The notes under the pieces: generated by a model | What the model saw: only the letters and a program-made list of their open reading frames with translations | Told to the model about the DNA's origin: nothing | The model's database searches: none | Translations under genes and position numbers: made by a program | DNA from: Bacteroidota bacterium | GTDB taxonomy: Bacteria > Bacteroidota > Bacteroidia > NS11-12g > UBA955 | DNA length: 64,000 nt | Reading direction: 5' to 3' | NCBI GenBank assembly: GCA_018333525.1 | Contig: JAGXTF010000012.1 | Span: 1 to 64,000 of the forward strand | Part shown: positions 1 through 64,000 of the stretch, piece by piece | Position numbering within the stretch: position 1 is the first letter of the stretch | Layout of the letters: each line of letters starts with the position of its first letter

Positions 1-398
1 AACTCCTCCAGTTTTTTACCGGCCCAGGATTTCATATCCAGCCGTGTAAGCCATTTAACCGCCTCTTCCTTGGCGAGGCTTCGCTTCATGCCTTTGATTT
101 CAGCAAAGAACAGCAATTGGTCTATCACCGACATTTTTTTGTACAAACCGCGTTCTTCAGGCATGTATCCCATGTGTAGGGCATGTTCTTCGTGTAAACG
201 TTGCCCTTTAAATTTAATGATACCGGAATCCGGTTGGGTAATGGTGGTTGCCATTCGAATAAACGTTGTTTTACCCGCGCCATTCGGGCCAAGTAAACCG
301 TATATACTCTGTTCGGGAATTTGCAGCGAAATGTGGTCTGCAGCCTTGGTTGTACCAAAGGTCTTCACCAGATTTTCAGCTTCCAGGATGTATGCCAC
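1..398 (-). CDS. ABC transporter ATP-binding protein, partial
   Basis: This is the N-terminal part (about 132 codons) of an ABC ATPase whose C-terminus lies beyond the window start. Translation of the minus strand from a GTG at 398 begins VAYILEAENLVKTFG and shows the Walker A motif GPNGAGKTT near residue 36. A following segment, YMPEERGLYKKMSV, sits in the Q-loop region and is typical of the NatA/EcsA-type exporter ATPases. The signature and Walker B motifs are off the edge. It would couple ATP hydrolysis to a membrane permease at the inner membrane; no permease is visible here. No ATG exists near the start, so GTG is inferred from the start of homology. Confidence 0.85.
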   Translation of the reverse strand, partial: MAYILEAENLVKTFGTTKAADHISLQIPEQSIYGLLGPNGAGKTTFIRMATTITQPDSGIIKFKGQRLHEEHALHMGYMPEERGLYKKMSVIDQLLFFAEIKGMKRSLAKEEAVKWLTRLDMKSWAGKKLEE

Positions 399-435
399 AA
401 GGCGAAAATAGGGAAAAGTTGGCACTGGTAAGTGC

Positions 436-514
436 AGTAACCGAGTTACCGAGTAACCAAGTAACCGAGTAAAAGAGTAACCGAGCGACCGAGTGGCCGA
501 GTAACCGAGAATAC
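436..514. repeat. Degenerate tandem 8-mer repeat (gtaaccga)
   Basis: About nine imperfect copies of an 8-base unit resembling gtaaccga run head to tail, with single-base variants such as gttaccga, gcgaccga and gtggccga. A shorter relative occurs at 4782-4805 on the other side of the following gene. No coding role is apparent. Confidence 0.75.
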
Positions 515-530
515 GATTGTTAGTGATAAT

Positions 531-640
531 TTGCATGTAGCGACAAGTCTTGACTTGTCGAATTGTAAGTAAAAATGTTTTAAGAATCGTCGTAAGTTGT
601 TAGTAGGCAGTTGCATGCAGCGACAAGTCATGACTTGTCG
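531..640. repeat. Pair of REP-like palindromes
   Basis: Two copies of a 30-base unit start at 531 and 611. Each is ttgcatg(t/c)ag followed by a 20-base inverted repeat, cgacaagtc-tt-gacttgtcg at 541-560 and the fully self-complementary cgacaagtcatgacttgtcg at 621-640. Spacing is exactly 80 bases. This is the form expected of REP-type elements mobilised by RAYT transposases of the IS200/IS605 group; no such transposase gene is in the window. Confidence 0.7.
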
Positions 641-983
641 TTTTCCAAATGATGACCGAAAAGTGGATTGTATTTTAATTCGTGTTCATTCGTGGCGATG
701 GAATTTTGGGAAGAAAGAATCTTTCAGCCGAATAACAAATTCGCAGATAACCAGAAGTGCTGAAAGCGCAAACCGAAAACGAAACCGAAGAGAAAGTGTC
801 AAAGTGATAAATGAAGAAGTGAAATACAGTCTTTCAAATTACGTAGAACAAAGCTCGCAGCTCGCCCGCCCGAGCCGGTGGCTGGTGGCCGGCAGCTGGT
901 GGCCGGCAGCTGGTAGCGGTTTTCCCCTCCACGGGCAACTATTAACCCCCTCATCTTGTCTTTGTGAAATATTATTGCAGCTT
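641..983. other. Gene-free repeat-rich leader region
   Basis: This stretch has no supported gene, although it can be read in frame with the following CDS. It contains a phrase attcgtgttcattcgtgg near 678, shared with 4959, and two direct copies of a 14-base unit gctggtggccggca around 887-915. Translated, it is low in hydrophobic content and does not resemble a secreted protein N-terminus. I see no clear promoter. Confidence 0.5.
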
Positions 984-3900
984 ATGTTAAAAAAATACTT
1001 CTTATGCATGTTGTTGTTTTCCCTGATCAGGGTTGCAGATGCTTCCCATTTGTTGGGCGGTTCTATAGAATACAAACACCTGGGAGGAACGAAGTATCTA
1101 TTAACGGCAAAATTATATCGCGATTGCAGGGGTATATCTCTGGCTGCACCAACCTTTGGTGTATATGCCGGAAATAGTGGCGGAAACGGATGCGGTACTT
1201 ATTCACTAACTGGATTCAAAAGGGTTTCCATCACAGATATTACCAATCGCTGCGATTCCGCGGTAAAGGGGCCATGTGATCCACTTGATAGCAATGGTAC
1301 AGGTCAGGGAATGGAATTGCATGTTTATCAGATGACGGTGGATCTCACCCAATCTCCCATCAGTAATTTTTATGGAAAAACCAGTTGTTGTGAAATTACT
1401 TTTTATTCCAGTTTTTCATACCGTGCAGCACCAGACTATAGTTCCTGTAAGAGCCTGGGCAGTCCTTGTGATTTCAATGTTAAAGCCATGTTGCAGCAAT
1501 GCAATTTGAAAAAATGTGCAGATACTGCGAACAATAGCCCGGTATATAAAAATGACCCGATACAATTCCCGGGGTGTAACGTGATGCTGGTGCACAGCAA
1601 TGGGGTAGTAGATTCGGATCCAGCGGATTTGTTGAAATTTTCATTGCAACCTGCAATTAATAGTTTGCCGAATAATGCAATTTCATATAGCTCTCCGTTT
1701 TCATACCGGTATTTTGTAACCCCCTATTGTGTGCCTTCCGGTTCTGTTTCCTGTACTCCGAATATTAGCACCTTACCAGCAAAGGGAATTTATTTTGATA
1801 CAGCAACCGGGGATGTCATTTTTACCCCAACCAAATGCGATGAACTTGCAGTATATGTGGTGAAAGCAGATGAATTCAGAAAAGATACCTCAGGAAATTG
1901 GATACCGATTGGTTACATGATGCGCGATATCAGTTTCTATATTTGGGATGGCGGCGACCATAATAATGCCCCCACATTGAGCGGTCCATTGCAAAATAAA
2001 GTTTGTGCCGGAGATAAAATCTGTTTCGATATCGAGGGAAAAGATGCAACTTTTACTCCATATCAAACGATTCCCGATACAGTTCAAATGTACTGGGATA
2101 CTGCAATTCCTGCAGCTACATTTAAAATTAAAAATCCGACAGACAGAGAAAAAACTGCAGAGTTTTGCTGGCAAACCCACGATAGTGACGCACGAATTCC
2201 GGCGCATCGGTTTTCAGTAACAGTAACAGACAACCATTGCACCAATAATTTAAAAACTTCCCGCACCTTTTTAATTCATGTGTATAATAAAGCAAAAGCG
2301 GAATTGAAAATCAAAGAATTAAATTGCAATGTACTGGCATTGGAAGCCGCTCCGGACAAGCTTTTTATGGGGATACCATTTCCGGATTGGAAAATATCGG
2401 ATGCGAAGGGGAAGGTATATTTTACGAGCAAAAAATTAAAAGACACTACGCGATATCTCACTGGAAATAAATATTATATTTCATTAAGAATAAACAATCC
2501 TGGTGGTTGTTATACGGATTATCTGGATTCCATTACGCTAAAACCACAAACCGGATTCACTCTGGGTCCGGATACCTTCGGTTGTTACGATCAGACTTTT
2601 ACAGTACTTCCCAAAACTTCCAAATTTTCCCATTCCCCTTTTGTGATTTCCTGGACGGTAAAAAATTCTACCATTCAAAATGATACTTTGCCTTTTTTGA
2701 CATTTAAAAATTTTAGAAATGATACCCTGGTTTATGCAAAACTCACCGATTCTCTGGGATGCGTTTTCAGAGATACAGTGCGGGTTTTGGTGAAACCCAC
2801 ACCAAAAGTTTATTTGGGTGCAGACAAGAGAATTTGTGCAGATCAGTTTGCAGTTTTGGATGCAAAAAATGCAGATACTTTGTGGTATTTGTGGAACACC
2901 GGCGAAACTACCAGAACCATAATAGCCAATAAAGCACAAAATTATTGGGTAAAAATAACCGATACAGTATGGCATTGCAGCACATACGATACCGTAAAAA
3001 TCATGGCAAATCATGCCGTAATTGCAAATGCGGGAAGGGATACTGCAATCTGTACCAACAGCCAAATGCAGTTAAATGGCAGTTATGAAAACGATTCTTT
3101 TGGCGCTTTAACCTATTGGTACGATGCCAGTACAGGAGCTTTTATTAATAGTGGGAATTCCATTCCCATTTCACCAAAAAATTATAATGGAAATGGTGCT
3201 GCAGCAAAAATATTTCCATATGAATTTCGGGTGAGTATTACAGAAAATGGTTTAACCTGCACCAACAGCGATACCATAAATATCCTGGTAAACACCCTTC
3301 CCAAAGTCGCATGGTTCAGAAATCCCCTGGATTCACGATGTCATGATTATGGCGATATTTATCTGGATACTTTTATTGTATTGCCTGATTATTCTTTGCG
3401 CAAAAAAGGGAATATCATGGTATGGGGAACCAAAACGGGACATGGATTTAAATCCGGAATGAATACCAATGGTTTGGTAGACAGTTTGGGTTATCGAAAA
3501 CATATTTTTCGGGCCAGTAAAATCAATAATGCAACAGAATTAAGTGGCGGAAAATATCTGGAAGATATCCTCTATGTTTGGTTTAAAGATACCAATGGCT
3601 GCATCAATACCGCCAATACCAAACAGCGAATTAATGGTGTTCCGGTTATTGTTCTGGACACCAGTTTTTACTGTCAGGATAAAGGTTATGCCAAGCTGGA
3701 TTCCTCTGTTCTACGTCCAAAAACCAAGTTCGGAACACGTCAAATCTGGCGCACATTAAAAGTGCCTGCGGGTGTGGATTCTTCCTATGTGGTGGTGGAT
3801 AATAGCGGCGGTTCGGGTACTGATTGGGAATTGAGATTTGGTGCCACTTCTCAAAATTATTTTGCAGGAAATTACCAATTGGAATTTACGGTAAAGGACC

Positions 3901-4751
3901 AGGTAACCGGATGTTTCGCGCAGGACACTACTTTGGTAATTGTGGTTGCAGAACCTGTGTTGACATCGGCGAATCCGGCTGCATTTTGTTCTGCCGATGG
4001 TCCGCATGAATTGGGAAAATTGTATCTCTCGGATTCTAATAAACCAGACGCTGCGGCGAGCAAATTCCAAATATATGCTTACAACGGAAATACAAATCCC
4101 ACCAGTTTTGGAAATACCAAAATTGTAAACGGACATTATTTATCTGCAAATGCTGCAACAGGAACCTGGAGTATTTTCTGCACCGATGGAACCAATGGCT
4201 GCCCTTCGGAAGGGTATTTTAATATGCAAATTATTGAATCGCCGGTAGCTGCTTTTACCACTTCCCCTGTGGATTCTGCGCCGTTGAACAATCCTGTTTT
4301 TACTATTAATAATACCAGTAATATTGGCAGCGGAAACATTCAATATTTCTGGAATTTCGGAACCGGAAAAACTGCAGATACTTCCAACCAAAAAAATCCA
4401 ACCATTACTTATCCGGCTATTTCAGCCAATTACAAAATCATGCTCATTGTAACTTCCGACAGCGGATGCAGAGATACTGCTTTTCAAAATGTGCAGGTGG
4501 GCAGCGGCAATTTGGGTAGCCATATTTTTAACAAAAAACAAGTTTGGCTCGACGATCAAATGCGCATAAACAACGCAATTGGCCAGGTGATGGAAACCAG
4601 AATTTACGACATGTCCGGCCGCATTGTATCCGTATTTGCGCGGAACGTAGGAGCAGAATTGTCGAATGGAATTTATTTGTATGAAATTTTAGTTCAAATG
4701 GATTCTCACGAAACCGCAAAAATTTCCGGGTTGAAACAAATCGCGAAATAA
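984..4751 (+). CDS. Large secreted PKD-type surface protein with T9SS-like C-terminal domain
   Basis: The start is set at the ATG at 984 because it begins a clear signal peptide (MLKKYFLCMLLFSLIRVADA) that leads directly into SHLLGGSIEYKHLGG. That opening is typical of large PKD-containing proteins of Bacteroidota. The open frame reaches back to 597, but the extra 129 residues are repeat-derived. The mature protein (about 1235 residues) has many Cys residues and repeated Ig/PKD-like beta segments, with a PKD domain near residues 1080-1165 (YFWNFGTG). The last 80 residues (RIYDMSGRIVSVF, NGIYLYEI, then a Lys-rich end) resemble a type A sorting domain for the type IX secretion system. It is probably exported and attached to the cell surface; its ligand is unknown. 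Confidence 0.85.
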   Translation: MLKKYFLCMLLFSLIRVADASHLLGGSIEYKHLGGTKYLLTAKLYRDCRGISLAAPTFGVYAGNSGGNGCGTYSLTGFKRVSITDITNRCDSAVKGPCDPLDSNGTGQGMELHVYQMTVDLTQSPISNFYGKTSCCEITFYSSFSYRAAPDYSSCKSLGSPCDFNVKAMLQQCNLKKCADTANNSPVYKNDPIQFPGCNVMLVHSNGVVDSDPADLLKFSLQPAINSLPNNAISYSSPFSYRYFVTPYCVPSGSVSCTPNISTLPAKGIYFDTATGDVIFTPTKCDELAVYVVKADEFRKDTSGNWIPIGYMMRDISFYIWDGGDHNNAPTLSGPLQNKVCAGDKICFDIEGKDATFTPYQTIPDTVQMYWDTAIPAATFKIKNPTDREKTAEFCWQTHDSDARIPAHRFSVTVTDNHCTNNLKTSRTFLIHVYNKAKAELKIKELNCNVLALEAAPDKLFMGIPFPDWKISDAKGKVYFTSKKLKDTTRYLTGNKYYISLRINNPGGCYTDYLDSITLKPQTGFTLGPDTFGCYDQTFTVLPKTSKFSHSPFVISWTVKNSTIQNDTLPFLTFKNFRNDTLVYAKLTDSLGCVFRDTVRVLVKPTPKVYLGADKRICADQFAVLDAKNADTLWYLWNTGETTRTIIANKAQNYWVKITDTVWHCSTYDTVKIMANHAVIANAGRDTAICTNSQMQLNGSYENDSFGALTYWYDASTGAFINSGNSIPISPKNYNGNGAAAKIFPYEFRVSITENGLTCTNSDTINILVNTLPKVAWFRNPLDSRCHDYGDIYLDTFIVLPDYSLRKKGNIMVWGTKTGHGFKSGMNTNGLVDSLGYRKHIFRASKINNATELSGGKYLEDILYVWFKDTNGCINTANTKQRINGVPVIVLDTSFYCQDKGYAKLDSSVLRPKTKFGTRQIWRTLKVPAGVDSSYVVVDNSGGSGTDWELRFGATSQNYFAGNYQLEFTVKDQVTGCFAQDTTLVIVVAEPVLTSANPAAFCSADGPHELGKLYLSDSNKPDAAASKFQIYAYNGNTNPTSFGNTKIVNGHYLSANAATGTWSIFCTDGTNGCPSEGYFNMQIIESPVAAFTTSPVDSAPLNNPVFTINNTSNIGSGNIQYFWNFGTGKTADTSNQKNPTITYPAISANYKIMLIVTSDSGCRDTAFQNVQVGSGNLGSHIFNKKQVWLDDQMRINNAIGQVMETRIYDMSGRIVSVFARNVGAELSNGIYLYEILVQMDSHETAKISGLKQIAK

Positions 4752-5322
4752 AATTTCTGCATCATTTTCTGTTATTAGGACAGTGACCGAGTAACCGAGA
4801 ATACAAGAGTTAGTAGTCAGTTGTTAGTCGTTATTGAAAAAGTGATAAGTGTTGAAGTGCAAAAGTGAAAAACAATCCTGCAAATTTAAAATAACTGAGC
4901 CAGCGGCTTGAGGCCTGCCCTCCCGTGCCGGTACGGACGGGTGGCTTGTGGCCAGTAATTCGTGTTCATTCGTGAAATTCGTGGCAAAAGAAATTTGTGA
5001 TCTCAGCGTGAAAAAATGGCAAATTGTTTAGAATAAACGAATAAAATTACCGCAGAATAAATACAATCGCAGAAGACCGCAGAATTAGGCATTGTATTCT
5101 CTGCGCATTCTGCGTGAAATCATAGACTGAGTCTGCGACCTTTGCGTTAAAAGATTTTAGTAGTTAGTGGTCAGTCGTTAGTTTTCAATCATTATTGGGT
5201 AGTAAAAAAGAAAAATGTTTAATTGAAAAACAATCTTTCAAATGAATGAGAACATAGCTCGTGGCTCGAGGCCAATCACCCCAACCAGTCAGAAAATAGT
5301 AGCCGTTTTATATGAACTGCAA
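4752..5322. repeat. Repeat-mosaic intergenic region
   Basis: There is no supported gene here. The DNA is a patchwork of short degenerate repeats. These are accgagtaaccgagaatac (shared with 494-514), gttagtagtcagttgttagtcg and its variants (4809 and 5158), and attcgtgttcattcgtg followed by aaattcgtggc (4959, shared with 678). There is also an inverted repeat cccgtgccg-gta-cggacggg at 4922-4941, a relative of the GC-rich hairpin at 20415-20457. The left flank of the surface protein gene holds the same kinds of units. Confidence 0.6.
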
Positions 5323-5943
5323 TCACTCCAAATCACGCTTCACAAACCCACAAAAAACAAAATTCTGTGTGCTGCCAAATGGGGTAGTGTGCACTACTCT
5401 TTTGCATTCGGTATTTTGAAAACCTGCAGTTTGGAATAAGTCTTTCATTTTGTTTTCATCATACTGGGTAATTTCCAGTCCGCTGCACTTGAAAGGGCCG
5501 TCTACCGAGAACGTACCTATTACCAGATTTTTGGCGAATTTCGATGCCAGTTGCACATAAGCATCAATTTCCTTTTTTTCTGTGAGGAAATGAAATGCCG
5601 CGCGGTCATGCCAAAGATCATATTTTATGCTTGGTTGAAAATCCAGAATATTGCTGTTGATCCAGTGAATTTTATTTGCCTCATTTCCGAGTCTGTTTTT
5701 GGCGCGTTCAATAGATTTTTCTGAAATGTCCAATACCGAAATATTCGTAAAACCTTTTTTCAACAAATAATCTGCGAACTTGCTGTCGCCGCCACCAACA
5801 TCCAAAATGGAAGCATCCTTGGGCAACTGCAAAGCCTCCAGAAACGCAATAGAAGTCTCAGGCATCTCCTGTGTCCAGGAAACCTGTTCTGGTGTCTTAG
5901 TAGTATAAATATTCTCCCAATGCTGCTTAAAAGCGTTTTGCAT
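5323..5943 (-). CDS. Class I SAM-dependent methyltransferase
   Basis: This 206-residue protein has the Rossmann-type SAM-binding loop ILDVGGGDS at residues 46-54. The acidic residue closing strand 2 is in VLDIS near 72, and a motif IV-like segment YDLWHDRAAFHFLT lies near residue 110. Length and motif order match small cytosolic class I methyltransferases of the methyltransferase-11/25 type. The substrate cannot be read from the sequence. The N-terminus, with HWENIYTTK and VSWTQ, is characteristic of a widespread subgroup sometimes annotated as thiopurine or tellurite methyltransferase-like, but I would not assign that. It stands alone on the minus strand next to the repeat region. Confidence 0.85.
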   Translation of the reverse strand: MQNAFKQHWENIYTTKTPEQVSWTQEMPETSIAFLEALQLPKDASILDVGGGDSKFADYLLKKGFTNISVLDISEKSIERAKNRLGNEANKIHWINSNILDFQPSIKYDLWHDRAAFHFLTEKKEIDAYVQLASKFAKNLVIGTFSVDGPFKCSGLEITQYDENKMKDLFQTAGFQNTECKRVVHTTPFGSTQNFVFCGFVKRDLE

Positions 5944-6140
5944 GTTGCAAAGTTCGGGGAGAGGAGCGAGGTTGTTTGGTACTTGGGTTACATAAAATGC
6001 GACCTTTCTACTGTTGTCAATAAATTGTTGTGACTTTTAAAGTATTTTCTAAATCTATGCAATGACTCTTAATTGTAATCATTGGTTGGATTGTAGAATT
6101 GTGAACTTTGTAAAATAGGGTGGTTTCTTGTGCATGGGCA

Positions 6141-8735
6141 CTAGAAAAGGGTAGTTTTTAACTTCAAACAATGGACGTGATTTGGATCTATTTCCAAGCC
6201 TTTGATAACAACCTTCTTGGCATTTTTTCTATCACCTGCATTTAAATATAACCAAGCTAACTGTGAACAATCATCACTTTCGTAAGAGTTTTTATCCAAG
6301 ATATTTTTATAAGCAGTGATTAGTCTATGAGACAATATTTGCTTCTCAGAGTTATCAGTTTGAAATTTGTTATTTCTAAAAAGTGAATTTATCTTGAATA
6401 CAATTACTCTAATTTTGTCAATAGAGGTGATTGATAATTCACTCATTTCAATCAATGCATGCATTTCACCATCTGCGTCATGTGTTTTATAAAATAATTC
6501 AGCTAATTTTTCCCAACTACTATAAGTTTCATTTTCATTTGAAGTAGTTTCTAAATGGCGCTGTAATGACTGAATTGCCTTGTCAATCTTGCCTTCTTCC
6601 TCGTATAGCGATGAGAGGGTTAACCATGCGTAAGGATATTTCCTACAAATAAATTCCAATACCGGAATGTAATTTTCAAGCTTATCTAATTTTAAACTTA
6701 CCCTTTTAGCAATATCCCTGAAGAATTTGATTATTCTAGGTTCAATTCCAAGATGAATTTCTGTGTGAAGCCCAACCCCAAAAGTATGAAGTAATTTGGT
6801 ATCAGCTTGAATTGCGGTTTTCATGGGGCTTACAGATAATTTTTTCTTTCCAAATACTGAGGCGGAATATGGTACAGATAAGAACCTCATTCCATCTTTT
6901 TCGGAAACTTCAATTAGAACTAAGGAAGAACGGTATAATTCTTCAATTCCTTTTCCAACATCCATTAATTCATTGGCTTCACGAATGAGGGTAGCTTCAA
7001 TGGCAATTTCAGGTATGGTTGATCTCCAATTTGATAATGTTAAAAAAATACGTTTTGCAACTGGCGAGAGTCCATTATAAGTGCGTTCGAAAAGTGCTGT
7101 GAGTATTTCATCTTTACTTGCTACTATGCGTTTAACACGACTTAATTTTCCTTCTTTTGCAACATCACCTAATAATACCTTGATTACATACGGATGACCA
7201 TCAGATTCATTATAAAGTTCTTCAAGATAATCCTTATCATTTACCAATTCAGTAATTCCCAAACTTTCAGAGGTAGCTTGAACGAGTTGGTTAAACTCCT
7301 TCTCATTCATTCCATCAACTTCAATTGGGTAATCAGCTTTAAAATCTCGAAAACGTGAAGTGATAAGTATTTTATTGGGATTTCTAATAAAAGTATCCAG
7401 CCAATTAAATAAATCAATTGGCTCTTTCACCGTTTCAAAATTATCGAAAATATAAAGCGCTGGTCCAATTGAATTAATTTCTAGTTCTTTTTCAAAAAAG
7501 GATTTGGGTTTAAATCCTTTTACCTTTGATTCAGTAGGTTCAATAAGTTTGCAATATTCTTTGGCAATATCATCATTTGATAAAATATGCGCTTTCACTG
7601 GCTTTGCACCTTCCATTAAAAGATCGATATCACGAGCGCTAAACCAAATTATTGTCGCGTATCTTTGAGTATCACAAAGTTTCTTTAACACCGAAATAGC
7701 TAATGATGTTTTCCCTATTCCACCGCGGCCTGTTAATGTAATTATAGGGTGTCGTTCATCTAATAGTTTTTTATATAATTCATTTTCTAATTCTTCTCTT
7801 TCAATATATATCTGGTTAATACTTGGTAAGTTAGTAAAAACACTTCCTACCAGATCGAGTTTTCCAATTCCTTCTGTTTCACTTGAAGGGAGCTCTCCCG
7901 GTGGTGTTAAATGTAAGGAAGCATCTTGATATTCTTTGCTTCCTGTGATATAAGAAATCAATTCATATCGTTTATTATTAAACCCACCATTAGGAAAATA
8001 AAAATCAGTTAAATCCGAATTAGAGAGCAATAATTCAACCTTAATTGGTTTATTTAAGAAAATATATACTCCATTTTCGTAGTTCGAACTGTTGTCCTTT
8101 CTGAGATAATGAAATCTTGGTGCATTGTTGGATATATCAGTCACTTTATACTTTCCAGATAGATTTCTATGTAAATAGGCCCATTCAACACTTTTTAAAA
8201 GTGAGTAGTTTTCTTGAATTAGTGCAATAGAATTACATAAGTTATTGCAGATACTGGAATATACATCTGAGCTATAAGCCCCATGACCCCTTGTCTTGTT
8301 GCGTAAATATGCAAATTGTGAAAACCATGTTTTGCCAGAAACCTTAACTGAAATATCCTCAAAAGTTGGATCTATAACCTTTATACATTCCCCAAGTAGT
8401 TTAATACTTCGATGCTGCCAACTAGAATTCCCAAGTCTTTCATTCAATTCCTGCTGAAGTTGATTTGCTATAGGATTAAAATACTGTGAGGACGGACCCG
8501 ATAGAACTTCATCAATTACTGAACTCCATTCGCCAATGCCATCTGCCCTTAATAATTTATGTTCTTGGCTGTATCTGTGACGTTTGCTGTCATCCGTTAT
8601 ACAAGCTAATAAGCCTAAAGTAATTAACTTTGTTAATTGCTCACCGGCTAACATCAAATCCATGAAATAAGCAGTATCTGAATCATTTTTTGATGTTTCC
8701 AGCCTCTCTTTTATTTTATTAATAACTACCAGCAT
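6141..8735 (-). CDS. HEPN-STAND-TPR protein, probable antiphage NTPase
   Basis: This 864-residue protein is the last gene of the restriction-modification operon, 22 bases after hsdS. Residues 1-200 are helical and contain RNKTRGH at 145-151, which fits the R-x(4-6)-H motif of HEPN ribonucleases. Residues 210-290 look like a separate beta-rich module. A STAND/NB-ARC ATPase follows, with Walker A GRGGIGKT at 336-343, Walker B LYIFDNFE at 427-434, an Arg-containing ILITSRFRD at 456-464, and GHPYVIKVL near 513 in the position of the GxP/GLPL motif. The C-terminal 250 residues contain TPR-like helical pairs. This sensor-switch-effector order matches NLR-like bacterial immune proteins (Avs and relatives). 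RNA cleavage on phage sensing is my inference. Confidence 0.75.
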   Translation of the reverse strand: MLVVINKIKERLETSKNDSDTAYFMDLMLAGEQLTKLITLGLLACITDDSKRHRYSQEHKLLRADGIGEWSSVIDEVLSGPSSQYFNPIANQLQQELNERLGNSSWQHRSIKLLGECIKVIDPTFEDISVKVSGKTWFSQFAYLRNKTRGHGAYSSDVYSSICNNLCNSIALIQENYSLLKSVEWAYLHRNLSGKYKVTDISNNAPRFHYLRKDNSSNYENGVYIFLNKPIKVELLLSNSDLTDFYFPNGGFNNKRYELISYITGSKEYQDASLHLTPPGELPSSETEGIGKLDLVGSVFTNLPSINQIYIEREELENELYKKLLDERHPIITLTGRGGIGKTSLAISVLKKLCDTQRYATIIWFSARDIDLLMEGAKPVKAHILSNDDIAKEYCKLIEPTESKVKGFKPKSFFEKELEINSIGPALYIFDNFETVKEPIDLFNWLDTFIRNPNKILITSRFRDFKADYPIEVDGMNEKEFNQLVQATSESLGITELVNDKDYLEELYNESDGHPYVIKVLLGDVAKEGKLSRVKRIVASKDEILTALFERTYNGLSPVAKRIFLTLSNWRSTIPEIAIEATLIREANELMDVGKGIEELYRSSLVLIEVSEKDGMRFLSVPYSASVFGKKKLSVSPMKTAIQADTKLLHTFGVGLHTEIHLGIEPRIIKFFRDIAKRVSLKLDKLENYIPVLEFICRKYPYAWLTLSSLYEEEGKIDKAIQSLQRHLETTSNENETYSSWEKLAELFYKTHDADGEMHALIEMSELSITSIDKIRVIVFKINSLFRNNKFQTDNSEKQILSHRLITAYKNILDKNSYESDDCSQLAWLYLNAGDRKNAKKVVIKGLEIDPNHVHCLKLKTTLF

Positions 8736-8757
8736 TTGTCAAAATCAATACATAAGT

Positions 8758-10290
8758 TTACATCTTAGCCTTTTTATATTTTACCTTTTCTTCTGCTGCA
8801 ATTTTTAAAGGTTTCTCTTCAATGGAATAGGTTTTGGTTTTCTTGCCTTTCTTTTCTGCTGCTAATCTTTCTTTCTCCTTTTTTATTCTCTCCAACAACA
8901 CACTTGCTGGCTCATCATTGGGGTCTTGTGCCACCAACTCACCTCTAAATGCTTGTGCCAAAATGCTCTGCGGCAATTTATCCAGCATGGCTTTGGCTTT
9001 CATGTAACGGGCTTCAAACTTATCGGCAAAGGCAAAAAGTTGTTCTACCCTGCGGACGATTTCTATCTGTTCTTCATAAGGCGGCAAATTAATAAGTAAT
9101 GAACGAATAGAGATTTTATCAATTGTTATATTTCCAACTCCTTTGATATAATTCTTAATGTCAACTTCACCATATATGGAAGTTAAGTAATAATATATGT
9201 ATTTACTTTTTATAAATTCAGAATTAAATTTTAATGCAAATAAGTTCATAGCAAGTGAGCAAGGACTATTTAATTGTGGCATATAATATACTTTACCTGC
9301 ATTACCGATTTTACCTATAATTACCTCACCACCGAAAAGTTTAGATTTTTTTAAAAAGTTGTATCCATGTTCGTTAATGTATAGCATTAAACTAGCGAAA
9401 TTGTTTTTCTCGAAATTCGTGGCCCTAATCATCATCGCATAATCAGGTTTATCAAGTAACTCCACATTTTTTTTAAGAATTACGTAACTGCCATTAGCAT
9501 GATAGTCTGTTAATTCATCATGTATTTGACCCAACCTGCATTGTATCCAGCTTTCGGGAGTTTCTATATTATAGGAATATTCTTCCAGATATGATTTCGA
9601 CAACTTTGGGTTTGAGGAACTTCTTGAAATTTCAATTTTATCTAATAAGAGACTTGCATTCTCTATATTAGTATTTAACGTCCTCCAATCTTCCGTCAAC
9701 TTACCATTTACCGCAGTAGCCAAAACCGATTGCCGAAAGCGTCTGAGCAGTTTGGGTATTTTATCTAAGCGTTGTTTGTTGCTTTCTACCTTTTGCATTA
9801 CCGCATCCAACTTGGTTACTATACGGTGTTGTTCAGCAAGGGGTGGGATTGGGATTTCAATTTCACTTGCTCCATTATCTGTTAATGCTTCTTGAGTTGA
9901 ACCCGTTGCTAAGTCATTTTTTTGAGAAAGGAATAAATCAGATTTTATCAAATAATAAAGCAACTTATTATGATAAGTATTTCCAAATGGTCGAATTTGT
10001 AAAAACCCGGTTGAGAATAATTGTCCATCAAGTTTTTCATCTACCAAAATTCCTTTATCGGTTGCTTTCATTCTTGCTTGCAACACATCACCAATTTCTG
10101 CTATTCTATTTGCCCTTGAAGGTCGATTATTAAAAGTAAATTCACCTTCTGGAGTGTATTCGTTATCTTGAATACTGCCTGTTGAATAATATTTTTTAGT
10201 TCCTTTGAATTCCGTTACACCTGTTGGTAAGAAATTCAATTCCTCAACTAGCTTAACTAATTCCCAACTATTTGGTAAATTATTCTCCAT
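8758..10290 (-). CDS. hsdS: Type I restriction-modification specificity subunit HsdS
   Basis: This 510-residue protein has the two target-recognition-domain layout of HsdS. The first conserved linker (PPLAEQHRIVTKLDAVM, about residues 148-164) is followed by a helical stretch ending LLRRFRQSVLATAVNGKL. The second half repeats the pattern (PPYEEQIEIVRRVEQLF, then LPQSILAQAFRGELV). The HsdS subunit sets the DNA sequence recognised by both methylase and nuclease complexes. Its start overlaps the hsdM stop by 11 bases, so translation is probably coupled. The Lys-rich C-terminal tail of about 45 residues is longer than usual. Confidence 0.92.
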   Translation of the reverse strand: MENNLPNSWELVKLVEELNFLPTGVTEFKGTKKYYSTGSIQDNEYTPEGEFTFNNRPSRANRIAEIGDVLQARMKATDKGILVDEKLDGQLFSTGFLQIRPFGNTYHNKLLYYLIKSDLFLSQKNDLATGSTQEALTDNGASEIEIPIPPLAEQHRIVTKLDAVMQKVESNKQRLDKIPKLLRRFRQSVLATAVNGKLTEDWRTLNTNIENASLLLDKIEISRSSSNPKLSKSYLEEYSYNIETPESWIQCRLGQIHDELTDYHANGSYVILKKNVELLDKPDYAMMIRATNFEKNNFASLMLYINEHGYNFLKKSKLFGGEVIIGKIGNAGKVYYMPQLNSPCSLAMNLFALKFNSEFIKSKYIYYYLTSIYGEVDIKNYIKGVGNITIDKISIRSLLINLPPYEEQIEIVRRVEQLFAFADKFEARYMKAKAMLDKLPQSILAQAFRGELVAQDPNDEPASVLLERIKKEKERLAAEKKGKKTKTYSIEEKPLKIAAEEKVKYKKAKM

Positions 10291-11686
10291 CTTTTTCCAA
10301 TAGGGTTAAAATGTCACGTAAATCATCCACCACGGCTTCCAGTTCTGCAATGGCTTCGGTGGCTAAATCATTTGGTTCGGGCAAGCTATCGGCATCTTCC
10401 ATGCTGTCATCTTTTAGCCAGGTAATGTCTAATTTGTAATTCCGTTTTTTTATTTCGTCCATCGTAAAGCAACGGAAACGTCCAGTTTCACCTTCGTCTT
10501 TTCGTTTGCTGTTTCCGTTTGGGTCGGAGCCGTAGCATTTTTCAAAATCGGCAAAATGTTTATCCGTTAATGGTCGGTCTTTTTTGGTAATGCCTTCTAT
10601 ATTACTGCGGTTATCATAAATCCAAACTTTTTCGGTCGGCAATCCTTTTTGGAAGAAAATTACATTGGCTTTTACACCTTGCGCATAAGGCGTAAATGTT
10701 CCTCTTGGCAAACGAACAATGGTGTGCAAGTTGCAATCCTGCATCAATATTTCAAATACTTCACCTGCTTTATCTTCAAACAGAACATTATCAGGCAGTA
10801 CAATGGCGGCGCGTCCGCCAGGTTTTAATGTGCTCATAATATGCTGTACAAAATTTAACTGTTTGTTACTTGTTTCTATTGTAAAGTCGTCTCTCTCAGG
10901 CACCTGGTTAGCACCTTTGGTGCCAAATGGAGGATTGGCCAATACCACATCAAACCTGGTGCTATCAGGAGTGTTGTAAATGGTATCGCCCAATTTTATT
11001 TTTGGTGTTACACCATGCAAATACATGTTCATTAATGCCAGGCGTCTTGGCCGGGCCACCAACTCTTGTCCGAAATATGTTTTTTCACGAATACGTTTTA
11101 CATCCTCGCGCGGGATAACTCCTTTGCTTTCCTTCATCAGCCATTCATAAGCACATACCAAAAAACCACCCGTGCCGCATGCCGGGTCAGAAATAGTAAA
11201 TGAGTTTTTGCCTCTCGGATCTGGCTTCATCAACCTCACCATGCTTTGAATTAGAGGGCGGGGGGTAAAATATTGCCCTGCACCTTTCTTTCCTTCGCTG
11301 GCCGCTTTTTCCAAGAGTCCTTCAAATGCTGCCCCTTTTACATCCACATCCATGCTTGTCCATTCATCTTCTTCAATCAGGTTTAAAAGTTTTTTCAAAC
11401 TCACCGGATTGTTGAAACGGTTTTGCGCTTGTGTAAATATTTCTCCCAACAGCCCTTGTTCTTTAGCCAGTTCCCGAAGCGTATCGCTATAGTGGTCCAT
11501 CAAATCCCCACCACTCAATTCTTTCAGTGCTTGCCAATTGTATTTTTCTGTTAAATGCACTTCTTTTTCGTCTGCCATTTTCAAAAAGAGCAGAAAAGAC
11601 AATTGCTCTATATAATCGTTATAATCAATGCCTTCGTGGCGAAGGGTATGGCAAAATCCCCATAATTTATTTACTACATCACTCAT
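10280..11686 (-). CDS. hsdM: Type I restriction-modification DNA methyltransferase subunit HsdM
   Basis: This 468-residue N6-adenine methyltransferase has the SAM-binding motif DPACGTGGF at residues 167-175 and the catalytic motif NPPF at 251-254. An N-terminal helical domain of the HsdM_N type (IDYNDYIEQLSFLLFLKMADE) precedes them. With HsdS it methylates one adenine on each strand of the recognition site to protect host DNA. It lies between the DinD-like fragment and hsdS in a single minus-strand operon. All key residues are present, so an active enzyme is expected. Confidence 0.95.
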   Translation of the reverse strand: MSDVVNKLWGFCHTLRHEGIDYNDYIEQLSFLLFLKMADEKEVHLTEKYNWQALKELSGGDLMDHYSDTLRELAKEQGLLGEIFTQAQNRFNNPVSLKKLLNLIEEDEWTSMDVDVKGAAFEGLLEKAASEGKKGAGQYFTPRPLIQSMVRLMKPDPRGKNSFTISDPACGTGGFLVCAYEWLMKESKGVIPREDVKRIREKTYFGQELVARPRRLALMNMYLHGVTPKIKLGDTIYNTPDSTRFDVVLANPPFGTKGANQVPERDDFTIETSNKQLNFVQHIMSTLKPGGRAAIVLPDNVLFEDKAGEVFEILMQDCNLHTIVRLPRGTFTPYAQGVKANVIFFQKGLPTEKVWIYDNRSNIEGITKKDRPLTDKHFADFEKCYGSDPNGNSKRKDEGETGRFRCFTMDEIKKRNYKLDITWLKDDSMEDADSLPEPNDLATEAIAELEAVVDDLRDILTLLEKDGE

Positions 11687-11739
11687 TTTTTTTTCTTCTT
11701 TATAGGTAAAATTTGTTTTTCATCGACTTGTTAATTGCC

Positions 11740-12081
11740 TTACAGTTTCAGTATAAATTTGACAAGAGGTAAATTCTCGTGCACAATTCCATGTTCGATA
11801 AGCATTTTAAGAACTGCGAGATTATTATAAATATCCTTTGTTTTAGAACCTTTGTGTATTGGTATCGTTTTCTTGAAATCAGGAAAACGATCTTTAACTT
11901 CTTCAATAACATGTTTGCCGGAATCTTTGGCTTTTGAAATTTCCTTTTCAAAATTCTCACATTTGCTATATCCCAAAAGCTTTTGTAATTCTCTCGCACT
12001 CCAACATTCCACGTCGTTGTATATATAATAAATGCTCTCAAACTTTTGAAATAGATCGCGTATTAGTTCTTTTTTCATCAA
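11740..12081 (-). CDS. DinD/BRO-like protein, probably internally deleted
   Basis: This 113-residue protein starts with a segment (FESIYYIYNDVECWSAREL, then LLGYSKCENFEKEISKAK) that matches the N-terminal domain of DNA-damage-inducible protein D and related BRO proteins. After about residue 75 it jumps to LKMLIEHGIVHENLP, which resembles the far C-terminus of DinD (a GI-x-PE-(D/N)LP motif). DinD is normally about 270-290 residues, so roughly 160 central residues seem to be missing. It is still an open frame in the restriction operon, between the HsdR pieces and hsdM. It may be a remnant or a small functional derivative. The DinD assignment rests on remembered motifs only. Confidence 0.55.
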   Translation of the reverse strand: MMKKELIRDLFQKFESIYYIYNDVECWSARELQKLLGYSKCENFEKEISKAKDSGKHVIEEVKDRFPDFKKTIPIHKGSKTKDIYNNLAVLKMLIEHGIVHENLPLVKFILKL

Positions 12082-12090
12082 ATAATTCTA

Positions 12091-12777
12091 TCAGGCTGCG
12101 ATGGCCTGGTTAATTTCATATATAATTTGTGGGAAATCGGCAGGAAATACTTTTTTGAATTTATTTAATCCACCCCGGTCAGCAAAAACGGGTAATTCCT
12201 GAAGGTCGTTTTCGTCCAAAGTCATGTTTTGTTTTAAATGTTCTTTGATGTATTCCATCCATTTTTGTTGTTCCGCATTTAAGGTTTTCCCTGCAGTTAC
12301 TTTTCGTATGGCCTGGTTTACCCTTTCGTCAGGACTTAGCAAAGGTTCGGTTTCCTTGGCTGCATGCTTAACCATGCTGATAATATCCACTGTGTCTTTA
12401 TGATAAACAATTCTGTGCGCCTTTTGCAAATTTGCTTCATCATAATTGCTTTCTTTCAATTTTTCTTTCAGTTCGTTTAATGCATTTGTATTCCAATCTT
12501 TCGGTTTGTTTAATAAAATACCAATTGCTGCAATTTCATTTTCTTTTCTCTTTACAAACTCAGAAAAGGCAAGCAAATAGTCGGTTGGTTGCAATCCGTA
12601 TCTGCCCTCTGCTTCGAACAGAACAATGGAACTTACTTCGTCCTGCACTTCATACCCAACCATAAAAACTTTTTTAGCTCTTTCGTAGTCTGTCAATAGT
12701 TTTTGGAACTGCTCGTTTTGAAGCAATTCCATTACACTGCTGAAGCCATCAAATATTTCTGAAAACGACTTTGCCAT
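12091..12777 (-). CDS. Type I restriction enzyme R subunit, C-terminal domain as separate protein
   Basis: This 228-residue all-helical protein (SFSEIFDGFSSVMELLQNEQF, later TPDE-like segments and FPQIIYEINQAI) fits the EcoEI-type C-terminal domain of HsdR, which contacts the methylase core. Its ATG overlaps the stop of the upstream helicase gene in a TAATG arrangement at 12775-12779. The two products are therefore probably made in fixed ratio and assemble into one motor subunit. Together (676 + 228 residues) they equal a full EcoEI-type HsdR. The frames differ, so this is either a stable gene split or an old frameshift that became a coupled pair. Confidence 0.75.
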   Translation of the reverse strand: MAKSFSEIFDGFSSVMELLQNEQFQKLLTDYERAKKVFMVGYEVQDEVSSIVLFEAEGRYGLQPTDYLLAFSEFVKRKENEIAAIGILLNKPKDWNTNALNELKEKLKESNYDEANLQKAHRIVYHKDTVDIISMVKHAAKETEPLLSPDERVNQAIRKVTAGKTLNAEQQKWMEYIKEHLKQNMTLDENDLQELPVFADRGGLNKFKKVFPADFPQIIYEINQAIAA

Positions 12778-14807
12778 TAATTATAAGCATCAAAAAATTT
12801 GGAAATTTGTTCCGCAAATTTTCCCATATCTCCATCAGGAATATAGGTTTTGAATTTGTCCCTTGCATTTCCACTCATGTCTTTTTCTATGCGGTGAAGC
12901 CTTTTGCTCAATCGCTTTGCGTTTGACTTGCGGTCGTCGTTGTTGTATATTTTTTCAATGAGTTCTTTAATAGTAATTGTATCTGTACCGGGAGGGTCAA
13001 TCTTAAAGTTGTAGCTGGCATCTTTAAAATATTTTATTAATGTTCCGTTAAAGCAATCAAAAATTACAAAATGGGTTTTGCCAATATCATCACATTTTCT
13101 CGTGCCTCTTCCTAGCATCTGTTCCCATAGAATTCGACTTTTTATAGGTCTTAGAAAAACGATATATTCCAAAGAAGGAATGTCAACACCAGTGCTTAAC
13201 ATGTCTACTGTTACCACAATTTTGGGATTGGGCCTGTTCCGAAACTCTTTTATTTTTTTCAAAGGTCTGTCCACCGTTGGGCTTCCAGTAATCTTTGCCA
13301 CAAAGTCATCACCCCGATTGAAAACAGATTTGCAGATACTCACCAAACGATCGGCATGAGAAATCATAGGAATATCATTTGAAGCAAAAATTAAGGTCTT
13401 TGGAAATCTCCCTTTTTCTTTTTCAAATTCGTCTGCATATTTTTTTAGTTCTTCAATTATTTTTTGGTTGGTATCTGGCGCTGTAATTTTTTCTTCAATC
13501 TCTGTTGAAGTAAATTCCCTTTCATCTTCCAGTTGGTCAATTTGTTCTCTGCCCGTCTCAGTGTCTATCATTCCCACTTGTTCCCCTTCTTTTAAAAATG
13601 CGCCATTCATCAATACTTCTGAATTGATTGCGACAGCATCATAATCCACCAAATAACCTTCGTCAATTGCAGTTTGCAATGGATAATTGTAAATGGGTTT
13701 CCCGAAATAGGCAACAGTATGGGAAGCAGGTGTTGCCGTTAAACCTACTTTTACTGCGTCAAAATGATTGAGCACATTCCGCCAGACATTGGTTTCTTTT
13801 GAAGTATAACCTCTGTGGCACTCGTCTGCAATAATTAAATCAAAGGCATGTGAAGGAATGGAAAGTGTTTCTTCTTCTTCATCTCTGCTTTCTTCATCTT
13901 CACCAAATGCGCCCATTTTCCCGTAAAGGTTTATTGCCATTCGCTGAATGGTACATACATAAAGAAATGTTTTTGTACCATCAGGATTTGTTAAATAAGA
14001 GTTGGGCAAAACCGTTGGGTCATATGCTTCGCCTTCAAAATCTTCTTTTCTAAATCGTTGTGAATACAATTCATATTCGTCTTTAAATTTAATATTTCTT
14101 GGCGTGTCAAAGGACGCAAAAGCAGTAACGGCTTGTGCTGCCAAAGATTTACGGTCAACCAAAAACAAAATGCGTTTTGCATAACCAGATGCCAACATCC
14201 GGTAAACAAGATTAACAGTTGTAAATGTTTTTCCTGTCCCTGTAGCCATCGCTAAAAGCATCAAGCGTTTGCCATCTTCCAAATTATTTTCAAATGCCTG
14301 TATCGCGTCTTTTTGGTAAGGCCTGAGTCCTGGAGTATTAATTGGCTTGTCTTTCAGCCATTGCAAAGCCGTTTCTCTTTTGGAATTAAATAATGTTTCC
14401 ATTGCTTCAGGAGTATGGAAAGCATAAATCTGTCGGCTTAGGTTTTTACTGTCTCTGGTATCTAAGTAATAAATCAATTCGCCATTGGAGGAATATAAAA
14501 ACGGAACGCGATATTGATTCCATTCGCCAATTGTCTTGCTAGCACCTTTTGAATAACGTTTTGCTTGTTCCAAAACATTTTGGGCACCAACTTCCAATTT
14601 CTTTGCTTCCACAACGCCTAATAATTTTCCATATACTACCAAGGCATAATCTGCGGGGCCATTCTCGGTCTGAATTTCTTCAATGGCATGATTGGTCAAG
14701 GAGGTCAAATCCATTCCCTCAGAATAAGTAACAAGAATCCAGCCGGAAGCCTTTAGCTGTTGGTCTATTCTTATCTTTCGTGTTATTTTCTCTGATTCGT
14801 GGGGCAT
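12777..14807 (-). CDS. hsdR: Type I restriction enzyme R subunit: nuclease and DEAD/DEAH translocase
   Basis: This 676-residue protein has an N-terminal PD-(D/E)xK nuclease domain with D53 and E67-x-K69 (GVVEAKK). The superfamily 2 motor follows, with Walker A ATGTGKT at 188-194, Walker B DECH at 328-331, motif III GLTATPAS near 357, and motif VI with LGRGTR. It is the ATP-driven translocase and endonuclease of the type I system that cuts unmodified foreign DNA. The EcoEI-type C-terminal domain is absent and supplied by the next gene. It is the first gene of the operon; the region upstream (14808-14959) should hold the promoter, but I see only a partial match. Confidence 0.93.
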   Translation of the reverse strand: MPHESEKITRKIRIDQQLKASGWILVTYSEGMDLTSLTNHAIEEIQTENGPADYALVVYGKLLGVVEAKKLEVGAQNVLEQAKRYSKGASKTIGEWNQYRVPFLYSSNGELIYYLDTRDSKNLSRQIYAFHTPEAMETLFNSKRETALQWLKDKPINTPGLRPYQKDAIQAFENNLEDGKRLMLLAMATGTGKTFTTVNLVYRMLASGYAKRILFLVDRKSLAAQAVTAFASFDTPRNIKFKDEYELYSQRFRKEDFEGEAYDPTVLPNSYLTNPDGTKTFLYVCTIQRMAINLYGKMGAFGEDEESRDEEEETLSIPSHAFDLIIADECHRGYTSKETNVWRNVLNHFDAVKVGLTATPASHTVAYFGKPIYNYPLQTAIDEGYLVDYDAVAINSEVLMNGAFLKEGEQVGMIDTETGREQIDQLEDEREFTSTEIEEKITAPDTNQKIIEELKKYADEFEKEKGRFPKTLIFASNDIPMISHADRLVSICKSVFNRGDDFVAKITGSPTVDRPLKKIKEFRNRPNPKIVVTVDMLSTGVDIPSLEYIVFLRPIKSRILWEQMLGRGTRKCDDIGKTHFVIFDCFNGTLIKYFKDASYNFKIDPPGTDTITIKELIEKIYNNDDRKSNAKRLSKRLHRIEKDMSGNARDKFKTYIPDGDMGKFAEQISKFFDAYN

Positions 14808-14959
14808 ATTGAAATTCTGAAATTTAGGTTTTCAAAGGGAAAGTGAGCAAAAATAGGGATTTTAAGTTAGTTGAAGGGTTAGTTGTGGGGTGGCTAACAA
14901 AGCAAAGTGTGGGTGGTCTTCTCAATGGATTAAATCGCCTGGGATAATACTCATCAACT

Positions 14960-15637
14960 CTATTTTTGAGCCTTTCTATCATGACTTATAAGTTCTTTTA
15001 GTGATTTGATAATTTCGTCTTTGAAATTCGAATTCTGAGCCAAACCATTTTCTTTAAGATATTGAATACACCGTATTCCTAACCTAGCGAATTTAGGTAT
15101 GGTGATTTTTGAGTCATCATGCATTTTAGTAATAAAATCATGCCCATGTTTAATAATCGTCTCATTCAGTGGCCATAGTACTTTTGAATAAAAAAGAAGG
15201 TGAAGTCTAGTCGCACTGAACTTTTTAAAAGACTTAGAAACCAATTTGTTATTATCTATTAAATTTAAATACGTCTCAAATGAAGATAAAACCAAATTGA
15301 GGTTGTCAAGAATAATATTATTTTCGCTATTCTTAAGGTCAAATAATAGATAGGCATCTACACCTTTTTGGCCCTTAAATGATGCGTCATTGATATCGCT
15401 ATTTAAATATGTAAAATATTTTTCAATTTGAGTTCTTTCATTGGATTCGCGATTGAAAAAATACGTTAATGCAACAAATAGAATACCAATTGAAGATGAT
15501 ACTATTGAAAATGCAATACCAAAATCTTTAAGTTGGTAGTCATTTTTGCATATGAAGTTGGTACAAATAATTACATCGAGTAGTACTAAAATAAATAGCA
15601 TTCCTATTGTCAAATAATTGAATATTCTTAATTTCAT
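14960..15637 (-). CDS. Two-TM protein of defence region, function unknown
   Basis: This 225-residue protein has two N-terminal membrane helices (about residues 8-27 and 40-61). A cytosolic, mostly helical region of about 160 residues follows (NRESNERTQIEKYF onward). I do not recognise a named family. The shape of two membrane helices plus a helical cytosolic part resembles SLATT-type and putative AbiC-type abortive-infection proteins. Its place between a type I restriction operon and a glycosylase fusion supports a defence role. It is on the same strand as both neighbours but separated by about 150 bases on each side, so it may be transcribed alone. Confidence 0.6.
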   Translation of the reverse strand: MKLRIFNYLTIGMLFILVLLDVIICTNFICKNDYQLKDFGIAFSIVSSSIGILFVALTYFFNRESNERTQIEKYFTYLNSDINDASFKGQKGVDAYLLFDLKNSENNIILDNLNLVLSSFETYLNLIDNNKLVSKSFKKFSATRLHLLFYSKVLWPLNETIIKHGHDFITKMHDDSKITIPKFARLGIRCIQYLKENGLAQNSNFKDEIIKSLKELISHDRKAQK

Positions 15638-15801
15638 TTTGCTAATTGTGGTTTAAGGCTGGTAAATCTTAGCTGCCACTGAGTAGAAAACACGTGCATT
15701 CCTATCATTGCAGTATTTTTTGAGTACGAACCCTAGAATTACATTTTCAACCAATGTTACCATAACTGCGTTTTTTACAGCAGTAATTCTAGATAATTTT
15801 G

Positions 15802-16569
15802 TTATTCTTTGGTGAATAATTGTTGCCATTGTTTGCAAATATTGTCAAAAGACATTCCTGTGTTTGCAGGACTTGTACTGGGTAGCAAAATATATTTTAT
15901 ATTACGCTTTCTCTCAAAATACTTGTCGAAAAGAGCTTGGGATTTTGTTCCATTAAAACCAACAACTTTTAAGTTCTTAAGACTAGCGATAAGTCCTTCC
16001 AAGTCATTTGGTTCTTCGTCTTCTATTGCACTGTCAAGGCTACCTTTTCTATTTGCTTTATGAGCCACATCCCAAATGCCAATTTTAGATTCTAATAAAA
16101 TTTGTATTCTATCTGAATATGTAACAGGTAAATCCTTGTTAGTAATGGCGGAGATAATCCTCCAAAATTTGTTTCTTGAGTGTCCGTAATACTCACCTAG
16201 TTCCAGTGACCTGTCACCTGGCATAGTTCCCAAAATTAAAATACTTGTATCTGAGTTTGCAATTGGATCGAACGATGTTTTAGTATTTGTAGGGGCTGAT
16301 CTTGAAGTTTTTTTAATTACTTTTTGCTTTTCTGTTGTCTGTGCTTTGGTTTTAGAAATTGATTGTCTAATAAGAGAAACATTGGAACCCGCACGCTCAA
16401 ACAAAGTTGCATATTTTCTAGTCCTGCCGTGAATTTGAAATGCCTGAATTGATGAACCGTTCTTTTTTTTATACCATCCATTTTTATTTAACTCGTCAGC
16501 AATTTGTTGGGTTGTCATGGGTTGCCCTGTTTGGCTCAAAAGTTTTTCTATTGCTTCATGTAATGTCAT
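15802..16569 (-). CDS. HARE-HTH / uracil-DNA-glycosylase-superfamily fusion
   Basis: This is a 255-residue two-domain protein. Residues 1-67 (LHEAIEKLLSQTGQPMTTQQIADELNKN in pattern, then a GSSIQAFQIHGRTRKY segment) match the HARE-HTH winged-helix domain found in restriction enzymes, ASXL proteins and RNA polymerase delta. A basic linker follows. Residues 108-255 form a UDG-fold glycosylase of the Mug/deoxyinosine type, with GTMPGDRS at 114-121, YYGHSRNKFW near 127-136, and LLPSTSPANTG near 233. The enzyme should flip out and remove a damaged or modified base. Fusion to a domain linked to modified-DNA reading, next to a restriction operon, suggests action on modified phage DNA, which is inference. 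Confidence 0.8.
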   Translation of the reverse strand: MTLHEAIEKLLSQTGQPMTTQQIADELNKNGWYKKKNGSSIQAFQIHGRTRKYATLFERAGSNVSLIRQSISKTKAQTTEKQKVIKKTSRSAPTNTKTSFDPIANSDTSILILGTMPGDRSLELGEYYGHSRNKFWRIISAITNKDLPVTYSDRIQILLESKIGIWDVAHKANRKGSLDSAIEDEEPNDLEGLIASLKNLKVVGFNGTKSQALFDKYFERKRNIKYILLPSTSPANTGMSFDNICKQWQQLFTKE

Positions 16570-16940
16570 AAATTCAGTTTTATATTAAGTTGACCGACCA
16601 TTGCTATTAATTATTTACATTTCATCGAAATACCATCAATATATACCAAATATCAAAAATATGTGCTAATCCAAACAAAAATAATCCCTTTTGACAATTC
16701 TGAAAATTACAGTGTACTAAATTTGGAAAGGAGACACAGGAATTGGATTCCAGCTGCTATGAGGCTAACCTGTTCTTTTGCAAGGGAATGATTATGAATC
16801 GATGGAATTGGAACTAAGATGTTCAGTAAAAATGGCGGGATGGGCTTTAAGTAGAAATAAGGAGCAGTCGGGTTAATCCTAAAACATGTAGGAATAGTTT
16901 AAAAAAATCCAGACAAGCCACCGGTGGGCGGCTGTCCGGA
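16570..16940. other. Gene-free region between glycosylase fusion and tRNA-Asn
   Basis: No open frame of credible composition occurs here on either strand. The DNA is AT-rich up to about 16740 and unremarkable after that. It ends with a short GC-rich patch (ccaccggtggg at 16919-16929, then gtccggac at 16934-16941) made of small palindromes, next to the long hairpin at 16941-16999. Confidence 0.5.
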
Positions 16941-16960
16941 CAGGTTGGGGAGCAAAAAAA

Positions 16961-16984
16961 ACGCGCAATTTGCGCGTTTTTTTT
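16961..16984. terminator. Bidirectional terminator after tRNA-Asn
   Basis: Eight A bases, cgcgcaa, one T, ttgcgcg and eight T bases form a GC stem flanked by A and T tracts, working in both directions. It lies immediately 3' of the tRNA-Asn gene on the minus strand. The stem is extended by flanking sequence (see the finding at 16941-16999). Confidence 0.85.
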
Positions 16985-16987
16985 GTG

Positions 16988-17061
16988 CTCCCCAACCTGG
17001 ACTCGAACCAGGGACCTACTGATTAACAGTCAGTTGCTCTAACCAGCTGAGCTATTGAGGA
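16988..17061 (-). tRNA. tRNA-Asn (GTT)
   Basis: The minus strand folds as a 74-nt tRNA. The acceptor pair is TCCTCAA/TTGGGGA with discriminator G, the D-arm is AGCTCAGCTGGTTAGAGC, the anticodon loop CTGTTAA gives GTT (Asn), and the T-arm has GGTTCGAGTCC. CCA is not encoded (the next bases are CAC). Its 3' end points at the defence region. Confidence 0.95.
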
Positions 17062-17149
17062 GTGTTTACCCGTTTTTGGTAACGGGACGGCAAAAATAAG
17101 ACTTCAGAGATTTTTTTTCAAGTACTTTTTCACTTTTTTTGCAAATTCT

Positions 17150-18061
17150 ATGTCTTTGCTCATTATTGGTTCTGTAGCCTTCGATGCTATTGAAACCCCT
17201 TTCGGCCAAACCGGAAAAATTGTCGGCGGCAGCGCCTCCTACATCTCCCTCGCCTCCTCTATGTTCTGTGATCGGGTGGGACTGGTTGCCGTGGTGGGTG
17301 AAGATTTTGATTTTGAATTCCTCGAAACCCTCCGCTCCCGCGGGGTGGATACCAACGGCGTTCAGGTGAAAACCGGCGAAAAATCTTTTTTCTGGAGCGG
17401 CAAATACCATTTGGACATGAATTCCCGCGATACTCTCATCACCGAACTCAATGTGCTCGGAGATTTTGATCCCATTATTCCACAGGAATGGGAGAGCCCG
17501 GATTTTGTGATGCTAGGAAACCTCTCGCCCGGCGTGCAAATCACCACTTTACAAAGACTGAAAAAACGCCCCAAGCTGGTAGTGATGGATACCATGAATT
17601 TCTGGATGCAGATTGCACTCCCCGAATTGCACGAAGTTCTGAAAATGGTAGACCTGCTCACCATCAACGACGAAGAAGCCCGCCTGCTCAGCGGAGAACT
17701 CAGCCTGCTGAAAGCCGCGCGAAAAATCCAATCCATGGGTCCCCAATATTTGATTATCAAAAAAGGAGAACACGGTGCACTTTTGTTCGGGCCTGATAAT
17801 CAGATTTATTTTTGTCCTGCTTTGCCACTGGAAGAAGTTTTTGACCCCACCGGTGCCGGCGACACTTTTGCCGGAGGATTTTTGGGCTACCTGGCATCGC
17901 AGGATACCGTTGATTTTTCTGTAATGAAAAAAGCTCTCGTATACGGCAGCAGCGCCGCGAGTTATTGCATCGAAAAATTCGGGACTGAAAGGTTGCAGGA
18001 AATTAATAAAACGGATGTGGAATCCCGCCTAAAATTATTTCACGAATTGGTTGCGATTTAA
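17150..18061 (+). CDS. PfkB-family carbohydrate kinase
   Basis: This 303-residue ribokinase-fold kinase has the N-terminal glycine pair VGGSAS near residues 25-30. The C-terminal PfkB signature DPTGAGDTFAGGF at 232-244 contains the catalytic base Asp (D238) and anion-hole glycines. It transfers phosphate from ATP to a sugar or nucleoside-like hydroxyl in the cytosol. Substrate residues are not diagnostic, and I would not choose between ribokinase, fructokinase or adenosine-kinase-like roles. The stop codon overlaps the stop of the convergent GH13 gene by four bases. Confidence 0.93.
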   Translation: MSLLIIGSVAFDAIETPFGQTGKIVGGSASYISLASSMFCDRVGLVAVVGEDFDFEFLETLRSRGVDTNGVQVKTGEKSFFWSGKYHLDMNSRDTLITELNVLGDFDPIIPQEWESPDFVMLGNLSPGVQITTLQRLKKRPKLVVMDTMNFWMQIALPELHEVLKMVDLLTINDEEARLLSGELSLLKAARKIQSMGPQYLIIKKGEHGALLFGPDNQIYFCPALPLEEVFDPTGAGDTFAGGFLGYLASQDTVDFSVMKKALVYGSSAASYCIEKFGTERLQEINKTDVESRLKLFHELVAI

Positions 18062-19944
18062 CGCAATTTCAGAATTAAAAAACTTCCTCCGGCAATTTCC
18101 ATGGAACTGTTGAGTTCCACTTCGGAATTGTCCAGAAGGTTTACCGCGGTACTATACCCGCCAAGCCTTTCTTGAAATCTGGAAAAGGTAACCGATTGGT
18201 TTTCTTTTTCAGTGTTTGTAATAACCATGATGCTGTTTTTTTCGTCGTAACGAAAGAAAACATAAATGCCTTTTTCTACCGGGTATTGCATCATTTTTCC
18301 ATTGGTGAGTATGGGATTTGCAAGGCGAATTTTCATCAGTTTGGTGAGATAATCGTAACCGATTTGTTCTTCTTTACTGCGCCCGGTTAATAAAAATTTA
18401 TTTTTGGAATCTGATTTCCATCCACCCGGAAAGTCGCTCTGGGCGGGCATGCTGCCGGGTAAGTCAGAAGACAACATAATTTCCGAACCATAATAAATTA
18501 CAGGAATACCGCGCAACGTAAACAAATAAGCATATACCATTTTCCAGCGGTTTACATCATTGCCGCACTGGTCTACCACGCGCTTTTCCAGACTGTTGTC
18601 CAGAAAGGTGAGATTCAATGAAGGGTTATCATATAAAATATCATCGGACAATGCAGTATATAAACTGGAAACCGAATAGGTGAGATGCAAATCTTTAGAC
18701 ATCATATTCCGGAAAACATAATGCAAATAATAATCTGGAATGGATTGCAAGCGGTTATTTTCAAATCCGGTAATATTGTTTTTTACCATAGAAGCTTGTG
18801 CCGCAATGGAATTGGTTTTGGTATCCGTAATGATGCTGACACCCGGAAATTCCTCTTCCAGAATTTTGCTGAGATGCGCCAGATAGGTATCGCTAAACAA
18901 AGAAACGCGGTTGATGCAATACCCGGAAATTCCGGAATATTCCAACCACCAGATATATACCTGATCCAGGTATTTCTGCATATGCGCATTTTCCTGATTT
19001 ACATCGGGAGAATTAATATCTATCCAACCGGTGATGGCGCGCATTCTATCACCTGGAGAATAATAGGGATCGTTGATGCTGTAAGACGTAAAATCAGGAT
19101 GAATAAAAGTATCCCACTGGTTGAACCAGCCGGTGTCAAAACTGCTGTACAGCCAATGGTTCATGCTGAAATCATTTGGATTGATATCCATGATGGATTT
19201 CAGATTTTTCTTGCGGCATTCTGCAGTTAATTTTTGAAACTGATCGTTATTTCCAAGTCGCGGATCCACATTAAAATGATCGCTGATGGAAAATCCGAGA
19301 TAACTTTTTTCGGGATGGTTGTTTTCCTGCACCGGAGTAAACCAAACAGCAGTAATTCCCAGACTTTTGATATAATCCAAATGGCTGTGAAAACCCTTTA
19401 AATCCCCGCCGTGCCTGGCTTCCGGATCGTTGCGATCCACAGAGGTTCTGCTACCTGGATGGTGGTTGTCATTGTTTTCGTCCCCATTGGAAAACCGGTC
19501 TAAAATAACGCGGTAGAGAATATCATTTTCATTTAAAGAAGATCGCAAAACGGGAGTTCTTGCGCGCAATTCGTAAACGAATTTAAATGCCTTTGCATAA
19601 CGCGGTCTGAAGATGGAAGGTTTGCAAACGAAAATTAAATTCACGGGTTTTGCATCTGGAGAAATTTGGAGATTTAAATAGGCAATATGTCGGTTTCCGC
19701 TATTGGTTTTTCCTAGAAATTGAACGCCTTCAGCTTCTTCCATTTGCATGTCGTACAAATCGATATTTTCGGCGTGAATCAGAATTTCGAGAGTGGGATC
19801 TTTAAAGCCTACATACCAATGTGCAGGTGCCAGGTGGTGTACCTTGGGCGGGGGTGTTGCTGCATTCGCGGAAGAAAAAAAAATGCATGCAAACAGCGCA
19901 AACCAAACCTTCAAAATGAAATGCAATTGTATTTTTTTTTGCAC
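18058..19944 (-). CDS. Secreted GH13 alpha-amylase-family protein lacking catalytic residues
   Basis: This 628-residue protein has a signal peptide (residues 1-28) and an N-terminal beta domain of the cyclomaltodextrinase type (VHHLAPAHWYVGFKDP). A GH13 barrel follows (DRFSNGDENND, HGGDLKGFHSHLDYIKSLGITAVWFTP, then GIPVIYYGSEIM). The fold signature is clear, but the four catalytic regions are altered. Region I has IMDINPND at 251-258 where NH is expected. Region II has GYCINRV at 341-347, so the usual Arg is C343 and the nucleophile Asp is N345. Region III has ITDTKT, with Asp at the acid/base Glu position. Region IV has FLDNSLEKR, with SL for HD. It is probably a non-catalytic glucan-binding or regulatory paralogue in the periplasm or at the cell surface. 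Confidence 0.85.
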   Translation of the reverse strand: MQKKIQLHFILKVWFALFACIFFSSANAATPPPKVHHLAPAHWYVGFKDPTLEILIHAENIDLYDMQMEEAEGVQFLGKTNSGNRHIAYLNLQISPDAKPVNLIFVCKPSIFRPRYAKAFKFVYELRARTPVLRSSLNENDILYRVILDRFSNGDENNDNHHPGSRTSVDRNDPEARHGGDLKGFHSHLDYIKSLGITAVWFTPVQENNHPEKSYLGFSISDHFNVDPRLGNNDQFQKLTAECRKKNLKSIMDINPNDFSMNHWLYSSFDTGWFNQWDTFIHPDFTSYSINDPYYSPGDRMRAITGWIDINSPDVNQENAHMQKYLDQVYIWWLEYSGISGYCINRVSLFSDTYLAHLSKILEEEFPGVSIITDTKTNSIAAQASMVKNNITGFENNRLQSIPDYYLHYVFRNMMSKDLHLTYSVSSLYTALSDDILYDNPSLNLTFLDNSLEKRVVDQCGNDVNRWKMVYAYLFTLRGIPVIYYGSEIMLSSDLPGSMPAQSDFPGGWKSDSKNKFLLTGRSKEEQIGYDYLTKLMKIRLANPILTNGKMMQYPVEKGIYVFFRYDEKNSIMVITNTEKENQSVTFSRFQERLGGYSTAVNLLDNSEVELNSSMEIAGGSFLILKLR

Positions 19945-20314
19945 CCTACAAAGTAAAGGTTTTTCTCCGAAGGTAGGAGAGTAAATATGAATTCAAAGGG
20001 ATTATAGATGTGGTATATATGAAGATGCACGCCCGAATAGATTGTTAAAGCTGGGGTATAGTGCGTTTCAGCGATGTGGTTGGAGGAAGGGCAGTGCCGC
20101 CCTTCCCTGCAAGTAATTGATAATGGTTGGCAAAATTGTGTTTAAGTGAGATGCGTATTTGAATAATAATTTCATCTATAAAACACATGTTTTTATCCAA
20201 ACAATACTATTAGTTGTTCTAATAGAACTGCTGATAGAATGAATACGCAAATTTTATTATAGAACAATTTCGGATAACCTATTTTTTTAGAGTTTAGAAG
20301 AAAAATTTGTTTTA
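19945..20314. other. Gene-free region
   Basis: No credible gene is visible. Two small inverted repeats can be seen, gaagggc-agtgcc-gcccttc near 20094-20113 and tattag-ttgtt-ctaata near 20207-20223. The rest is AT-rich. Confidence 0.45.
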
Positions 20315-20520
20315 CCACCTTTGGCATTGCCCAAAGGTGGAGCCCCGCCCGAATGACATGGTCGGGCGGGCAAAGGCTAGCGGCTGCAATGGCCTTAGTC
20401 TTCACGCTAGAAACCATCCGAATGCCCGCCCGAACGGTACGGGCGGGCATTCGGATGCTTTCGTCGCTAAGAAGCCACGTCCATTGAGGCCGCGTCCCGG
20501 GCCGCAGGGATTTTTTCGCA
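20315..20520. repeat. Cluster of three GC-rich hairpins in a dispersed-repeat-like block
   Basis: There are three inverted repeats in a row: ccacctttgg-cattgc-ccaaaggtgg (20315-20340), cccgcccga-N9-tcgggcggg (20344-20370), and an 18-bp perfect stem with a 7-base loop at 20415-20457 (arms begin catccgaatg and end cattcggatg). The GC-rich sequence runs on to about 20520. Its base composition differs sharply from the AT-rich flanks. The open frames that cross it are by-products of high GC content. It may be a multicopy element or a structured RNA. Confidence 0.65.
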
Positions 20521-20587
20521 GGTTTAATTGGTAACAGTTGTTGCATTTGTTTGCTTCGATTGAAACACCGATTTTCAATGCAATGCC

Positions 20588-20638
20588 CAACCCCGTAGGG
20601 GTTGAATTTTCGTAGCCCGGGGTTTTAACCCCGGGTAC
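20588..20638. repeat. Twin-hairpin repeat
   Basis: Two adjacent perfect inverted repeats are present, caacccc-gta-ggggttg (20588-20604) and cccggggtt-tt-aaccccggg (20616-20635). The latter extends by gta/tac with one bulged base. This paired-hairpin form is common in intergenic DNA of Bacteroidota and resembles BIME/REP composites. Confidence 0.65.
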
Positions 20639-20795
20639 GCAAAATTTTATGAAATTGTTTGGCATCCATTTTTGCGTCGAAGGCAAGGCAAAAATGATGA
20701 CAAACAATAAAATGATTCATGCAAATTGTTGTAACGGTTCGCGGAGGTTTTCCGAGTATTACCGATTACAAAAACGTGCCTCTCTCGGAGCGCAA

Positions 20796-21403
20796 TCATC
20801 TAATGTCAAAACGAAATGCGGAATGGTTTCCCAAAAACCCTTCCAGCTGATCGCCGGCCTGCACAGGCCCCACACCAGACGGGGTGCCGGTGAAAATGAG
20901 ATCCCCTTTTTTCAGGGTAAAAAATTGGGATACATATGCAATAATGGCATCGATAGAATAAATCATATCGCGGGTATTTCCCTGTTGTACTAAAACACCA
21001 TTTTTTTTCAAGGAAAATTCCTGATTATCCAATTGAAATTCGGATTTCGGAAATGTTTTTCCAATTACTGCAGAATGGTCAAACCCTTTGGCTTTTTCCC
21101 ATGGCAGACCTTTGGTTTTTGAATGGTTTTGTAAATCGCGTGCGGTGAAGTCAATGCCCAGCCCCACCTCATCGTAATAGGTGGCAGCGAATTTTTCGGG
21201 AATGGCTTTTCCGTGTTTTTTTATTTTTACAAAAACCTCCACTTCATAATGCACTTCCTGCGTAAATGCGGGAATAAAAAATGGAGAATTGTTGCGCAAA
21301 ACTGCCGAATCCGGTTTGATAAAAATGACCGGTTCTTCGGGGGTTTCGTTTTTTAATTCGCGAATATGTTCGCTGTAATTTCTTCCTATGCAAATGATCT
21401 TCA

Positions 21404-21404
<1 letters not shown>
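20796..21404 (-). CDS. Fumarylacetoacetate hydrolase family protein
   Basis: This 202-residue protein has the FAH-fold core (CIGRNYSEHI, PVIFIKPDSAV, then HYEVEVFVKI with the metal-ligand Glu residues, and GLGIDFTARDLQ). The C-terminal FTGTPSGVGPVQAGD motif is also present. Members hydrolyse or decarboxylate small acylpyruvate-type diketo acids, such as acylpyruvate or oxaloacetate, with a divalent metal. The length matches the short bacterial FAHD1-like group. Its ATG overlaps the purA stop (TGATG), so it is the third gene of a fur-purA-FAH operon. Confidence 0.92.
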
Positions 21405-22672
<1,268 letters not shown>

Positions 22673-22677
22673 TTATT

Positions 22678-23190
22678 TTATGCGTTCGAAACCTGTGTAT
22701 TTGAAAAAGATTTTCCGCATTGTTTGCAAGATCCGGCTTCATCCAATTCCGGATCGCCATACAAATGCAGAGAATGCTGGGCCACTTCAAAATGAAGCAA
22801 TTTGCCCATGGTGGAAGTGATTTGTTGCACGCGAGGATCGCAGAATTCCAATACTTTATGACAGCGGTTGCAAATCAGATGGTCGTGTTGTTTGTAGCCA
22901 AATGCCTGTTCGTAATGGCTGGTATTTTTTCCAAACTGGTGTTTTTTTACCAATCCGGAATCCACTAAAAGATCCAGGGTATTGTAAACAGTTGCACGAC
23001 TTACATGGTAATTGCGGTTTTTCATTTTGATATACAGATCGTCTACATCAAAATGTTCCTTGTGCGAATATATTTCATCCAGGATGGCATAGCGTTCGGG
23101 TGTTTTGCGCTGGTTATTCTTCTCCAGATATGCGGTGAATAATTCGCGAACATCGTCTTTGGTTTTGGAAACTTTTACATCCTGTTTCAT
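22678..23190 (-). CDS. Fur-family transcriptional regulator
   Basis: The start is the ATG at 23190 (MKQDVKVSK, 170 residues); the open frame extends five codons further to a TTG. The N-terminal winged helix (KTPERYAILDEIYSHKEHFDVDDL, VSRATVYNTLDLLVDSGLV) is followed by the metal-binding dimerisation domain with HDHLIC-type residues (YKQHDHLICNRCHKVLEF). A second Cys pair is present (SCKQCGKSF). The two CxxC pairs suggest a structural zinc site. It should repress iron-, zinc- or peroxide-responsive genes; which metal cannot be told. A TAAATTTG element at 23203-23210 lies just upstream. Confidence 0.93.
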   Translation of the reverse strand: MKQDVKVSKTKDDVRELFTAYLEKNNQRKTPERYAILDEIYSHKEHFDVDDLYIKMKNRNYHVSRATVYNTLDLLVDSGLVKKHQFGKNTSHYEQAFGYKQHDHLICNRCHKVLEFCDPRVQQITSTMGKLLHFEVAQHSLHLYGDPELDEAGSCKQCGKSFSNTQVSNA

Positions 23191-23202
23191 TGAAACAAAT
23201 GG

Positions 23203-23210
23203 CAAATTTA
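23203..23210 (-). promoter_or_regulatory. Possible -7 element for the fur-purA operon
   Basis: The minus strand reads TAAATTTG, an exact TAnnTTTG match for the Bacteroidota primary sigma factor. It is 13 bases from the chosen ATG at 23190, giving a very short leader. I see no matching TTG at the usual -33 distance. Confidence 0.35.
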
Positions 23211-23248
23211 CGGATAGTAAGGCGTTAAGGGCGTATTAAATATCACAA

Positions 23249-23638
23249 TTAATGCACACGGGGAGCGGGGACCAAATCATTTACAATTCTGGCGCCTGCG
23301 TACCGTTTTCGGATATAAACCAGGGCTGCATCGGCATCTGCTTTGGAAACAAATTCTCCCACATAAACCTTGAAATTGGGTTCATCGTATAACATGGTAG
23401 AGGGATATTGGTCGCCAAAAATGCTGCGAGCTTCAGACAATTTTGAAGTTGCCTCATCGCGCTTGGAATAAAATCCAACCATTATTCTATAGCCATGTAC
23501 ATTGGAACCCAGTGATTTTCTTTTTGCAATGCGCGCATTTTCCATTTCCTCCACAGATGGATCCGCAATAATTTCAACCTGCGCAGTGGCGGCAGACATC
23601 ATAAACAGGGAAATTGCAAGGAGGCAAAAATGCTTCAT
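23249..23638 (-). CDS. Secreted SPOR-like domain protein
   Basis: The start is placed at MKHFCLLAISLFMMSAATAQ, a clean signal peptide (129 residues). An ATG at 23665, coupled as TAATG to the preceding stop, is the alternative. The mature part (GYRIMVGFYSKRDEATSKLSEAR, then FKVYVGEFVSKADADAALVYIRKRY) has the SPOR pattern of two beta-alpha-beta repeats. SPOR domains usually bind denuded peptidoglycan glycan strands in the periplasm. It directly follows the glutamate dehydrogenase-family gene, though no functional link is evident. Confidence 0.85.
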   Translation of the reverse strand: MKHFCLLAISLFMMSAATAQVEIIADPSVEEMENARIAKRKSLGSNVHGYRIMVGFYSKRDEATSKLSEARSIFGDQYPSTMLYDEPNFKVYVGEFVSKADADAALVYIRKRYAGARIVNDLVPAPRVH

Positions 23639-23664
23639 GCTGTGATGCATGCAAATATCGTGCA

Positions 23665-25095
23665 TTATGGGAATATACCCAGCTCGCGGTAAGACATACC
23701 TACCTTTTTGATGCCGAGTACAAAGGCTGCAGTGCGCATATTTTCAATATCCGGATGCTCCGCCATGGTATGCAAAATGTCTTTCAGGCTGGTGATCATG
23801 GTTTCTTCCAAACCGGAATACACCAGGTCCACTTCATCTGCACCGCGAAGAATATGGTCTTTCTCTGCCGCATCAATCTTTTGACCGGTAAGGGTTTCCA
23901 TCTGGCTCACAATATGCGCGTTCATGTTTTCTGTAAAGCGCTTTTCCATTCTGCCGTAGCGAACGTGGCTCAGGTTTTTCAACCATTCGAAATAGGAAAC
24001 CGTTACACCGCCTGCATTCAGATAAATATCAGGAACCACCAGAATGCCTTTTTGGGTGAGGATTTCATCTGCTTCCACCGTTACAGGGCCATTTGCAGCT
24101 TCTGCAATAATTCGGGCCTTGATTTTTGGTGCATTGTCCTGTGTAATTACATTTTCCAATGCTGCTGGAACAAGTATGTCGCATTCCAGTTCCAGGGCAT
24201 CGCCGCTCTTTTCCAGATTGGTTGCACCCGGAAAATTCAGGATGCTGCCGGTTCTTTTGCGGTGTTCAAAAACTTCGTCTTCATTGAGTCCGTTGGGATT
24301 CATAATAGCGCCTTCGAATTCTGCAATGGCAATCACTTTGGCACCACCCTGACGGAAAAATTTCGCAGAGTGAAAACCCACATTTCCCAAACCCTGCACC
24401 ACCACGGTTTTTCCTTCCACACCGGGAGCGAGTTTGGCTTTTTTCATGATTTCTTCATGTTTGCACAATTCTTTGATGCCATAAAAAACACCCAATCCTG
24501 TGGCTTCTTTGCGGCCTCTTACGCCACCCTGGGAAACCGGTTTGCCAGTAACACAACCAAGTCCGTCGATTTCGCCGGCGCGCATGGCCATATAAGTATC
24601 CGCAATCCAGCCCATTTCGCGCTCGCCGCTACCGTAATCCGGAGCAGGAACATCGATACCGGGGCCAATAAAATTCTTTTTCACCAGTTCTGCAGTGTAG
24701 CGCCTGGTAATGCGCTCCAGTTCCAGCTCTGTATATTTTTTCGTATTTACTTTAATACCGCCTTTGGCGCCGCCGAAGGGAACATTAACAATCGCACATT
24801 TATAAGTCATTAAAGACGCAAGTGCCATTACTTCATCCTGATTCACATCTTCGCTGTAACGGATACCACCCTTGCAGGGAGTTTTGTGCTGAGAGTGCTG
24901 CACACGGTATGCTTCTACCACTTCAATCCTGTCGAGGTCTTTCCCCAGTCTTACCGGGAAACGCATACGCAACACATGGTTGCAAGCTTTTATCTGTTCC
25001 AGAATTCCCTCATCAAAGGGAGTATACTTAGCGGCTTTGTCAAAATAGTATCCTACTGTTTCATAGAAGGTGTATTTGCTGTTTGCTGTAGACAT
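23665..25095 (-). CDS. Glu/Leu/Phe/Val dehydrogenase
   Basis: This 476-residue cytosolic enzyme reversibly deaminates an amino acid, most likely glutamate, using NAD(P). Visible motifs are the substrate/catalytic segment TPCKGGIRYS (the Lys is catalytic), VPFGGAKGGI, PAPDYGSGEREM with the catalytic Asp, and the dinucleotide fold VQGLGNVGFHSA. The length is slightly above classic hexameric GDH (about 420-450). The region beyond 430 carries a C-terminal extension. A promoter-like TTG-N23-TAggTTTG lies upstream at 25122-25155. Confidence 0.93.
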   Translation of the reverse strand: MSTANSKYTFYETVGYYFDKAAKYTPFDEGILEQIKACNHVLRMRFPVRLGKDLDRIEVVEAYRVQHSQHKTPCKGGIRYSEDVNQDEVMALASLMTYKCAIVNVPFGGAKGGIKVNTKKYTELELERITRRYTAELVKKNFIGPGIDVPAPDYGSGEREMGWIADTYMAMRAGEIDGLGCVTGKPVSQGGVRGRKEATGLGVFYGIKELCKHEEIMKKAKLAPGVEGKTVVVQGLGNVGFHSAKFFRQGGAKVIAIAEFEGAIMNPNGLNEDEVFEHRKRTGSILNFPGATNLEKSGDALELECDILVPAALENVITQDNAPKIKARIIAEAANGPVTVEADEILTQKGILVVPDIYLNAGGVTVSYFEWLKNLSHVRYGRMEKRFTENMNAHIVSQMETLTGQKIDAAEKDHILRGADEVDLVYSGLEETMITSLKDILHTMAEHPDIENMRTAAFVLGIKKVGMSYRELGIFP

Positions 25096-25121
25096 AGAAA
25101 TTTCTTATCCGTTTTGGGCTG

Positions 25122-25155
25122 CAAACCTACTTAAAATTGTATTGAGGTATGCCAA
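25122..25155 (-). promoter_or_regulatory. Candidate promoter for glutamate dehydrogenase-family gene
   Basis: On the minus strand TTG (25153-25155) and TAGGTTTG (25122-25129) are separated by 23 bases, within the usual range for Bacteroidota promoters. The predicted start of transcription is about 20 bases before the ATG at 25095. Confidence 0.45.
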
Positions 25156-25204
25156 TTTTATCAAAAAAATAGGTGCGTTATATCCTTGTTTCTAATTTTG
25201 CACC

Positions 25205-26713
25205 ATGCAAAGAAAAGCCGCCATCGTAGTTTTAGATGGCTGGGGTATAGGTAAGCACGACAAAAGCGATGCGGTGTGGAATGCAGAAACCCCTTTTACA
25301 GATAAGTTAAACAGCTCCGTTCCATATACTACATTGAGAACTGATGGTGAAAATGTGGGACTGCCGGAAGGACAGATGGGCAATAGTGAAGTGGGGCATA
25401 TGAACATAGGTGCCGGAAGAATTGTATGGCAAATGCTGGTGCGTATTAACCGCGAAATGGAAGATACCTATTTGAATCAAAATAAAATCTGGCAACAAAT
25501 TTTGAATCAGGCAAAAGGCGGCAAAAAATTGCATTTGATCGGATTGCTGAGCGATGGCGGAGTTCATTCTCATATTCGCCATGCCATACAGTTATGTAAA
25601 AATGCTGCAGCCAATGGCGTGTCAGAAATATTTATACATGCATTTTTAGATGGCAGGGATACGGACCCAAAAGGAGGATTGCAATATATCCAAACCCTGG
25701 AAGAGGGAATTGCCGGAACGAATGCAAAATTATCTTCCGTAGTGGGCAGGTATTTTGCCATGGACAGAGACAAGCGCTGGGAGCGGGTAAAAAAGGCATA
25801 TGATTTATTGACACATGGAACCGGAGAAATTTCAAACAATATCCAAAACACCATTCAAAAAAAATATGAGAAGGGGATAACGGATGAGTTTATGGACCCC
25901 ATTAAAATAGGGGATTCCCATACCGGAAATATCGAAGATGGGGATGTGGTACTTTGTTTTAATTTTAGAACCGATCGCGGAAGACAAATAACCACCGCAT
26001 TATCACAAACCAATTTTCCGGAATTCGGAATGAAAAAATTGAATTTGCATTATTACACCATGACAGAATATGATGAAAAATTTCATATTGAAGGTGTGAT
26101 GTTTCAAAATCAAAATTTGAATGAGACATTGGGGCAGGTAATCAGCCAATACGGTGCTACCCAATTGCGCGCGGCAGAAACCGAAAAATATCCGCATGTT
26201 TCCTTTTTCTTCAGCGGAGGAAGAGAGGATACTTTTGAAGGTGAGAGCAGGCTTTTGGTGAATTCTCCGAAAGTGGCAACCTACGATTTGCAACCCGAAA
26301 TGAGCGCAGTGGAATTGACAGAAAAAGCTGTAGAAATCATCCAAAAAAACACACCGGATTTCGTGATGTTGAATTATGCGAATCCGGATATGGTGGGGCA
26401 TACAGGCGTATATTCAGCCATTATTAAAGCAGTGGAAACTGTAGATGCCTGTTTGGAAAAACTGGTAACGGAATTTCAGAAAAATAATTATTCCGTAATT
26501 GTAATTGCCGACCATGGGAATGCAGATTTTGCAATTAATGACGATGGAACTCCCAATACAGCACACACTACCAATCCGGTTCCCTGCTGGTTAATCGGAG
26601 GGCCGGAAGGTGTGAAACTGCATCCCGGAATACTGGCGGATGTTGCACCGACGATTTTGAAACTCATGGGTATTTCACAACCAACAGAAATGACCGGGAA
26701 TGCGTTATTTTAA
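25205..26713 (+). CDS. gpmI: 2,3-bisphosphoglycerate-independent phosphoglycerate mutase
   Basis: This 502-residue two-domain metalloenzyme of the alkaline phosphatase superfamily interconverts 3- and 2-phosphoglycerate in glycolysis. It has the metal ligand Asp in VLDGWG (D11), the catalytic serine in NSEVGHMNIGAG (S61), and the HAFLDGRDT substrate loop near residue 139. C-terminal metal sites are in NPDMVGHTG and IADHGNAD. Length is normal. A TAATTTTG element ends five bases before the ATG without a clear -33 partner. The stop overlaps the following lipoprotein gene by 14 bases. Confidence 0.97.
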   Translation: MQRKAAIVVLDGWGIGKHDKSDAVWNAETPFTDKLNSSVPYTTLRTDGENVGLPEGQMGNSEVGHMNIGAGRIVWQMLVRINREMEDTYLNQNKIWQQILNQAKGGKKLHLIGLLSDGGVHSHIRHAIQLCKNAAANGVSEIFIHAFLDGRDTDPKGGLQYIQTLEEGIAGTNAKLSSVVGRYFAMDRDKRWERVKKAYDLLTHGTGEISNNIQNTIQKKYEKGITDEFMDPIKIGDSHTGNIEDGDVVLCFNFRTDRGRQITTALSQTNFPEFGMKKLNLHYYTMTEYDEKFHIEGVMFQNQNLNETLGQVISQYGATQLRAAETEKYPHVSFFFSGGREDTFEGESRLLVNSPKVATYDLQPEMSAVELTEKAVEIIQKNTPDFVMLNYANPDMVGHTGVYSAIIKAVETVDACLEKLVTEFQKNNYSVIVIADHGNADFAINDDGTPNTAHTTNPVPCWLIGGPEGVKLHPGILADVAPTILKLMGISQPTEMTGNALF

Positions 26714-27260
26714 TTTTATTATTTGCATAGGAATACTGTTAGTTTCCTGCAATTCCACCGAAAAAAGTGAAGTAAAAAATTCTAAATTCCCCGATTTAAA
26801 ATCTTTTTTTCAACTTCAGATTTCCATGTTGGATTCTATAAAACCCGTTATCCATAAAACCATGGTGAACAATGAAGATCCGATGGATGTAAAAATGGAT
26901 TCGGCAGATTGGAAAGAGGAACTTTCCTTATTTGAAATGTTGGATTTACGAACTGCGGCGAATGAGGATAAATATACCGAGTCGGTAGACAGCAACGGCA
27001 ATTTAAAAATACAGAGATTTTCGGCCCTGGACAGCAATCGTGAAATTCAATCTCTATCCATTACTTACAGGAATAATGAAATAGAATTGATTGAAGCATT
27101 TTTAAAAAAGCGCACATTTGTGGTGGATCGGGACACACGAATGAGTTACCAGCCTGGTAAAGGATATGGGATACAATTGGATGAGAATTATATTTGGAGC
27201 AAACCCCACACAAAAGAAATATTTGTTGAACTGGAACCAAACGGTTTCTTAAAAAAATAA
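26700..27260 (+). CDS. Lipoprotein of unknown function
   Basis: This 186-residue protein has a signal peptide ending in the lipobox LVSC (Cys17), so it should be anchored to an envelope membrane. The mature part is polar, with no recognised domain; the middle is rich in Asp, Glu and Lys. The start overlaps the end of gpmI by 14 bases and the next gene follows after one base, so it is co-transcribed with gpmI and the aldehyde dehydrogenase gene. Nothing in the sequence indicates a function. Confidence 0.8.
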   Translation: MRYFNFIICIGILLVSCNSTEKSEVKNSKFPDLKSFFQLQISMLDSIKPVIHKTMVNNEDPMDVKMDSADWKEELSLFEMLDLRTAANEDKYTESVDSNGNLKIQRFSALDSNREIQSLSITYRNNEIELIEAFLKKRTFVVDRDTRMSYQPGKGYGIQLDENYIWSKPHTKEIFVELEPNGFLKK

Positions 27261-27261
27261 A

Positions 27262-28698
27262 ATGATTCAGTTACAGAATTATATCAATGGTTCATTTGAA
27301 CCGCCAAAATCAGGAGCATATCTGGAGAATTTTGAACCGGCAAAAGGAGAGGTTTTTTCCATGGTTCCGAATTCTGGACCGGAGGATGTGGAAGCTGCTT
27401 ATCAAGCGGCCTGGGCTGCATTTCCTGCCTGGAAAAACACACCTGCAGAAGAGAAATTTAAAATATTAAACCGCATTGCCGAATTGATAGACAGCAATCG
27501 CAACCGCTTTGCTGAGGCCGAGAGTCGTGACCAGGGGAAACCGGTGTGGCTGGCGAAAAACGAAATGGTTCGCGCTGCACAAAATTTTCGATTTTTTGCA
27601 ACTGCTGCCATGCAATTTGCGAGTGAAAGCCACAGTATGGAAGACCGTGGAATTAATTATACCTTGCGTCAACCGCTTGGAGTTGTTGGGTGTATCAGTC
27701 CATGGAATTTGCCACTGTATTTATATACCTGGAAAATAGCACCGGCATTGGCTGCAGGAAATTGTGTAGTGAGTAAACCAAGCGAATTCACACCGTATTC
27801 TGCATACATACTCGGTGAAATTTGTACCGAAGCGGGATTACCTGCCGGTGTTTTAAATATTGTGCATGGCCTCGGTAATTCGGCAGGACAGGCAATTGTG
27901 GAACATCCCGGAATTAAAGCCATTTCTTTTACAGGGGGAACGGTTACCGGAAAACATATTGCCTCGGTTGCTGCACCCATGTTTAAAAAATTAAGTCTGG
28001 AATTGGGAGGGAAAAATCCGAATATCATTTTTGCAGATGCAGATTTGGAAAAGGCAGTAAAAACCACCATCAATTCTTCCTTTCTCAATCAGGGAGAAAT
28101 TTGTCTTTGCGGTTCCAGAATTTTGATACAAAAACAGGTTTATGAAACTGTTAAAAACAAATTGGTGGATGCTGTAAATCAAATGAAAACAGGGAATCCG
28201 GCAGATGAAAAAACGAGAATTGGAGCCATAGTGAGCAAGCCGCATTACCACAAAGTTTTGGGATATATTGACCTTGCAAAAGAAGAGGGTGGAAATATAT
28301 TAACAGGCGGTAAAGCGCTGGACCCGGAAGGTTTTGAAAATGGATGGTTTATTGCACCCACGATAATTGAAGGACTGCCTTATGATTGCAGAACCAATCA
28401 GGAGGAAATATTCGGTCCTGTTGTATCTTTAATACCTTTTGAAACAGAGGAAGAAGCATTGCAAATGGCCAACAGCACTAACTATGGCCTGGCTTGTTCT
28501 ATTTGGACCAGCGACTTAAACCGCGCACATAAAATGGCAGCGGCAATAGAGAGTGGAATTGTGTGGATCAATTGCTGGTTATTGCGCGATTTGCGCACTC
28601 CTTTTGGTGGTGTAAAACAGAGCGGAGTTGGCCGTGAGGGCGGGTGGGAAGCCATGCGCTTTTTCACCGATCCCAAAAATGTGTGCATTGCATTTTGA
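27262..28698 (+). CDS. Aldehyde dehydrogenase, 2-aminomuconate semialdehyde type
   Basis: This 478-residue NAD(P)-dependent enzyme has conserved ALDH motifs: SPWNLPLYL near residue 151, the NAD loop SFTGGTVTGKHI near 227, the catalytic Glu in ELGGKNPN, and the catalytic Cys in NQGEICLCG. The C-terminal signature WINCWLLRDLRTPFGG, followed by KQSGVGREGG, is typical of 2-hydroxymuconate or 2-aminomuconate semialdehyde dehydrogenases (ALDH8-like). These act in aromatic ring-cleavage or kynurenine breakdown. No other genes of such a pathway are in the window, so the real substrate is uncertain. Confidence 0.92.
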   Translation: MIQLQNYINGSFEPPKSGAYLENFEPAKGEVFSMVPNSGPEDVEAAYQAAWAAFPAWKNTPAEEKFKILNRIAELIDSNRNRFAEAESRDQGKPVWLAKNEMVRAAQNFRFFATAAMQFASESHSMEDRGINYTLRQPLGVVGCISPWNLPLYLYTWKIAPALAAGNCVVSKPSEFTPYSAYILGEICTEAGLPAGVLNIVHGLGNSAGQAIVEHPGIKAISFTGGTVTGKHIASVAAPMFKKLSLELGGKNPNIIFADADLEKAVKTTINSSFLNQGEICLCGSRILIQKQVYETVKNKLVDAVNQMKTGNPADEKTRIGAIVSKPHYHKVLGYIDLAKEEGGNILTGGKALDPEGFENGWFIAPTIIEGLPYDCRTNQEEIFGPVVSLIPFETEEEALQMANSTNYGLACSIWTSDLNRAHKMAAAIESGIVWINCWLLRDLRTPFGGVKQSGVGREGGWEAMRFFTDPKNVCIAF

Positions 28699-28749
28699 TG
28701 TGGGATATTTAATTCTTCTATACCATTTTCATGGCTTACATTCGCAAAC

Positions 28750-29790
28750 ATGTTCGAGAATCAACGAAGAACTGAACTTCATGACCTTGGTGAGTTTGGT
28801 CTGATTGAACATATAACTTCCTATTTCAAAAACCAAAATAAGGAATCTGTTTTTGGTATTGGCGATGATGCGGCGGTACTGGATTTCGGCGAAAAATATA
28901 CTTTGGTTTCTACGGATCATTTTATTGAGGGAATACACTTCGATCTCACCTTTCATCCATTGAGACATTTGGGCTACAAGGCTGTTGCAGCAGCGGTTAG
29001 TGACATATGTGCCATGAATGGAAATCCTCTGCAGATTTTAGTAAATATTGGATTGAGTAACCGGTTTTCTTTGGAAGCAGTGGAAGAAATTTACAGTGGA
29101 ATTCAAATTGCCTGTGAAAAATATGCAGTAGATCTGATTGGAGGGGATACCTCCTCGTCCCCGCGTGGATTGTATTTGTCTGTTACCGCAATAGGCTGTG
29201 TGGACAAGGATAAGGTTACTTACCGAAAAGGAGCGGAAGCCAATGATCTTTTGGTATTGACCGGAGATATTGGTGGCGCATATATGGGTTTGCAAATTCT
29301 GGAAAGAGAGAAAAAAGTTTTTATGGAACATCCGGAAATGCAGCCCGATTTGGAGAGACATGATTACATTGTAGGCAGGCAATTGCGGCCTGATGCGAGA
29401 AAGGATGTGATACAAATTTTGGCGGAAAAAGAAATTCTTCCAACCAGTATGATTGATGTGAGTGATGGCGTGGCTTCCGAGATTCACCATTTGGGAAAAC
29501 AAAGTGGTGTTGGATTTCAGGTTTTTGAGAATAAACTTCCCATTGATCCGCAAACTGTGGAACGCGCCATTGAATTCGGATTAAATCCGAGTATTGCAGC
29601 ACTCAATGGCGGAGAAGATTACGAACTTTTATTTACCATCAAACAGGGCGATTACGAAAAAATAAAACACCATCCTGATATGACTGTAATTGGTCATGCC
29701 ACCGAATTAGTAGGGAAATACAATCTGATTACCGAAAGCGGAAATTCATTTGAAATTCAAGCCCAGGGCTGGCAGCATTTTCAGGGTTAA
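28750..29790 (+). CDS. thiL: Thiamine-monophosphate kinase
   Basis: This 346-residue PurM-like ATP-grasp-independent kinase phosphorylates thiamine monophosphate to the active cofactor thiamine diphosphate. Typical segments are FGIGDDAAVL near residue 36, STDHFIEGIHFDL near 55, AAAVSDICAMNG near 78, GGDTSSSPRG near 129, and the C-terminal DVSDGVASEIHHL and NGGEDYELLFT. All metal-binding Asp positions are present. It overlaps or nearly abuts the sensor kinase gene, which begins just after its stop. Confidence 0.95.
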   Translation: MFENQRRTELHDLGEFGLIEHITSYFKNQNKESVFGIGDDAAVLDFGEKYTLVSTDHFIEGIHFDLTFHPLRHLGYKAVAAAVSDICAMNGNPLQILVNIGLSNRFSLEAVEEIYSGIQIACEKYAVDLIGGDTSSSPRGLYLSVTAIGCVDKDKVTYRKGAEANDLLVLTGDIGGAYMGLQILEREKKVFMEHPEMQPDLERHDYIVGRQLRPDARKDVIQILAEKEILPTSMIDVSDGVASEIHHLGKQSGVGFQVFENKLPIDPQTVERAIEFGLNPSIAALNGGEDYELLFTIKQGDYEKIKHHPDMTVIGHATELVGKYNLITESGNSFEIQAQGWQHFQG

Positions 29791-29794
29791 TACA

Positions 29795-32731
29795 TTGAAT
29801 AGATTTTTTACATATTGTCTTTTTCTGTTTGTGTGTTCTGTTGCCAGTCTGCATGCGCAGGACCCCGTATACCGGGTGCTGGATTACAAAGCCGGATTGC
29901 CTTCTAATTCCGTTTATAATATTCTGCAGGATTCACGCGGGTATATCTGGATGGCACATGACAAAGGACTTAGCAGATATAACGGATTAAACTTCGAGCA
30001 TTTTTCTTCCAATGTTATTCAGAGCCGGGCACTGAGCAATCTCGCTGAAGATAAGGATGGTCGTATTTGGTGTGAAAATTTTACCGGAGATTTGTTTTAT
30101 GTAAGAGACAAAGCACTGGTGAAACTGGATCAGATGCGATCCACCGGGAATTTTGTACCTTTTATTGTTTATCGCGGTTCCAAAATTGTTTCTACACGCG
30201 ATAACAAACTCCAGCAATACGATATCGCCAAGGAAAATACCGAATGGTTACAGATTCCCGGAATTAAATTTTCTGCTACAAATGTTTACGAACAAAACAA
30301 TATTATCTATAGTTTTTCGGAAGCATCCAGAAAAATTTGCGCCATCAAGGATCAGAAATTATTCTGGTCGGTAAATCTTCCTGCGGGCATGAGTCCTTTC
30401 CACCTGGCTATTGGTGGAAACAGGGTATATGTAATGCCCAAAACAGGTACAGATAAAATGCTTATTATTCAGAATGGGAAAATTCTGAAAGAAACATCTT
30501 TGGGAATTCCGGCAATTATACAAAATGTAAATGTGTTGGATAACCGTATATGGGTTAGCACTACAGAAGGAGCATACAGTTTTGATCTGGAATTGAATAT
30601 TCAAAATGGAGGCAGGGCATATTTTAGAAATTGCAATATTTCGAAAGTGCTGCAGGATGCAGAAGGCTTGTTGTGGTTCAGTACTTTGAACAAAGGGGTT
30701 TTGCTGGTTCCAAACCTGGATGTGGTAATGTTGAATCCGGGCGTGGAAAGCATCACAACACTGCAATATTTACCTGCATTACAACGCTTATTGTTGGGCA
30801 CAGAAGACAATAAATTATTTGAATTAAATGAGAATACCTGGAGTGCTGTTTTATTAAAAGATTTTGGTATCCGACATGATGTAACTCTTCTGTATCACGA
30901 TATTTCCAACGACCGATTTTTTGTTTCGAGTGATAAAATGTATGCACTTTCCGGTATCGGAAATGTGATAGAGTTTCAAAAGTCTATTCCCATGAAAGAT
31001 GTAGTTTTTCTTGGAAATGAAACTTACGCACTGGCATCACCGGAAGGTATCGTATTGTTTAAAACCACCAACGATACTACCGATCAATATTTTGCAAAAT
31101 TATTTACAGGACATCCCTTACCGTGGATTTCCAACAGGCAGTTATTGCCTGGTACAGAAGGCCGGGCGAAATGCGTGGCCTATGATCCCATACACAAAAT
31201 TCTTTATGGTTCCAGCTATACCGGTTTGTTTAGTATGGGACAGAAAAAACGGATTATTAACTATAAAAATAAAATTGGAGAACATATATATGCTTCTGAT
31301 ATTGTTGTGAGAGGTGGGAGGGCATTTGTGTCTACATACAGGGGCCGGTTACTGGTTTTAGAGAGCGGGAAAATTATTCATAATATTGAATCTTTCAGAG
31401 GATTGGAATCCAAATCCATTGTTAAAATTCAGGAATCCGGTGATTTTTTATGGTTGCTTTTTGAAAATGCTCTGGTAAAATATAATATGTATAAAAATAC
31501 ATATTCTGTAATATCTGTTGCAGATGGTTTGCCAAATACCGAGATTAAAGATATTACCAGCGCCAATGGAATTGTATATCTGGCAACCCGTGAGGGGCTT
31601 GTAGTTTTCAGAGAAAATATAAATTCCAAAGTGGTAAATCCCAGATTGGTTATAGAAGAATTTTCGGTGAATAATGTGGTGCTCAGTAATCCGCTGAATT
31701 CTTACGAATTGGGTACTTCTGAAAACAATCTGGAGGTGGGTTTGGGAATTATGTCGTACAGCAATAATTCCGAAATTGAGGTATTTTATAATATCAACGA
31801 AAAAGGCTGGATCAGACTCGGCAGTGTAAACCGGATGTTGCATCTGGTGGGTCTTGCACCAGGAAAATATGAAGTTCGATTTAAGGCAATTTCCGTAAGT
31901 GGAAGGGAAACCATTTCACCGGAAGTGTTGCGTTTCCGAATTGCAGCACCCATTTATGCGCGTTGGTGGTTTTTGTTGTTGCTGCTTATTTTGGTGAGTG
32001 CGCTGGTATTTTATTTCATGCGATTCAGGTTATATGAATTAAAGAAAGAAGCCGAATACAGAACAGCCAAGGAAAAGCTGGAGCGCGAGCTTCAGATCAG
32101 CACCCTGGCATCGATTAAATCGCAGATGAATCCCCATTTCGTATTTAATGCGTTGAATACGGTACAGTCCTATATTTTTACAAATGACAGAGACAATGCT
32201 ACGGATTACCTGCAGAAATTTTCGGAACTAACGAGGATGATTTTGGACATGAGTACCAGAGAAAAGATCAATCTTTCTGAAGAAATTAAAGCGCTTACAT
32301 TGTACCTGGAACTAGAAAAACGCCGTTTTGAAGATACCATAGAATACCAGATTGTAGTAAATGAAAATATTGCTCCTGAAATGGTTCAGATTCCATCCAT
32401 GCTCATTCAGCCTTATGTAGAAAATGCAATCAAACATGGCTTACTCCACAAAAAAGGAGATAGAAAACTGAAGGTGGAATTCGTAAAAGAGGGAAATGCA
32501 GTAATTGCATTTATTGATGATAACGGAATTGGAAGAAGAAAATCTCAGGAAATGAAGGCTTCGAAACCGAGCAGCCACAGAAGTTTTGCAAGTGAGGCGA
32601 ACAAGCGCCGGTTGCAGCTTTTGAATCAGGGAAGAAAAAATACAATTGATATAGAATATCTCGATAAAATGGACAGTTATGGAAATCCACTGGGAACGAT
32701 GGTGATTTTAGCCATACCTCTGAATTTCTAA
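29795..32731 (+). CDS. Hybrid-type sensor: two-component propeller, Y_Y_Y domain and LytS-type histidine kinase
   Basis: The start is set at TTG 29795 because LNRFFTYCLFLFVCSVASLHAQ then forms a signal peptide. There is no ATG, and the open frame extends to TTG 29750 inside thiL. The long periplasmic part (residues 22-715) shows propeller repeats (GLPSNSVYNILQDSRGYIWMA, DGRIWCEN and similar) and a Y_Y_Y-type domain (residues about 635-700). One membrane helix follows near residues 724-745 with a coiled coil. The LytS/His_kinase core has QMNPHFVFNALNTVQSY, where His is phosphorylated, and an ATPase domain (YVENAIKHGL, DDNGIGRRK). It probably senses a polymer or envelope signal and phosphorylates the LytTR regulator encoded next. 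Confidence 0.88.
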   Translation: MNRFFTYCLFLFVCSVASLHAQDPVYRVLDYKAGLPSNSVYNILQDSRGYIWMAHDKGLSRYNGLNFEHFSSNVIQSRALSNLAEDKDGRIWCENFTGDLFYVRDKALVKLDQMRSTGNFVPFIVYRGSKIVSTRDNKLQQYDIAKENTEWLQIPGIKFSATNVYEQNNIIYSFSEASRKICAIKDQKLFWSVNLPAGMSPFHLAIGGNRVYVMPKTGTDKMLIIQNGKILKETSLGIPAIIQNVNVLDNRIWVSTTEGAYSFDLELNIQNGGRAYFRNCNISKVLQDAEGLLWFSTLNKGVLLVPNLDVVMLNPGVESITTLQYLPALQRLLLGTEDNKLFELNENTWSAVLLKDFGIRHDVTLLYHDISNDRFFVSSDKMYALSGIGNVIEFQKSIPMKDVVFLGNETYALASPEGIVLFKTTNDTTDQYFAKLFTGHPLPWISNRQLLPGTEGRAKCVAYDPIHKILYGSSYTGLFSMGQKKRIINYKNKIGEHIYASDIVVRGGRAFVSTYRGRLLVLESGKIIHNIESFRGLESKSIVKIQESGDFLWLLFENALVKYNMYKNTYSVISVADGLPNTEIKDITSANGIVYLATREGLVVFRENINSKVVNPRLVIEEFSVNNVVLSNPLNSYELGTSENNLEVGLGIMSYSNNSEIEVFYNINEKGWIRLGSVNRMLHLVGLAPGKYEVRFKAISVSGRETISPEVLRFRIAAPIYARWWFLLLLLILVSALVFYFMRFRLYELKKEAEYRTAKEKLERELQISTLASIKSQMNPHFVFNALNTVQSYIFTNDRDNATDYLQKFSELTRMILDMSTREKINLSEEIKALTLYLELEKRRFEDTIEYQIVVNENIAPEMVQIPSMLIQPYVENAIKHGLLHKKGDRKLKVEFVKEGNAVIAFIDDNGIGRRKSQEMKASKPSSHRSFASEANKRRLQLLNQGRKNTIDIEYLDKMDSYGNPLGTMVILAIPLNF

Positions 32732-32796
32732 TAAAAACGAAAGGAAGCAATAATATTACTTGCCCATTTACGTGATATTGAATAAATTTGAAAAAA

Positions 32797-33564
32797 ATGG
32801 CAAAATACCCCTGCGTAATCATCGATGATGAAGGCATGGCCAGAAAACTGTTGAGAGCTATGCTGGACAGTTATTGTCCGGATCTGGAAGTAGTTGCGGA
32901 ATGCAGCGACCTGCCAACCGGTGTAAAAGCAATAAAAAAAATGGACCCGAAGTTGGTATTTCTAGATATAGAAATGCCCGGGTACAGTGGCCTTGAGTTG
33001 TTAGACTTCTTCGATGAAGATGAATTAACCTTTGATGTAATTTTTATTACAGCGTATAACGAATATGCCATACAGGCATTCCGTTTTTCTGCGATCGACT
33101 ATTTGTTAAAGCCACTGCAGCAGCAGCAATTGATTGATGCTGTGGATCGCTTTATTAAAAAAACCGAAAAGCAAAGTACCAATAGATTGGAGGCATTAAA
33201 ATCCAATTTAAATACCGATGAGCCCATTGGTGAAAAAAGAATTGTGGTGCCAATTGGCCAATCTCTGAAATTTTTAAAACTCAGTGATATTGTAATGATC
33301 AAAGGAGAAGGTGCTTACAGCGAGGTGGTTTTGAGAAATGGAGAAAAATTACTGGCAAGTAAAAATTTGAAGCATTTTGAAGAGATGCTCACCGGTGTTT
33401 CGCGTTTTTTCAGGTCGCACAAATCCTATATCATCAACATGCATGAGGTGATTGAATACAGCAAATCAGATGGAGGTGTGATACATATGAAAGACAATCT
33501 CACTGCAGGAATATCTCCGGATAAGCTGGAAGATTTCATGAAACTGATGCAGGGGAATAATTAG
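32797..33564 (+). CDS. LytTR-family response regulator
   Basis: The start is the ATG at 32797 (MAKYPCVIIDDEGMARK, 255 residues); the frame extends three codons to a TTG. The receiver domain has DDE near residue 10, the phosphoacceptor in VFLDIEMPGYSG, and the conserved ITAYNEYAIQAFRFSAIDYLLKP stretch in pieces. The C-terminal LytTR DNA-binding domain (residues 150-250) has FFRSHKSYIINMHEV. It lies 65 bases after the sensor kinase gene as its cognate partner. Its last codon is embedded in a palindromic element that begins at 33563. Confidence 0.95.
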   Translation: MAKYPCVIIDDEGMARKLLRAMLDSYCPDLEVVAECSDLPTGVKAIKKMDPKLVFLDIEMPGYSGLELLDFFDEDELTFDVIFITAYNEYAIQAFRFSAIDYLLKPLQQQQLIDAVDRFIKKTEKQSTNRLEALKSNLNTDEPIGEKRIVVPIGQSLKFLKLSDIVMIKGEGAYSEVVLRNGEKLLASKNLKHFEEMLTGVSRFFRSHKSYIINMHEVIEYSKSDGGVIHMKDNLTAGISPDKLEDFMKLMQGNN

Positions 33565-33750
33565 AACGTATCTCAAAAGTCCTTTTAGTCAATTCAATTA
33601 AACTAAAATCAATTTATTTTCTCCTGCTCCATTTTGCGCAACACTGCGTTGCTTCTCTTTTTCAGGCAACCAGCCTGAAATTCGAAAAGCGCCTTGTTTT
33701 GCACAAAATGGCTTGGAATTGACTTGAAAATTACTTTTGCGATACGTTCT
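33563..33750. repeat. 188-bp palindromic element, MITE-like
   Basis: The ends are inverted repeats (agaacgtatctcaaaagt at 33563-33580 and the complement of agaacgtatcgcaaaagt at 33733-33750, one mismatch). The arms stay roughly complementary inward (gtcaattcaa against ttggaattgac, ccattttgcgcaa against ttgcacaaaatgg) to an apex, caggc-aacca-gcctg. No gene lies within. The left end begins inside the stop codon of the response regulator. This is the shape of a non-autonomous miniature transposon or a large hairpin. Confidence 0.65.
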
Positions 33751-33780
33751 TCCTTTCCTAAATAAAATAACAATTAAATA

Positions 33781-33812
33781 AAAAATGGGAATAAATCTAT
33801 TCCCATTTTTTT
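33781..33812. terminator. Bidirectional terminator
   Basis: aatgggaata-aatc-tattcccatt with an upstream A-run and a downstream T-run forms an intrinsic terminator. It serves the response regulator gene on the plus strand and perhaps the STAS-like gene on the minus strand. Confidence 0.8.
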
Positions 33813-33902
33813 GGATATTTATTTAAATTTAATCTCACAATTATGCATAAAAATAGTGCATCGCTACTTTGTGCAATGATTTAAAAAACTGAGAAATTGC
33901 GA

Positions 33903-34280
33903 TTATGAATTCAGCCAGGTAATGGCGTCGGACTCATTTTCGAAATACTTCTTGCGTGCTGTATCTGAAGTAGATATCAGACTGAAGAATTCGCGTTTGT
34001 TTGGAAGTACAATGGCAATTTTATCGATACCATTGTGCAACAGAGGGAGTTCCAGACTTGTTTTGGCCCAATCCTGCATATGATTACTCACATGATGGCT
34101 GAGCTCGTGGTTGTGAACCAGAACTTTGGTTACATTGTTGCTTACGGCGTGTGCTACAAATTGCAGAAAGGCAGATTTCATTGCCTCTTCGCTATTGATT
34201 TCATTGCTCAGTGAAATCTTCGCGATTCCACCATCCAACAGGTGTACACTAAATCCCGGGGTACTTTGTATTTGACTCAT
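33903..34280 (-). CDS. Small STAS/SpoIIAA-like protein
   Basis: The start is chosen at MSQIQSTPGFSVHLL (125 residues); the frame extends seven codons to an earlier ATG. The pattern (beta-rich opening IAKISLSNEIN, then VSNNVTKVLVHNHEL, then IDKIAIVLPNKREF and a C-terminal helix) resembles the STAS/SpoIIAA-like fold found in many Bacteroidota hypothetical proteins. No catalytic residues are evident. It lies 117 bases downstream of the FAD oxidase gene on the same strand and could be transcribed with it, though it need not belong to that cluster. Confidence 0.65.
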   Translation of the reverse strand: MSQIQSTPGFSVHLLDGGIAKISLSNEINSEEAMKSAFLQFVAHAVSNNVTKVLVHNHELSHHVSNHMQDWAKTSLELPLLHNGIDKIAIVLPNKREFFSLISTSDTARKKYFENESDAITWLNS

Positions 34281-34397
34281 GGCTAATAAATTAAATGCCA
34301 ATGTAGCACTTTGTTAACGTAATTCAAAACGAAAAACATCGCTTATCGTTGAATTTCATAAAATTACATATTTAAGATATCTTTTTAATGCAGAATT

Positions 34398-35750
34398 TTA
34401 ACTGAAATCCACAGGTTCGGCATTCAGCGTACCATACAACAAACCATCCGGGTTGTGTAGCTTGGACAAGTGCTCGATTTCCGTTGCACCTGTGCCGTAA
34501 TACTTTACAGAGATATTGTTTTCAGCCGGATCTGCATAATTCGGATATAGAAATCCATTCAAAAAGGGTTGCAATTTTTGATACGTTTCGTTTACCCATT
34601 GTGTAGCTCCGTAACGTTCCTGGTCTTCAAACCAAACACCCATAATGCTCAGAATAAAATTGGCATCCCTGTGTGCGAATGCAATTTCTGCATGATCCGG
34701 ATGTTGAATTTTCCCACTCAGTGTATCCAGATTGATTCTACAGTAAGGTGTAGGGCATTTGGAATAGGCATCTAATAGTATTTGTATGACTTCTGCAGCG
34801 ATATTCCCCTGAATGAGCCCATTCTTCCATTGAAAGCAGGGACCTTCAACAATCGTACTTGCATTGATCTGCTGCATTTCTGTATAGGAATAGGTGCCAA
34901 TATTATGAAATACCGGTTCAGCCCATTGAAGCATGGTTTGAAAGTAAGACATGCCTATTTCAGAATCTCCGTTATACATGCCATAAATCTTGATAATCGG
35001 ACCCATTTCCTGGTTGATGCGCAAGTACAGATTCAGAGCTTCCGGTGCATCCTGGAGCATTTTGTCGTAGAGAGGAAGGATTTCTTCTGCATGGTTCAAA
35101 TGCCAGCAAATATTACCGCCGACAACCTGTGCGGGAATGTCAGATAACCTGAATTTCAAACTGGTAACAATGCCGAAATTGCCCTGGCCGGCACCTTGCA
35201 GGGCTCGATACAGAGAAGTATTGGATGTTTTGTTGCATACCAAAACTTCACCACGCATATTGATCAATTCGGCCTCCAAAAGGTGATCGCAGGTTAGACC
35301 AAGTGATCTGGACAAAAAACCATTTCCGCCTCCGAGCGTGAGACCGGCTATCCCTACAACAGGGCAATCCCCGAGTGGAATGGCTTTGAGGTTTGGATTC
35401 AATGCAGCATCAATTTCGTGTGCCAAAGCTCCGGCACCAATTTCTACTGAATTTTCCTTCCAGTTGGGAGTAATGGTTTTGATTTTTCGCATGGATACCA
35501 CCAATCCATTTTCATTGAGACCTGAGCCCACGGTACTATGGCCACCATTTAAAACAGAAATGCGAATTTGATTTTGTTGCGCAAATAATACAGCTTGTAC
35601 AATATCCTCATTGGATTCTGCAACCAGAACTGCAATTGGTTTTTTTTGAAAATGACCGTTAAAAGTGAAGAGATTTTCGGAATATCCGGAATCTTCTTGT
35701 AAATAAATTTTACCCTTGCATGAAGCGCTCAGGACATTCCAGTCCAACAT
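34398..35750 (-). CDS. Berberine-bridge-type FAD-linked oxidase
   Basis: This 450-residue flavoprotein of the vanillyl-alcohol oxidase/BBE superfamily has the PP-loop region (RISVLNGGHSTVGSG, about residues 72-86), whose His normally binds the 8-alpha position of FAD. CPVVGIAGLTLGGGNG near residues 129-144 has Cys in the position of the second covalent link in bicovalent members. The BBE C-terminal segment (YYGTGATEIEHLSKLHNPDGLLYG) is present. There is no signal peptide, so it is cytosolic. It starts 22 bases after the Trp-Tyr repeat peptide gene and must share its transcript. It is a good candidate for oxidising that peptide, although BBE enzymes also oxidise sugars and alkaloids. Confidence 0.9.
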   Translation of the reverse strand: MLDWNVLSASCKGKIYLQEDSGYSENLFTFNGHFQKKPIAVLVAESNEDIVQAVLFAQQNQIRISVLNGGHSTVGSGLNENGLVVSMRKIKTITPNWKENSVEIGAGALAHEIDAALNPNLKAIPLGDCPVVGIAGLTLGGGNGFLSRSLGLTCDHLLEAELINMRGEVLVCNKTSNTSLYRALQGAGQGNFGIVTSLKFRLSDIPAQVVGGNICWHLNHAEEILPLYDKMLQDAPEALNLYLRINQEMGPIIKIYGMYNGDSEIGMSYFQTMLQWAEPVFHNIGTYSYTEMQQINASTIVEGPCFQWKNGLIQGNIAAEVIQILLDAYSKCPTPYCRINLDTLSGKIQHPDHAEIAFAHRDANFILSIMGVWFEDQERYGATQWVNETYQKLQPFLNGFLYPNYADPAENNISVKYYGTGATEIEHLSKLHNPDGLLYGTLNAEPVDFS

Positions 35751-35772
35751 TTAGATAAAAGGCGCAAATCAA

Positions 35773-35970
35773 TCAGTGCTTTTCGCGAATGTACCAGCCG
35801 GCACCTTTCCTATTTTCATTCAGGTACCATCCCGGTGTGCTTTTTTCATTCAAATACCATCCCGGAGTAGATTTACGCAAAGCAAAAGTGCTTTTGGGGT
35901 TTGGAATGGTTTCGAAATCAAAATTGTCTTTTGATGGGGTAACCGAGAATTCCATTTTCAATTTTTCCAT
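35773..35970 (-). CDS. Candidate RiPP precursor peptide with three Gly-Trp-Tyr repeats
   Basis: This peptide has 65 residues. Residues 1-33 form a charged leader-like region (MEKLKMEFSVTPSKDNFDFE, then IPNPKSTFALRK). The rest is three tandem units of about 10 residues, STPGWYLNEK (34-43), STPGWYLNEN (44-53) and, after R54, KGAGWYIREK (55-64), ending in His. Units 1 and 2 have nearly the same amino acids but use different codons for Ser, Thr, Tyr and Leu, so the peptide itself has been conserved. An exact promoter (36000-36029) lies upstream and an FAD oxidase gene 22 bases downstream. The divergent operon encodes a tryptophan halogenase. The function is inferred from context. Confidence 0.75.
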   Translation of the reverse strand: MEKLKMEFSVTPSKDNFDFETIPNPKSTFALRKSTPGWYLNEKSTPGWYLNENRKGAGWYIREKH

Positions 35971-35999
35971 GGCTATAGGTTAAATTTATCTTGAATTGT

Positions 36000-36029
36000 C
36001 AAATATAATCAAAAGAAGCACAAAAACAA
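36000..36029 (-). promoter_or_regulatory. Promoter of the repeat-peptide/FAD oxidase operon
   Basis: On the minus strand TTG (36027-36029), a 19-base spacer and TATATTTG (36000-36007) match the Bacteroidota consensus TTG-N19-TAnnTTTG exactly. Transcription would start about 23 bases before the peptide ATG at 35970, which supports the small gene being expressed. Confidence 0.7.
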
Positions 36030-36213
36030 TTTTGGGGTAAATTCCGCATGATTAATTTCCCTTCTTATCCGTATAAAAAGATGGTAAGTAAGGAGATACC
36101 TAACCGGTTAATGACGGGAATTGTCTGCATTTCAATGACGGTTTTTATGTTTTGATGTTGTACGAATTGCATGTTTTTTGATAACGAAATCAGAAAAAAC
36201 GGGATGCAATTTT

Positions 36214-36227
36214 GTAACATTTGTTAC
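36214..36227. promoter_or_regulatory. Palindromic operator candidate GTAACA-TT-TGTTAC
   Basis: This is a perfect 14-bp palindrome inside ttGTAACATTTGTTACtg. The half-site spacing GTAAC-N4-GTTAC resembles Crp/Fnr-superfamily operators. It sits 209 bases before the adenylate cyclase start and 243 bases from the peptide start. The regulator is unknown. Confidence 0.4.
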
Positions 36228-36391
36228 TGTATTGGTTGTGAATAAAGGTTGAATTTCCGTTTGATCTCCATTTTGAAATATCGCAATATCCATAACTGGT
36301 ATGTGTTTTAGCGTGTAATGGCCAAACAGTACAATTCCGGTAAAACTTAAATATTCGTTGTAAATAAATGACCAAATGTGGAGATTTTTCT

Positions 36392-36399
36392 TACATTTG
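36392..36399 (+). promoter_or_regulatory. Possible -7 element of the adenylate cyclase-halogenase operon
   Basis: TACATTTG matches TAnnTTTG, 23 bases before the ATG at 36423. No TTG lies at 17-23 bases upstream, so the promoter would be weak or activator-dependent. Confidence 0.35.
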
Positions 36400-36422
36400 A
36401 GGTCACAAGCAACTGGGAATGA

Positions 36423-38402
36423 ATGCATAGAAATTACTTCCTCCTCATTTTATTTGTCTTTAATTTATCCTTATTCTCTCAAAACAACAACGCATTGCAA
36501 TGGAGCAATGACGTGCGGGAAATACAGGAGTTTCAGACAATTCCGGACCGAAATTTTAGTCCGAAATCGGCCATGTCACAGTCCAACTGGAGGGTGCATC
36601 ATTCAAATGAATCGAATTTGTCTGCCGACACAAATACCTATTGGGCGCGATTTGCATTGGTGAATCAAACGGATGCAGATCATACCTGGATTTTGGAATT
36701 GGATAAATGGACCGACGTTCAATTGTATATAAACGGAGATGATAAAAATCCAAAACGAACCGGACATTTTGTTGCCTTTGACAAAAAAGATTTTGCACAT
36801 GCAAATTACAATTTGTTGCGGGTGGATATACAAGCCGGAGACACAGTTTCCTGTTTGTTAAGGCTGGAGAAGTCCAACGCTTATTTCGCGGTTCCTGCCA
36901 GCTTTGAATTTAAGGCCATGAGTCTGGAAAAGTATTTTTCCAATCAATTTAAAAGCAGGATTTGGCTGGGATTGTTTCTCGGTTTTTATCTGATAATGCT
37001 CGCTCATAATTTATTTATTTACTGGTCTACCAAAGACCATTACTATGTGCATTATTTAATCATACTGGCCACACTGTTGTTGCTTACGCTACACAACTTC
37101 GGATATACGGTTTCCCTGCTGCATTTTATTCCCAATTACGGGTTTATCCATGCAAAGGTTCAATTTATTCTCAGTGCAATACTCGGTGTAAATATGATAT
37201 TATTTACCCAGCAGTTTCTGCATTTGAAAACCGAATTTCCGCGCATTCATAAATTGTTGCGCATATTGATGATTCTGGTTATTCTAATGCCATTACCCTC
37301 CTTCTTCGGACAGGCAGAAGTGAATGAAAAAATTTCCGGAATGTTGGGGACACTTACCATGATAGTGATCATGATTACTGCGGTTAAATCCTGGCTCGCG
37401 AAATTTCCTTCATCCGATTATTTTGTAGTGGGATACGGCGCATTTTCAACCGGAATTGTAGTTTTATTGCTGAGTTTTCTCGGTATTTTACCGGCCTATT
37501 TTCTGGAATATTATCCTATGAATATCGGTTCCAGTATTGAAATGATTTTCTTTTCCATTGCGTTGGGGAACCGAATTAATTTACTGGCGAGAGATAATGA
37601 AGAAAAACAAAAACTTATCATTACACAGCTTCGTGCCAATGAAGAATTGCAGACAAAAGTGAACCGGGAACTGGACCAAAAGGTAAAAGAACGCACGATA
37701 GAAATTGAAAAGCAAAAAATAGAAATTGAGGAGCAACGCGATTTGGTTGCCATGGAGAAAAAGAAATCCGATGAATTGATTCTGAATATTTTGCCAGCAG
37801 CAACTGCTGAAGAATTGAAGCTTACGGGAAAGGCAAAACCCCAATACTATGAATCTGCTTCCGTATTATTTGCCGATATAGTTTCATTCACCAAAAAAGC
37901 TATGGAAGCAGAGGCAAATGAAATTGTTGCAGATCTGGATTATTGTTTTGGTGCATTTGACACCATAATGATGAAATACAATATGGAAAAAATTAAAACC
38001 ATAGGCGACGGTTATCTGGCAGTTGGAGGCATTCCTATTGCAAATGAAAGCAATCCCATGGATGCCATACGGGCAGGGATGGAAATGCAGGAATTCATGA
38101 AATCCTTTGCTGCTGCGAGAAAAGCGAAGGGAAAAAATGAATGGGGAATTCGAATTGGAATTCACACAGGACCAATCATTGCCGGAGTTGTAGGTAAAAA
38201 TAAATTTGCCTATGATGTTTGGGGCGATACCGTAAATACTGCATCGCGAATGGAATCTGCAGGAGAAAGCGATCGTGTGAATGTTTCTGAAAGCACCTAT
38301 TTATTGGCAAAAAATCATTTTACATTCGCTCACAGGGGAAAAGTGCATGCAAAAAATATTGGTGAAATGGACATGTATTTTGTGGTGAAAGAATTGAATT
38401 AA
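36423..38402 (+). CDS. Membrane receptor with 7TMR-DISM-like part and class III adenylate cyclase
   Basis: This 659-residue protein has a signal peptide (residues 1-19) and a periplasmic beta domain (20-175, with YWARFALVNQTDADHTWILEL). Seven membrane helices follow (about 180-385), then a coiled coil (390-455, KQKIEIEEQRDLVAMEKKK) and a class III cyclase domain (about 460-659). The catalytic domain has the metal site SVLFADIVSFT and EKIKTIGDGYLAVGG with Lys. YDVWGDTVNTASRMES has the Asp and Arg expected for ATP rather than GTP. It should make cAMP in response to an external ligand. The next gene starts 14 bases later, so the receptor heads the VioB-like/halogenase operon. Confidence 0.92.
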   Translation: MHRNYFLLILFVFNLSLFSQNNNALQWSNDVREIQEFQTIPDRNFSPKSAMSQSNWRVHHSNESNLSADTNTYWARFALVNQTDADHTWILELDKWTDVQLYINGDDKNPKRTGHFVAFDKKDFAHANYNLLRVDIQAGDTVSCLLRLEKSNAYFAVPASFEFKAMSLEKYFSNQFKSRIWLGLFLGFYLIMLAHNLFIYWSTKDHYYVHYLIILATLLLLTLHNFGYTVSLLHFIPNYGFIHAKVQFILSAILGVNMILFTQQFLHLKTEFPRIHKLLRILMILVILMPLPSFFGQAEVNEKISGMLGTLTMIVIMITAVKSWLAKFPSSDYFVVGYGAFSTGIVVLLLSFLGILPAYFLEYYPMNIGSSIEMIFFSIALGNRINLLARDNEEKQKLIITQLRANEELQTKVNRELDQKVKERTIEIEKQKIEIEEQRDLVAMEKKKSDELILNILPAATAEELKLTGKAKPQYYESASVLFADIVSFTKKAMEAEANEIVADLDYCFGAFDTIMMKYNMEKIKTIGDGYLAVGGIPIANESNPMDAIRAGMEMQEFMKSFAAARKAKGKNEWGIRIGIHTGPIIAGVVGKNKFAYDVWGDTVNTASRMESAGESDRVNVSESTYLLAKNHFTFAHRGKVHAKNIGEMDMYFVVKELN

Positions 38403-38416
38403 AATCGAATTTACGC

Positions 38417-40654
38417 ATGTCGCAATTTGATTTTCCAAGGCTCAATTTTACAGGCAGAAGTTATATTGATCCGGCTACGGCCAATAATGGCTGGTTCGTG
38501 CCACTGGTAATATTTCAACCCATTTCCATAAAAGCAGTTTGTCCGCCCAGGGTTTATGTAGATGCGAAATTTATTTTGAATGGTAAGTCGCTGGAGGATA
38601 TTGAGGCAATATTACCACCGGGTGCAGAAATAAAAGAGGATTTTGAAGGGCTGTATAAGGGCGCGAAATATGTAGAAATATTGAGTATCCATACAGAATC
38701 GGTTTTTAAAGAATGGGCTGGAATTCCTTTGGGAAATTATGAAGCCGATAAAGCGTACTGGCGGCTGTATCAGGCTGTAGGCCCGAATGCAAAAGGTACC
38801 CAGTCTTTAATTGGCGCTACCCCCGGATATTGGAATTATTATGGAACCATGCAATACCGTTTTCTGCAAGCAGATATATGTAGTGTTGCGGTGAATGATA
38901 ACCATTCGGTTACACAAATATTTACTGAGGATTCGGAAAATTTGCCACCTGAAATAGGTGAAATGTTGGGTGCCAAACTGGATATGTTTTCGAAAATTGG
39001 GGATTATTCTACCCATGAAGCCGTAATGGTAGATCTGTTGCCCACAATGGCCATGTACAGCCAGATTTTTTGCAACAGATTGAACATGCTGAAAGGTGAT
39101 AAGGTCCTTTTTTCAGGCAGCCCCAAAAAAGGTTCCTTAAGGCTGGTAAATGCATTTCGCGTGGTAAATGAAAATATGCCACAGGGGGCATCCGGTACAT
39201 TTTTCTCGGCAATTCCTCTGGAAGATCTGGATGATGGTTTGCAATCTCCGGTGATTCAATTCTTGGATCAGTATAGAGATAAAAGTAGAAAATTAAAGGG
39301 CATATTTATCCAACAGGTAATATCAGAAGTCGAGGAAGTGAGATCTGTGAATTACAAACAAAACGGAAAAGTATCCAATGCGGCATTCGGAAAGCTCTGT
39401 GGAACCATTTCACCATGGTATGACGAGGATATGCTGAACTGGCCTGTTGCGAGACAACTCAATGGCGGAATTCCTTTTTTAAAACACAGTGTACCCGGAT
39501 ATATTTCACCTGTTGCAGTAATGACTCCGATGTTGTTTCAATTTCAGGAAGCACGCAATATGCTGGTAGTGGATTTTTTGAATAATTTTCCGGTAATCAA
39601 TACCTCACACTTTGGCGATACACCTGCAGAACCCAGCCCGAAAGAAACCAATACTTATGAAACTTACCCGCTGGGAACTCTGGATTTTGTATTGCAATAT
39701 GAATCGGAAAACAGTGTAGAGAATATCCCAATTGGTTCCATAACTATAGACCACAAAAACTGGCCCAGAGAGAAATATTTTAAAGAGGGCGGCATCGTAG
39801 AAATTCCTATTCCGGACCATTCAAATTTAAGCAGTGAAAAATTAAGGAATGGAAACCTTTTGGTTTTTAACAAACAAATTTCTGCAGATGCACCCTTGAT
39901 GATAGAAACTCCGTATGTAATTACTTCGGAACAGTGCGGCATGTATTCTGAAGTAGATCAGGATCCGGCGGTAGGCTTTCGAAGTAATAGCCATTTGCGC
40001 GAACCTTTTTTTATTCGAATTTTCAAACATGGCGTTCCACAAAAAGAAAAAACAAGAATTTATATCATTGAAATAAAAATCAGTGATGGGGGTGCAATGA
40101 AACAGGAACGTTTGTATCGGATCGAAGATTACTGCGATATGGATCGCATTACCTTTCCCAATCACGAGGCTGCAAATGCAATTTATTTGTTTTCGGCAAA
40201 CGCACCACAGTTGCCATTAACACCGCAGTACCCGGTGCAACTGTTAACAACCGGTTTTTTTGTAAATCTGAAAGTTTTGCCAACCCATGATTACGGAAGG
40301 TTTTTAAATCCGAAACATCCTGAATACAGAAAGGTAACCTTTGCAGATTTGTACGACGAAATTTTTAAGACCTATTCTATGATAACTCCATTGATGCGTT
40401 TTGAAAAACACCGTTGGGATAATGAACATATGGCAAAATTACTGGTGGAAAAAACCCACCCTGAATTCTGGGCAGATGCAGGTTATATGCCTATTAGCCG
40501 CGATCTTTCAGAAGACCAGTTGGAACTGATCTGGCAATGGGCATCGGAATTTAAAAAACTGGAAAAACCAATTCCCATTCGCGGATTAAAGAAAGAAATG
40601 GCGACGATTTTAAAAACGGAGCATTTAGATGGAATTGAATTTTTTAATAAATAA
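38417..40654 (+). CDS. VioB N-terminal-like protein
   Basis: This 745-residue protein has no signal peptide. Its opening FDFPRLNFTGRSYIDPATANN closely follows the start of violacein enzyme VioB (DFPRIHFRGWARVNAPTAN). Its end, GYMPISRDLSEDQLELIWQW, matches VioB just before the ferritin-like domain (YYMPSTRELSAPKARLFLKYL). The ferritin-like catalytic domain is absent here and is encoded two genes later. In VioB and its relatives StaD and RebD this half has no proven separate activity. Here it may act as a scaffold or partner. Its neighbour 15 bases downstream is the halogenase gene. Confidence 0.8.
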   Translation: MSQFDFPRLNFTGRSYIDPATANNGWFVPLVIFQPISIKAVCPPRVYVDAKFILNGKSLEDIEAILPPGAEIKEDFEGLYKGAKYVEILSIHTESVFKEWAGIPLGNYEADKAYWRLYQAVGPNAKGTQSLIGATPGYWNYYGTMQYRFLQADICSVAVNDNHSVTQIFTEDSENLPPEIGEMLGAKLDMFSKIGDYSTHEAVMVDLLPTMAMYSQIFCNRLNMLKGDKVLFSGSPKKGSLRLVNAFRVVNENMPQGASGTFFSAIPLEDLDDGLQSPVIQFLDQYRDKSRKLKGIFIQQVISEVEEVRSVNYKQNGKVSNAAFGKLCGTISPWYDEDMLNWPVARQLNGGIPFLKHSVPGYISPVAVMTPMLFQFQEARNMLVVDFLNNFPVINTSHFGDTPAEPSPKETNTYETYPLGTLDFVLQYESENSVENIPIGSITIDHKNWPREKYFKEGGIVEIPIPDHSNLSSEKLRNGNLLVFNKQISADAPLMIETPYVITSEQCGMYSEVDQDPAVGFRSNSHLREPFFIRIFKHGVPQKEKTRIYIIEIKISDGGAMKQERLYRIEDYCDMDRITFPNHEAANAIYLFSANAPQLPLTPQYPVQLLTTGFFVNLKVLPTHDYGRFLNPKHPEYRKVTFADLYDEIFKTYSMITPLMRFEKHRWDNEHMAKLLVEKTHPEFWADAGYMPISRDLSEDQLELIWQWASEFKKLEKPIPIRGLKKEMATILKTEHLDGIEFFNK

Positions 40655-40669
40655 TCAGTCATCCAAAGA

Positions 40670-42550
40670 ATGGAAATTAAAATACCGGATAAATTAACAG
40701 ACGTAGATATTTTACTTCCGGCCAGCGGTGAAATAATAATTCGCAGAAACAGGGATGTAAATCAAATTAATGGTATAGCACCGGAGTTATTTATTAAAAT
40801 ATGGAACAACATAGACGGAATAAAAAGCACTACAGAAATTCACGCCCAATGTGCAGAGGATTTAACTCCTGAAAATCTAACAGATTTCTTGAACACCATC
40901 AACGGTATATGCATTCGTTTTGTTGGTGAAAAATTAGAAACCGTTCAGTTACATAAATCTCCGGAGGCCGGAGAAAAAATGATACCCTTACTGGCGCCGG
41001 AGGATTTTGATGGTGTTTGTGTGAGGAATTTAGATGCCGGAAAAGATGCAGATCAGATTTATAAAAAAGTGGTAGTGGTGGGTGGCGGTACGGCAGGTTA
41101 TTTTACTGCATTGGCATTGAAGAAAAAAAGACCGGAATTACAGGTAACTATTGTTGAAAGTACTGGTATTCCGGTAATTGGGGTAGGGGAAGCAACCACT
41201 CCTGTGATACTGTCTTTTTTGCATGAAGTACTGGATATCCATCCCATGGATTTATATGAAGCGGTAAGACCTTCATGGAAACTGGGTATTAAATTCGATT
41301 GGGGTCTTCCCGGTGATTATCACTTTTTTAATCCATTTGGATTAAATAATCTTTTAGAAAGCGATTATTATAACAACGGCCTGGATTATGTAACATTGGG
41401 AACCACCCTGATGATGCAGGGGAAGGGATTAATAGCGAGAAAGAGAAACGGAGAATATTATTCTCTGATGAATCAGGTGGGATATGCCTATCATTTGGAA
41501 AACAGAAATCTGATTCAATTTTTGAGAAGTATTATTCTGAAATCGGATATTGAATGGCTGGACCGTGTGGTGAAAAATGTGAAAGTGGATGAAAATGGAG
41601 ATGTTTCAGCAATTGTTACGGACCGGGAAGAGGAGTTGTCGTATGACCTGTATATCGATTGCAGCGGTTTCAAATCTCTGTTACTGGAAGGTGCAATGAA
41701 AAGTGAATTTATTCCATTTGATAAAACACTTTTTACGGATCGGGCAGTAACGGGAATTTACAATATTGAAGGGAATCCAAATCCTTTTACATTGGCACAG
41801 AGCATGCACCATGGCTGGAACTGGAATATTCCGGTGGATGGGGAAAACCACAGGGGATATGTGCATGCTTCTGCTTTTTGCACCGTGGATGAAGCCATGG
41901 CAGAAATGCAAAAAGTAAATCCCCAGATTACCGATTTTAAAGTAGTTCATTTCAAGTCCGGAAGGCACAGGGAATTTTGGAAAAACAATGTAATCGCCAT
42001 TGGCAATTCTTATGCATTTGTAGAACCCTTGGAATCCACCGGTCTGCATATGATTATTGAAAGTGTAAAGACATTGCTGAAAAATCTTCCGGCTGAAAAG
42101 GGGAATAACACAGCCATTCGCGAAGCAGTGAACCAAAAAGTTGCCATGCAATGGGATTACATCAAATGGTTTTTGGGAATACATTTTAAATACAACAAAA
42201 AATTTGATACCCCATATTGGAAACATTGCCGAAATGAAACAGATGTTTCCGGTGTGCAGGACTTGCTGGACCTCTATGGACAAATAGGACCACTCACCAT
42301 TATTGCAGAAAATGATCCGGAAATATTGCAGTCTTTGGTACATGACCAGGTTTTTGGTGCTCACGGTTTTGATTATATGCTGATGGGCCAGAAAGTGCCT
42401 TGGGGCAAGCAGTTTCGTGTAGTACCTGAAAAAAGCGACTATTTGGAAAAGAGAAAAAAATGGCAGGAAATTGCAGATGAAGCATTAAGCCATAAAGAAT
42501 CGCTGGATTTGTTCAAAAACCATCCCGATTTAATTCGAGAAATAATATGA
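40670..42550 (+). CDS. Flavin-dependent tryptophan halogenase-like enzyme with N-terminal RRE/PqqD-like domain
   Basis: This 626-residue protein has a halogenase domain starting near 133 with the FAD loop VVVGGGTAGYF, then GVGEATTP (171-178) and SWKLGIKF, where K204 aligns with catalytic Lys79 of PrnA. GWNWNIP (GWxWxIP) and EPLESTGL, with the Glu/Ser of PrnA 346-347, are also present. An active halogenase or flavin oxygenase is expected. Residues 1-95 are extra. GIAPELFIKIWNNIDG and TEIHAQC, then LTDFLNTINGICIRF, follow the PqqD/RiPP-recognition-element pattern. This suggests that the enzyme grips a peptide leader. A separate flavin reductase is not visible in the window. The stop overlaps the next start by four bases. 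Confidence 0.85.
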   Translation: MEIKIPDKLTDVDILLPASGEIIIRRNRDVNQINGIAPELFIKIWNNIDGIKSTTEIHAQCAEDLTPENLTDFLNTINGICIRFVGEKLETVQLHKSPEAGEKMIPLLAPEDFDGVCVRNLDAGKDADQIYKKVVVVGGGTAGYFTALALKKKRPELQVTIVESTGIPVIGVGEATTPVILSFLHEVLDIHPMDLYEAVRPSWKLGIKFDWGLPGDYHFFNPFGLNNLLESDYYNNGLDYVTLGTTLMMQGKGLIARKRNGEYYSLMNQVGYAYHLENRNLIQFLRSIILKSDIEWLDRVVKNVKVDENGDVSAIVTDREEELSYDLYIDCSGFKSLLLEGAMKSEFIPFDKTLFTDRAVTGIYNIEGNPNPFTLAQSMHHGWNWNIPVDGENHRGYVHASAFCTVDEAMAEMQKVNPQITDFKVVHFKSGRHREFWKNNVIAIGNSYAFVEPLESTGLHMIIESVKTLLKNLPAEKGNNTAIREAVNQKVAMQWDYIKWFLGIHFKYNKKFDTPYWKHCRNETDVSGVQDLLDLYGQIGPLTIIAENDPEILQSLVHDQVFGAHGFDYMLMGQKVPWGKQFRVVPEKSDYLEKRKKWQEIADEALSHKESLDLFKNHPDLIREII

Positions 42551-43596
42551 ATTCCGAAAATCGCGAAAAAATAATTCAGGAATTACAGGAAAAACTGATT
42601 GTAACCATTGAACTGGAACATTCCACAATTCCTCCTTATTTATATGCGTACTGGTCTGTAAAGGACAGGTCTTCTGAAACAGCCAGAGTACTGCTGGAAG
42701 TGGCAAAAGAAGAGATGATGCATATGGCAATGGCATGTAATATTTTACATGCCACCGGAGGTACTTTAAAATGCAACCATCCGGGTTTTATTCCGGATTA
42801 TCCATGTGCTTTACCAGGACATAGCAAAACGCAAACTCCATTTATTGTGGGATTAAGAAAATTATCCCTGTTAAGTATCGTTACATTTCTTGAAATTGAA
42901 AGACCACGAGCCGCCAATCCTCTGGTGAAATTAAATAAACCGGGAACGAATAAACCTATTGATGCAGGCTGGGAAACCATAGCTGATTTTTATATGGAAA
43001 TTACAGCACTTATAGCCAAATTGGATGACAGTGATTTTCAAAAAGGAAGGCAATTAAACAACACGGATAAACCAGATAACAGTGGAATATTGTTTGCCGT
43101 ACAGAGCAAAGCGGATGCATTAAAATGTGTTGCTGAAATAATAGAACAGGGAGAAGGATTTGGATTTCAGGATGCCGATTCTGAGGAATCCCATTTTTAT
43201 CGTTTCGTGGATATTTACCGAAAAATGGGGGGCACCGGAAAAATTGAAGATGGCATTTTCAATGCAAACGAATTGCGAGATACCTATGATAAAAATGTGT
43301 ATGCGGAATTTGAAAAACAAATTATACATCTGGTACCAAATCCGAGAGAAGACAAATACAGTACCGAGGCATATGAATGGCAGAATAAAAGATTTAATTC
43401 CATTTATAGCCGCATGCTGGATGACTTATGCAGTGGAATGTTAATGGATAACCCTGAAATTGGCGGAGCGATAAAAGCCATGTTTGCATTGGGAAGACAT
43501 GCCGATGCCATTATGAGTATACCTGCCTGGAGAGAAGTGGAAACTGCGCATTTCGGACCCAGTTTTGAATATTTGGAACCAGGCGAAAGAATCTGA
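42547..43596 (+). CDS. Ferritin-like protein resembling VioB C-terminal domain
   Basis: This 349-residue protein is of the ferritin-like type found at the C-terminus of VioB/RebD/StaD (iminophenylpyruvate dimer synthase domain). Helix 1 carries ELEHSTIPPYLYAYW, helix 2 KEEMMHMAMACNIL, and later helices FLEIERP and EESHFYRF. Together these give the two E-x-x-H pairs expected for a di-iron or related metal centre. It is translationally coupled to the halogenase (ATGA overlap). With the VioB N-terminal-like protein it rebuilds a complete VioB in two parts. In this setting it may act on a modified Trp/Tyr peptide rather than on free indolepyruvate imine, which is inference. Confidence 0.85.
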   Translation: MNSENREKIIQELQEKLIVTIELEHSTIPPYLYAYWSVKDRSSETARVLLEVAKEEMMHMAMACNILHATGGTLKCNHPGFIPDYPCALPGHSKTQTPFIVGLRKLSLLSIVTFLEIERPRAANPLVKLNKPGTNKPIDAGWETIADFYMEITALIAKLDDSDFQKGRQLNNTDKPDNSGILFAVQSKADALKCVAEIIEQGEGFGFQDADSEESHFYRFVDIYRKMGGTGKIEDGIFNANELRDTYDKNVYAEFEKQIIHLVPNPREDKYSTEAYEWQNKRFNSIYSRMLDDLCSGMLMDNPEIGGAIKAMFALGRHADAIMSIPAWREVETAHFGPSFEYLEPGERI

Positions 43597-44204
43597 TGAA
43601 AAAAGGATTATGGTTGCCTTTTTTGATTAGTGTAGCAATTGTAATTGCAATATTTCTTCTATTTCCTGAAGCCGAAAATTATTTTCAAATCGCATTACAA
43701 AATGTTAAAGAGAGCAAATCCACCTTTTCAGTTTGGAGTTTTTTAATTCTCACTTCCGACATTTTTTTACCCGTTCCATCCAGCATTGTTATGTACTTCA
43801 ACGGTTTGGTTCTTGGAGTAATTTGGGGTTTTTTGCTTTCGATGTTTTCTGTGTTTTTATCTTCGGCTTTAGGATATTATGCAGGTAGAATTGGAGCCTG
43901 GGGTGTGAAAGCAGTAGAGGATGAAAAAGCAAATGCTTTTATGGAGAAATACGGAATGTTGGCAATTTTGATTAGCAGGGGAATACCGGTACTTTCTGAA
44001 AGTATTTGTTTTGTGAGTGGCTACAGGAAATTCCCTTTTGGAAAATATATGGCATATTCCGTGCTCGGTTATTTGCCGGTTGCAATCATATATGCATGCT
44101 TTGGTACTTTGGGTGAAAGCCAGGATTTGTTTTTGATATCTTTTGGTGCGTCCCTGTTGTTTTCCGGATTGATTTATGTGGCAGTTTCCCGATGGAGAAA
44201 GTGA
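43596..44204 (+). CDS. DedA/VTT-domain membrane protein
   Basis: This 202-residue integral membrane protein has about five hydrophobic segments. It also has the VTT/SNARE-associated Golgi signature (FLPVPSSIVMYFNGLVLG, LGYYAGRIG, and SRGIPVLSESICFVSGYRKFPFGKY in pieces). DedA-like proteins move or flip lipids, and some act as transporters. The start overlaps the preceding stop (TGATG), making it the last gene of the halogenase operon. It could serve export or self-protection for the cluster product, but a chance neighbour cannot be excluded. Confidence 0.9.
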   Translation: MKKGLWLPFLISVAIVIAIFLLFPEAENYFQIALQNVKESKSTFSVWSFLILTSDIFLPVPSSIVMYFNGLVLGVIWGFLLSMFSVFLSSALGYYAGRIGAWGVKAVEDEKANAFMEKYGMLAILISRGIPVLSESICFVSGYRKFPFGKYMAYSVLGYLPVAIIYACFGTLGESQDLFLISFGASLLFSGLIYVAVSRWRK

Positions 44205-44289
44205 GGTGATATGCTTCGTTTATCACAAGGAAAGAGCATCTACCCCTGATTTTTATTATTCTTTAAAATATAGCAGCTAATTTCGCGGA

Positions 44290-46032
44290 ATGTATCGTAC
44301 GCATAACTGTGGTGAATTGCGCATGGAGCACGTTGGTGTGGAAGTCCGCTTATCCGGCTGGGTAGCGCGGAACAGGAACAAAGGATTTCTTTGTTTTGTA
44401 GACCTCCGGGATCGCTATGGCATTACCCAGTTGACCTTTAATGAACAAAAAAATGCAAAATTGCTGGAGCAGGCAACCTCACTTGGAAGAGAATTTGTAA
44501 TTACTGCCACGGGAATTGTAAGAGAACGCGAAAGCAAAAATCCCAATCATTCAACGGGTGATATTGAGATTGAGGTAAGTGAATTAATTATATTAAATGC
44601 TGCAAAAGTTCCTCCTTTTATTATTGAAGATGAAACCGATGGAGGAGATGATATTCGCATGCAATACCGCTATTTGGATTTGCGCAGAAATGTGGTTCGG
44701 AAAAATCTGGAATTGCGCCACAATTTGGCACAGGAAGTAAGAAAATACCTGGATAGCAAGGGTTTTTTGGAAGTAGAAACTCCGGTATTAATTAAATCAA
44801 CTCCTGAAGGAGCGAGAGATTTTGTGGTTCCAAGCCGCATGAATCCTGGGCAGTTTTATGCCCTGCCTCAGAGCCCGCAAACGTTTAAACAACTGTTAAT
44901 GGTGAGTGGATTTGACCGCTATTTTCAAATTGTAAAATGTTTCAGGGATGAAGATTTGCGTGCAGACAGACAACCGGAATTTACACAAATAGATTGTGAA
45001 ATGGGTTTTGTGGTGAGGGAAGATGTCATTCAAACATTTGAAGGTTTAACCAAACATCTTTTTCATAAAGTATTGAATTTGGAATTGGGCGAAATTCCGA
45101 GAATAACCTATGCGGAAGCTATGGAAAAGTATGGAAGTGACAAACCGGATATCCGATTTGAAATGCAATTTTGCGATCTCAGCAATATCGTAAAAGGCTG
45201 TGGATTTTCTGTTTTTGACAATGCAGAATCTGTACTTGCAATTAATGTAAATGGGGCAGCAGATTATACCAGAAAACAACTGGATGAGTTAACCGAATTT
45301 GTTAAAAAACCACAGATAGGAGCCAGCGGACTTATTTATTGCAGGTGCGAGAGTGATGGAAATTTAAAATCTTCGGTAGATAAATTTTATGATAGCCAAC
45401 AGCTTCAAAAATGGGCAGAGGCATGTAGTTCCAAACCCGGAGATTTGATCCTTGTATTGGCAGGTAATACGGCAAAAACGCGCAAACAATTGTGTGAGTT
45501 GCGACTGGAAATGGGCAGAAAACTCGGACTCCGCGATCCATTTAATTTTAAAGCATTATGGGTTGTGGATTTTCCATTGTTGGAACAGGATGAAGAAACC
45601 GGTAACTGGCATGCCATGCACCATCCATTCACAAGTCCTTTACTGGAAGATCTGGAATTAATGAATTCCAATCCGGGAGCGGTGCGGGCAGATGCCTATG
45701 ATTTGGTAATAAACGGCGTGGAAATAGGAGGTGGAAGTATACGCATTCACAACAGAGAATTACAGGAAAAAATGTTTTCACTTTTGGGATTTACTCCTGA
45801 AAGTGCAAAAGCACAATTCGGCTTTTTGATGAACGCATTTGAATTTGGTGCACCTCCACATGGTGGAATTGCATTTGGTTTTGATCGATTGTGTTCCATG
45901 TTTGGAGGTAGTGAAACCATTCGCGACTATATCGCATTTCCAAAAAATAATGCGGGAAGAGATGTAATGATTGATGCGCCAGCTGCTTTAGACGGAGCGC
46001 AATTAAAAGAGCTGGGAATAGAACTAAAGTAA
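44290..46032 (+). CDS. aspS: Aspartyl-tRNA synthetase
   Basis: This 580-residue class II synthetase charges tRNA-Asp in the cytosol. It has an N-terminal OB-fold anticodon-binding domain ([26 protein letters not shown]) in pieces. Motif 2 is [18 protein letters not shown], a GAD insertion domain lies around 275-400, and motif 3 is [15 protein letters not shown]. Length and order match bacterial AspS. Its end overlaps the end of the convergent kinase gene by nine bases. Confidence 0.97.
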
Positions 46033-46380
46033 GTAAGAAGCAAAAATAATACTTCCGCAAACAGCGGAAATAATACAACTGAAAGTAACTGCTGCTGCTG
46101 CAATATCTTTTGCTTTTCCCACAGCTTCATGAAAATCCGGATGCATGTGATCCAACAATTTTTCGATAGCTGTATTCATTAGTTCTAAAGAAATTACAAG
46201 GGAGATACATAGTAAAAGAATAGTCCAATGGGTGGTATTCACATTCAAATAAAGACCGGTTGCAACTACCACCAAAGCACTCAAAAGCATAATTTGAATA
46301 TTCCTGTGGCCCTGAATGCCACTTTTAAAACCGCGAAATGCATTCTTAAATGAGGAGAGAATATTTTTATTTTTATGCAT
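46024..46380 (-). CDS. Diacylglycerol/undecaprenol kinase family protein
   Basis: This 118-residue integral membrane kinase has three membrane helices and the catalytic signature [12 protein letters not shown] near residues 66-77, with the Glu metal ligands. [10 protein letters not shown] near 88 is the other conserved stretch. The short DgkA-type family in Bacteroidota probably phosphorylates undecaprenol for cell-wall lipid recycling, or diacylglycerol. The sequence does not decide which. Confidence 0.92.
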
Positions 46381-46385
46381 AAAAA

Positions 46386-46411
46386 AAATCCCCTGATTCA
46401 GGGGATTGGAA
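46386..46411. terminator. Bidirectional terminator between dgkA and dnaA
   Basis: aatcccctga-ttcaggggatt preceded by a run of A and followed by a T-containing tract forms an intrinsic stem-loop just after the dnaA stop on the minus strand. It lies ahead of the kinase gene, so that gene must have its own promoter or be expressed by read-through. Confidence 0.75.
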
Positions 46412-46413
46412 TT

Positions 46414-47853
46414 TTAAAAAGTATTGATCTTGATTCTTTTTTCGATTTCTTCCACATCGTGGCGGAATTTTTTATCGGTCTCAATCAAATCATTAACGGT
46501 TTGACAAGCGTGAATCACTGTACTGTGATCTCTGCCACCGAAAAACATTCCGATATTTTTCAGAGATGCTTTGGTAAGATCCTTGGTAAAGTACATCGCA
46601 ATTTGACGGGCCTGTACAATTTCTCTTTTTCTGGTTTTGGATTTTACTGCCTCTACAGGAATGTTGTAAAAATCGCAAACCAGTTTTTGAATGTATTCGA
46701 TGCTGATTTCTCTGGTTGAATTTTTTACAAAGTTTTTTACAATTTGTTTCGCCAGATTCAGGTCGATATTTTTTCTGTTCAGGGATGCTTGTGCCAACAG
46801 AGAAATTAAAGCGCCTTCAAGTTCGCGGATATTGGTATCGATATTATGTGCCAGATATTCCACTACATCTCTGTGAATGGTAATACCATCCTGATACATT
46901 TTATTTTCGAGAATGGCCACACGGGTTTCAAAATCCGGAGTTCCCAAATCTGCGCTGAGGCCCCATTTGAAGCGACTGAGCAAGCGCTCATCCATGTTTT
47001 TCAGATCCTTAGGAGGCCTGTCGCAAGTCAAAATAATTTGCTTGCCGTTTTGATGCAAATGGTTGAAAATCTGAAAGAATATTTCCTGGGTTCTTTCTTT
47101 TTTGGAAAAGAATTGAACATCATCCACGATCAACACATCCATAAACTGATAAAAATTCACGAATTGGTTGTTGTTTCCATTTTTTGCGGAATCAATGAAT
47201 TGATTGATGAATTTTTCTGCACTTACAAATACCACTACTTTTTGTTTGTGGTTTTGTTTGATCAAATTTCCAATTGCGTGAGCCAGATGTGTTTTGCCCA
47301 AACCGCAACCGCCAAATATCATTAATGGATTAAAGGCAGTTCCACCCGGTTTTTGTGCGATGGCCAAACCTGCATTTCTCGCCAGTTTATTGCATTCTCC
47401 TTCCACAAAATTGTCGAAGGTGTATCTTGGATTCAACTGGCTATCGATATTCATCCGTTTTAAACCCGGAATAATAAATGGGTTTTTTATTGGACTATCG
47501 AGATTCACCGGAACACCAAGTTCATTTTGAACAGATTTTCCTGAAGTGCCTGTAGGCAGATTTATGGTATAAGGAGCATTATCATGCCCGGATGTTTCAA
47601 TAATGACGTTGTATTCCAGTTTTGCAGTTGGACCAATTACTTTTTTAAGTGTCTTGTGTAACAATTGAACGTAGTGCTCTTCCAACCATTCATAAAAAAA
47701 CTGACTCGGAACCTGTATGGTAAGAATTTTATTTGATAATTTAATTGGTTTGATAGGGTCAAACCAGGTTTTAAAGCTTTGGGGGTTCACATTATCTCTG
47801 ATGATTTTGAGGCATTCCTGCCAGGCGAGTTCGTGTGTTTTGGTGTCAGTCAT
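46414..47853 (-). CDS. dnaA: Chromosomal replication initiator protein DnaA
   Basis: The start at MTDTKTHELAWQECLK (479 residues) fits the family; 21 further codons are open upstream. Domain I (residues 1-80) includes VNPQSFKTWFDPIKP. The AAA+ domain has Walker A GGCGLGKTHLAHAIGN, Walker B LIVDDVQFF and DERLLSRFKWGL. The C-terminal DNA-binding domain has the signature GGRDHSTVIHAC. It opens oriC at DnaA boxes to start replication. I found no cluster of TTATNCACA boxes around it, so the origin is probably elsewhere. Confidence 0.96.
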   Translation of the reverse strand: MTDTKTHELAWQECLKIIRDNVNPQSFKTWFDPIKPIKLSNKILTIQVPSQFFYEWLEEHYVQLLHKTLKKVIGPTAKLEYNVIIETSGHDNAPYTINLPTGTSGKSVQNELGVPVNLDSPIKNPFIIPGLKRMNIDSQLNPRYTFDNFVEGECNKLARNAGLAIAQKPGGTAFNPLMIFGGCGLGKTHLAHAIGNLIKQNHKQKVVVFVSAEKFINQFIDSAKNGNNNQFVNFYQFMDVLIVDDVQFFSKKERTQEIFFQIFNHLHQNGKQIILTCDRPPKDLKNMDERLLSRFKWGLSADLGTPDFETRVAILENKMYQDGITIHRDVVEYLAHNIDTNIRELEGALISLLAQASLNRKNIDLNLAKQIVKNFVKNSTREISIEYIQKLVCDFYNIPVEAVKSKTRKREIVQARQIAMYFTKDLTKASLKNIGMFFGGRDHSTVIHACQTVNDLIETDKKFRHDVEEIEKRIKINTF

Positions 47854-48025
47854 AGCTTTTCCCTGGGTCATCCTTTCTTTTTGTGTTATTTCCTTAGATA
47901 ATTGGTTGGTTGTCAACAGTTCTCATAACATGAGAATCAGACTGCTAAGAAAGTAGAAAAATTCACAATGTGCTAACTTTTTTTACTTGTTTATGAATTT
48001 TTTTTTTGTATTGAAACGCAAAGTA

Positions 48026-49588
48026 TTATCCCTTGAATTCACCAAATACCGTTCTGAGTTTACCTGCAATTTCTCCGAGCGTGCAATATGCCTCAACTGC
48101 TTCTATAATGGGAGGCATCAGATTGTCGTTACCCATGGCCGCGGCTTGCAATTTTTGCAATACATTCTCTACCAATTCAGAATCTCTTTTTGATTTTAGC
48201 TCTTCAATTTTTTTTATTTGTGACAAACGAATATTGTCGTCAACTTTTAACAATTGGATATCGGAAGTTTCAGTGATTTGAAATTCGTTTACACCAACAA
48301 TTGTTTTTTCTCTGCTTTCAATAGCGCGTTGGGCTGCATAACTGCTCTTTGCAATTTCCGCCTGCATCCATCCATTTTCTATACATGCTACGGATCCGCC
48401 CATAGCATCCATCGATTTCATGATTTCCAATGCTTCTTTTTCAATGTCATCGGTAAGTGCTTCCAGAAAATAACTGCCTCCCAAAGGATCTGCAGTTGCA
48501 GTTACTCCACTTTCAAATGCAATTATTTGTTGGGTTCTCAAAGCAATTCTCGCAGCTCGTTCTGTTGGCAGACTCAATGCTTCATCAAAACCATTGGTAT
48601 GCAAACTTTGTGTTCCACCAAGAATTGCAGCCATTGCCTGAAGTGTTACACGTGCAATATTATTTTCAGGTTGCTGAGCGGTAAGAGTACTACCTCCGGT
48701 TTGTGTGTGAAACCGCAGCATCATGGCTTCGGGTGCAGTTGCCCCCATGTCTTTCATCATGACGGCCCAAATTTTTCTCGCCGCTCTGAACTTTGCAATT
48801 TCTTCAAAAAAATTATTATGAGAATTGAAAAAAAAGGAGAGTCTTTTCCCAAAAATATCAATATCCAATCCTTTTTCTTTTGCAGCAAGTACATAACTTT
48901 TACCGTTGGCCAATGTAAATGCGAGCTCTTGAGCCGCAGTACTTCCGGCTTCGCGAATGTGATACCCGCTGATGGAAATGGTATTCCAACGCGGAAGATT
49001 TTTACTGCACCATTCAAAAACATCGGTAATAATTCTCATACTCGGCCTTACCGGATAAATGTAAGTGCCACGCGCAGCATATTCTTTTAAAATATCATTT
49101 TGTATGGTGCCGCTGATTTTGCTCAAATCCGCACCTTGTTTTTTTGCGAGTGCAACATACATCGCCAATAATATGGAGGCAGTTGCATTGATAGTCATGC
49201 TGGTGGTGATATCCTGAAGCAGAATTCCCTGAAAAAGCGTTTCTATATCTTCCAAAGAATCAATCGCCACACCAACTTTTCCAACTTCCCCTTCACTCAT
49301 TTTATCATCGCTGTCATATCCGATTTGCGTGGGCAAATCAAATGCAACGGATAAGCCTGTTGTTCCCTGAGACAATAAATAATGGTAGCGTTTATTGCTT
49401 TCTTCCGCCGTGCTGAATCCTGCATACTGGCGCATGGTCCACAACCTGCCCCGGTACATGTCTTTTCGGACTCCCCGGGTATAAGGAAATTCTCCCGGGT
49501 TGGGATTTTGATGTGAATATTCCGAATAAACTTCCCGGATTTCCATACCACTATCGGTAGTGAATTTTTTGCTTTTTTCGGAGGTCAT
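48026..49588 (-). CDS. Acyl-CoA mutase large subunit (methylmalonyl-CoA mutase family)
   Basis: This 520-residue TIM-barrel subunit has the family signature [21 protein letters not shown] in pieces, then [20 protein letters not shown] and [33 protein letters not shown] and DPLGGSYF also match. The B12-binding domain of the full-length enzyme is absent, so a separate small subunit encoded elsewhere must supply adenosylcobalamin. It rearranges methylmalonyl-CoA to succinyl-CoA or a related branched acyl-CoA. The exact substrate cannot be read safely. The gene for a small membrane protein precedes it by two bases. Confidence 0.93.
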
Positions 49589-49590
49589 TA

Positions 49591-50124
49591 TTATCCGAAA
49601 TACAATCCAACTTCTGCTTTCAAAAAGTTGATTGCTTTGTCTGTTGGTTGCTCTCCGTTGGCCATTAGTCTTTCAATAATTGCCCGACTCAGGTCTGTAG
49701 AGGTTGCTGATTCAGGCAATTCGGATGCACAATTGTTGATTAGCGCGATCACCTGTTCTTTTACCACCCGGATTACATTCCATGCCTGATTCGAAATATA
49801 AACCTGTTGGGATAAATTATAATTGAATTCCTGCTGAATATGACCCAGCATGGTAAAACGAAGTGCTGTGGCAGAGATTCCGGGTTGGTTATCGCTGAGA
49901 ATTAATTGTTGTGGGCTTATTCTTTCCAGAAATAATACCAACCTTTCATATGCCTGCAGTTTAACGGGAGAAATCTGATTCTGACTTTGCTGTCTGAGTT
50001 CCAGACGCAATTTGGACAGATTTTCGTCGCTCTGGTTTTTTAGAATAAAATATGCCGTGAAGAAAACTACTATAGCGGGAAGTACATATTTAATTATATC
50101 CAGGAATAGGTTCAGGGCGTCCAT
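49591..50124 (-). CDS. Small membrane-anchored protein, DUF7935-like
   Basis: This 177-residue protein has one N-terminal membrane helix (residues 8-27) and a cytosolic, mostly helical part ([20 protein letters not shown], then [25 protein letters not shown] in pieces). The pattern is that of a conserved Bacteroidota family with no known function. It is directly upstream of the acyl-CoA mutase gene (two-base gap), so the two are co-transcribed. Confidence 0.8.
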
Positions 50125-50203
50125 ATTTGGTCGGCAAATTAAAGGTTTTTTATTGAATAAAGACCTGTATTTGGTATAGAAAACAATTTTTAAGCCTTTG
50201 CGT

Positions 50204-50211
50204 TACTTTTG
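50204..50211 (+). promoter_or_regulatory. Possible -7 element of the Fe-S carrier gene
   Basis: TACTTTTG fits TAnnTTTG and lies 18 bases before the ATG at 50230. A -33 TTG at the right distance is not evident. Confidence 0.35.
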
Positions 50212-50229
50212 CAGGGAAATTTATTTTTC

Positions 50230-50583
50230 ATGGAAACTACAGAAACCGTTGGTACTGCGCCCTTGAGCTTTACGGAAACCGCATTGTTGGAGTTGCATAG
50301 ACTGCGCACGGACCTGGGAGAAGATACCGGACAATTTCTCAGAATTGGGGTTAAAGGAGGCGGTTGCTCCGGAATGAGCTATCTTTTGGCGTTTGATCAA
50401 AAAGAGGAGAATGACAATCTGTATCATTTTCAAAATCTGAATGTGATCATCAATAAGGCCCATGTTATGTATGTATTGGGCATGCAGGTAGATTGGATAA
50501 ACGGATTGAATAACAGGGGATTTGTATTTGAAAATCCAAATGCCAAAACCACATGTGGTTGCGGCGAATCATTTTCGGTCTGA
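50230..50583 (+). CDS. A-type iron-sulfur carrier (HesB/IscA/SufA family)
   Basis: The start is the ATG at 50230 (117 residues); the frame extends seven codons to a TTG. The three cluster-binding cysteines are present in the family positions, GGCSGMSY near residue 42 and the C-terminal TTCGCGESF. It accepts and hands on Fe-S clusters to target enzymes in the cytosol. No other suf or isc genes are adjacent in the window. Confidence 0.95.
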   Translation: METTETVGTAPLSFTETALLELHRLRTDLGEDTGQFLRIGVKGGGCSGMSYLLAFDQKEENDNLYHFQNLNVIINKAHVMYVLGMQVDWINGLNNRGFVFENPNAKTTCGCGESFSV

Positions 50584-50645
50584 AATAAATCCGGTTTGTA
50601 GATTTCGCTTTTATTCCCAATACTGTTTAGGTATTTTCGAATCCT

Positions 50646-51878
50646 TTGAATTTCAGAGAAAACATCAGGCAGGGTTTGGAGAGTATTCGCTCCAACGCAC
50701 TACGGGCAGTTATTACCTGTTTAATTATTGCAATTGGAATTGCAAGTCTGGTTGGAATTTTAACTGCAATCGATGGTATTAAATCTGCCGTTACCCAAAC
50801 GTTTAGCAGAATGGGATCCCAGAGTTTTTCTATTCGCAATGCAGGGGATGTGCGACGTCATGGTGGAATGGAGGCGCAAGCCATTAACAAACCTCTGAAA
50901 TATCAAAATACGGTCGATTTTAAAAGAGAGTTTCAATATCCTGCGACCATTGCAGTATCAAAGCCAGCAGAATTTGCTGCAATTGCACGCTTTAATGATA
51001 AAGAAACCAATCCAAATGTTACCGTAACCGGTACGGATGAAAATTATATTATTGCCTCCGGATATGAATTAAATTCCGGAAGAAATTTTACCAAAAATGA
51101 TTGTGAACTGGCACTTCCTTTAGCATTGGTAGGGAAAGAAATATCTACCCGATTATTTGGGGAAAGAAATCCGATTGGAAAAGAAATTACGGTAAAAGGA
51201 AAGAAATATCTGGTAATCGGGGAATTGAAATCGAAGGGAAGCAGTTTGGGAATGACAGGTGGTGACAGAATTATTTTTATTCCTATTCAAAGGGCCAGAA
51301 TGGATTTTACAGGTTTTCAGGATAATTGCAGTATGGATGTAATTGTAACCAGGCTTCAGGATTTGGAACCGGCAATGAACGAGGCTTACCTGGTTATGAG
51401 AAGAATTCGCGGATTAAAAGTAACAGAGGCAGATAATTTTATAATTACCAAAAGTGACGCACTTGCAAAAGAGGCCATTGAAAATTTATCGATGGTAACT
51501 TCCGTGGGTACCATCATTGCAATTGTAACATTATTAGGAGCTGCAATTAGTTTGATGAATATTATGCTGGTTTCAGTTACGGAAAGAACGCGGGAGATTG
51601 GAACCAGAAAGGCGCTTGGAGCAAAAGCCATTACCATCCGAAATCAATTTTTAACAGAGGCAATTGTGATTTGCCAGGTTGGAGGAATTGGAGGAATTTT
51701 ATTGGGAATGTTGCTGGGAAATCTGGTTGCAATTGGATTGGGCAGCGGATTTATTATTCCATGGGTTTGGATCATTACTGCAGTATTGGTTTGCATGGTG
51801 GTAGGTTTGGCAGCGGGAATATATCCGGCAAACAAGGCAGCGCGCATGGATCCGATTGAGGCGCTTCGCTACGAATAA
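50646..51878 (+). CDS. ABC transporter permease, MacB/FtsX type
   Basis: This 410-residue protein starts at a TTG ([20 protein letters not shown]). It has one N-terminal membrane helix (about 20-42), a MacB-type periplasmic core domain (45-275), and three C-terminal helices of the FtsX fold. The typical loop is [17 protein letters not shown] near 315, and the end reads [18 protein letters not shown]. Such permeases work with an ATPase in efflux of peptides, antibiotics or lipoproteins. The ATPase gene is not adjacent here. Confidence 0.93.
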
Positions 51879-51906
51879 TTTATTGGTTAATGAAATTTGC
51901 AAGAAA

Positions 51907-51937
51907 AAACCGGATAATTAATCCGGCTTTTTTTAAA
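51907..51937. terminator. Bidirectional terminator
   Basis: aaaaaaccggat-aatta-atccggcttttttt, with a 6-bp GC-containing stem, lies between the convergent permease and gcvT genes and can stop transcription from both. Confidence 0.8.
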
Positions 51938-51978
51938 TTTTATTGATTAGTTATTTCAGATTTTGAAATAAATTCTGA

Positions 51979-53076
51979 TTACATAAACGGAATTTTTACC
52001 ACAACTCCACGAATTAATTTGCCTCTTATTTCAACAAAAATTTCGGAACCTGCTGTCGAAAATGCACTTTGTACATATCCCATACCGATGGGTTTGTTCA
52101 GTGAAGGACTCATGGTGCCACTGGTTACTTCACCAATTACTTCACCATTCGCATTGCAAATCGGGTAATGTTGTCTGGGAATTCCTTTATCTGTCAATTC
52201 AAAACCAACCAGTTTTTTGGAAGGTTTATTTTCCTTTAATTTTAAATGGTATTCAGAATTTACAAATGGATTATTGAATTTGGTAATCCATCCCAATCCC
52301 GCTTCTATAGGGGAAGTGCTGTCGTTGATGTCATTTCCGTACAGGCAAAATCCTTTTTCCAGTCTTAATGTATCCCTGGCACCCAATCCAATAGGTTTTA
52401 TCTGGTATTCTGCTCCTGCTTCAAAAAGCGCATCCCAAAGTTTTCTTGCATCTTCATTTTTTACATAAAGTTCAAATCCACCCGCACCAGTATACCCGGT
52501 ATTGCTAATTATGATGTCATCAATTCCCGCAACATTTCCTTCAGTAAAATGATAATAAGGAGTTTCGGATAAATTAACTGAAGTAAGCTTCTGAATGGTA
52601 AGAATGGCATTGGGCCCCTGAACTGCCAGAAGACTGTAATCGTCGCTTAAATTGGTGAGTTTTGCCTGACCTGAAGTATTAAATTTCTGAATCCAGTTCC
52701 AGTCTTTTTCAATGTTAGAAGCGTTTACCACCAACATGTATTTGTGGTCATTGTAGCGGTATACCAATAGGTCGTCTACTATTCCACCTGATTCATTTGG
52801 CAGGCAACTATATTGCACGCGACCGTCGGTTAAGCTGCTTACATCATTGCTGGTTACAAATTCTATAAGTGCATATGCGCCTGGACCTTCCACCAGAAAT
52901 TCTCCCATATGGCTTACGTCAAAAACACCAACGGAATTTCTCACCGCCAAATGTTCCTGTATAAGATTGTTGTACAATACAGGCATATTATAACCCGCAA
53001 ATGGTACCATTTTTGCGCCCAGAGAAATATGTAATTCAGTGAGTGCTGTGTTTTTAAGTGCTGCAGATTCGCTCAT
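51979..53076 (-). CDS. gcvT: Glycine cleavage system aminomethyltransferase (T protein)
   Basis: This 365-residue enzyme uses tetrahydrofolate to release ammonia from the aminomethyl-lipoyl H protein, forming methylene-THF. Segments that match are KMVPFAGYNMPV near residue 22, VGVFDVSHMGEF near 49, GGIVDDLLVYR with the catalytic Asp near 97, SNTGYTGAGGFELY, and LGARDTLRLEKGFCLYG. Length and order are normal. It ends the minus-strand run that begins with the DUF4340 gene, although the genes before it are unrelated in function. Confidence 0.96.
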   Translation of the reverse strand: MSESAALKNTALTELHISLGAKMVPFAGYNMPVLYNNLIQEHLAVRNSVGVFDVSHMGEFLVEGPGAYALIEFVTSNDVSSLTDGRVQYSCLPNESGGIVDDLLVYRYNDHKYMLVVNASNIEKDWNWIQKFNTSGQAKLTNLSDDYSLLAVQGPNAILTIQKLTSVNLSETPYYHFTEGNVAGIDDIIISNTGYTGAGGFELYVKNEDARKLWDALFEAGAEYQIKPIGLGARDTLRLEKGFCLYGNDINDSTSPIEAGLGWITKFNNPFVNSEYHLKLKENKPSKKLVGFELTDKGIPRQHYPICNANGEVIGEVTSGTMSPSLNKPIGMGYVQSAFSTAGSEIFVEIRGKLIRGVVVKIPFM

Positions 53077-53123
53077 TTTTTTGGGAATGCAAATGTAGTC
53101 AATTCCAGCCAGCTATTTACGGT

Positions 53124-53657
53124 CTATTGAAGCACAAATGGAAAAGAAACATCGGCATCGGATTCCCCTGGGTCACAAGTGCCATTTTTTACACCCGGCT
53201 GATGCCTTAAATTAACCCGAACGCTACCATTTCCGGCGCTGTTGGTTTTCCATTCTGTTTGAAGGCCGATAGGGAATTTACCGTCAGAATCTGTTGGCGT
53301 AATTTGCAGAATGGCGGAAGTGGGAGTATAACAAATTATATGATCCACCGATTCGCTTTTAATTTGCGGGGTAATGTCTGTGTAACCACCATTGCTCTCA
53401 TTGATGAATTCCAATTTACTTATGTAAGTTTTTCCGGAATTCAATTTAATGGTATCCGTTTGGGTAGGCGGGTTTCCACCGTCGCCATCCGGATCTTTCC
53501 AATAAAACTCACCCACCGGAATGCCTCCATCTGTAATCGTAATTTTTATGGTAGTAATTAATTCTGATTCATTGGATTTCTTTGGTTTGCAACTTTGAAA
53601 AACTATCAAACCAATTGCACAAACCATTATATAAATGGCGGTATTTTTATTTCTCAT
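53124..53657 (-). CDS. Lipoprotein partner of TonB receptor (type 1 periplasmic-binding-fold-like family)
   Basis: The start is set at MRNKNTAIYIMVCAIGLIVF (177 residues), a lipoprotein signal peptide ending at QSC; the frame extends 27 codons into the receptor gene. The mature part (ELITTIKITITDGG, DPDGDGGNPPTQTDTIKLN, LRHQPGVKNG, then a Glu/Asp-rich end) matches a Bacteroidota lipoprotein family regularly encoded next to a TonB-dependent receptor. Many copies are annotated as type 1 periplasmic binding fold proteins. Its start overlaps the receptor stop by 11 bases. It probably binds the imported ligand, perhaps a metal. Confidence 0.8.
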   Translation of the reverse strand: MRNKNTAIYIMVCAIGLIVFQSCKPKKSNESELITTIKITITDGGIPVGEFYWKDPDGDGGNPPTQTDTIKLNSGKTYISKLEFINESNGGYTDITPQIKSESVDHIICYTPTSAILQITPTDSDGKFPIGLQTEWKTNSAGNGSVRVNLRHQPGVKNGTCDPGESDADVSFPFVLQ

Positions 53658-55923
53658 GATTTTTGTTTTTATTTTCATTGTGATGGTGGAAATTATAAAT
53701 AATGCGTATTTGAATATTTCTACCAGGCATATCCGCAAAATATCGGAAACGGTCCAGATAATTTCTATATGAACGGTTTAGAATATTGTTACAATCCAGG
53801 TAAATGAGGAATTGCCTCTGATGAATAAAATTTCTGAATTCAATACCTGCATTCAATAACATAAAGGATGGAGGAGGAGGCAGATAATCCGAATTTTCAG
53901 TATAAAATATCTGCCGAAAATGATAGGAATTTTCAAAATAAAATTTCAAATATTTGTTGCCATAAGTTCCGGAAACGGCTAACATCGGTGTGGGAATATA
54001 AGCTGGAAATATATGGCTACTGACGTTTCTGCCATAGATAAATGAACCTTTAACTTTTAATTGCAAATGGGGTAGGGGCTGATACTGACAATATCCGTCA
54101 ACTCCAGTGTAGATGGCATCAAATTGCCTATAGCTATAAGATGGATATGCCCCTCGAACCGTAAGTACGGGGGTGGAATCCGGAGTGAGATTAATGAATT
54201 GATGCAGATAATGAAAATAAGGTTTCAGGTAAATCTGAAATTTTTTATTATCAAAATAATAGTCCAATTGGAATTTATAATCACTTTCTGTTTTTAATTG
54301 TGAATTCCCCTGCTCAAATGAGGCCGAACCATGGTGTACCCCGCTGCTGTAAAGCTCGTTAACCCATGGTGCTCGCCAGAGTCTGGCTATTGAAAATTGA
54401 AATTTAGAATATTTTTTATTATAATTATATTCTGCAGCAACTGCCAAATTCGCGAACTTTCTTTGATCGGAATACTCTTTTCCATTGTAATTCCATTGGG
54501 CTTGCAGGTATTTTGCATCTGCCCTGGAAGAAAAAATAAAATATGATTTTTTGAAGTTGTATCTGTACAGGGAATAAATACCCCCTGTAACAGAATAGAA
54601 ATCCGGTATAAAAAAATAGCCTCCATAACGGTTTGCCGTTGGTGACAGATTCCATCCCCATTGTAAATGTTTGTTTTTGGAAAAAGTAGTATTCAGGTCA
54701 TTTTGAATGCTGATACTCACCAAATACAAATCCAGTTGCGGGAAATTGTCGCTGCTTTTTCTATGAAAATCAAACTCTCTGCGATTGTCTGCCTGTGCAG
54801 AAATTTGAAGTTTCCGATTATTGGTTTTTTGCTCAAATCGCATACTGCCATGTGTTACCGATTGAAAAGGTTTCTTAATTTGATAATCAAAGTATCCACT
54901 ACCGTAATAGGGGTTATGGCGTTGTATGGCATTCAGCAGATCGGCAATATTGCCGATTTCTGAACCCAAAAAAATACCCGATTTATTTTGAAAAAATGAA
55001 ATGTTTAATTCCTGTCTTTTGGCAATTTTTTCGGAAATAATTCCGGCATTTACATTGAATTCCTGTAAACCGGTATTCAGCAAATAATAATCCGGTGATT
55101 GATAATTTCCAGCTCTTCTGTAACTGCCATTGCCAAACCATGTAAGCCCTGTTCCAAATGATTTTCCTGTTGCTTTAAGAAAGGAGGTGCTTTGCAGTCC
55201 GTTACTGGCGAATGCGCTTCCCAGCAGGATATCTGTTTCACCGGCATGTGCTTCTTTATTGCCTGAAATTTCTACCACTCCACCCAGTGCGTCGTGCGCC
55301 ATAGTTAATACCGATGCCCCGTGAAGGATATTGATTTTTTGATAACCTAAAATATCCATTTCAGGACCATGTTCCGCGCCCCATTGTTGTCCTTCCAGTT
55401 TCATTCCATTAATATAAATGGGCAATCGCAAACCACTGAATCCTTCTGAAACCGGTTTTCCTGTATTATTCCCGGATCGAAGGTTTTGTACTCCCGGTAA
55501 TTGTTCCATTTGGGTGGCTAGATTTTCACCTGAATGTTGCAATATCTGATCAGAAAGAATTTGAGAAACCGGTTTTTTATGAGCAATAATATTGGCCGCA
55601 TGCAAAGCGTTTGCCGGTCGTTCAATATATATATGGAATTGTGTGTCTACATAAATATCGATAAAATAATGAATATGAACCTGATCCCCGAGATCCATTT
55701 CCAGCAGCGTGCTTCCAGGGCAAAGTTTTTTTAGAAAAAAATATCCAAACGCGTCGGTTTTTGTTTTTAGATGGTAATTTTCTATGAAGATTTCTGCATT
55801 TTGAACGGGCGTGGAATCATCTGAAAAATGCAAATAACCGCCTATGCGCAAATTACATGAATTTTGCGCCTCAAGGCTTGTATGTATAACAAGCCATAAC
55901 AATATCAGGCTTATTTTTTTCAT
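53647..55923 (-). CDS. TonB-dependent outer-membrane receptor
   Basis: This 758-residue protein has a signal peptide (residues 1-19) and a CarboxypepD_reg-like domain (25-105, GYLHFSDDSTPVQNAEIFIEN). A plug follows (about 125-225, with TQMEQLPGVQNLRSG and LGGVVEISGNKEAHAGE), then a beta-barrel ending in an aromatic-rich strand. It imports a substrate across the outer membrane with energy from TonB-ExbBD. The partner lipoprotein gene overlaps its end, and a small Cys/His-containing membrane protein gene precedes it by 44 bases. The substrate is not stated by the sequence; the His-rich tail (HHHNENKNKN) and neighbours suggest a metal ion. Confidence 0.92.
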   Translation of the reverse strand: MKKISLILLWLVIHTSLEAQNSCNLRIGGYLHFSDDSTPVQNAEIFIENYHLKTKTDAFGYFFLKKLCPGSTLLEMDLGDQVHIHYFIDIYVDTQFHIYIERPANALHAANIIAHKKPVSQILSDQILQHSGENLATQMEQLPGVQNLRSGNNTGKPVSEGFSGLRLPIYINGMKLEGQQWGAEHGPEMDILGYQKINILHGASVLTMAHDALGGVVEISGNKEAHAGETDILLGSAFASNGLQSTSFLKATGKSFGTGLTWFGNGSYRRAGNYQSPDYYLLNTGLQEFNVNAGIISEKIAKRQELNISFFQNKSGIFLGSEIGNIADLLNAIQRHNPYYGSGYFDYQIKKPFQSVTHGSMRFEQKTNNRKLQISAQADNRREFDFHRKSSDNFPQLDLYLVSISIQNDLNTTFSKNKHLQWGWNLSPTANRYGGYFFIPDFYSVTGGIYSLYRYNFKKSYFIFSSRADAKYLQAQWNYNGKEYSDQRKFANLAVAAEYNYNKKYSKFQFSIARLWRAPWVNELYSSGVHHGSASFEQGNSQLKTESDYKFQLDYYFDNKKFQIYLKPYFHYLHQFINLTPDSTPVLTVRGAYPSYSYRQFDAIYTGVDGYCQYQPLPHLQLKVKGSFIYGRNVSSHIFPAYIPTPMLAVSGTYGNKYLKFYFENSYHFRQIFYTENSDYLPPPPSFMLLNAGIEFRNFIHQRQFLIYLDCNNILNRSYRNYLDRFRYFADMPGRNIQIRIIYNFHHHNENKNKNHEK

Positions 55924-55967
55924 TTAATTTTCTGCATGTTTGATGTTCATGCAAACCAAATTGCGGA

Positions 55968-56279
55968 TTAAAAAGAAATGGGAGGTGCCCTGTATTTATC
56001 GGGCCAAAATGCAGGATGGGAAACGGGTAGAATAATTTTAGCCCAACTAATTATAAATGGGAAAAAGAAAAAAATAATTGAAAAAACAATTCCGGATTCC
56101 TGAAAAAATAATTGAAAATCACATGCTGTGCAATCCGATTTAATATATTCGGAGCTCGCAGAAATTTCGCTTAATTCTTCATGGTGATTCGGACAATCAT
56201 GGGTCCAGTTTTTAGGTAAATTGGCGAAAAGAAAAAATACCAGAGTACAGATTGCAATATGCTTTTTCCAGTATGGCAT
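55968..56279 (-). CDS. Small Cys/His-rich membrane protein of the receptor cassette
   Basis: This 103-residue protein has an N-terminal membrane segment (8-22) and an exposed loop with HDCPNHHEE and DCTACDFQ. A second hydrophobic segment lies near 66-85, followed by a short tail. Cys/His-rich small proteins with a CxxC in this form are common just upstream of TonB receptors in Bacteroidota, and I infer a metal-related role. Its start overlaps the stop of the upstream gene (TGATG). Confidence 0.65.
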   Translation of the reverse strand: MPYWKKHIAICTLVFFLFANLPKNWTHDCPNHHEELSEISASSEYIKSDCTACDFQLFFQESGIVFSIIFFFFPFIISWAKIILPVSHPAFWPDKYRAPPISF

Positions 56280-56605
56280 CAGGCCATTTCCTGTAACATA
56301 TTTGTCATCTCGCGCAATTCATCTCTGTTGTAAGTGTTCTCAGATTTTCTGCAGAGACTGAGCATATAAAGCAAATTTTCTTCCTGGGTTTCGGCTTCTT
56401 CCAAAAAACTAAGTTCGAAGGCATTGTTGGATTCCAAATGCTGCCAAAGCAGGCGCAATGCTCTTGTAACCAATGGATCATTTTCTTTAAGGGCAAATTC
56501 GCGGATCTTTTGGATCGTAGCAATATTTGCTTCGGGATTGATGCCGTTTTTTTCAATATCCCCTGTAAGTTTATCCAGTAGTTGGTTTGCTTCTGCTGTA
56601 TTCAT
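56279..56605 (-). CDS. Conserved hypothetical protein
   Basis: This 108-residue soluble helical protein (MNTAEANQLLDKLTGDIEKN, FLEEAETQEENLLYMLSLC) has no known domain. It lacks a signal peptide or membrane helix. The gene is coupled to the small membrane protein that follows, so it may belong to the receptor cassette. I do not recognise a function. Confidence 0.7.
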   Translation of the reverse strand: MNTAEANQLLDKLTGDIEKNGINPEANIATIQKIREFALKENDPLVTRALRLLWQHLESNNAFELSFLEEAETQEENLLYMLSLCRKSENTYNRDELREMTNMLQEMA

Positions 56606-56636
56606 AAATCGGGCGCAAAGATAATAAGTCAGTACA

Positions 56637-57557
56637 TTATTTGCCCCTAAATCTGTCTTTTAAACTAAATCCACGCCAATCATTGTTCATCACAAGCCAA
56701 ACTCCAAACAAAATCATAAGCGTATAGAAGATTTTAGCCGGTGTAAGCTGATCGCGGCCGAGCATGAGTGCAATAAGGGTTGCCAATACCGGTTGCAGGT
56801 AAATATATAAACCAACAAGCTTGGGGCTTCCGTGCTTAACCGCATGTGCGTTAAACAGATATACCAGAAAGCTGGTAAAGAATAAGGTATAGCCAATTTT
56901 CCATGCGATATCCGAAGGAATTGCAGTAAAGTCGGTGCTGAATAGAGACAATGCTCCCAATGGAGCGATGTAGATGACGCCGAGTGAAAAGGAAACACGG
57001 TTTACAGTTACCGGATTGTATTTATGTACCAGCTTTTTGACGTATACCAGATATACTGCGTAAAAAGCTGCATTAACTGCTACCCAGATATCGCCAATCA
57101 GCGTTTCCCGCGTGAAGTGCGCCCCTTTCCCTGCTATAAGCAAAATGGCACCTCCGGACCCGATAACCAGTCCAATAATGGTTTCCATAGACGGTGCTTG
57201 TTTGTTTTTGATATGATCGAACAATGCTACAAAAAGAGGAGTAACCATCATCAATACAGCGCCGTTTATGGGTTTGGTCATGCTCAAACCTTTGAAAAAC
57301 ATAAACATATTGGCAGCTGTTCCAAAAAAGGAGCAAATCAGCCATAACTGCCAGTCTTCACGAAAACGGACTTTTTCCCAACCGTAGAAATAGGCGGTAA
57401 TATTGAATAAAATACAAGCGGTTACTACCCGCAACCATACAAAAGCTTCCGGCTGAATGTATTTGGGCATAATTTCTCCTGCCCAACTGAAAAGTACAGC
57501 ATACATCAAACTCACCATAAATAATGCGGTGTGGACCCTTACTTTGGTTACGTCCAT
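56637..57557 (-). CDS. EamA-family (DMT) transporter
   Basis: This 306-residue integral membrane protein has ten predicted helices arranged as two EamA repeats (about 10-140 and 155-290). Motifs typical of the family include ITAYFYGWEKVRF and the Pro-rich PLFVALFDH and YIYLQPVLATLIALMLGRD. Such proteins export metabolites or drugs, and the substrate cannot be predicted. It overlaps the TerB-DnaJ gene by 10 bases at its start, indicating co-transcription. Confidence 0.92.
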   Translation of the reverse strand: MDVTKVRVHTALFMVSLMYAVLFSWAGEIMPKYIQPEAFVWLRVVTACILFNITAYFYGWEKVRFREDWQLWLICSFFGTAANMFMFFKGLSMTKPINGAVLMMVTPLFVALFDHIKNKQAPSMETIIGLVIGSGGAILLIAGKGAHFTRETLIGDIWVAVNAAFYAVYLVYVKKLVHKYNPVTVNRVSFSLGVIYIAPLGALSLFSTDFTAIPSDIAWKIGYTLFFTSFLVYLFNAHAVKHGSPKLVGLYIYLQPVLATLIALMLGRDQLTPAKIFYTLMILFGVWLVMNNDWRGFSLKDRFRGK

Positions 57558-58303
57558 CCCCGTTTCTTTTTAATAGTGTCGTATGCTTTTTGAACCTTTA
57601 CAAATTTTTCCTGTGCGGCCTTTTTCTCCGCTTCACCCAGACCTAATAACCTGTCTGGATGGAAACGCATGGCCATTTTGCGGTATGCTTTTTTAACCTC
57701 TTCTTCATTTGCGGTTACAGCCACATCCAGGATTTTATATTCTGCATCCGGAGTGCTGACAAACATGGCTCGCAGAGAATGAAAATCGGTACTGGAAATA
57801 CCGAGTTGTACAGAAATGTTAGTAAGCAATTGCAATTCGCTGGCATTGATATCGCCATCGGCATTAGAAATCCGGAATAAAACGTGCAACAATTCCAACC
57901 TTTGGCTATAAGCCATTCGCATGCGAATCTGACGGCAAACCATGGCTATATCATGGTGCTGTTTTACCAATTCCCTTAAGGTGAGCAGCATTTGTTTGGT
58001 CCGGCTTTCTCCATAAGTTCGAATCAACATGCGTTTTACCATGTCGAGCTCACTTTTCATGGTTACACCATCGGCATTCATGGTAGCCGCAATCAATATC
58101 AGCAACGCGCGGCTGAAATCATTTTCCTGATAGTTCGGCCTTTCATTTCTGCTGAAATTTTGGGAAGTAAAGTCTTCGCGCTTTTCCTCGTCTTTGCTCA
58201 CATATTCCACATATAAGCCAATGCCAAACCCAATAATGGCACCAAGGAATCCACCTGCTAAAAAGCCAATTACTGCGCCGGCCAGAGCGATTTGTATCTT
58301 CAA
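57548..58303 (-). CDS. DjlA-like TerB-DnaJ membrane protein
   Basis: This 251-residue protein has an N-terminal Gly-rich membrane segment (residues 5-33). A TerB-like all-helical domain (60-165) contains FRISNADGDINASEL, a Ca-binding-like Asp cluster. A C-terminal J-domain (185-251) has the HPD motif in AMRFHPDRL. The order matches DjlA-type co-chaperones, which stimulate DnaK ATPase at the inner membrane. Confidence 0.93.
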   Translation of the reverse strand: MKIQIALAGAVIGFLAGGFLGAIIGFGIGLYVEYVSKDEEKREDFTSQNFSRNERPNYQENDFSRALLILIAATMNADGVTMKSELDMVKRMLIRTYGESRTKQMLLTLRELVKQHHDIAMVCRQIRMRMAYSQRLELLHVLFRISNADGDINASELQLLTNISVQLGISSTDFHSLRAMFVSTPDAEYKILDVAVTANEEEVKKAYRKMAMRFHPDRLLGLGEAEKKAAQEKFVKVQKAYDTIKKKRGWT

Positions 58304-58331
58304 ACGGAAACGTTATTTATTCGGTGCAAAA

Positions 58332-59363
58332 TTATTTAGAACTTCCGTTGCTCAAATCCGACAATGTTTTCATTCGGTTTTTCATGATGGCATCCTGCAG
58401 AATCCAAATTTCGTCGGAACCCTGCAGCACTCCCCAATATGTTTCGGTTTCATATACTTTTAAAACACCTTCGCGGGTTTCCGGGGTATAAGTTTCCAGG
58501 CTTACAGGAATATGGTGCAGGGAGAGAATTGACTTTTCCCCGTTTTGTTTGGTAATCCGTATTTGAAAAAATGGAGATGCACGCAAAATGCTGTCTTTGC
58601 GTTTGCTGCGATTAATGCCACCAGGTGCGCCGGCTTCTCTGGTGATGTTGGAAAACATTTCCAGGTAGGAGAGAATTCGGTTTCTGCTGGCAGGTATTAT
58701 TTTTCCATCTTTGTTCAACAACTGAATATTATCGCCATCGCGAACAATTCTGAATCCATTTTCGGGTTGTTCCGGCCACTTTATTTCCAATTCGCGTATT
58801 TGAAATGAAGGAACACCGAGAATTACGAGGCTTCTCCAATTGTCAATATCCAGATTAAAGAAAGGAGTGAGGTAACCCTCCTGCCCGGGGATTTTTACCA
58901 CACAGGGACGGTCGGTTCCCGGAAGATGCATATAAGTTCCAAGGTCATTGGCGGTTTTACTACCCACAAAAAAGGTTTTCACTTCTTCTTTATTGGAATA
59001 GAACTGCACTTTAACGGCATTTATTGCCATGTCGCGGGTTACATTGTCTTTAGCTGCATCACTTACCGGGCTTTGCACCTGAATGCGCGGCATAATCATT
59101 TTGAGCATCAGATTAATAGATGCTGTATCTGCGTTGTATTTGTGTTTTCCGTTGTCAACCTGCCAATTGCCGTCTTTGGATTTGGTGAAGGTGAGAAATT
59201 CTCCTTTTTTATTGGAATAAAAGAACTTATCGATGGTTTCCGGGTGTTGCAAAGTGAAGGCATTGCTTGAAATTTCGCCGGTTTGCGACATGTTTTTACG
59301 AAAAAATAAATAAGCCAGAGAAGCCAAAATCAAGATGGAAACGGCGATAATAATTCTCTTCAT
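58332..59363 (-). CDS. DUF4340-domain membrane-anchored protein
   Basis: The start is set at the ATG 59363 (MKRIIIAVSILILASLAYLFF, 343 residues). The open frame extends 48 codons upstream with a second hydrophobic run that looks non-coding. One membrane helix is followed by a periplasmic beta-rich region (TIDKFFYSNKKGEFLTFTK, then DIDNWRSLVILGVPSFQIRELEIKW in pieces) of the DUF4340 type. DUF4340 proteins often accompany gliding or ABC-2-type transport genes, but none are near. Function unknown. Confidence 0.85.
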   Translation of the reverse strand: MKRIIIAVSILILASLAYLFFRKNMSQTGEISSNAFTLQHPETIDKFFYSNKKGEFLTFTKSKDGNWQVDNGKHKYNADTASINLMLKMIMPRIQVQSPVSDAAKDNVTRDMAINAVKVQFYSNKEEVKTFFVGSKTANDLGTYMHLPGTDRPCVVKIPGQEGYLTPFFNLDIDNWRSLVILGVPSFQIRELEIKWPEQPENGFRIVRDGDNIQLLNKDGKIIPASRNRILSYLEMFSNITREAGAPGGINRSKRKDSILRASPFFQIRITKQNGEKSILSLHHIPVSLETYTPETREGVLKVYETETYWGVLQGSDEIWILQDAIMKNRMKTLSDLSNGSSK

Positions 59364-59495
59364 TGGGGGCAAATTTACTGTGCAGAACAGGATTACAAAG
59401 CAAAAAATAATGGAAATGACCAGATATAAACGAAGGGAGAAATACGGTGGTTGAGAATGCTGAAAATAGCATCTGGAAAAAAATTCATAAACCGT

Positions 59496-59525
59496 TTGAC
59501 AACTCACGGAAAACTACTATTTTTG
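59496..59525 (+). promoter_or_regulatory. Promoter of the tRNA-tuf-rpl operon
   Basis: TTG (59496-59498), a 19-base spacer and TATTTTTG (59518-59525) match the Bacteroidota consensus TTG-N19-TAnnTTTG exactly, about 50 bases before the first tRNA. It probably drives the tRNA cluster and tuf together. Confidence 0.75.
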
Positions 59526-59575
59526 CAGTCCTTTTTTGAGAGGGGTTTCGACCGCCTCGCGTTCTTATATATTTT

Positions 59576-59648
59576 GCCACCATAGCTCAGCTGGTAGAGC
59601 AACTGATTTGTAATCAGTTGGTCGTTGGTTCGATTCCGACTGGTGGCT
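59576..59648 (+). tRNA. tRNA-Thr (TGT)
   Basis: 73-nt cloverleaf: acceptor GCCACCA/TGGTGGC, discriminator T, anticodon loop TTTGTAA with TGT, T-loop GGTTCGATTCC. First of four tandem tRNAs ahead of tuf. Confidence 0.97.
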
Positions 59649-59674
59649 CATACAACCGGGTTTTTCCCAAAAAT

Positions 59675-59757
59675 GGGGAAATACCAGAGTGGCCAAATGG
59701 GGCAGACTGTAAATCTGCTGTCTTACGACTTCGGAGGTTCGAATCCTTCTTTCCCCA
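59675..59757 (+). tRNA. tRNA-Tyr (GTA)
   Basis: 83-nt class II tRNA with a long variable arm: acceptor GGGGAAA/TTTCCCC, anticodon loop CTGTAAA giving GTA, T-arm GGTTCGAATCC, discriminator A. Confidence 0.97.
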
Positions 59758-59774
59758 CAAAATCCGGTTGAAAT

Positions 59775-59847
59775 GCGGGAGTAGCTCAGTTGGTAGAGCG
59801 ACAGCCTTCCAAGCTGTAGGTCGCGGGTTCGAGCCTCGTCTCCCGCT
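59775..59847 (+). tRNA. tRNA-Gly (TCC)
   Basis: Acceptor GCGGGAG/CTCCCGC with discriminator T; anticodon loop CTTCCAA gives TCC. CCA is encoded just after, at 59848-59850. Confidence 0.97.
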
Positions 59848-59893
59848 CCACTGGTGTAAAAAGCCAGCCGGAGTTGAAAAACGATGGGAATTA

Positions 59894-59965
<72 letters not shown>

Positions 59966-60007
59966 CCAGATAAAAGTTAAACATAAAACTAAAATATACA
60001 TAATACT

Positions 60008-61192
60008 ATGGCAAAAGAAACCTTTGACCGTTCCAAACCGCACGTAAACATTGGTACCATTGGTCACGTTGACCACGGTAAGACTACCCTTACTGCGGCA
60101 ATTACTACTGTTCTGGCCAATGCTGGCCTTTCCGAAAAGAGATCCTTCGATTCTATCGACTCAGCTCCTGAAGAAAAAGAGCGTGGTATTACAATTAACA
60201 CCGCGCACGTTGAATATCAAACTGCAAACCGCCACTATGCACACGTGGATTGTCCGGGTCACGCTGACTATGTGAAAAACATGGTAACAGGTGCTGCTCA
60301 GATGGACGGTGCTATTTTGGTGGTAGCTTCTACCGACGGACCAATGCCACAGACCCGCGAACATATTCTGCTCGCCCGTCAGGTTGGTGTTCCACGTTTG
60401 GTGGTTTTTATGAATAAAGTAGATATGGTGGACGACGAAGAACTGCTCGACCTGGTTGAGTTGGAAATTCGCGACCTTTTGAAATTCTACGAATTTGATG
60501 CCGATAATACTCCTATCATTCGCGGTTCTGCACTTGGTGCATTGAACGGTGAACAGAAATGGGTAGATACCGTTATGGAATTGATGTCAGCTGTGGACAA
60601 CTGGATTCCGGTTCCTCCGCGTTTGGTTGACCAACCTTTCCTGATGCCGGTGGAAGACGTGTTCTCCATCACCGGTCGTGGTACTGTTGCTACAGGCCGT
60701 ATCGAGCGTGGTGTAATCAATGTTGGTGACAGCGTTGACATTATCGGAATGGGTGCTACTTTGACTTCTACCTGCACAGGTGTGGAAATGTTCCGCAAAC
60801 TCCTGGATCGCGGTGAAGCTGGTGACAACGCAGGATTGTTGCTGCGCGGTATCGAAAAAGCCGATATTCGTCGTGGTATGGTAATCTGCGCGCCTAAATC
60901 CGTTAAACCTCATACTAAATTTAAAGCAGAGGTTTACGTATTGAGCAAAGAAGAAGGTGGTCGCCATACTCCATTCTTCAACAAATACCGTCCGCAATTC
61001 TATTTCCGTACTACAGACGTAACTGGTGAAATCACCCTGCCTGAAGGTACTGAAATGGTAATGCCCGGCGACAATATTTCCATCAACGTTACGCTAATTC
61101 AGCCTATCGCTATGGAAAAAGGCCTTCGTTTCGCTATCCGTGAAGGTGGCAGAACTGTAGGTGCCGGTCAGGTAACTGAAATTTTAGACTAA
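60008..61192 (+). CDS. tuf: Elongation factor Tu
   Basis: This 394-residue GTPase delivers aminoacyl-tRNA to the ribosome. The G motifs are GHVDHGKTT (residues 19-27), [21 protein letters not shown] and NKVDM. Domains 2 and 3 follow in normal order, ending [14 protein letters not shown]. The gene is preceded by four tRNAs and followed by tRNA-Trp and secE, the standard order. Codon use is noticeably richer in C- and G-ending codons than in neighbours, as expected of a highly expressed gene. Confidence 0.99.
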
Positions 61193-61241
61193 TCGGCTAA
61201 GGCTGATTAAAAATAAATAAGGGATACCATTCCTTATTTAT

Positions 61242-61312
61242 ACGGGTATAGTTCAATGGTAGAATAGAGGTCTCCAAAACCTTTGATCTGGGTTCGAATC
61301 CTAGTACCCGTG
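61242..61312 (+). tRNA. tRNA-Trp (CCA)
   Basis: 71-nt cloverleaf: acceptor ACGGGTA/TACCCGT, discriminator G, anticodon loop CTCCAAA with CCA, T-arm GGTTCGAATCC. It lies between tuf and secE. Confidence 0.97.
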
Positions 61313-61331
61313 CAAAGTATATAAAAGCGCG

Positions 61332-61529
61332 ATGTTCCAAAGAATAACTAATTATTTCCGCGAAACCCGCGATGAACTCCTCAATAAGGTAAGTTGGCCT
61401 ACATGGAGTGATTTGACGGAAAGCACCACAATCGTTCTGGTTGCATCAGTGATTTTTGCACTGGTCATCTGGGGTATGGATAGTATCCTCGGGGTAACGC
61501 TTACAAACTTTTATAAGCTTTTCAAATAA
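61332..61529 (+). CDS. secE: Preprotein translocase subunit SecE
   Basis: This 65-residue protein has an amphipathic N-terminal helix ending in the conserved VSWPTWSDLTEST segment. One membrane helix follows (about residues 34-55). SecE clamps SecY in the inner-membrane translocon. Length is typical of the short SecE form. It lies six bases before nusG. Confidence 0.97.
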   Translation: MFQRITNYFRETRDELLNKVSWPTWSDLTESTTIVLVASVIFALVIWGMDSILGVTLTNFYKLFK

Positions 61530-61535
61530 GAAAAG

Positions 61536-62090
61536 ATGATGACAACAGTTGATGAGAAATATAAATGGTATGTTGTAAGGGCTATAACCGGACAGGAAAA
61601 GAAGGTAAAGCACAACATTGAGGTAGAGCTGGAAAGAGCTCTCAAGCAGTCCTATGTGCCTGAAATTCTCATCCCTACTGAAAAAGTTTATCAGATTAAA
61701 AACGGGAAGAAGGTTGCCAAAGAACGCAATGCCTTCCCCGGATATATTCTGCTCCAGGGCGATTTTTCAGATCCGGAAGTAATTCCTCTGATTAAAAGTG
61801 TTTCAGGAGTAGTTGGATTTCTCGGCGCCAAAGACCAACCGGTACCACTTCGTGCAAACGAATTGAACCGCATTTTGGGAACCGCTGATGAGCTGAGTGA
61901 AGGTGAATCACATTCAGAAGAGCAGTTCATTATCGGCGAACCGGTAAAAGTGGTAGACGGGCCTTTCAATGATTTCGACGGAGTTATTGAAGAAGTGAAC
62001 GATGAGAAAAAGAAACTTAAAGTAATGGTGAAAATTTTCGGAAGAAGAACACCATTGGAACTAAACTACAACCAGGTACAAAAATTGTAA
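61536..62090 (+). CDS. nusG: Transcription termination/antitermination factor NusG
   Basis: This 184-residue protein has the NGN domain (KWYVVRAITGQEKKVKHNIE, NAFPGYILLQ) that contacts RNA polymerase. The C-terminal KOW domain (GEPVKVVDGPFNDFDGVIEE) contacts ribosomal protein S10 or Rho. Two consecutive ATGs open the gene; either could be used. It is part of the secE-nusG-rplK group. Confidence 0.97.
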   Translation: MMTTVDEKYKWYVVRAITGQEKKVKHNIEVELERALKQSYVPEILIPTEKVYQIKNGKKVAKERNAFPGYILLQGDFSDPEVIPLIKSVSGVVGFLGAKDQPVPLRANELNRILGTADELSEGESHSEEQFIIGEPVKVVDGPFNDFDGVIEEVNDEKKKLKVMVKIFGRRTPLELNYNQVQKL

Positions 62091-62096
62091 AATATA

Positions 62097-62537
62097 ATGG
62101 CAAAGGAGATAACAGGATTTGTAAAACTCCAGGTGAAAGGCGGACAGGCGAACCCTGCGCCACCAATCGGTCCCGCACTGGGTTCGAAAGGTGTAAACAT
62201 CATGGATTTTTGCAAACAATTCAATGCGCGTACACAGGAAAAAATGGGCAAGGTATTGCCGGTAGTAATTACCGTTTATGCCGACAAGTCGTTCGATTTT
62301 ATCATCAAAACCCCTCCGGTAGCAGTGCAGTTGCTTGAAGCAACCAAAGTGCAAAAAGGAAGTGCTGAACCTAACCGTAAAAAAGTTGGATCAGTAAACT
62401 GGGAACAGGTGAAAACAATCGCAACCGATAAGATGCCTGATTTGAACTGCTTTACCGTAGAATCAGCGATGAAATTGGTAGCAGGTACCGCCCGCAGTAT
62501 GGGTATTACCGTTACCGGAGATGCACCTTTTAATTGA
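62097..62537 (+). CDS. rplK: Ribosomal protein L11
   Basis: This 146-residue L11 binds the GTPase-associated region of 23S rRNA. N-terminal [20 protein letters not shown] and the C-terminal RNA-binding domain ending [12 protein letters not shown] match the family exactly. It starts six bases after nusG and is followed by rplA. Confidence 0.98.
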
Positions 62538-62547
62538 GAAACGTAAC

Positions 62548-63243
62548 ATGAAAGTTGGTAAAAAAAGAAAAGAAGCGCTTCAGAAATACGATAACACCAA
62601 GGCTTATACTTTGAAAGAAGCTTGTGATATCGTAAAAACTATTACCACAACCAAATTCGATGCATCGGTAGATATCGATGTGAGATTGGGTGTGGATCCG
62701 AAACAGGCAAACCAAATGGTTCGCGGTGTGGCATCATTGCCCCACGGACTGGGTAAAACCGTTCGCGTACTTGTGCTTTGCACTCCTGATAAAGAACAGG
62801 AAGCTAAAGATGCAGGAGCGGATTTTGTTGGTTTGGACGATTACATTGAAAAAATTGCAGGCGGTTGGACCGATATCGATATCATCATCGCTATGCCTTC
62901 AGTAATGGCAAAACTGGGAAGACTTGGAAAGGTATTGGGACCGCGTAACCTCATGCCAAATCCTAAAAGTGGAACAGTAACCATGGATGTAGGAAAAGCA
63001 ACAACCGAAGTAAAGGCAGGTAAAATTGATTTTAAGGTAGATAAAACCGGAATCATTCATACCTCCATCGGCAAGGTGTCTTTTGAAGCGGACAAATTGA
63101 GTGAAAATGCCCAAGAGCTGGTGAACGTGCTGAATAAGTTGAAGCCAAGTGCTGCTAAAGGAACATACTTCCGCAGTATTTGTCTGAGCAGCACCATGAG
63201 CCCTGGTGTGAATATTGATGTTAAATCCATTCCGGGAATCTGA
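62548..63243 (+). CDS. rplA: Ribosomal protein L1
   Basis: The start is the ATG at 62548 ([15 protein letters not shown], 231 residues); an earlier in-frame ATG lies inside rplK. Family segments are [50 protein letters not shown] and the ending [18 protein letters not shown]1 forms the L1 stalk of the large subunit and in many bacteria represses its own operon by binding mRNA. I did not identify the mRNA target here. Confidence 0.98.
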
Positions 63244-63245
63244 TT

Positions 63246-63767
63246 ATGAACAAAACTGAAAAACAAGCGGTAGTTGCAGAACTTACCGAAACATTAAAAG
63301 CCAGCAACTTTGTGTATCTGGCGGATACCACCGGCTTGAGCGCCAATCAGACGAACAAGTTCAGAAGGTTGTTGTTTGACAGCGGTGTTTCCATGAAAAT
63401 GGCAAAAAACACCCTGATAAAACGCGCCATGCAGGATAGCGGAAAAGATTTCGCTGAACTGATGGATATCCTCAGTGGTACCAGTTGTCTCCTGATTTCA
63501 GAAAATCAGAAGGCACCTGCTCATGTCATTAAGAAATTCAGAGAAAAATCTGAACGCCCTGTATTAAAAGGCGCGTGGATTGAAAGTAGTGTATTTGTAG
63601 GCGACAATCAATTGGATGCGCTGGCAAACCTGAAATCAAAAGAAGATCTTATTGGCGAAGTTATTGGATTGCTCCAATCACCAGCCCGCAATGTAATTAG
63701 CGCACTGCAGAGCAATGCCGGTCAGAAAGTAGCCGGTTTGGTAAAAGCACTTTCAGAAAAAAACTAA
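63246..63767 (+). CDS. rplJ: Ribosomal protein L10
   Basis: This 173-residue protein has the family start NKTEKQAVVAELTETLKAS and NFVYLADTTGLSANQTNKFR, the MAKNTLIKRA segment, and a helical tail that binds L7/L12 dimers. It begins only two bases after rplA, so there is no room for the L10 leader found in other bacteria. Confidence 0.98.
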   Translation: MNKTEKQAVVAELTETLKASNFVYLADTTGLSANQTNKFRRLLFDSGVSMKMAKNTLIKRAMQDSGKDFAELMDILSGTSCLLISENQKAPAHVIKKFREKSERPVLKGAWIESSVFVGDNQLDALANLKSKEDLIGEVIGLLQSPARNVISALQSNAGQKVAGLVKALSEKN

Positions 63768-63791
63768 ATAAAACACTTAAAATAAATAACA

Positions 63792-64000
63792 ATGGTAGAT
63801 TTGAAAGAATTCGCGAATCAGTTGGTAAATCTCACTGTAAAAGAAGTAAATGAGCTGGCTCAGATCCTGAAAGAAGAACACGGAATTGAGCCTGCAGCTG
63901 CTGCAGTTGCTGTAGCTGCTCCTGCCGCAGGCGGAGCTGCTGAAGCTGCTGTAGAGAAAACAGAATTTGATGTTATTCTCGTTGCTGCTGGTGCAAGCAA
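63792..64000 (+). CDS. rplL: Ribosomal protein L7/L12, partial
   Basis: The first 69 codons of L7/L12 are present, cut by the window end. The N-terminal dimerisation helices ([33 protein letters not shown]), the flexible Ala-rich hinge, and the start of the C-terminal domain ([13 protein letters not shown]) are visible. It starts 24 bases after rplJ. Confidence 0.97.

Follow-up and report, generated by a model that had tools for sequence, protein, structure and literature searches.

What is a secreted protein of the α-amylase family (GH13) kept for once its catalytic residues have gone? This question is raised by a gene in the window, by which we mean the whole stretch of 64,000 nucleotides of a Bacteroidota genome analysed here. 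The gene (18058-19944, minus strand) is complete, with a GTG start, 628 codons and no internal stops, and its assignment to the SusA-type proteins of GH13_46 draws on the open reading frame, Pfam, alignments to solved relatives and an AlphaFold model. A frameshifted pseudogene can be rejected, as the frame contains no stop. The 628-residue product begins with a putative signal peptide (residues 1-28; 19861-19944), recognised as a hydrophobic helix, which spans residues 2-23 in the model, with a cleavage site near ANA-A placed by eye. It is followed by an N-terminal Ig-like domain, Cyc-maltodext_N (residues 34-135; 19540-19845; PF09087 match at residues 38-129 with an E value of 7.8e-12), whose constraint is unrelaxed according to the rate analysis below. 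Pfam and the model then delimit a barrel region carrying the former active site (residues 136-520; 18385-19539; Alpha-amylase match at 148-491), and Pfam a C-terminal region (residues 521-628; 18061-18384; Cyc-maltodext_C match at 551-626), all on the minus strand.

The closest solved relatives turned out to be SusA of Bacteroides thetaiotaomicron (9fyz, E 2.8e-104) and the cyclomaltodextrinase of Flavobacterium sp. 92 (1h3g and related entries), both of GH13_46, which share with the window protein the order N domain, barrel, C domain and the signal peptide. Identity to these enzymes is 30-33% over about 585 residues, with Z scores of 42-50. The AlphaFold model has a mean pLDDT of 86.1 and a pTM of 0.86, and it superposes on SusA with a Z score of 49.6 and 2.3 Å across 583 residues, and on 1h3g with a Z score of 42.5, residues 33-628 being aligned. 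The intact frame, the retained GH13 fold and the signal peptide, all three proposed in the initial annotation of this DNA, are thus borne out, the last as probable.

The window protein differs from SusA and the Flavobacterium enzyme in the former active site, where the catalytic acids, the region II arginine and both histidines are changed. Residues were assigned by pairwise alignments to 9fyz and 1h3g and by a 40-sequence family alignment. The nucleophile Asp is replaced by N345 (18910-18912), the acid/base Glu by D374 (18823-18825), the region IV His-Asp pair by S451-L452 (18589-18594), the region II Arg by C343 (18916-18918) and the region I His by D258 (19171-19173), all read on the minus strand. 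Each of these positions is invariant across the 22 intact orthologues compared. An intact Asp-Glu-Asp machinery was a selection criterion in a survey of GH13_46 (PMC9781549); the window protein has N345, D374 and L452 in its place. The conserved region CSR-V, MPDLN in the subfamily and MPDxN in most intact relatives, reads SPDVN (312-316), and the aromatic end of CSR-II with its two tyrosines has been lost (NRVSLF instead of DTYPYP). Other cleft residues are also gone (H216 to L, Y218 to F, W376 to K), while W332-W333 is retained across all inactivated proteins compared. Alignment to these two relatives of known structure confirmed each replacement originally listed (Asn, Cys, Asp, Ser-Leu, and the missing region I His) and found none of the three acids intact. 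The accompanying statement that every catalytic position is changed needs one correction: it applies to the three acids, the region II Arg and both histidines, whereas the region I Asp persists (D253), the sole survivor among the catalytic positions checked. A misalignment of the catalytic motifs is rejected, given that the pairwise and family alignments agree (the structural alignment gives ranges only). Since the frame is intact, the model is confident and the same kind of loss is found in related genomes, the catalytic loss is neither chance nor sequencing error. Judging from the lost residues, the protein probably has no hydrolase activity.

Could the old cleft have acquired a new catalytic activity, using other acids (D253, D258, D374) or C343? 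Several acids do still lie near the cleft, and BmaN1 of GH13_45, which likewise departs from the invariant GH13 triad, is described as active although its stabiliser Asp is replaced by His (PMC5347038). However, only one triad residue is changed in BmaN1, which keeps its nucleophile and acid/base, whereas all three are changed in the window protein. The replacements also differ among the inactivated lineages described below, even between two proteins that are 91% identical, which is unlike a conserved new site. We regard this explanation as highly improbable.

The inactivation is recurrent in the family, which could not be seen by the initial annotation from the sequence of the window. An orthologue is present in 43 of the 70 genomes of the window's GTDB family: 33 copies are intact at all seven positions, three are partial (cut, and intact where visible), one is an uninformative fragment and six are dead, that is, catalytically changed. 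The six dead copies span four genera: the window (g1), G008 (g9), G013 and G022 (g14), and G030 and G074 (g6). Orthologues with the same kind of change as the window protein therefore do exist, in five further genomes of the family, but the replacements themselves differ by lineage. In G008 the nucleophile is Lys and the acid/base Phe; in the g14 pair the nucleophile is Lys (G013) or Glu (G022), the acid/base Met and the His-Asp pair Asp-Phe; in the g6 pair the region II Arg is His, the acid/base Gly and the His-Asp pair Thr-Ser, with the nucleophile Asp retained. Frames are full-length in all five dead copies that no contig end truncates, and the model of G008, a second dead lineage, has a pLDDT of 83.3. 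A contig profile search with the window protein alone found no relative; with an alignment of the dead proteins it found 11 loci, ten of them already in the set and one a short fragment.

For comparison, 133 loci from beyond the order were read in 395 sampled genomes of the class: 127 are intact, four are cut but intact where visible, one is dead (L251) and one is L249. The matches were kept at E ≤ 1e-60, so that strongly drifted copies may be missed. A dead copy is thus carried by 6 of the 43 family genomes that have the gene, but found at only 1 of these 133 loci, a concentration in the window's family. L251 (G351:C1:198670-200672), considered together with L184, comes from another family of the class; it is a full-length paralogue with a changed triad and has an intact copy at a distance of about 4 kb, an arrangement in a bacterium like that of the plant isoamylases ISA1 and ISA2. 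L249 (G145:C9), also of GH13_46, has the region II Arg changed to Cys and the region I Asp to Glu with the triad intact, and is a possible intermediate.

The locus and the genome content show what accompanies the inactivation. The window gene is flanked by a convergent PfkB-family sugar kinase gene (17150-18061, plus strand), a conserved neighbour of the intact and most dead copies, and on the other side by a conserved FAA hydrolase-family gene (20796-21404, minus strand). The common order is the pfkB kinase, the SusA-type gene, the FAA hydrolase, purA, a fur-like gene and a SPOR gene (purA and fur-like being names read from the sequences, not from a domain scan); it is seen in the window, G008, G030 and the intact g4, g5, g6 and g11 loci, within contig reach and barring lineage-specific extra genes. 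In G074 a contig end adjoins the gene and the pfkB side alone is visible, and the g14 copies occupy another site, next to CTP synthase and a RecQ-type helicase. A recent horizontal gain of the window gene is rejected, the gene order being the same as at intact orthologues. Between the SusA-type and FAA hydrolase genes, the intact loci of g4-g6 have a divergent gene for a secreted protein; the three scanned carry CBM20, CBM48/AMPK1-CBM or X25 modules and a type IX secretion tail. The corresponding intergenic stretch of the window (19945-20795), the site of such a starch-binding gene in many intact relatives, has no remnant of it in its 851 bp (best tblastn E 0.66). This starch-binding family gave no match at E ≤ 1e-10 in the window genome (G000), G008, G013, G022 and G030, and G074 has a distant relative elsewhere in its genome (E 3.8e-27). 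Elsewhere in the window, an NB-ARC and TPR protein lies next to genes resembling a restriction-modification or helicase cluster (6141-14807), possibly a defence island (the first protein was scanned), and a tryptophan-halogenase-family protein (40670-42550) belongs to a gene run after a 7TM-DISM adenylate/guanylate cyclase-type protein (36423-38402).

When the window genome (3.7 Mb, 97.8% complete) was searched in six frames, this open reading frame was the sole PF00128 match, and in all six dead genomes every PF00128 match falls within the dead frame. By contrast, between 2 and 9 PF00128 matches occur in each of the 36 genomes whose copy is intact, wholly or as far as visible; these counts may include several pieces of one gene, the position of the second match being unlisted for some genomes (e.g., G076, with two matches). 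Completeness is 98, 95, 91, 100, 70 and 66% for G000, G008, G030, G074, G013 and G022, respectively, and the absence of other GH13 genes in g14 weighs less because its two genomes are just 70 and 66% complete. Two further pathway markers proved uninformative: GH77 is absent from all 22 genomes tested, and PF08323 is found in 21 of the 22, also where GH13 is absent. A short GT5 glycogen-synthase-type protein (frame of about 270-320 residues) occurs in 21 of 22 family genomes, even those without GH13, and is probably not a marker of glycogen metabolism here.

Did the inactivation arise once? In a maximum-likelihood tree, from which the cut copies L018, L028, L043 and L044 were excluded, the g6 dead pair is nested among intact g6 proteins (support 100/98), to which it is 54-58% identical, against about 35% to the window protein. 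The g1, g9 and g14 dead proteins cluster (99/98) on long branches, and because of these branches the grouping is unsure. When the six dead proteins are forced to be monophyletic, the cost is 26 log units (AU p 0.053). Two or more origins are thus likely, though not proved, a single origin being only marginally rejected. A glutamate dehydrogenase gene, with the SPOR gene on one side and the phosphoglycerate mutase gene on the other, is present in the window (23665-25095) and in G008 (79%) and was not found in the other loci compared; its sharing is consistent with a kinship of g1 and g9.

It was originally stated that the window gene is under selection. No near relative of it was found in the searches made, and the case for selection comes from the intact frame and the dead sister pairs. 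In neutral simulations (300 runs each) no stop appeared in about 1% of runs at 15% residue loss and in about 5% at 10%. The pairs G030/G074 and G013/G022 have dN/dS values (NG86) of 0.17 (0.066/0.391) and 0.14 (0.045/0.324), respectively, and are under purifying selection; ten intact pairs give 0.02-0.23, the upper value belonging to the most diverged pair. Constraint is thus measured in two dead sister pairs, and the window gene is presumably under selection as well, as originally proposed. The constraint has shifted from the barrel to the N domain. The barrel ω is 0.16 and 0.14 in the dead pairs vs. 0.009-0.024 in four intact pairs, and that of the N domain is 0.19 and 0.11 vs. 0.04-0.14. 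On a fixed tree the ratio of barrel to N-domain branch length is 0.27-0.57 in 14 of the 15 intact end branches with a barrel length of at least 0.1 (the exception, L021, has a ratio of 5.0 on a very short N branch); it is 1.9 for the window, 3.7 for G008, 3.1 for the short end branch of G030, 2.3 for the g14 stem and 1.0 for the g6 stem. In all 231 intact pairs of the clade the barrel is more alike than the N domain. The window and G008 show the reverse, with 51% identity in the N domain and 36% in the barrel (bootstrap interval of the difference 0.04-0.26), and among intact pairs with an N-domain identity of 0.5-0.6 none has a barrel identity below 0.70. The unchanged rate of the N domain could also mean that this domain was never constrained by catalysis.

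These rates bear on the explanation that the gene is a decaying relic, in which catalysis is no longer selected and which drifts towards loss, its frame being still intact for reasons of time or through selection against misfolding. The barrel constraint is about 6-18 times weaker in the dead than in the intact pairs, the two g14 proteins differ at a former catalytic position (the nucleophile, Glu/Lys), and the gene is absent from many genomes of the family; in G031 pfkB is followed directly by the FAA hydrolase gene and purA, a clean deletion. Against such decay stand the ω values far below 1 in two dead pairs, the full-length frames of the five uncut dead copies and a constraint on the N domain about as strong as in the intact enzymes. 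Overall we consider it rather unlikely, although conceivable for the window lineage.

The residues lost and kept show how far the relaxation extends. The window protein keeps 95 of the 146 columns invariant in the 22 intact orthologues. L145, P148, L174, N203, H216, Y218, A287, L339, T346, E374, W376, V377, W421, H451, D498 and R502 are lost in every dead protein compared (five proteins, G022 being outside the count), and the substitutes vary from lineage to lineage, which speaks against a new ligand or reaction shared by all these clefts. In the window protein the losses show no significant enrichment in the conserved motifs (26 of 45 columns kept in the motifs vs. 69 of 101 elsewhere, p 0.26), and the same holds for four of the five dead proteins; the relaxation thus concerns the whole barrel, not the active site alone. 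Many structural residues are kept in all dead proteins compared, as are P40, W43 and Y89 in the N domain, and S82, N84, R85, H86, I87, Y89 and L90 are invariant among the six. In the g6 dead pair, the cleft motifs have an ω of 0.085, below the 0.159 of their own barrel, which is consistent with retained binding in that lineage.

The initial annotation favoured a secreted glucan-binding or sensing pseudoenzyme, in which the cleft, or the N domain acting as a starch-binding domain, would hold maltodextrin without cutting it. The export signal, the retained fold and the constrained cleft motifs of the g6 pair fit this proposal, and docking in the GH13_46 survey (PMC9781549) has raised the possibility that the N domain of this subfamily binds starch. 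It is not supported, however, by the genomes, which have neither another GH13 gene nor an adjacent starch-binding gene, nor by the cleft, where H216, Y218, E374, W376 and V377 are lost in all dead lineages with differing replacements; the same survey also notes that solved structures show no glucan on the N domain. In our judgement a glucan-binding or sensing role is rather unlikely, if worth keeping in mind.

What, then, may the protein be kept for? Our preferred reading, to which we give an even chance, is that it is a selected, non-catalytic pseudoenzyme acting through its N domain and overall fold. Its ancestor would have been a working periplasmic maltodextrin hydrolase of the SusA type, from which the gene descended in place. 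The lineage would have given up α-glucan degradation and lost its other GH13 genes; catalysis would then no longer have been selected, and the catalytic residues would have drifted away, an order of events that we infer. What preserved the protein would have been a second function, independent of catalysis, for which the fold and particularly the N-terminal Ig-like domain are needed; contact with other proteins or assembly into oligomers in the periplasm seems the most likely. We put such a contact or scaffold function first because the N domain of the Flavobacterium enzyme reportedly participates in oligomerisation (PMC9781549). The preferred reading is weakened by the lack of motif-concentrated losses in four of the five dead proteins and by the constrained cleft motifs of the g6 pair.

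Known non-catalytic members of the α-amylase family offer precedents by analogy. Plant isoamylase 2 is likewise a GH13 protein without catalytic residues that is kept by selection, and it acts in a complex (PMC12510319); however, it is a paralogue beside the active ISA1 and serves starch synthesis, whereas the dead protein of the window is the only GH13 protein found in its genome. A paralogue aiding an active copy is therefore rejected for the window, L251 in G351 being one such case. The ectodomains of 4F2hc and rBAT (SLC3) are amylase-type folds described as ancillary subunits for stability and trafficking (PMC8537225), but these are animal membrane proteins bound to SLC7 transporters and belong to another part of the α-amylase family. 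Both examples indicate that non-catalytic GH13 roles exist. GH13 pseudoenzymes are already known as a kind, and the window protein would be a variant of it. No report of a dead GH13_46 protein was found in the open-licence literature; the survey cited above, as its selection criterion is described, took proteins with intact machinery alone, and dead members of the subfamily would be excluded from it.

The finding has several implications for the family. Among related genera one gene, mostly at one locus, is found intact, dead or deleted, so that nature has repeatedly run an experiment on why an enzyme is retained when its chemistry has become dispensable; a possible moonlighting of SusA-like enzymes is thereby opened to testing. 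If the dead gene were labelled 'alpha-amylase' or 'neopullulanase', starch degradation would be wrongly attributed to these bacteria, whose genomes yielded no other GH13 gene. As a tentative and rather doubtful generalisation, the SusA-type enzymes of this family may have a second job in their N domain, as an oligomeric periplasmic scaffold or partner, that outlives the use of starch; when the starch genes are lost, the enzyme would either be deleted or turn into a non-enzyme that keeps this job. If this is true, the intact SusA-type enzymes of the family would be bifunctional.

Follow-up and report, generated by a model that had tools for sequence, protein, structure and literature searches.

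Does a short open reading frame (ORF) with a recurring Gly-Trp-Tyr motif, found in the window (the whole 64,000-nucleotide stretch of Bacteroidota DNA analysed in this study), constitute a gene, and if so, what is its 65-aa product made for? The ORF was examined together with its neighbours and with related loci in other genomes. The features discussed below are collected in Table 1.

Table 1 Positions of the features in the window and in related loci.
Feature	Location	Strand	Remarks
TAnnTTTG -7-like box, TATATTTG	36000..36007	minus	exact; end separated from the peptide ATG by 29 bases
Precursor-like peptide ORF	35773..35970	minus	65 aa; ORF list, in-frame homologue, pS > pN
FAD-linked oxidase, EncM / 6-hydroxy-D-nicotine-oxidase type	34398..35750	minus	450 aa; 51% identical in G070
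SpoIIAA-like protein	33903..34301	minus	132 aa; third operon gene; 46% identical in G070
7TMR-DISM receptor with adenylate/guanylate cyclase domain	36423..38402	plus	659 aa; 57% identical in G070
VioBN (VioB N-part-like) protein	38417..40654	plus	745 aa; 53-54% identical in G070
Flavin-dependent Trp halogenase	40670..42550	plus	626 aa; extra N-terminal PqqD/RRE-like domain, approximately residues 10-85; 60% identical in G070
PF12902 ferritin-like protein, VioB C-part-like	42547..43596	plus	349 aa; 46-49% identical in G070
VTT/DedA-type membrane protein	43596..44204	plus	202 aa; overlaps, at its start, with the end of the preceding ferritin-like gene
Homologous peptide ORF, MSIQNQKKQVSVASCNTNDFDDMQKPAVKASANTPGWYVHEDAKTPGWYIHEDKA	L002 1495-1662	minus	G070; in-frame, same place in the cluster
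Trp-ending small protein	L031 12954-13208	plus
Trp-ending small protein	L023 13459-13734	plus
Trp-ending small protein	L032 4317-4592	minus
Trp-ending small protein	L024 13286-13537	plus
VTT/DedA copy	L031 13306-13932	plus	G064; 44% identical
Tandem MibH-like halogenases	L039 8054-9622 and 9935-11485	plus	G291; without N-terminal domain
C39-like/papain-like cysteine peptidase	L023 13845-14507	plus
C39-like/papain-like cysteine peptidase	L032 3539-4231	minus
Protein of approximately 320-360 aa	L023 10090-11169	plus
Protein of approximately 320-360 aa	L024 8267-9232	plus
Protein of approximately 320-360 aa	L032 6856-7941	minus
VioBN with a different cyclase	L025 11276-13813	minus
VioBN with a different cyclase	L026 11075-13624	minus

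Peptide gene with repeated Gly-Trp-Tyr units

The peptide has the layout MEKLKMEFSVTPSKDNFDFETIPNPKSTFALRK-STPGWYLNEK-STPGWYLNEN-RKGAGWYIREKH, in which a putative leader (approximately residues 1-33) would precede a repeated core (approximately residues 34-65). STPGWYLNE occurs twice, as unit 1 (S34-E42) and unit 2 (S44-E52), and the codons for Ser (TCT/AGC), Thr (ACT/ACA), Tyr (TAT/TAC), and Leu (TTG/CTG) differ between the two exactly as the original prediction had listed them, those for Pro, Gly, Trp, Asn, and Glu being the same. The third unit, GAGWYIREK, retains Gly-Trp-Tyr and differs elsewhere, again as had been described. Units 1 and 2 were identical at 21 of 27 bases, and all six differences were silent. 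Six random substitutions left a nine-residue peptide intact in 12 of 400,000 simulations, a figure that refers to a pattern picked by eye, so that independent evidence weighs more.

Among 97 related genomes, one convincing homologue was found (G070, contig C28; E 5.5e-6). This peptide was 38% identical to the window peptide, the TPGWY..E units being best conserved and the N-terminus more variable. Its units read TPGWYVHE and TPGWYIHE, and the repeat consensus common to both peptides was TPGWY[LVI][NH]E. Stops and frameshifts through the repeats were looked for in this one relative; its ORF was intact and the TPGWY units were in frame.

As had been proposed, silent (pS) and non-silent (pN) differences were compared across the repeat units. 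The value of pS exceeded that of pN in every unit pair, both within and between the two species: 0.60 and 0.00 for units 1 and 2 of the window peptide, 0.62 and 0.05 for the two units of the G070 peptide (differences mainly silent), and 0.52-0.97 and 0.11-0.27 for the window-to-G070 pairs, these counts being small because the units are merely 8-9 codons long and coming from a gene present in one further species only. The silent-only differences between units 1 and 2, the same pattern in G070, and the excess of pS bear out the earlier view that selection acts on the peptide and not on DNA repetition. Because of the in-frame homologue and the silent-biased unit differences, the 65-aa ORF is a protein-coding gene under purifying selection. 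A chance ORF or a functionless DNA-level tandem duplication has hardly any probability left: although the ORF is short, is overlapped by antisense ORFs in the window, and has one known homologue only, such an origin is ruled out by the in-frame homologue at the same locus and the silent-only pattern in both species, and moreover the other two minus-strand frames in the window are interrupted by stops and no plus-strand ORF of at least 40 aa was found over the G070 homologue.

The other matches among the 97 genomes were rejected for in-frame stops, location inside long ORFs, or a low score. Two further matches had the same faults, the one in L015 being an unrelated repeat ORF. The match between the G070 peptide and the Spt5 CTD repeat (PF12815, E 0.0076) was below the cut-off, concerned a TP-rich repeat, and was taken as convergence. 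The window peptide matched no family in Pfam and NCBIfam, including the curated RiPP precursor models, and neither it nor the VioBN protein had relatives in the viral contigs, phages, and plasmids searched. It had also been supposed that length-limited gene callers would miss the gene; this is doubtful because 65 aa exceeds the usual minimum length of common callers.

An exact promoter 30 bases upstream had been claimed. An exact copy of TAnnTTTG, the Bacteroidota-type -7 box motif, is present at that distance, and no sigma-70 site was found in the upstream region. The motif occurs 54 times on the two strands of the window (approximately 0.025 per 60 nt), and the region upstream of the G070 peptide contained only one-mismatch versions. 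Because of these inexact boxes in G070, a promoter of the peptide gene at this site is plausible but unproven. A TAnnTTTG box also precedes the cyclase gene on the opposite strand, beginning 31 bases ahead of its ATG.

Conserved gene cluster and its halogenase

The minus-strand set begins, in either genome, with the peptide gene, which is followed by the genes for the FAD oxidase (22 bases downstream in the window) and the SpoIIAA-like protein. The plus-strand set, divergent from the peptide gene, consists of the genes for the cyclase, VioBN, the halogenase, and the ferritin-like protein, in an order and orientation identical in the window genome (G000) and G070. Since the two genomes belong to different families of one order and to separate assemblies, the cassette is unlikely to be an artefact of assembly. 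It is rare, having been seen in these two genomes only, and a genome-wide scan with the FAD oxidase recovered the G070 contig alone. At the sequence level, the conservation of the cassette, the families of its enzymes, and the presence of a MibH-like halogenase with its catalytic motifs are established; the arrangement, a short gene-encoded precursor conserved beside putative peptide-modifying enzymes, is that of a RiPP cluster.

The best solved relative of the FAD oxidase was EncM (6fyd, E 1.2e-53), and the enzyme is homologous to EncM and 6-hydroxy-D-nicotine oxidase, with the GGHS region around the His conserved. Whereas these two act on polyketides or nicotine derivatives, the window oxidase gene adjoins a peptide gene, with which it is probably co-transcribed. 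The 7TMR-DISM cyclase is a probable sensor or regulator. Among the cassette proteins scanned, none was recognised as a leader protease, as a dedicated exporter, or as the marker of a known RiPP class; the protease and exporter may lie elsewhere in the genome, as happens with many RiPP clusters. Membership of the VTT/DedA protein in the cluster is possible but unproven. A copy of its gene adjoins the VioBN/cyclase locus of another genome (G064), and none was seen in L013. Adjoining VioBN/cyclase loci in two genomes, the protein is a possible candidate for an exporter or immunity protein.

The halogenase matched PF04820 (E 1.3e-105). Among solved structures, the best match by a wide margin was 5UAO (415 bits), with RebH (227 bits) next. 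The 5UAO structure is that of MibH, the enzyme responsible for Trp chlorination in the lanthipeptide NAI-107 (PMC10858898; PMC12518702). The motifs GGGTAG, PSWKLGIKF (the catalytic-Lys region), WNWNIP, and PLESTG were retained in the window and G070 enzymes, and the generalised forms GxGxxG and WxWxIP, the catalytic Lys, and the Glu of PLESTG were found in both copies and in the alignment with MibH. MibH, ChlH (chlorolassin), and SrpI (a proteusin brominase) are of the same flavin-dependent halogenase family, and the known members of this group modify Trp within ribosomal peptides (PMC12518702, PMC10858898). Unlike the lanthipeptide and lasso systems, the window cluster contained no recognised lanthionine or lasso enzymes. 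A relative of the halogenase on a Streptomyces plasmid (38.6% identity) adjoins NRPS genes; the MibH-like branch is therefore not confined to RiPPs, and similarity to MibH alone is no proof of a peptide substrate.

The first approximately 130 residues of the halogenase had no counterpart in MibH, the alignment beginning at profile position 138. For the N-terminus of the G070 enzyme, PF05402 was the sole Pfam family reported, in a match (E 0.17) too weak to reach the Pfam cut-off. When the two N-termini were compared by hhalign with a profile of 28 PqqD stretches from Bacteroidota genomes, the score was 31.7 (probability 81), against a maximum of 17.3 in 200 column shuffles used as the control. 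The AlphaFold model of the domain, of low confidence (mean pLDDT 47.5), had the secondary structure order of an RRE (bbb-aaa), and its weak Foldseek matches (E approximately 1-5) included the RRE-bearing LynD, ThcOx, TruD, and McbB. The model of the full-length halogenase was too poor to use (mean pLDDT 32.7). Taken together, these individually weak lines from profile comparison and modelling make it quite probable that the N-terminus is an RRE.

In LynD, TruD, and ThcOx, as predicted for the window enzyme, a small bbb-aaa domain is N-terminal on the modifying enzyme, beside a short precursor gene, whereas the fusion partner of the RRE-like domain in the window is a flavin-dependent halogenase. 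Compared with MibH and SrpI, the window enzyme has an additional N-terminus of approximately 130 aa with an RRE-like domain; the leader must be gone before MibH can act, and SrpI lacks an embedded RRE (PMC10858898). No RRE-halogenase fusion was found in Pfam, NCBIfam, and the open-licence PubMed Central papers searched. We know of no RRE-fused flavin-dependent halogenase described before. In the text of a 2025 RRE survey, halogenases appeared in the reference list only (PMC12710340).

In two samples of 395 genomes, a single other halogenase above the threshold was found, in G291. It had neither the N-terminal domain nor an adjoining cassette partner. In this genome, two tandem MibH-like halogenase genes (L039) are flanked by genes resembling those for glycan/acyl-transfer and hydrolase enzymes.

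VioB-like pair and the possible pathway

Seven of the eight members of the 745-aa protein family matched positions 503-584 of the VioB profile (best E 9.6e-13); the window member itself had no direct family match. The ferritin-like protein matched positions 662-834 of 1003. As the 745-aa family and the ferritin-like protein match consecutive parts of VioB, these parts are separate genes in the window. Membership of VioB (TIGR04492) was rejected, since the best score was 46.8 bits against a cut-off of 1250 for a single chain of approximately 1000 residues. Judged from these alignments, the pair is a distant VioB homologue and not a VioB. Compared with VioB, StaD, and RebD of the violacein and rebeccamycin-type Trp-dimer pathways, the window system is divided between two genes, reaches no more than 47 of the 1250 bits required for VioB, showed no VioA/RebO partner, and is associated with Trp-containing peptides.

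On this evidence, we consider it likely that the 65-aa peptide is a RiPP precursor of a new type, the core units of which would be halogenated and oxidised by the cluster enzymes. The PqqD/RRE-like domain fused to the halogenase would bind the leader, and the halogenase would modify the Trp, or less likely the Tyr, of each Gly-Trp-Tyr core unit. The EncM-like oxidase, probably produced from the transcript of the precursor, might further oxidise or couple aromatic side chains, for which VioBN and the ferritin-like protein could provide additional oxidation or coupling. The 7TMR-DISM cyclase would detect a signal and control the cluster. The precursor status of the peptide is well supported. We infer that it is the substrate of these enzymes, and the order of the steps, the halide, and the structure and role of the product are likewise to be read conditionally. 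The location of the peptide and halogenase genes on divergent transcripts counts against a joint pathway.

Two other readings accept a real peptide, and we regard each as improbable. First, the peptide could be no more than a carrier for the halogenation and oxidation of Trp (or Tyr), the end product being a small halogenated molecule of the (bis)indole type that is set free after coupling of the VioB kind, known from violacein and rebeccamycin. The halogenase, the VioB-like halves, and the flavin oxidase resemble an enzyme set for Trp dimers; VioB dimerises the IPA imine made from Trp (PMC9705886), and a peptide-scaffold route with Trp halogenation is known for ammosamide (PMC12424672). However, neither a VioA/RebO-type amine oxidase nor a LanB-like peptide aminoacyl-tRNA ligase (PEARL) was found among the neighbouring window genes scanned, and the Trp is encoded within repeated, conserved core units and not added C-terminally. 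A PEARL pathway as such was rejected, the gene being missing from the cassette.

Second, an equally slight chance is given to an unmodified peptide, secreted or used for signalling, or acting as a docking or regulatory partner of the cyclase or the FAD oxidase, with neighbours unrelated to its chemistry. Its gene directly adjoins that of the sensor cyclase, no maturation protease is nearby, and a small protein is likewise encoded divergently from the cyclase in related VioBN/cyclase loci. However, no signal peptide was evident by eye, and the tandem GWY units together with an RRE-like halogenase are more economically read as core and leader, that is, as a modified precursor.

RiPPs and peptide halogenases are already known; the GWY-peptide cluster is probably a new RiPP class. 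No pathway combining VioB with a peptide was found in the open-licence PubMed Central papers searched, and the VioB-like partners and this precursor family were not found in Pfam, NCBIfam, and the same papers. If the precursor reading is true, the locus would provide an unannotated precursor family, the first RRE-fused flavin-dependent halogenase that we know of, and an example of VioB-like enzymes that modify ribosomal peptides. For the halogenation of peptides at specific sites, RRE-guided halogenases that accept short repeated cores would make useful catalysts.

VioBN/cyclase loci in other Bacteroidota

The 745-aa family recurs with the cyclase in further Bacteroidota. In four such loci (L023, L024, L031, and L032), a protein of 84-92 aa is encoded divergently from the cyclase, at the position of the GWY gene, and all four proteins have a C-terminal Trp. 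Within the genus of G332, the Trp-ending protein was present in three of three genomes with VioBN and in none of 10 without it, a distribution with a chance of 1 in 286 if the genomes are independent, two of the three positive ones having been in the query alignment. It was absent from G000 and G070, which carry the GWY peptide instead, and from G190 and G221, the cyclase of which is of another type. These results suggest that small proteins bearing Trp are working partners of the VioBN family.

A broader proposal is that a new Bacteroidota RiPP class is defined by two enzymes acting on peptide Trp, a halogenase fused to an RRE and a VioB-like coupling enzyme split in two, and that VioBN/7TMR-DISM-cyclase loci more widely modify peptide Trp, so that VioB-type chemistry would reach beyond free amino acids to peptides. 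We put this forward tentatively, as it is rather less likely to be right than wrong; the wider part is based on the small proteins with a strictly conserved C-terminal Trp that occupy the corresponding position in four to five other genomes. Through the association of VioB-like proteins with sensor cyclases and small proteins bearing Trp, the function of a family not covered by Pfam and NCBIfam becomes open to testing.

Several other genes were observed at these loci. In L023 and L032, a C39-like/papain-like cysteine peptidase gene adjoins that of the Trp-ending protein and is a candidate for the leader protease of that system. A protein of approximately 320-360 aa that matches no Pfam family significantly is encoded beside or convergently with VioBN in L023, L024, and L032. 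In L025 and L026, VioBN is accompanied by a cyclase of a different kind and by a protein of 400 aa, FIST-like by eye, a pairing that suggests the use of VioBN in other signalling loci.
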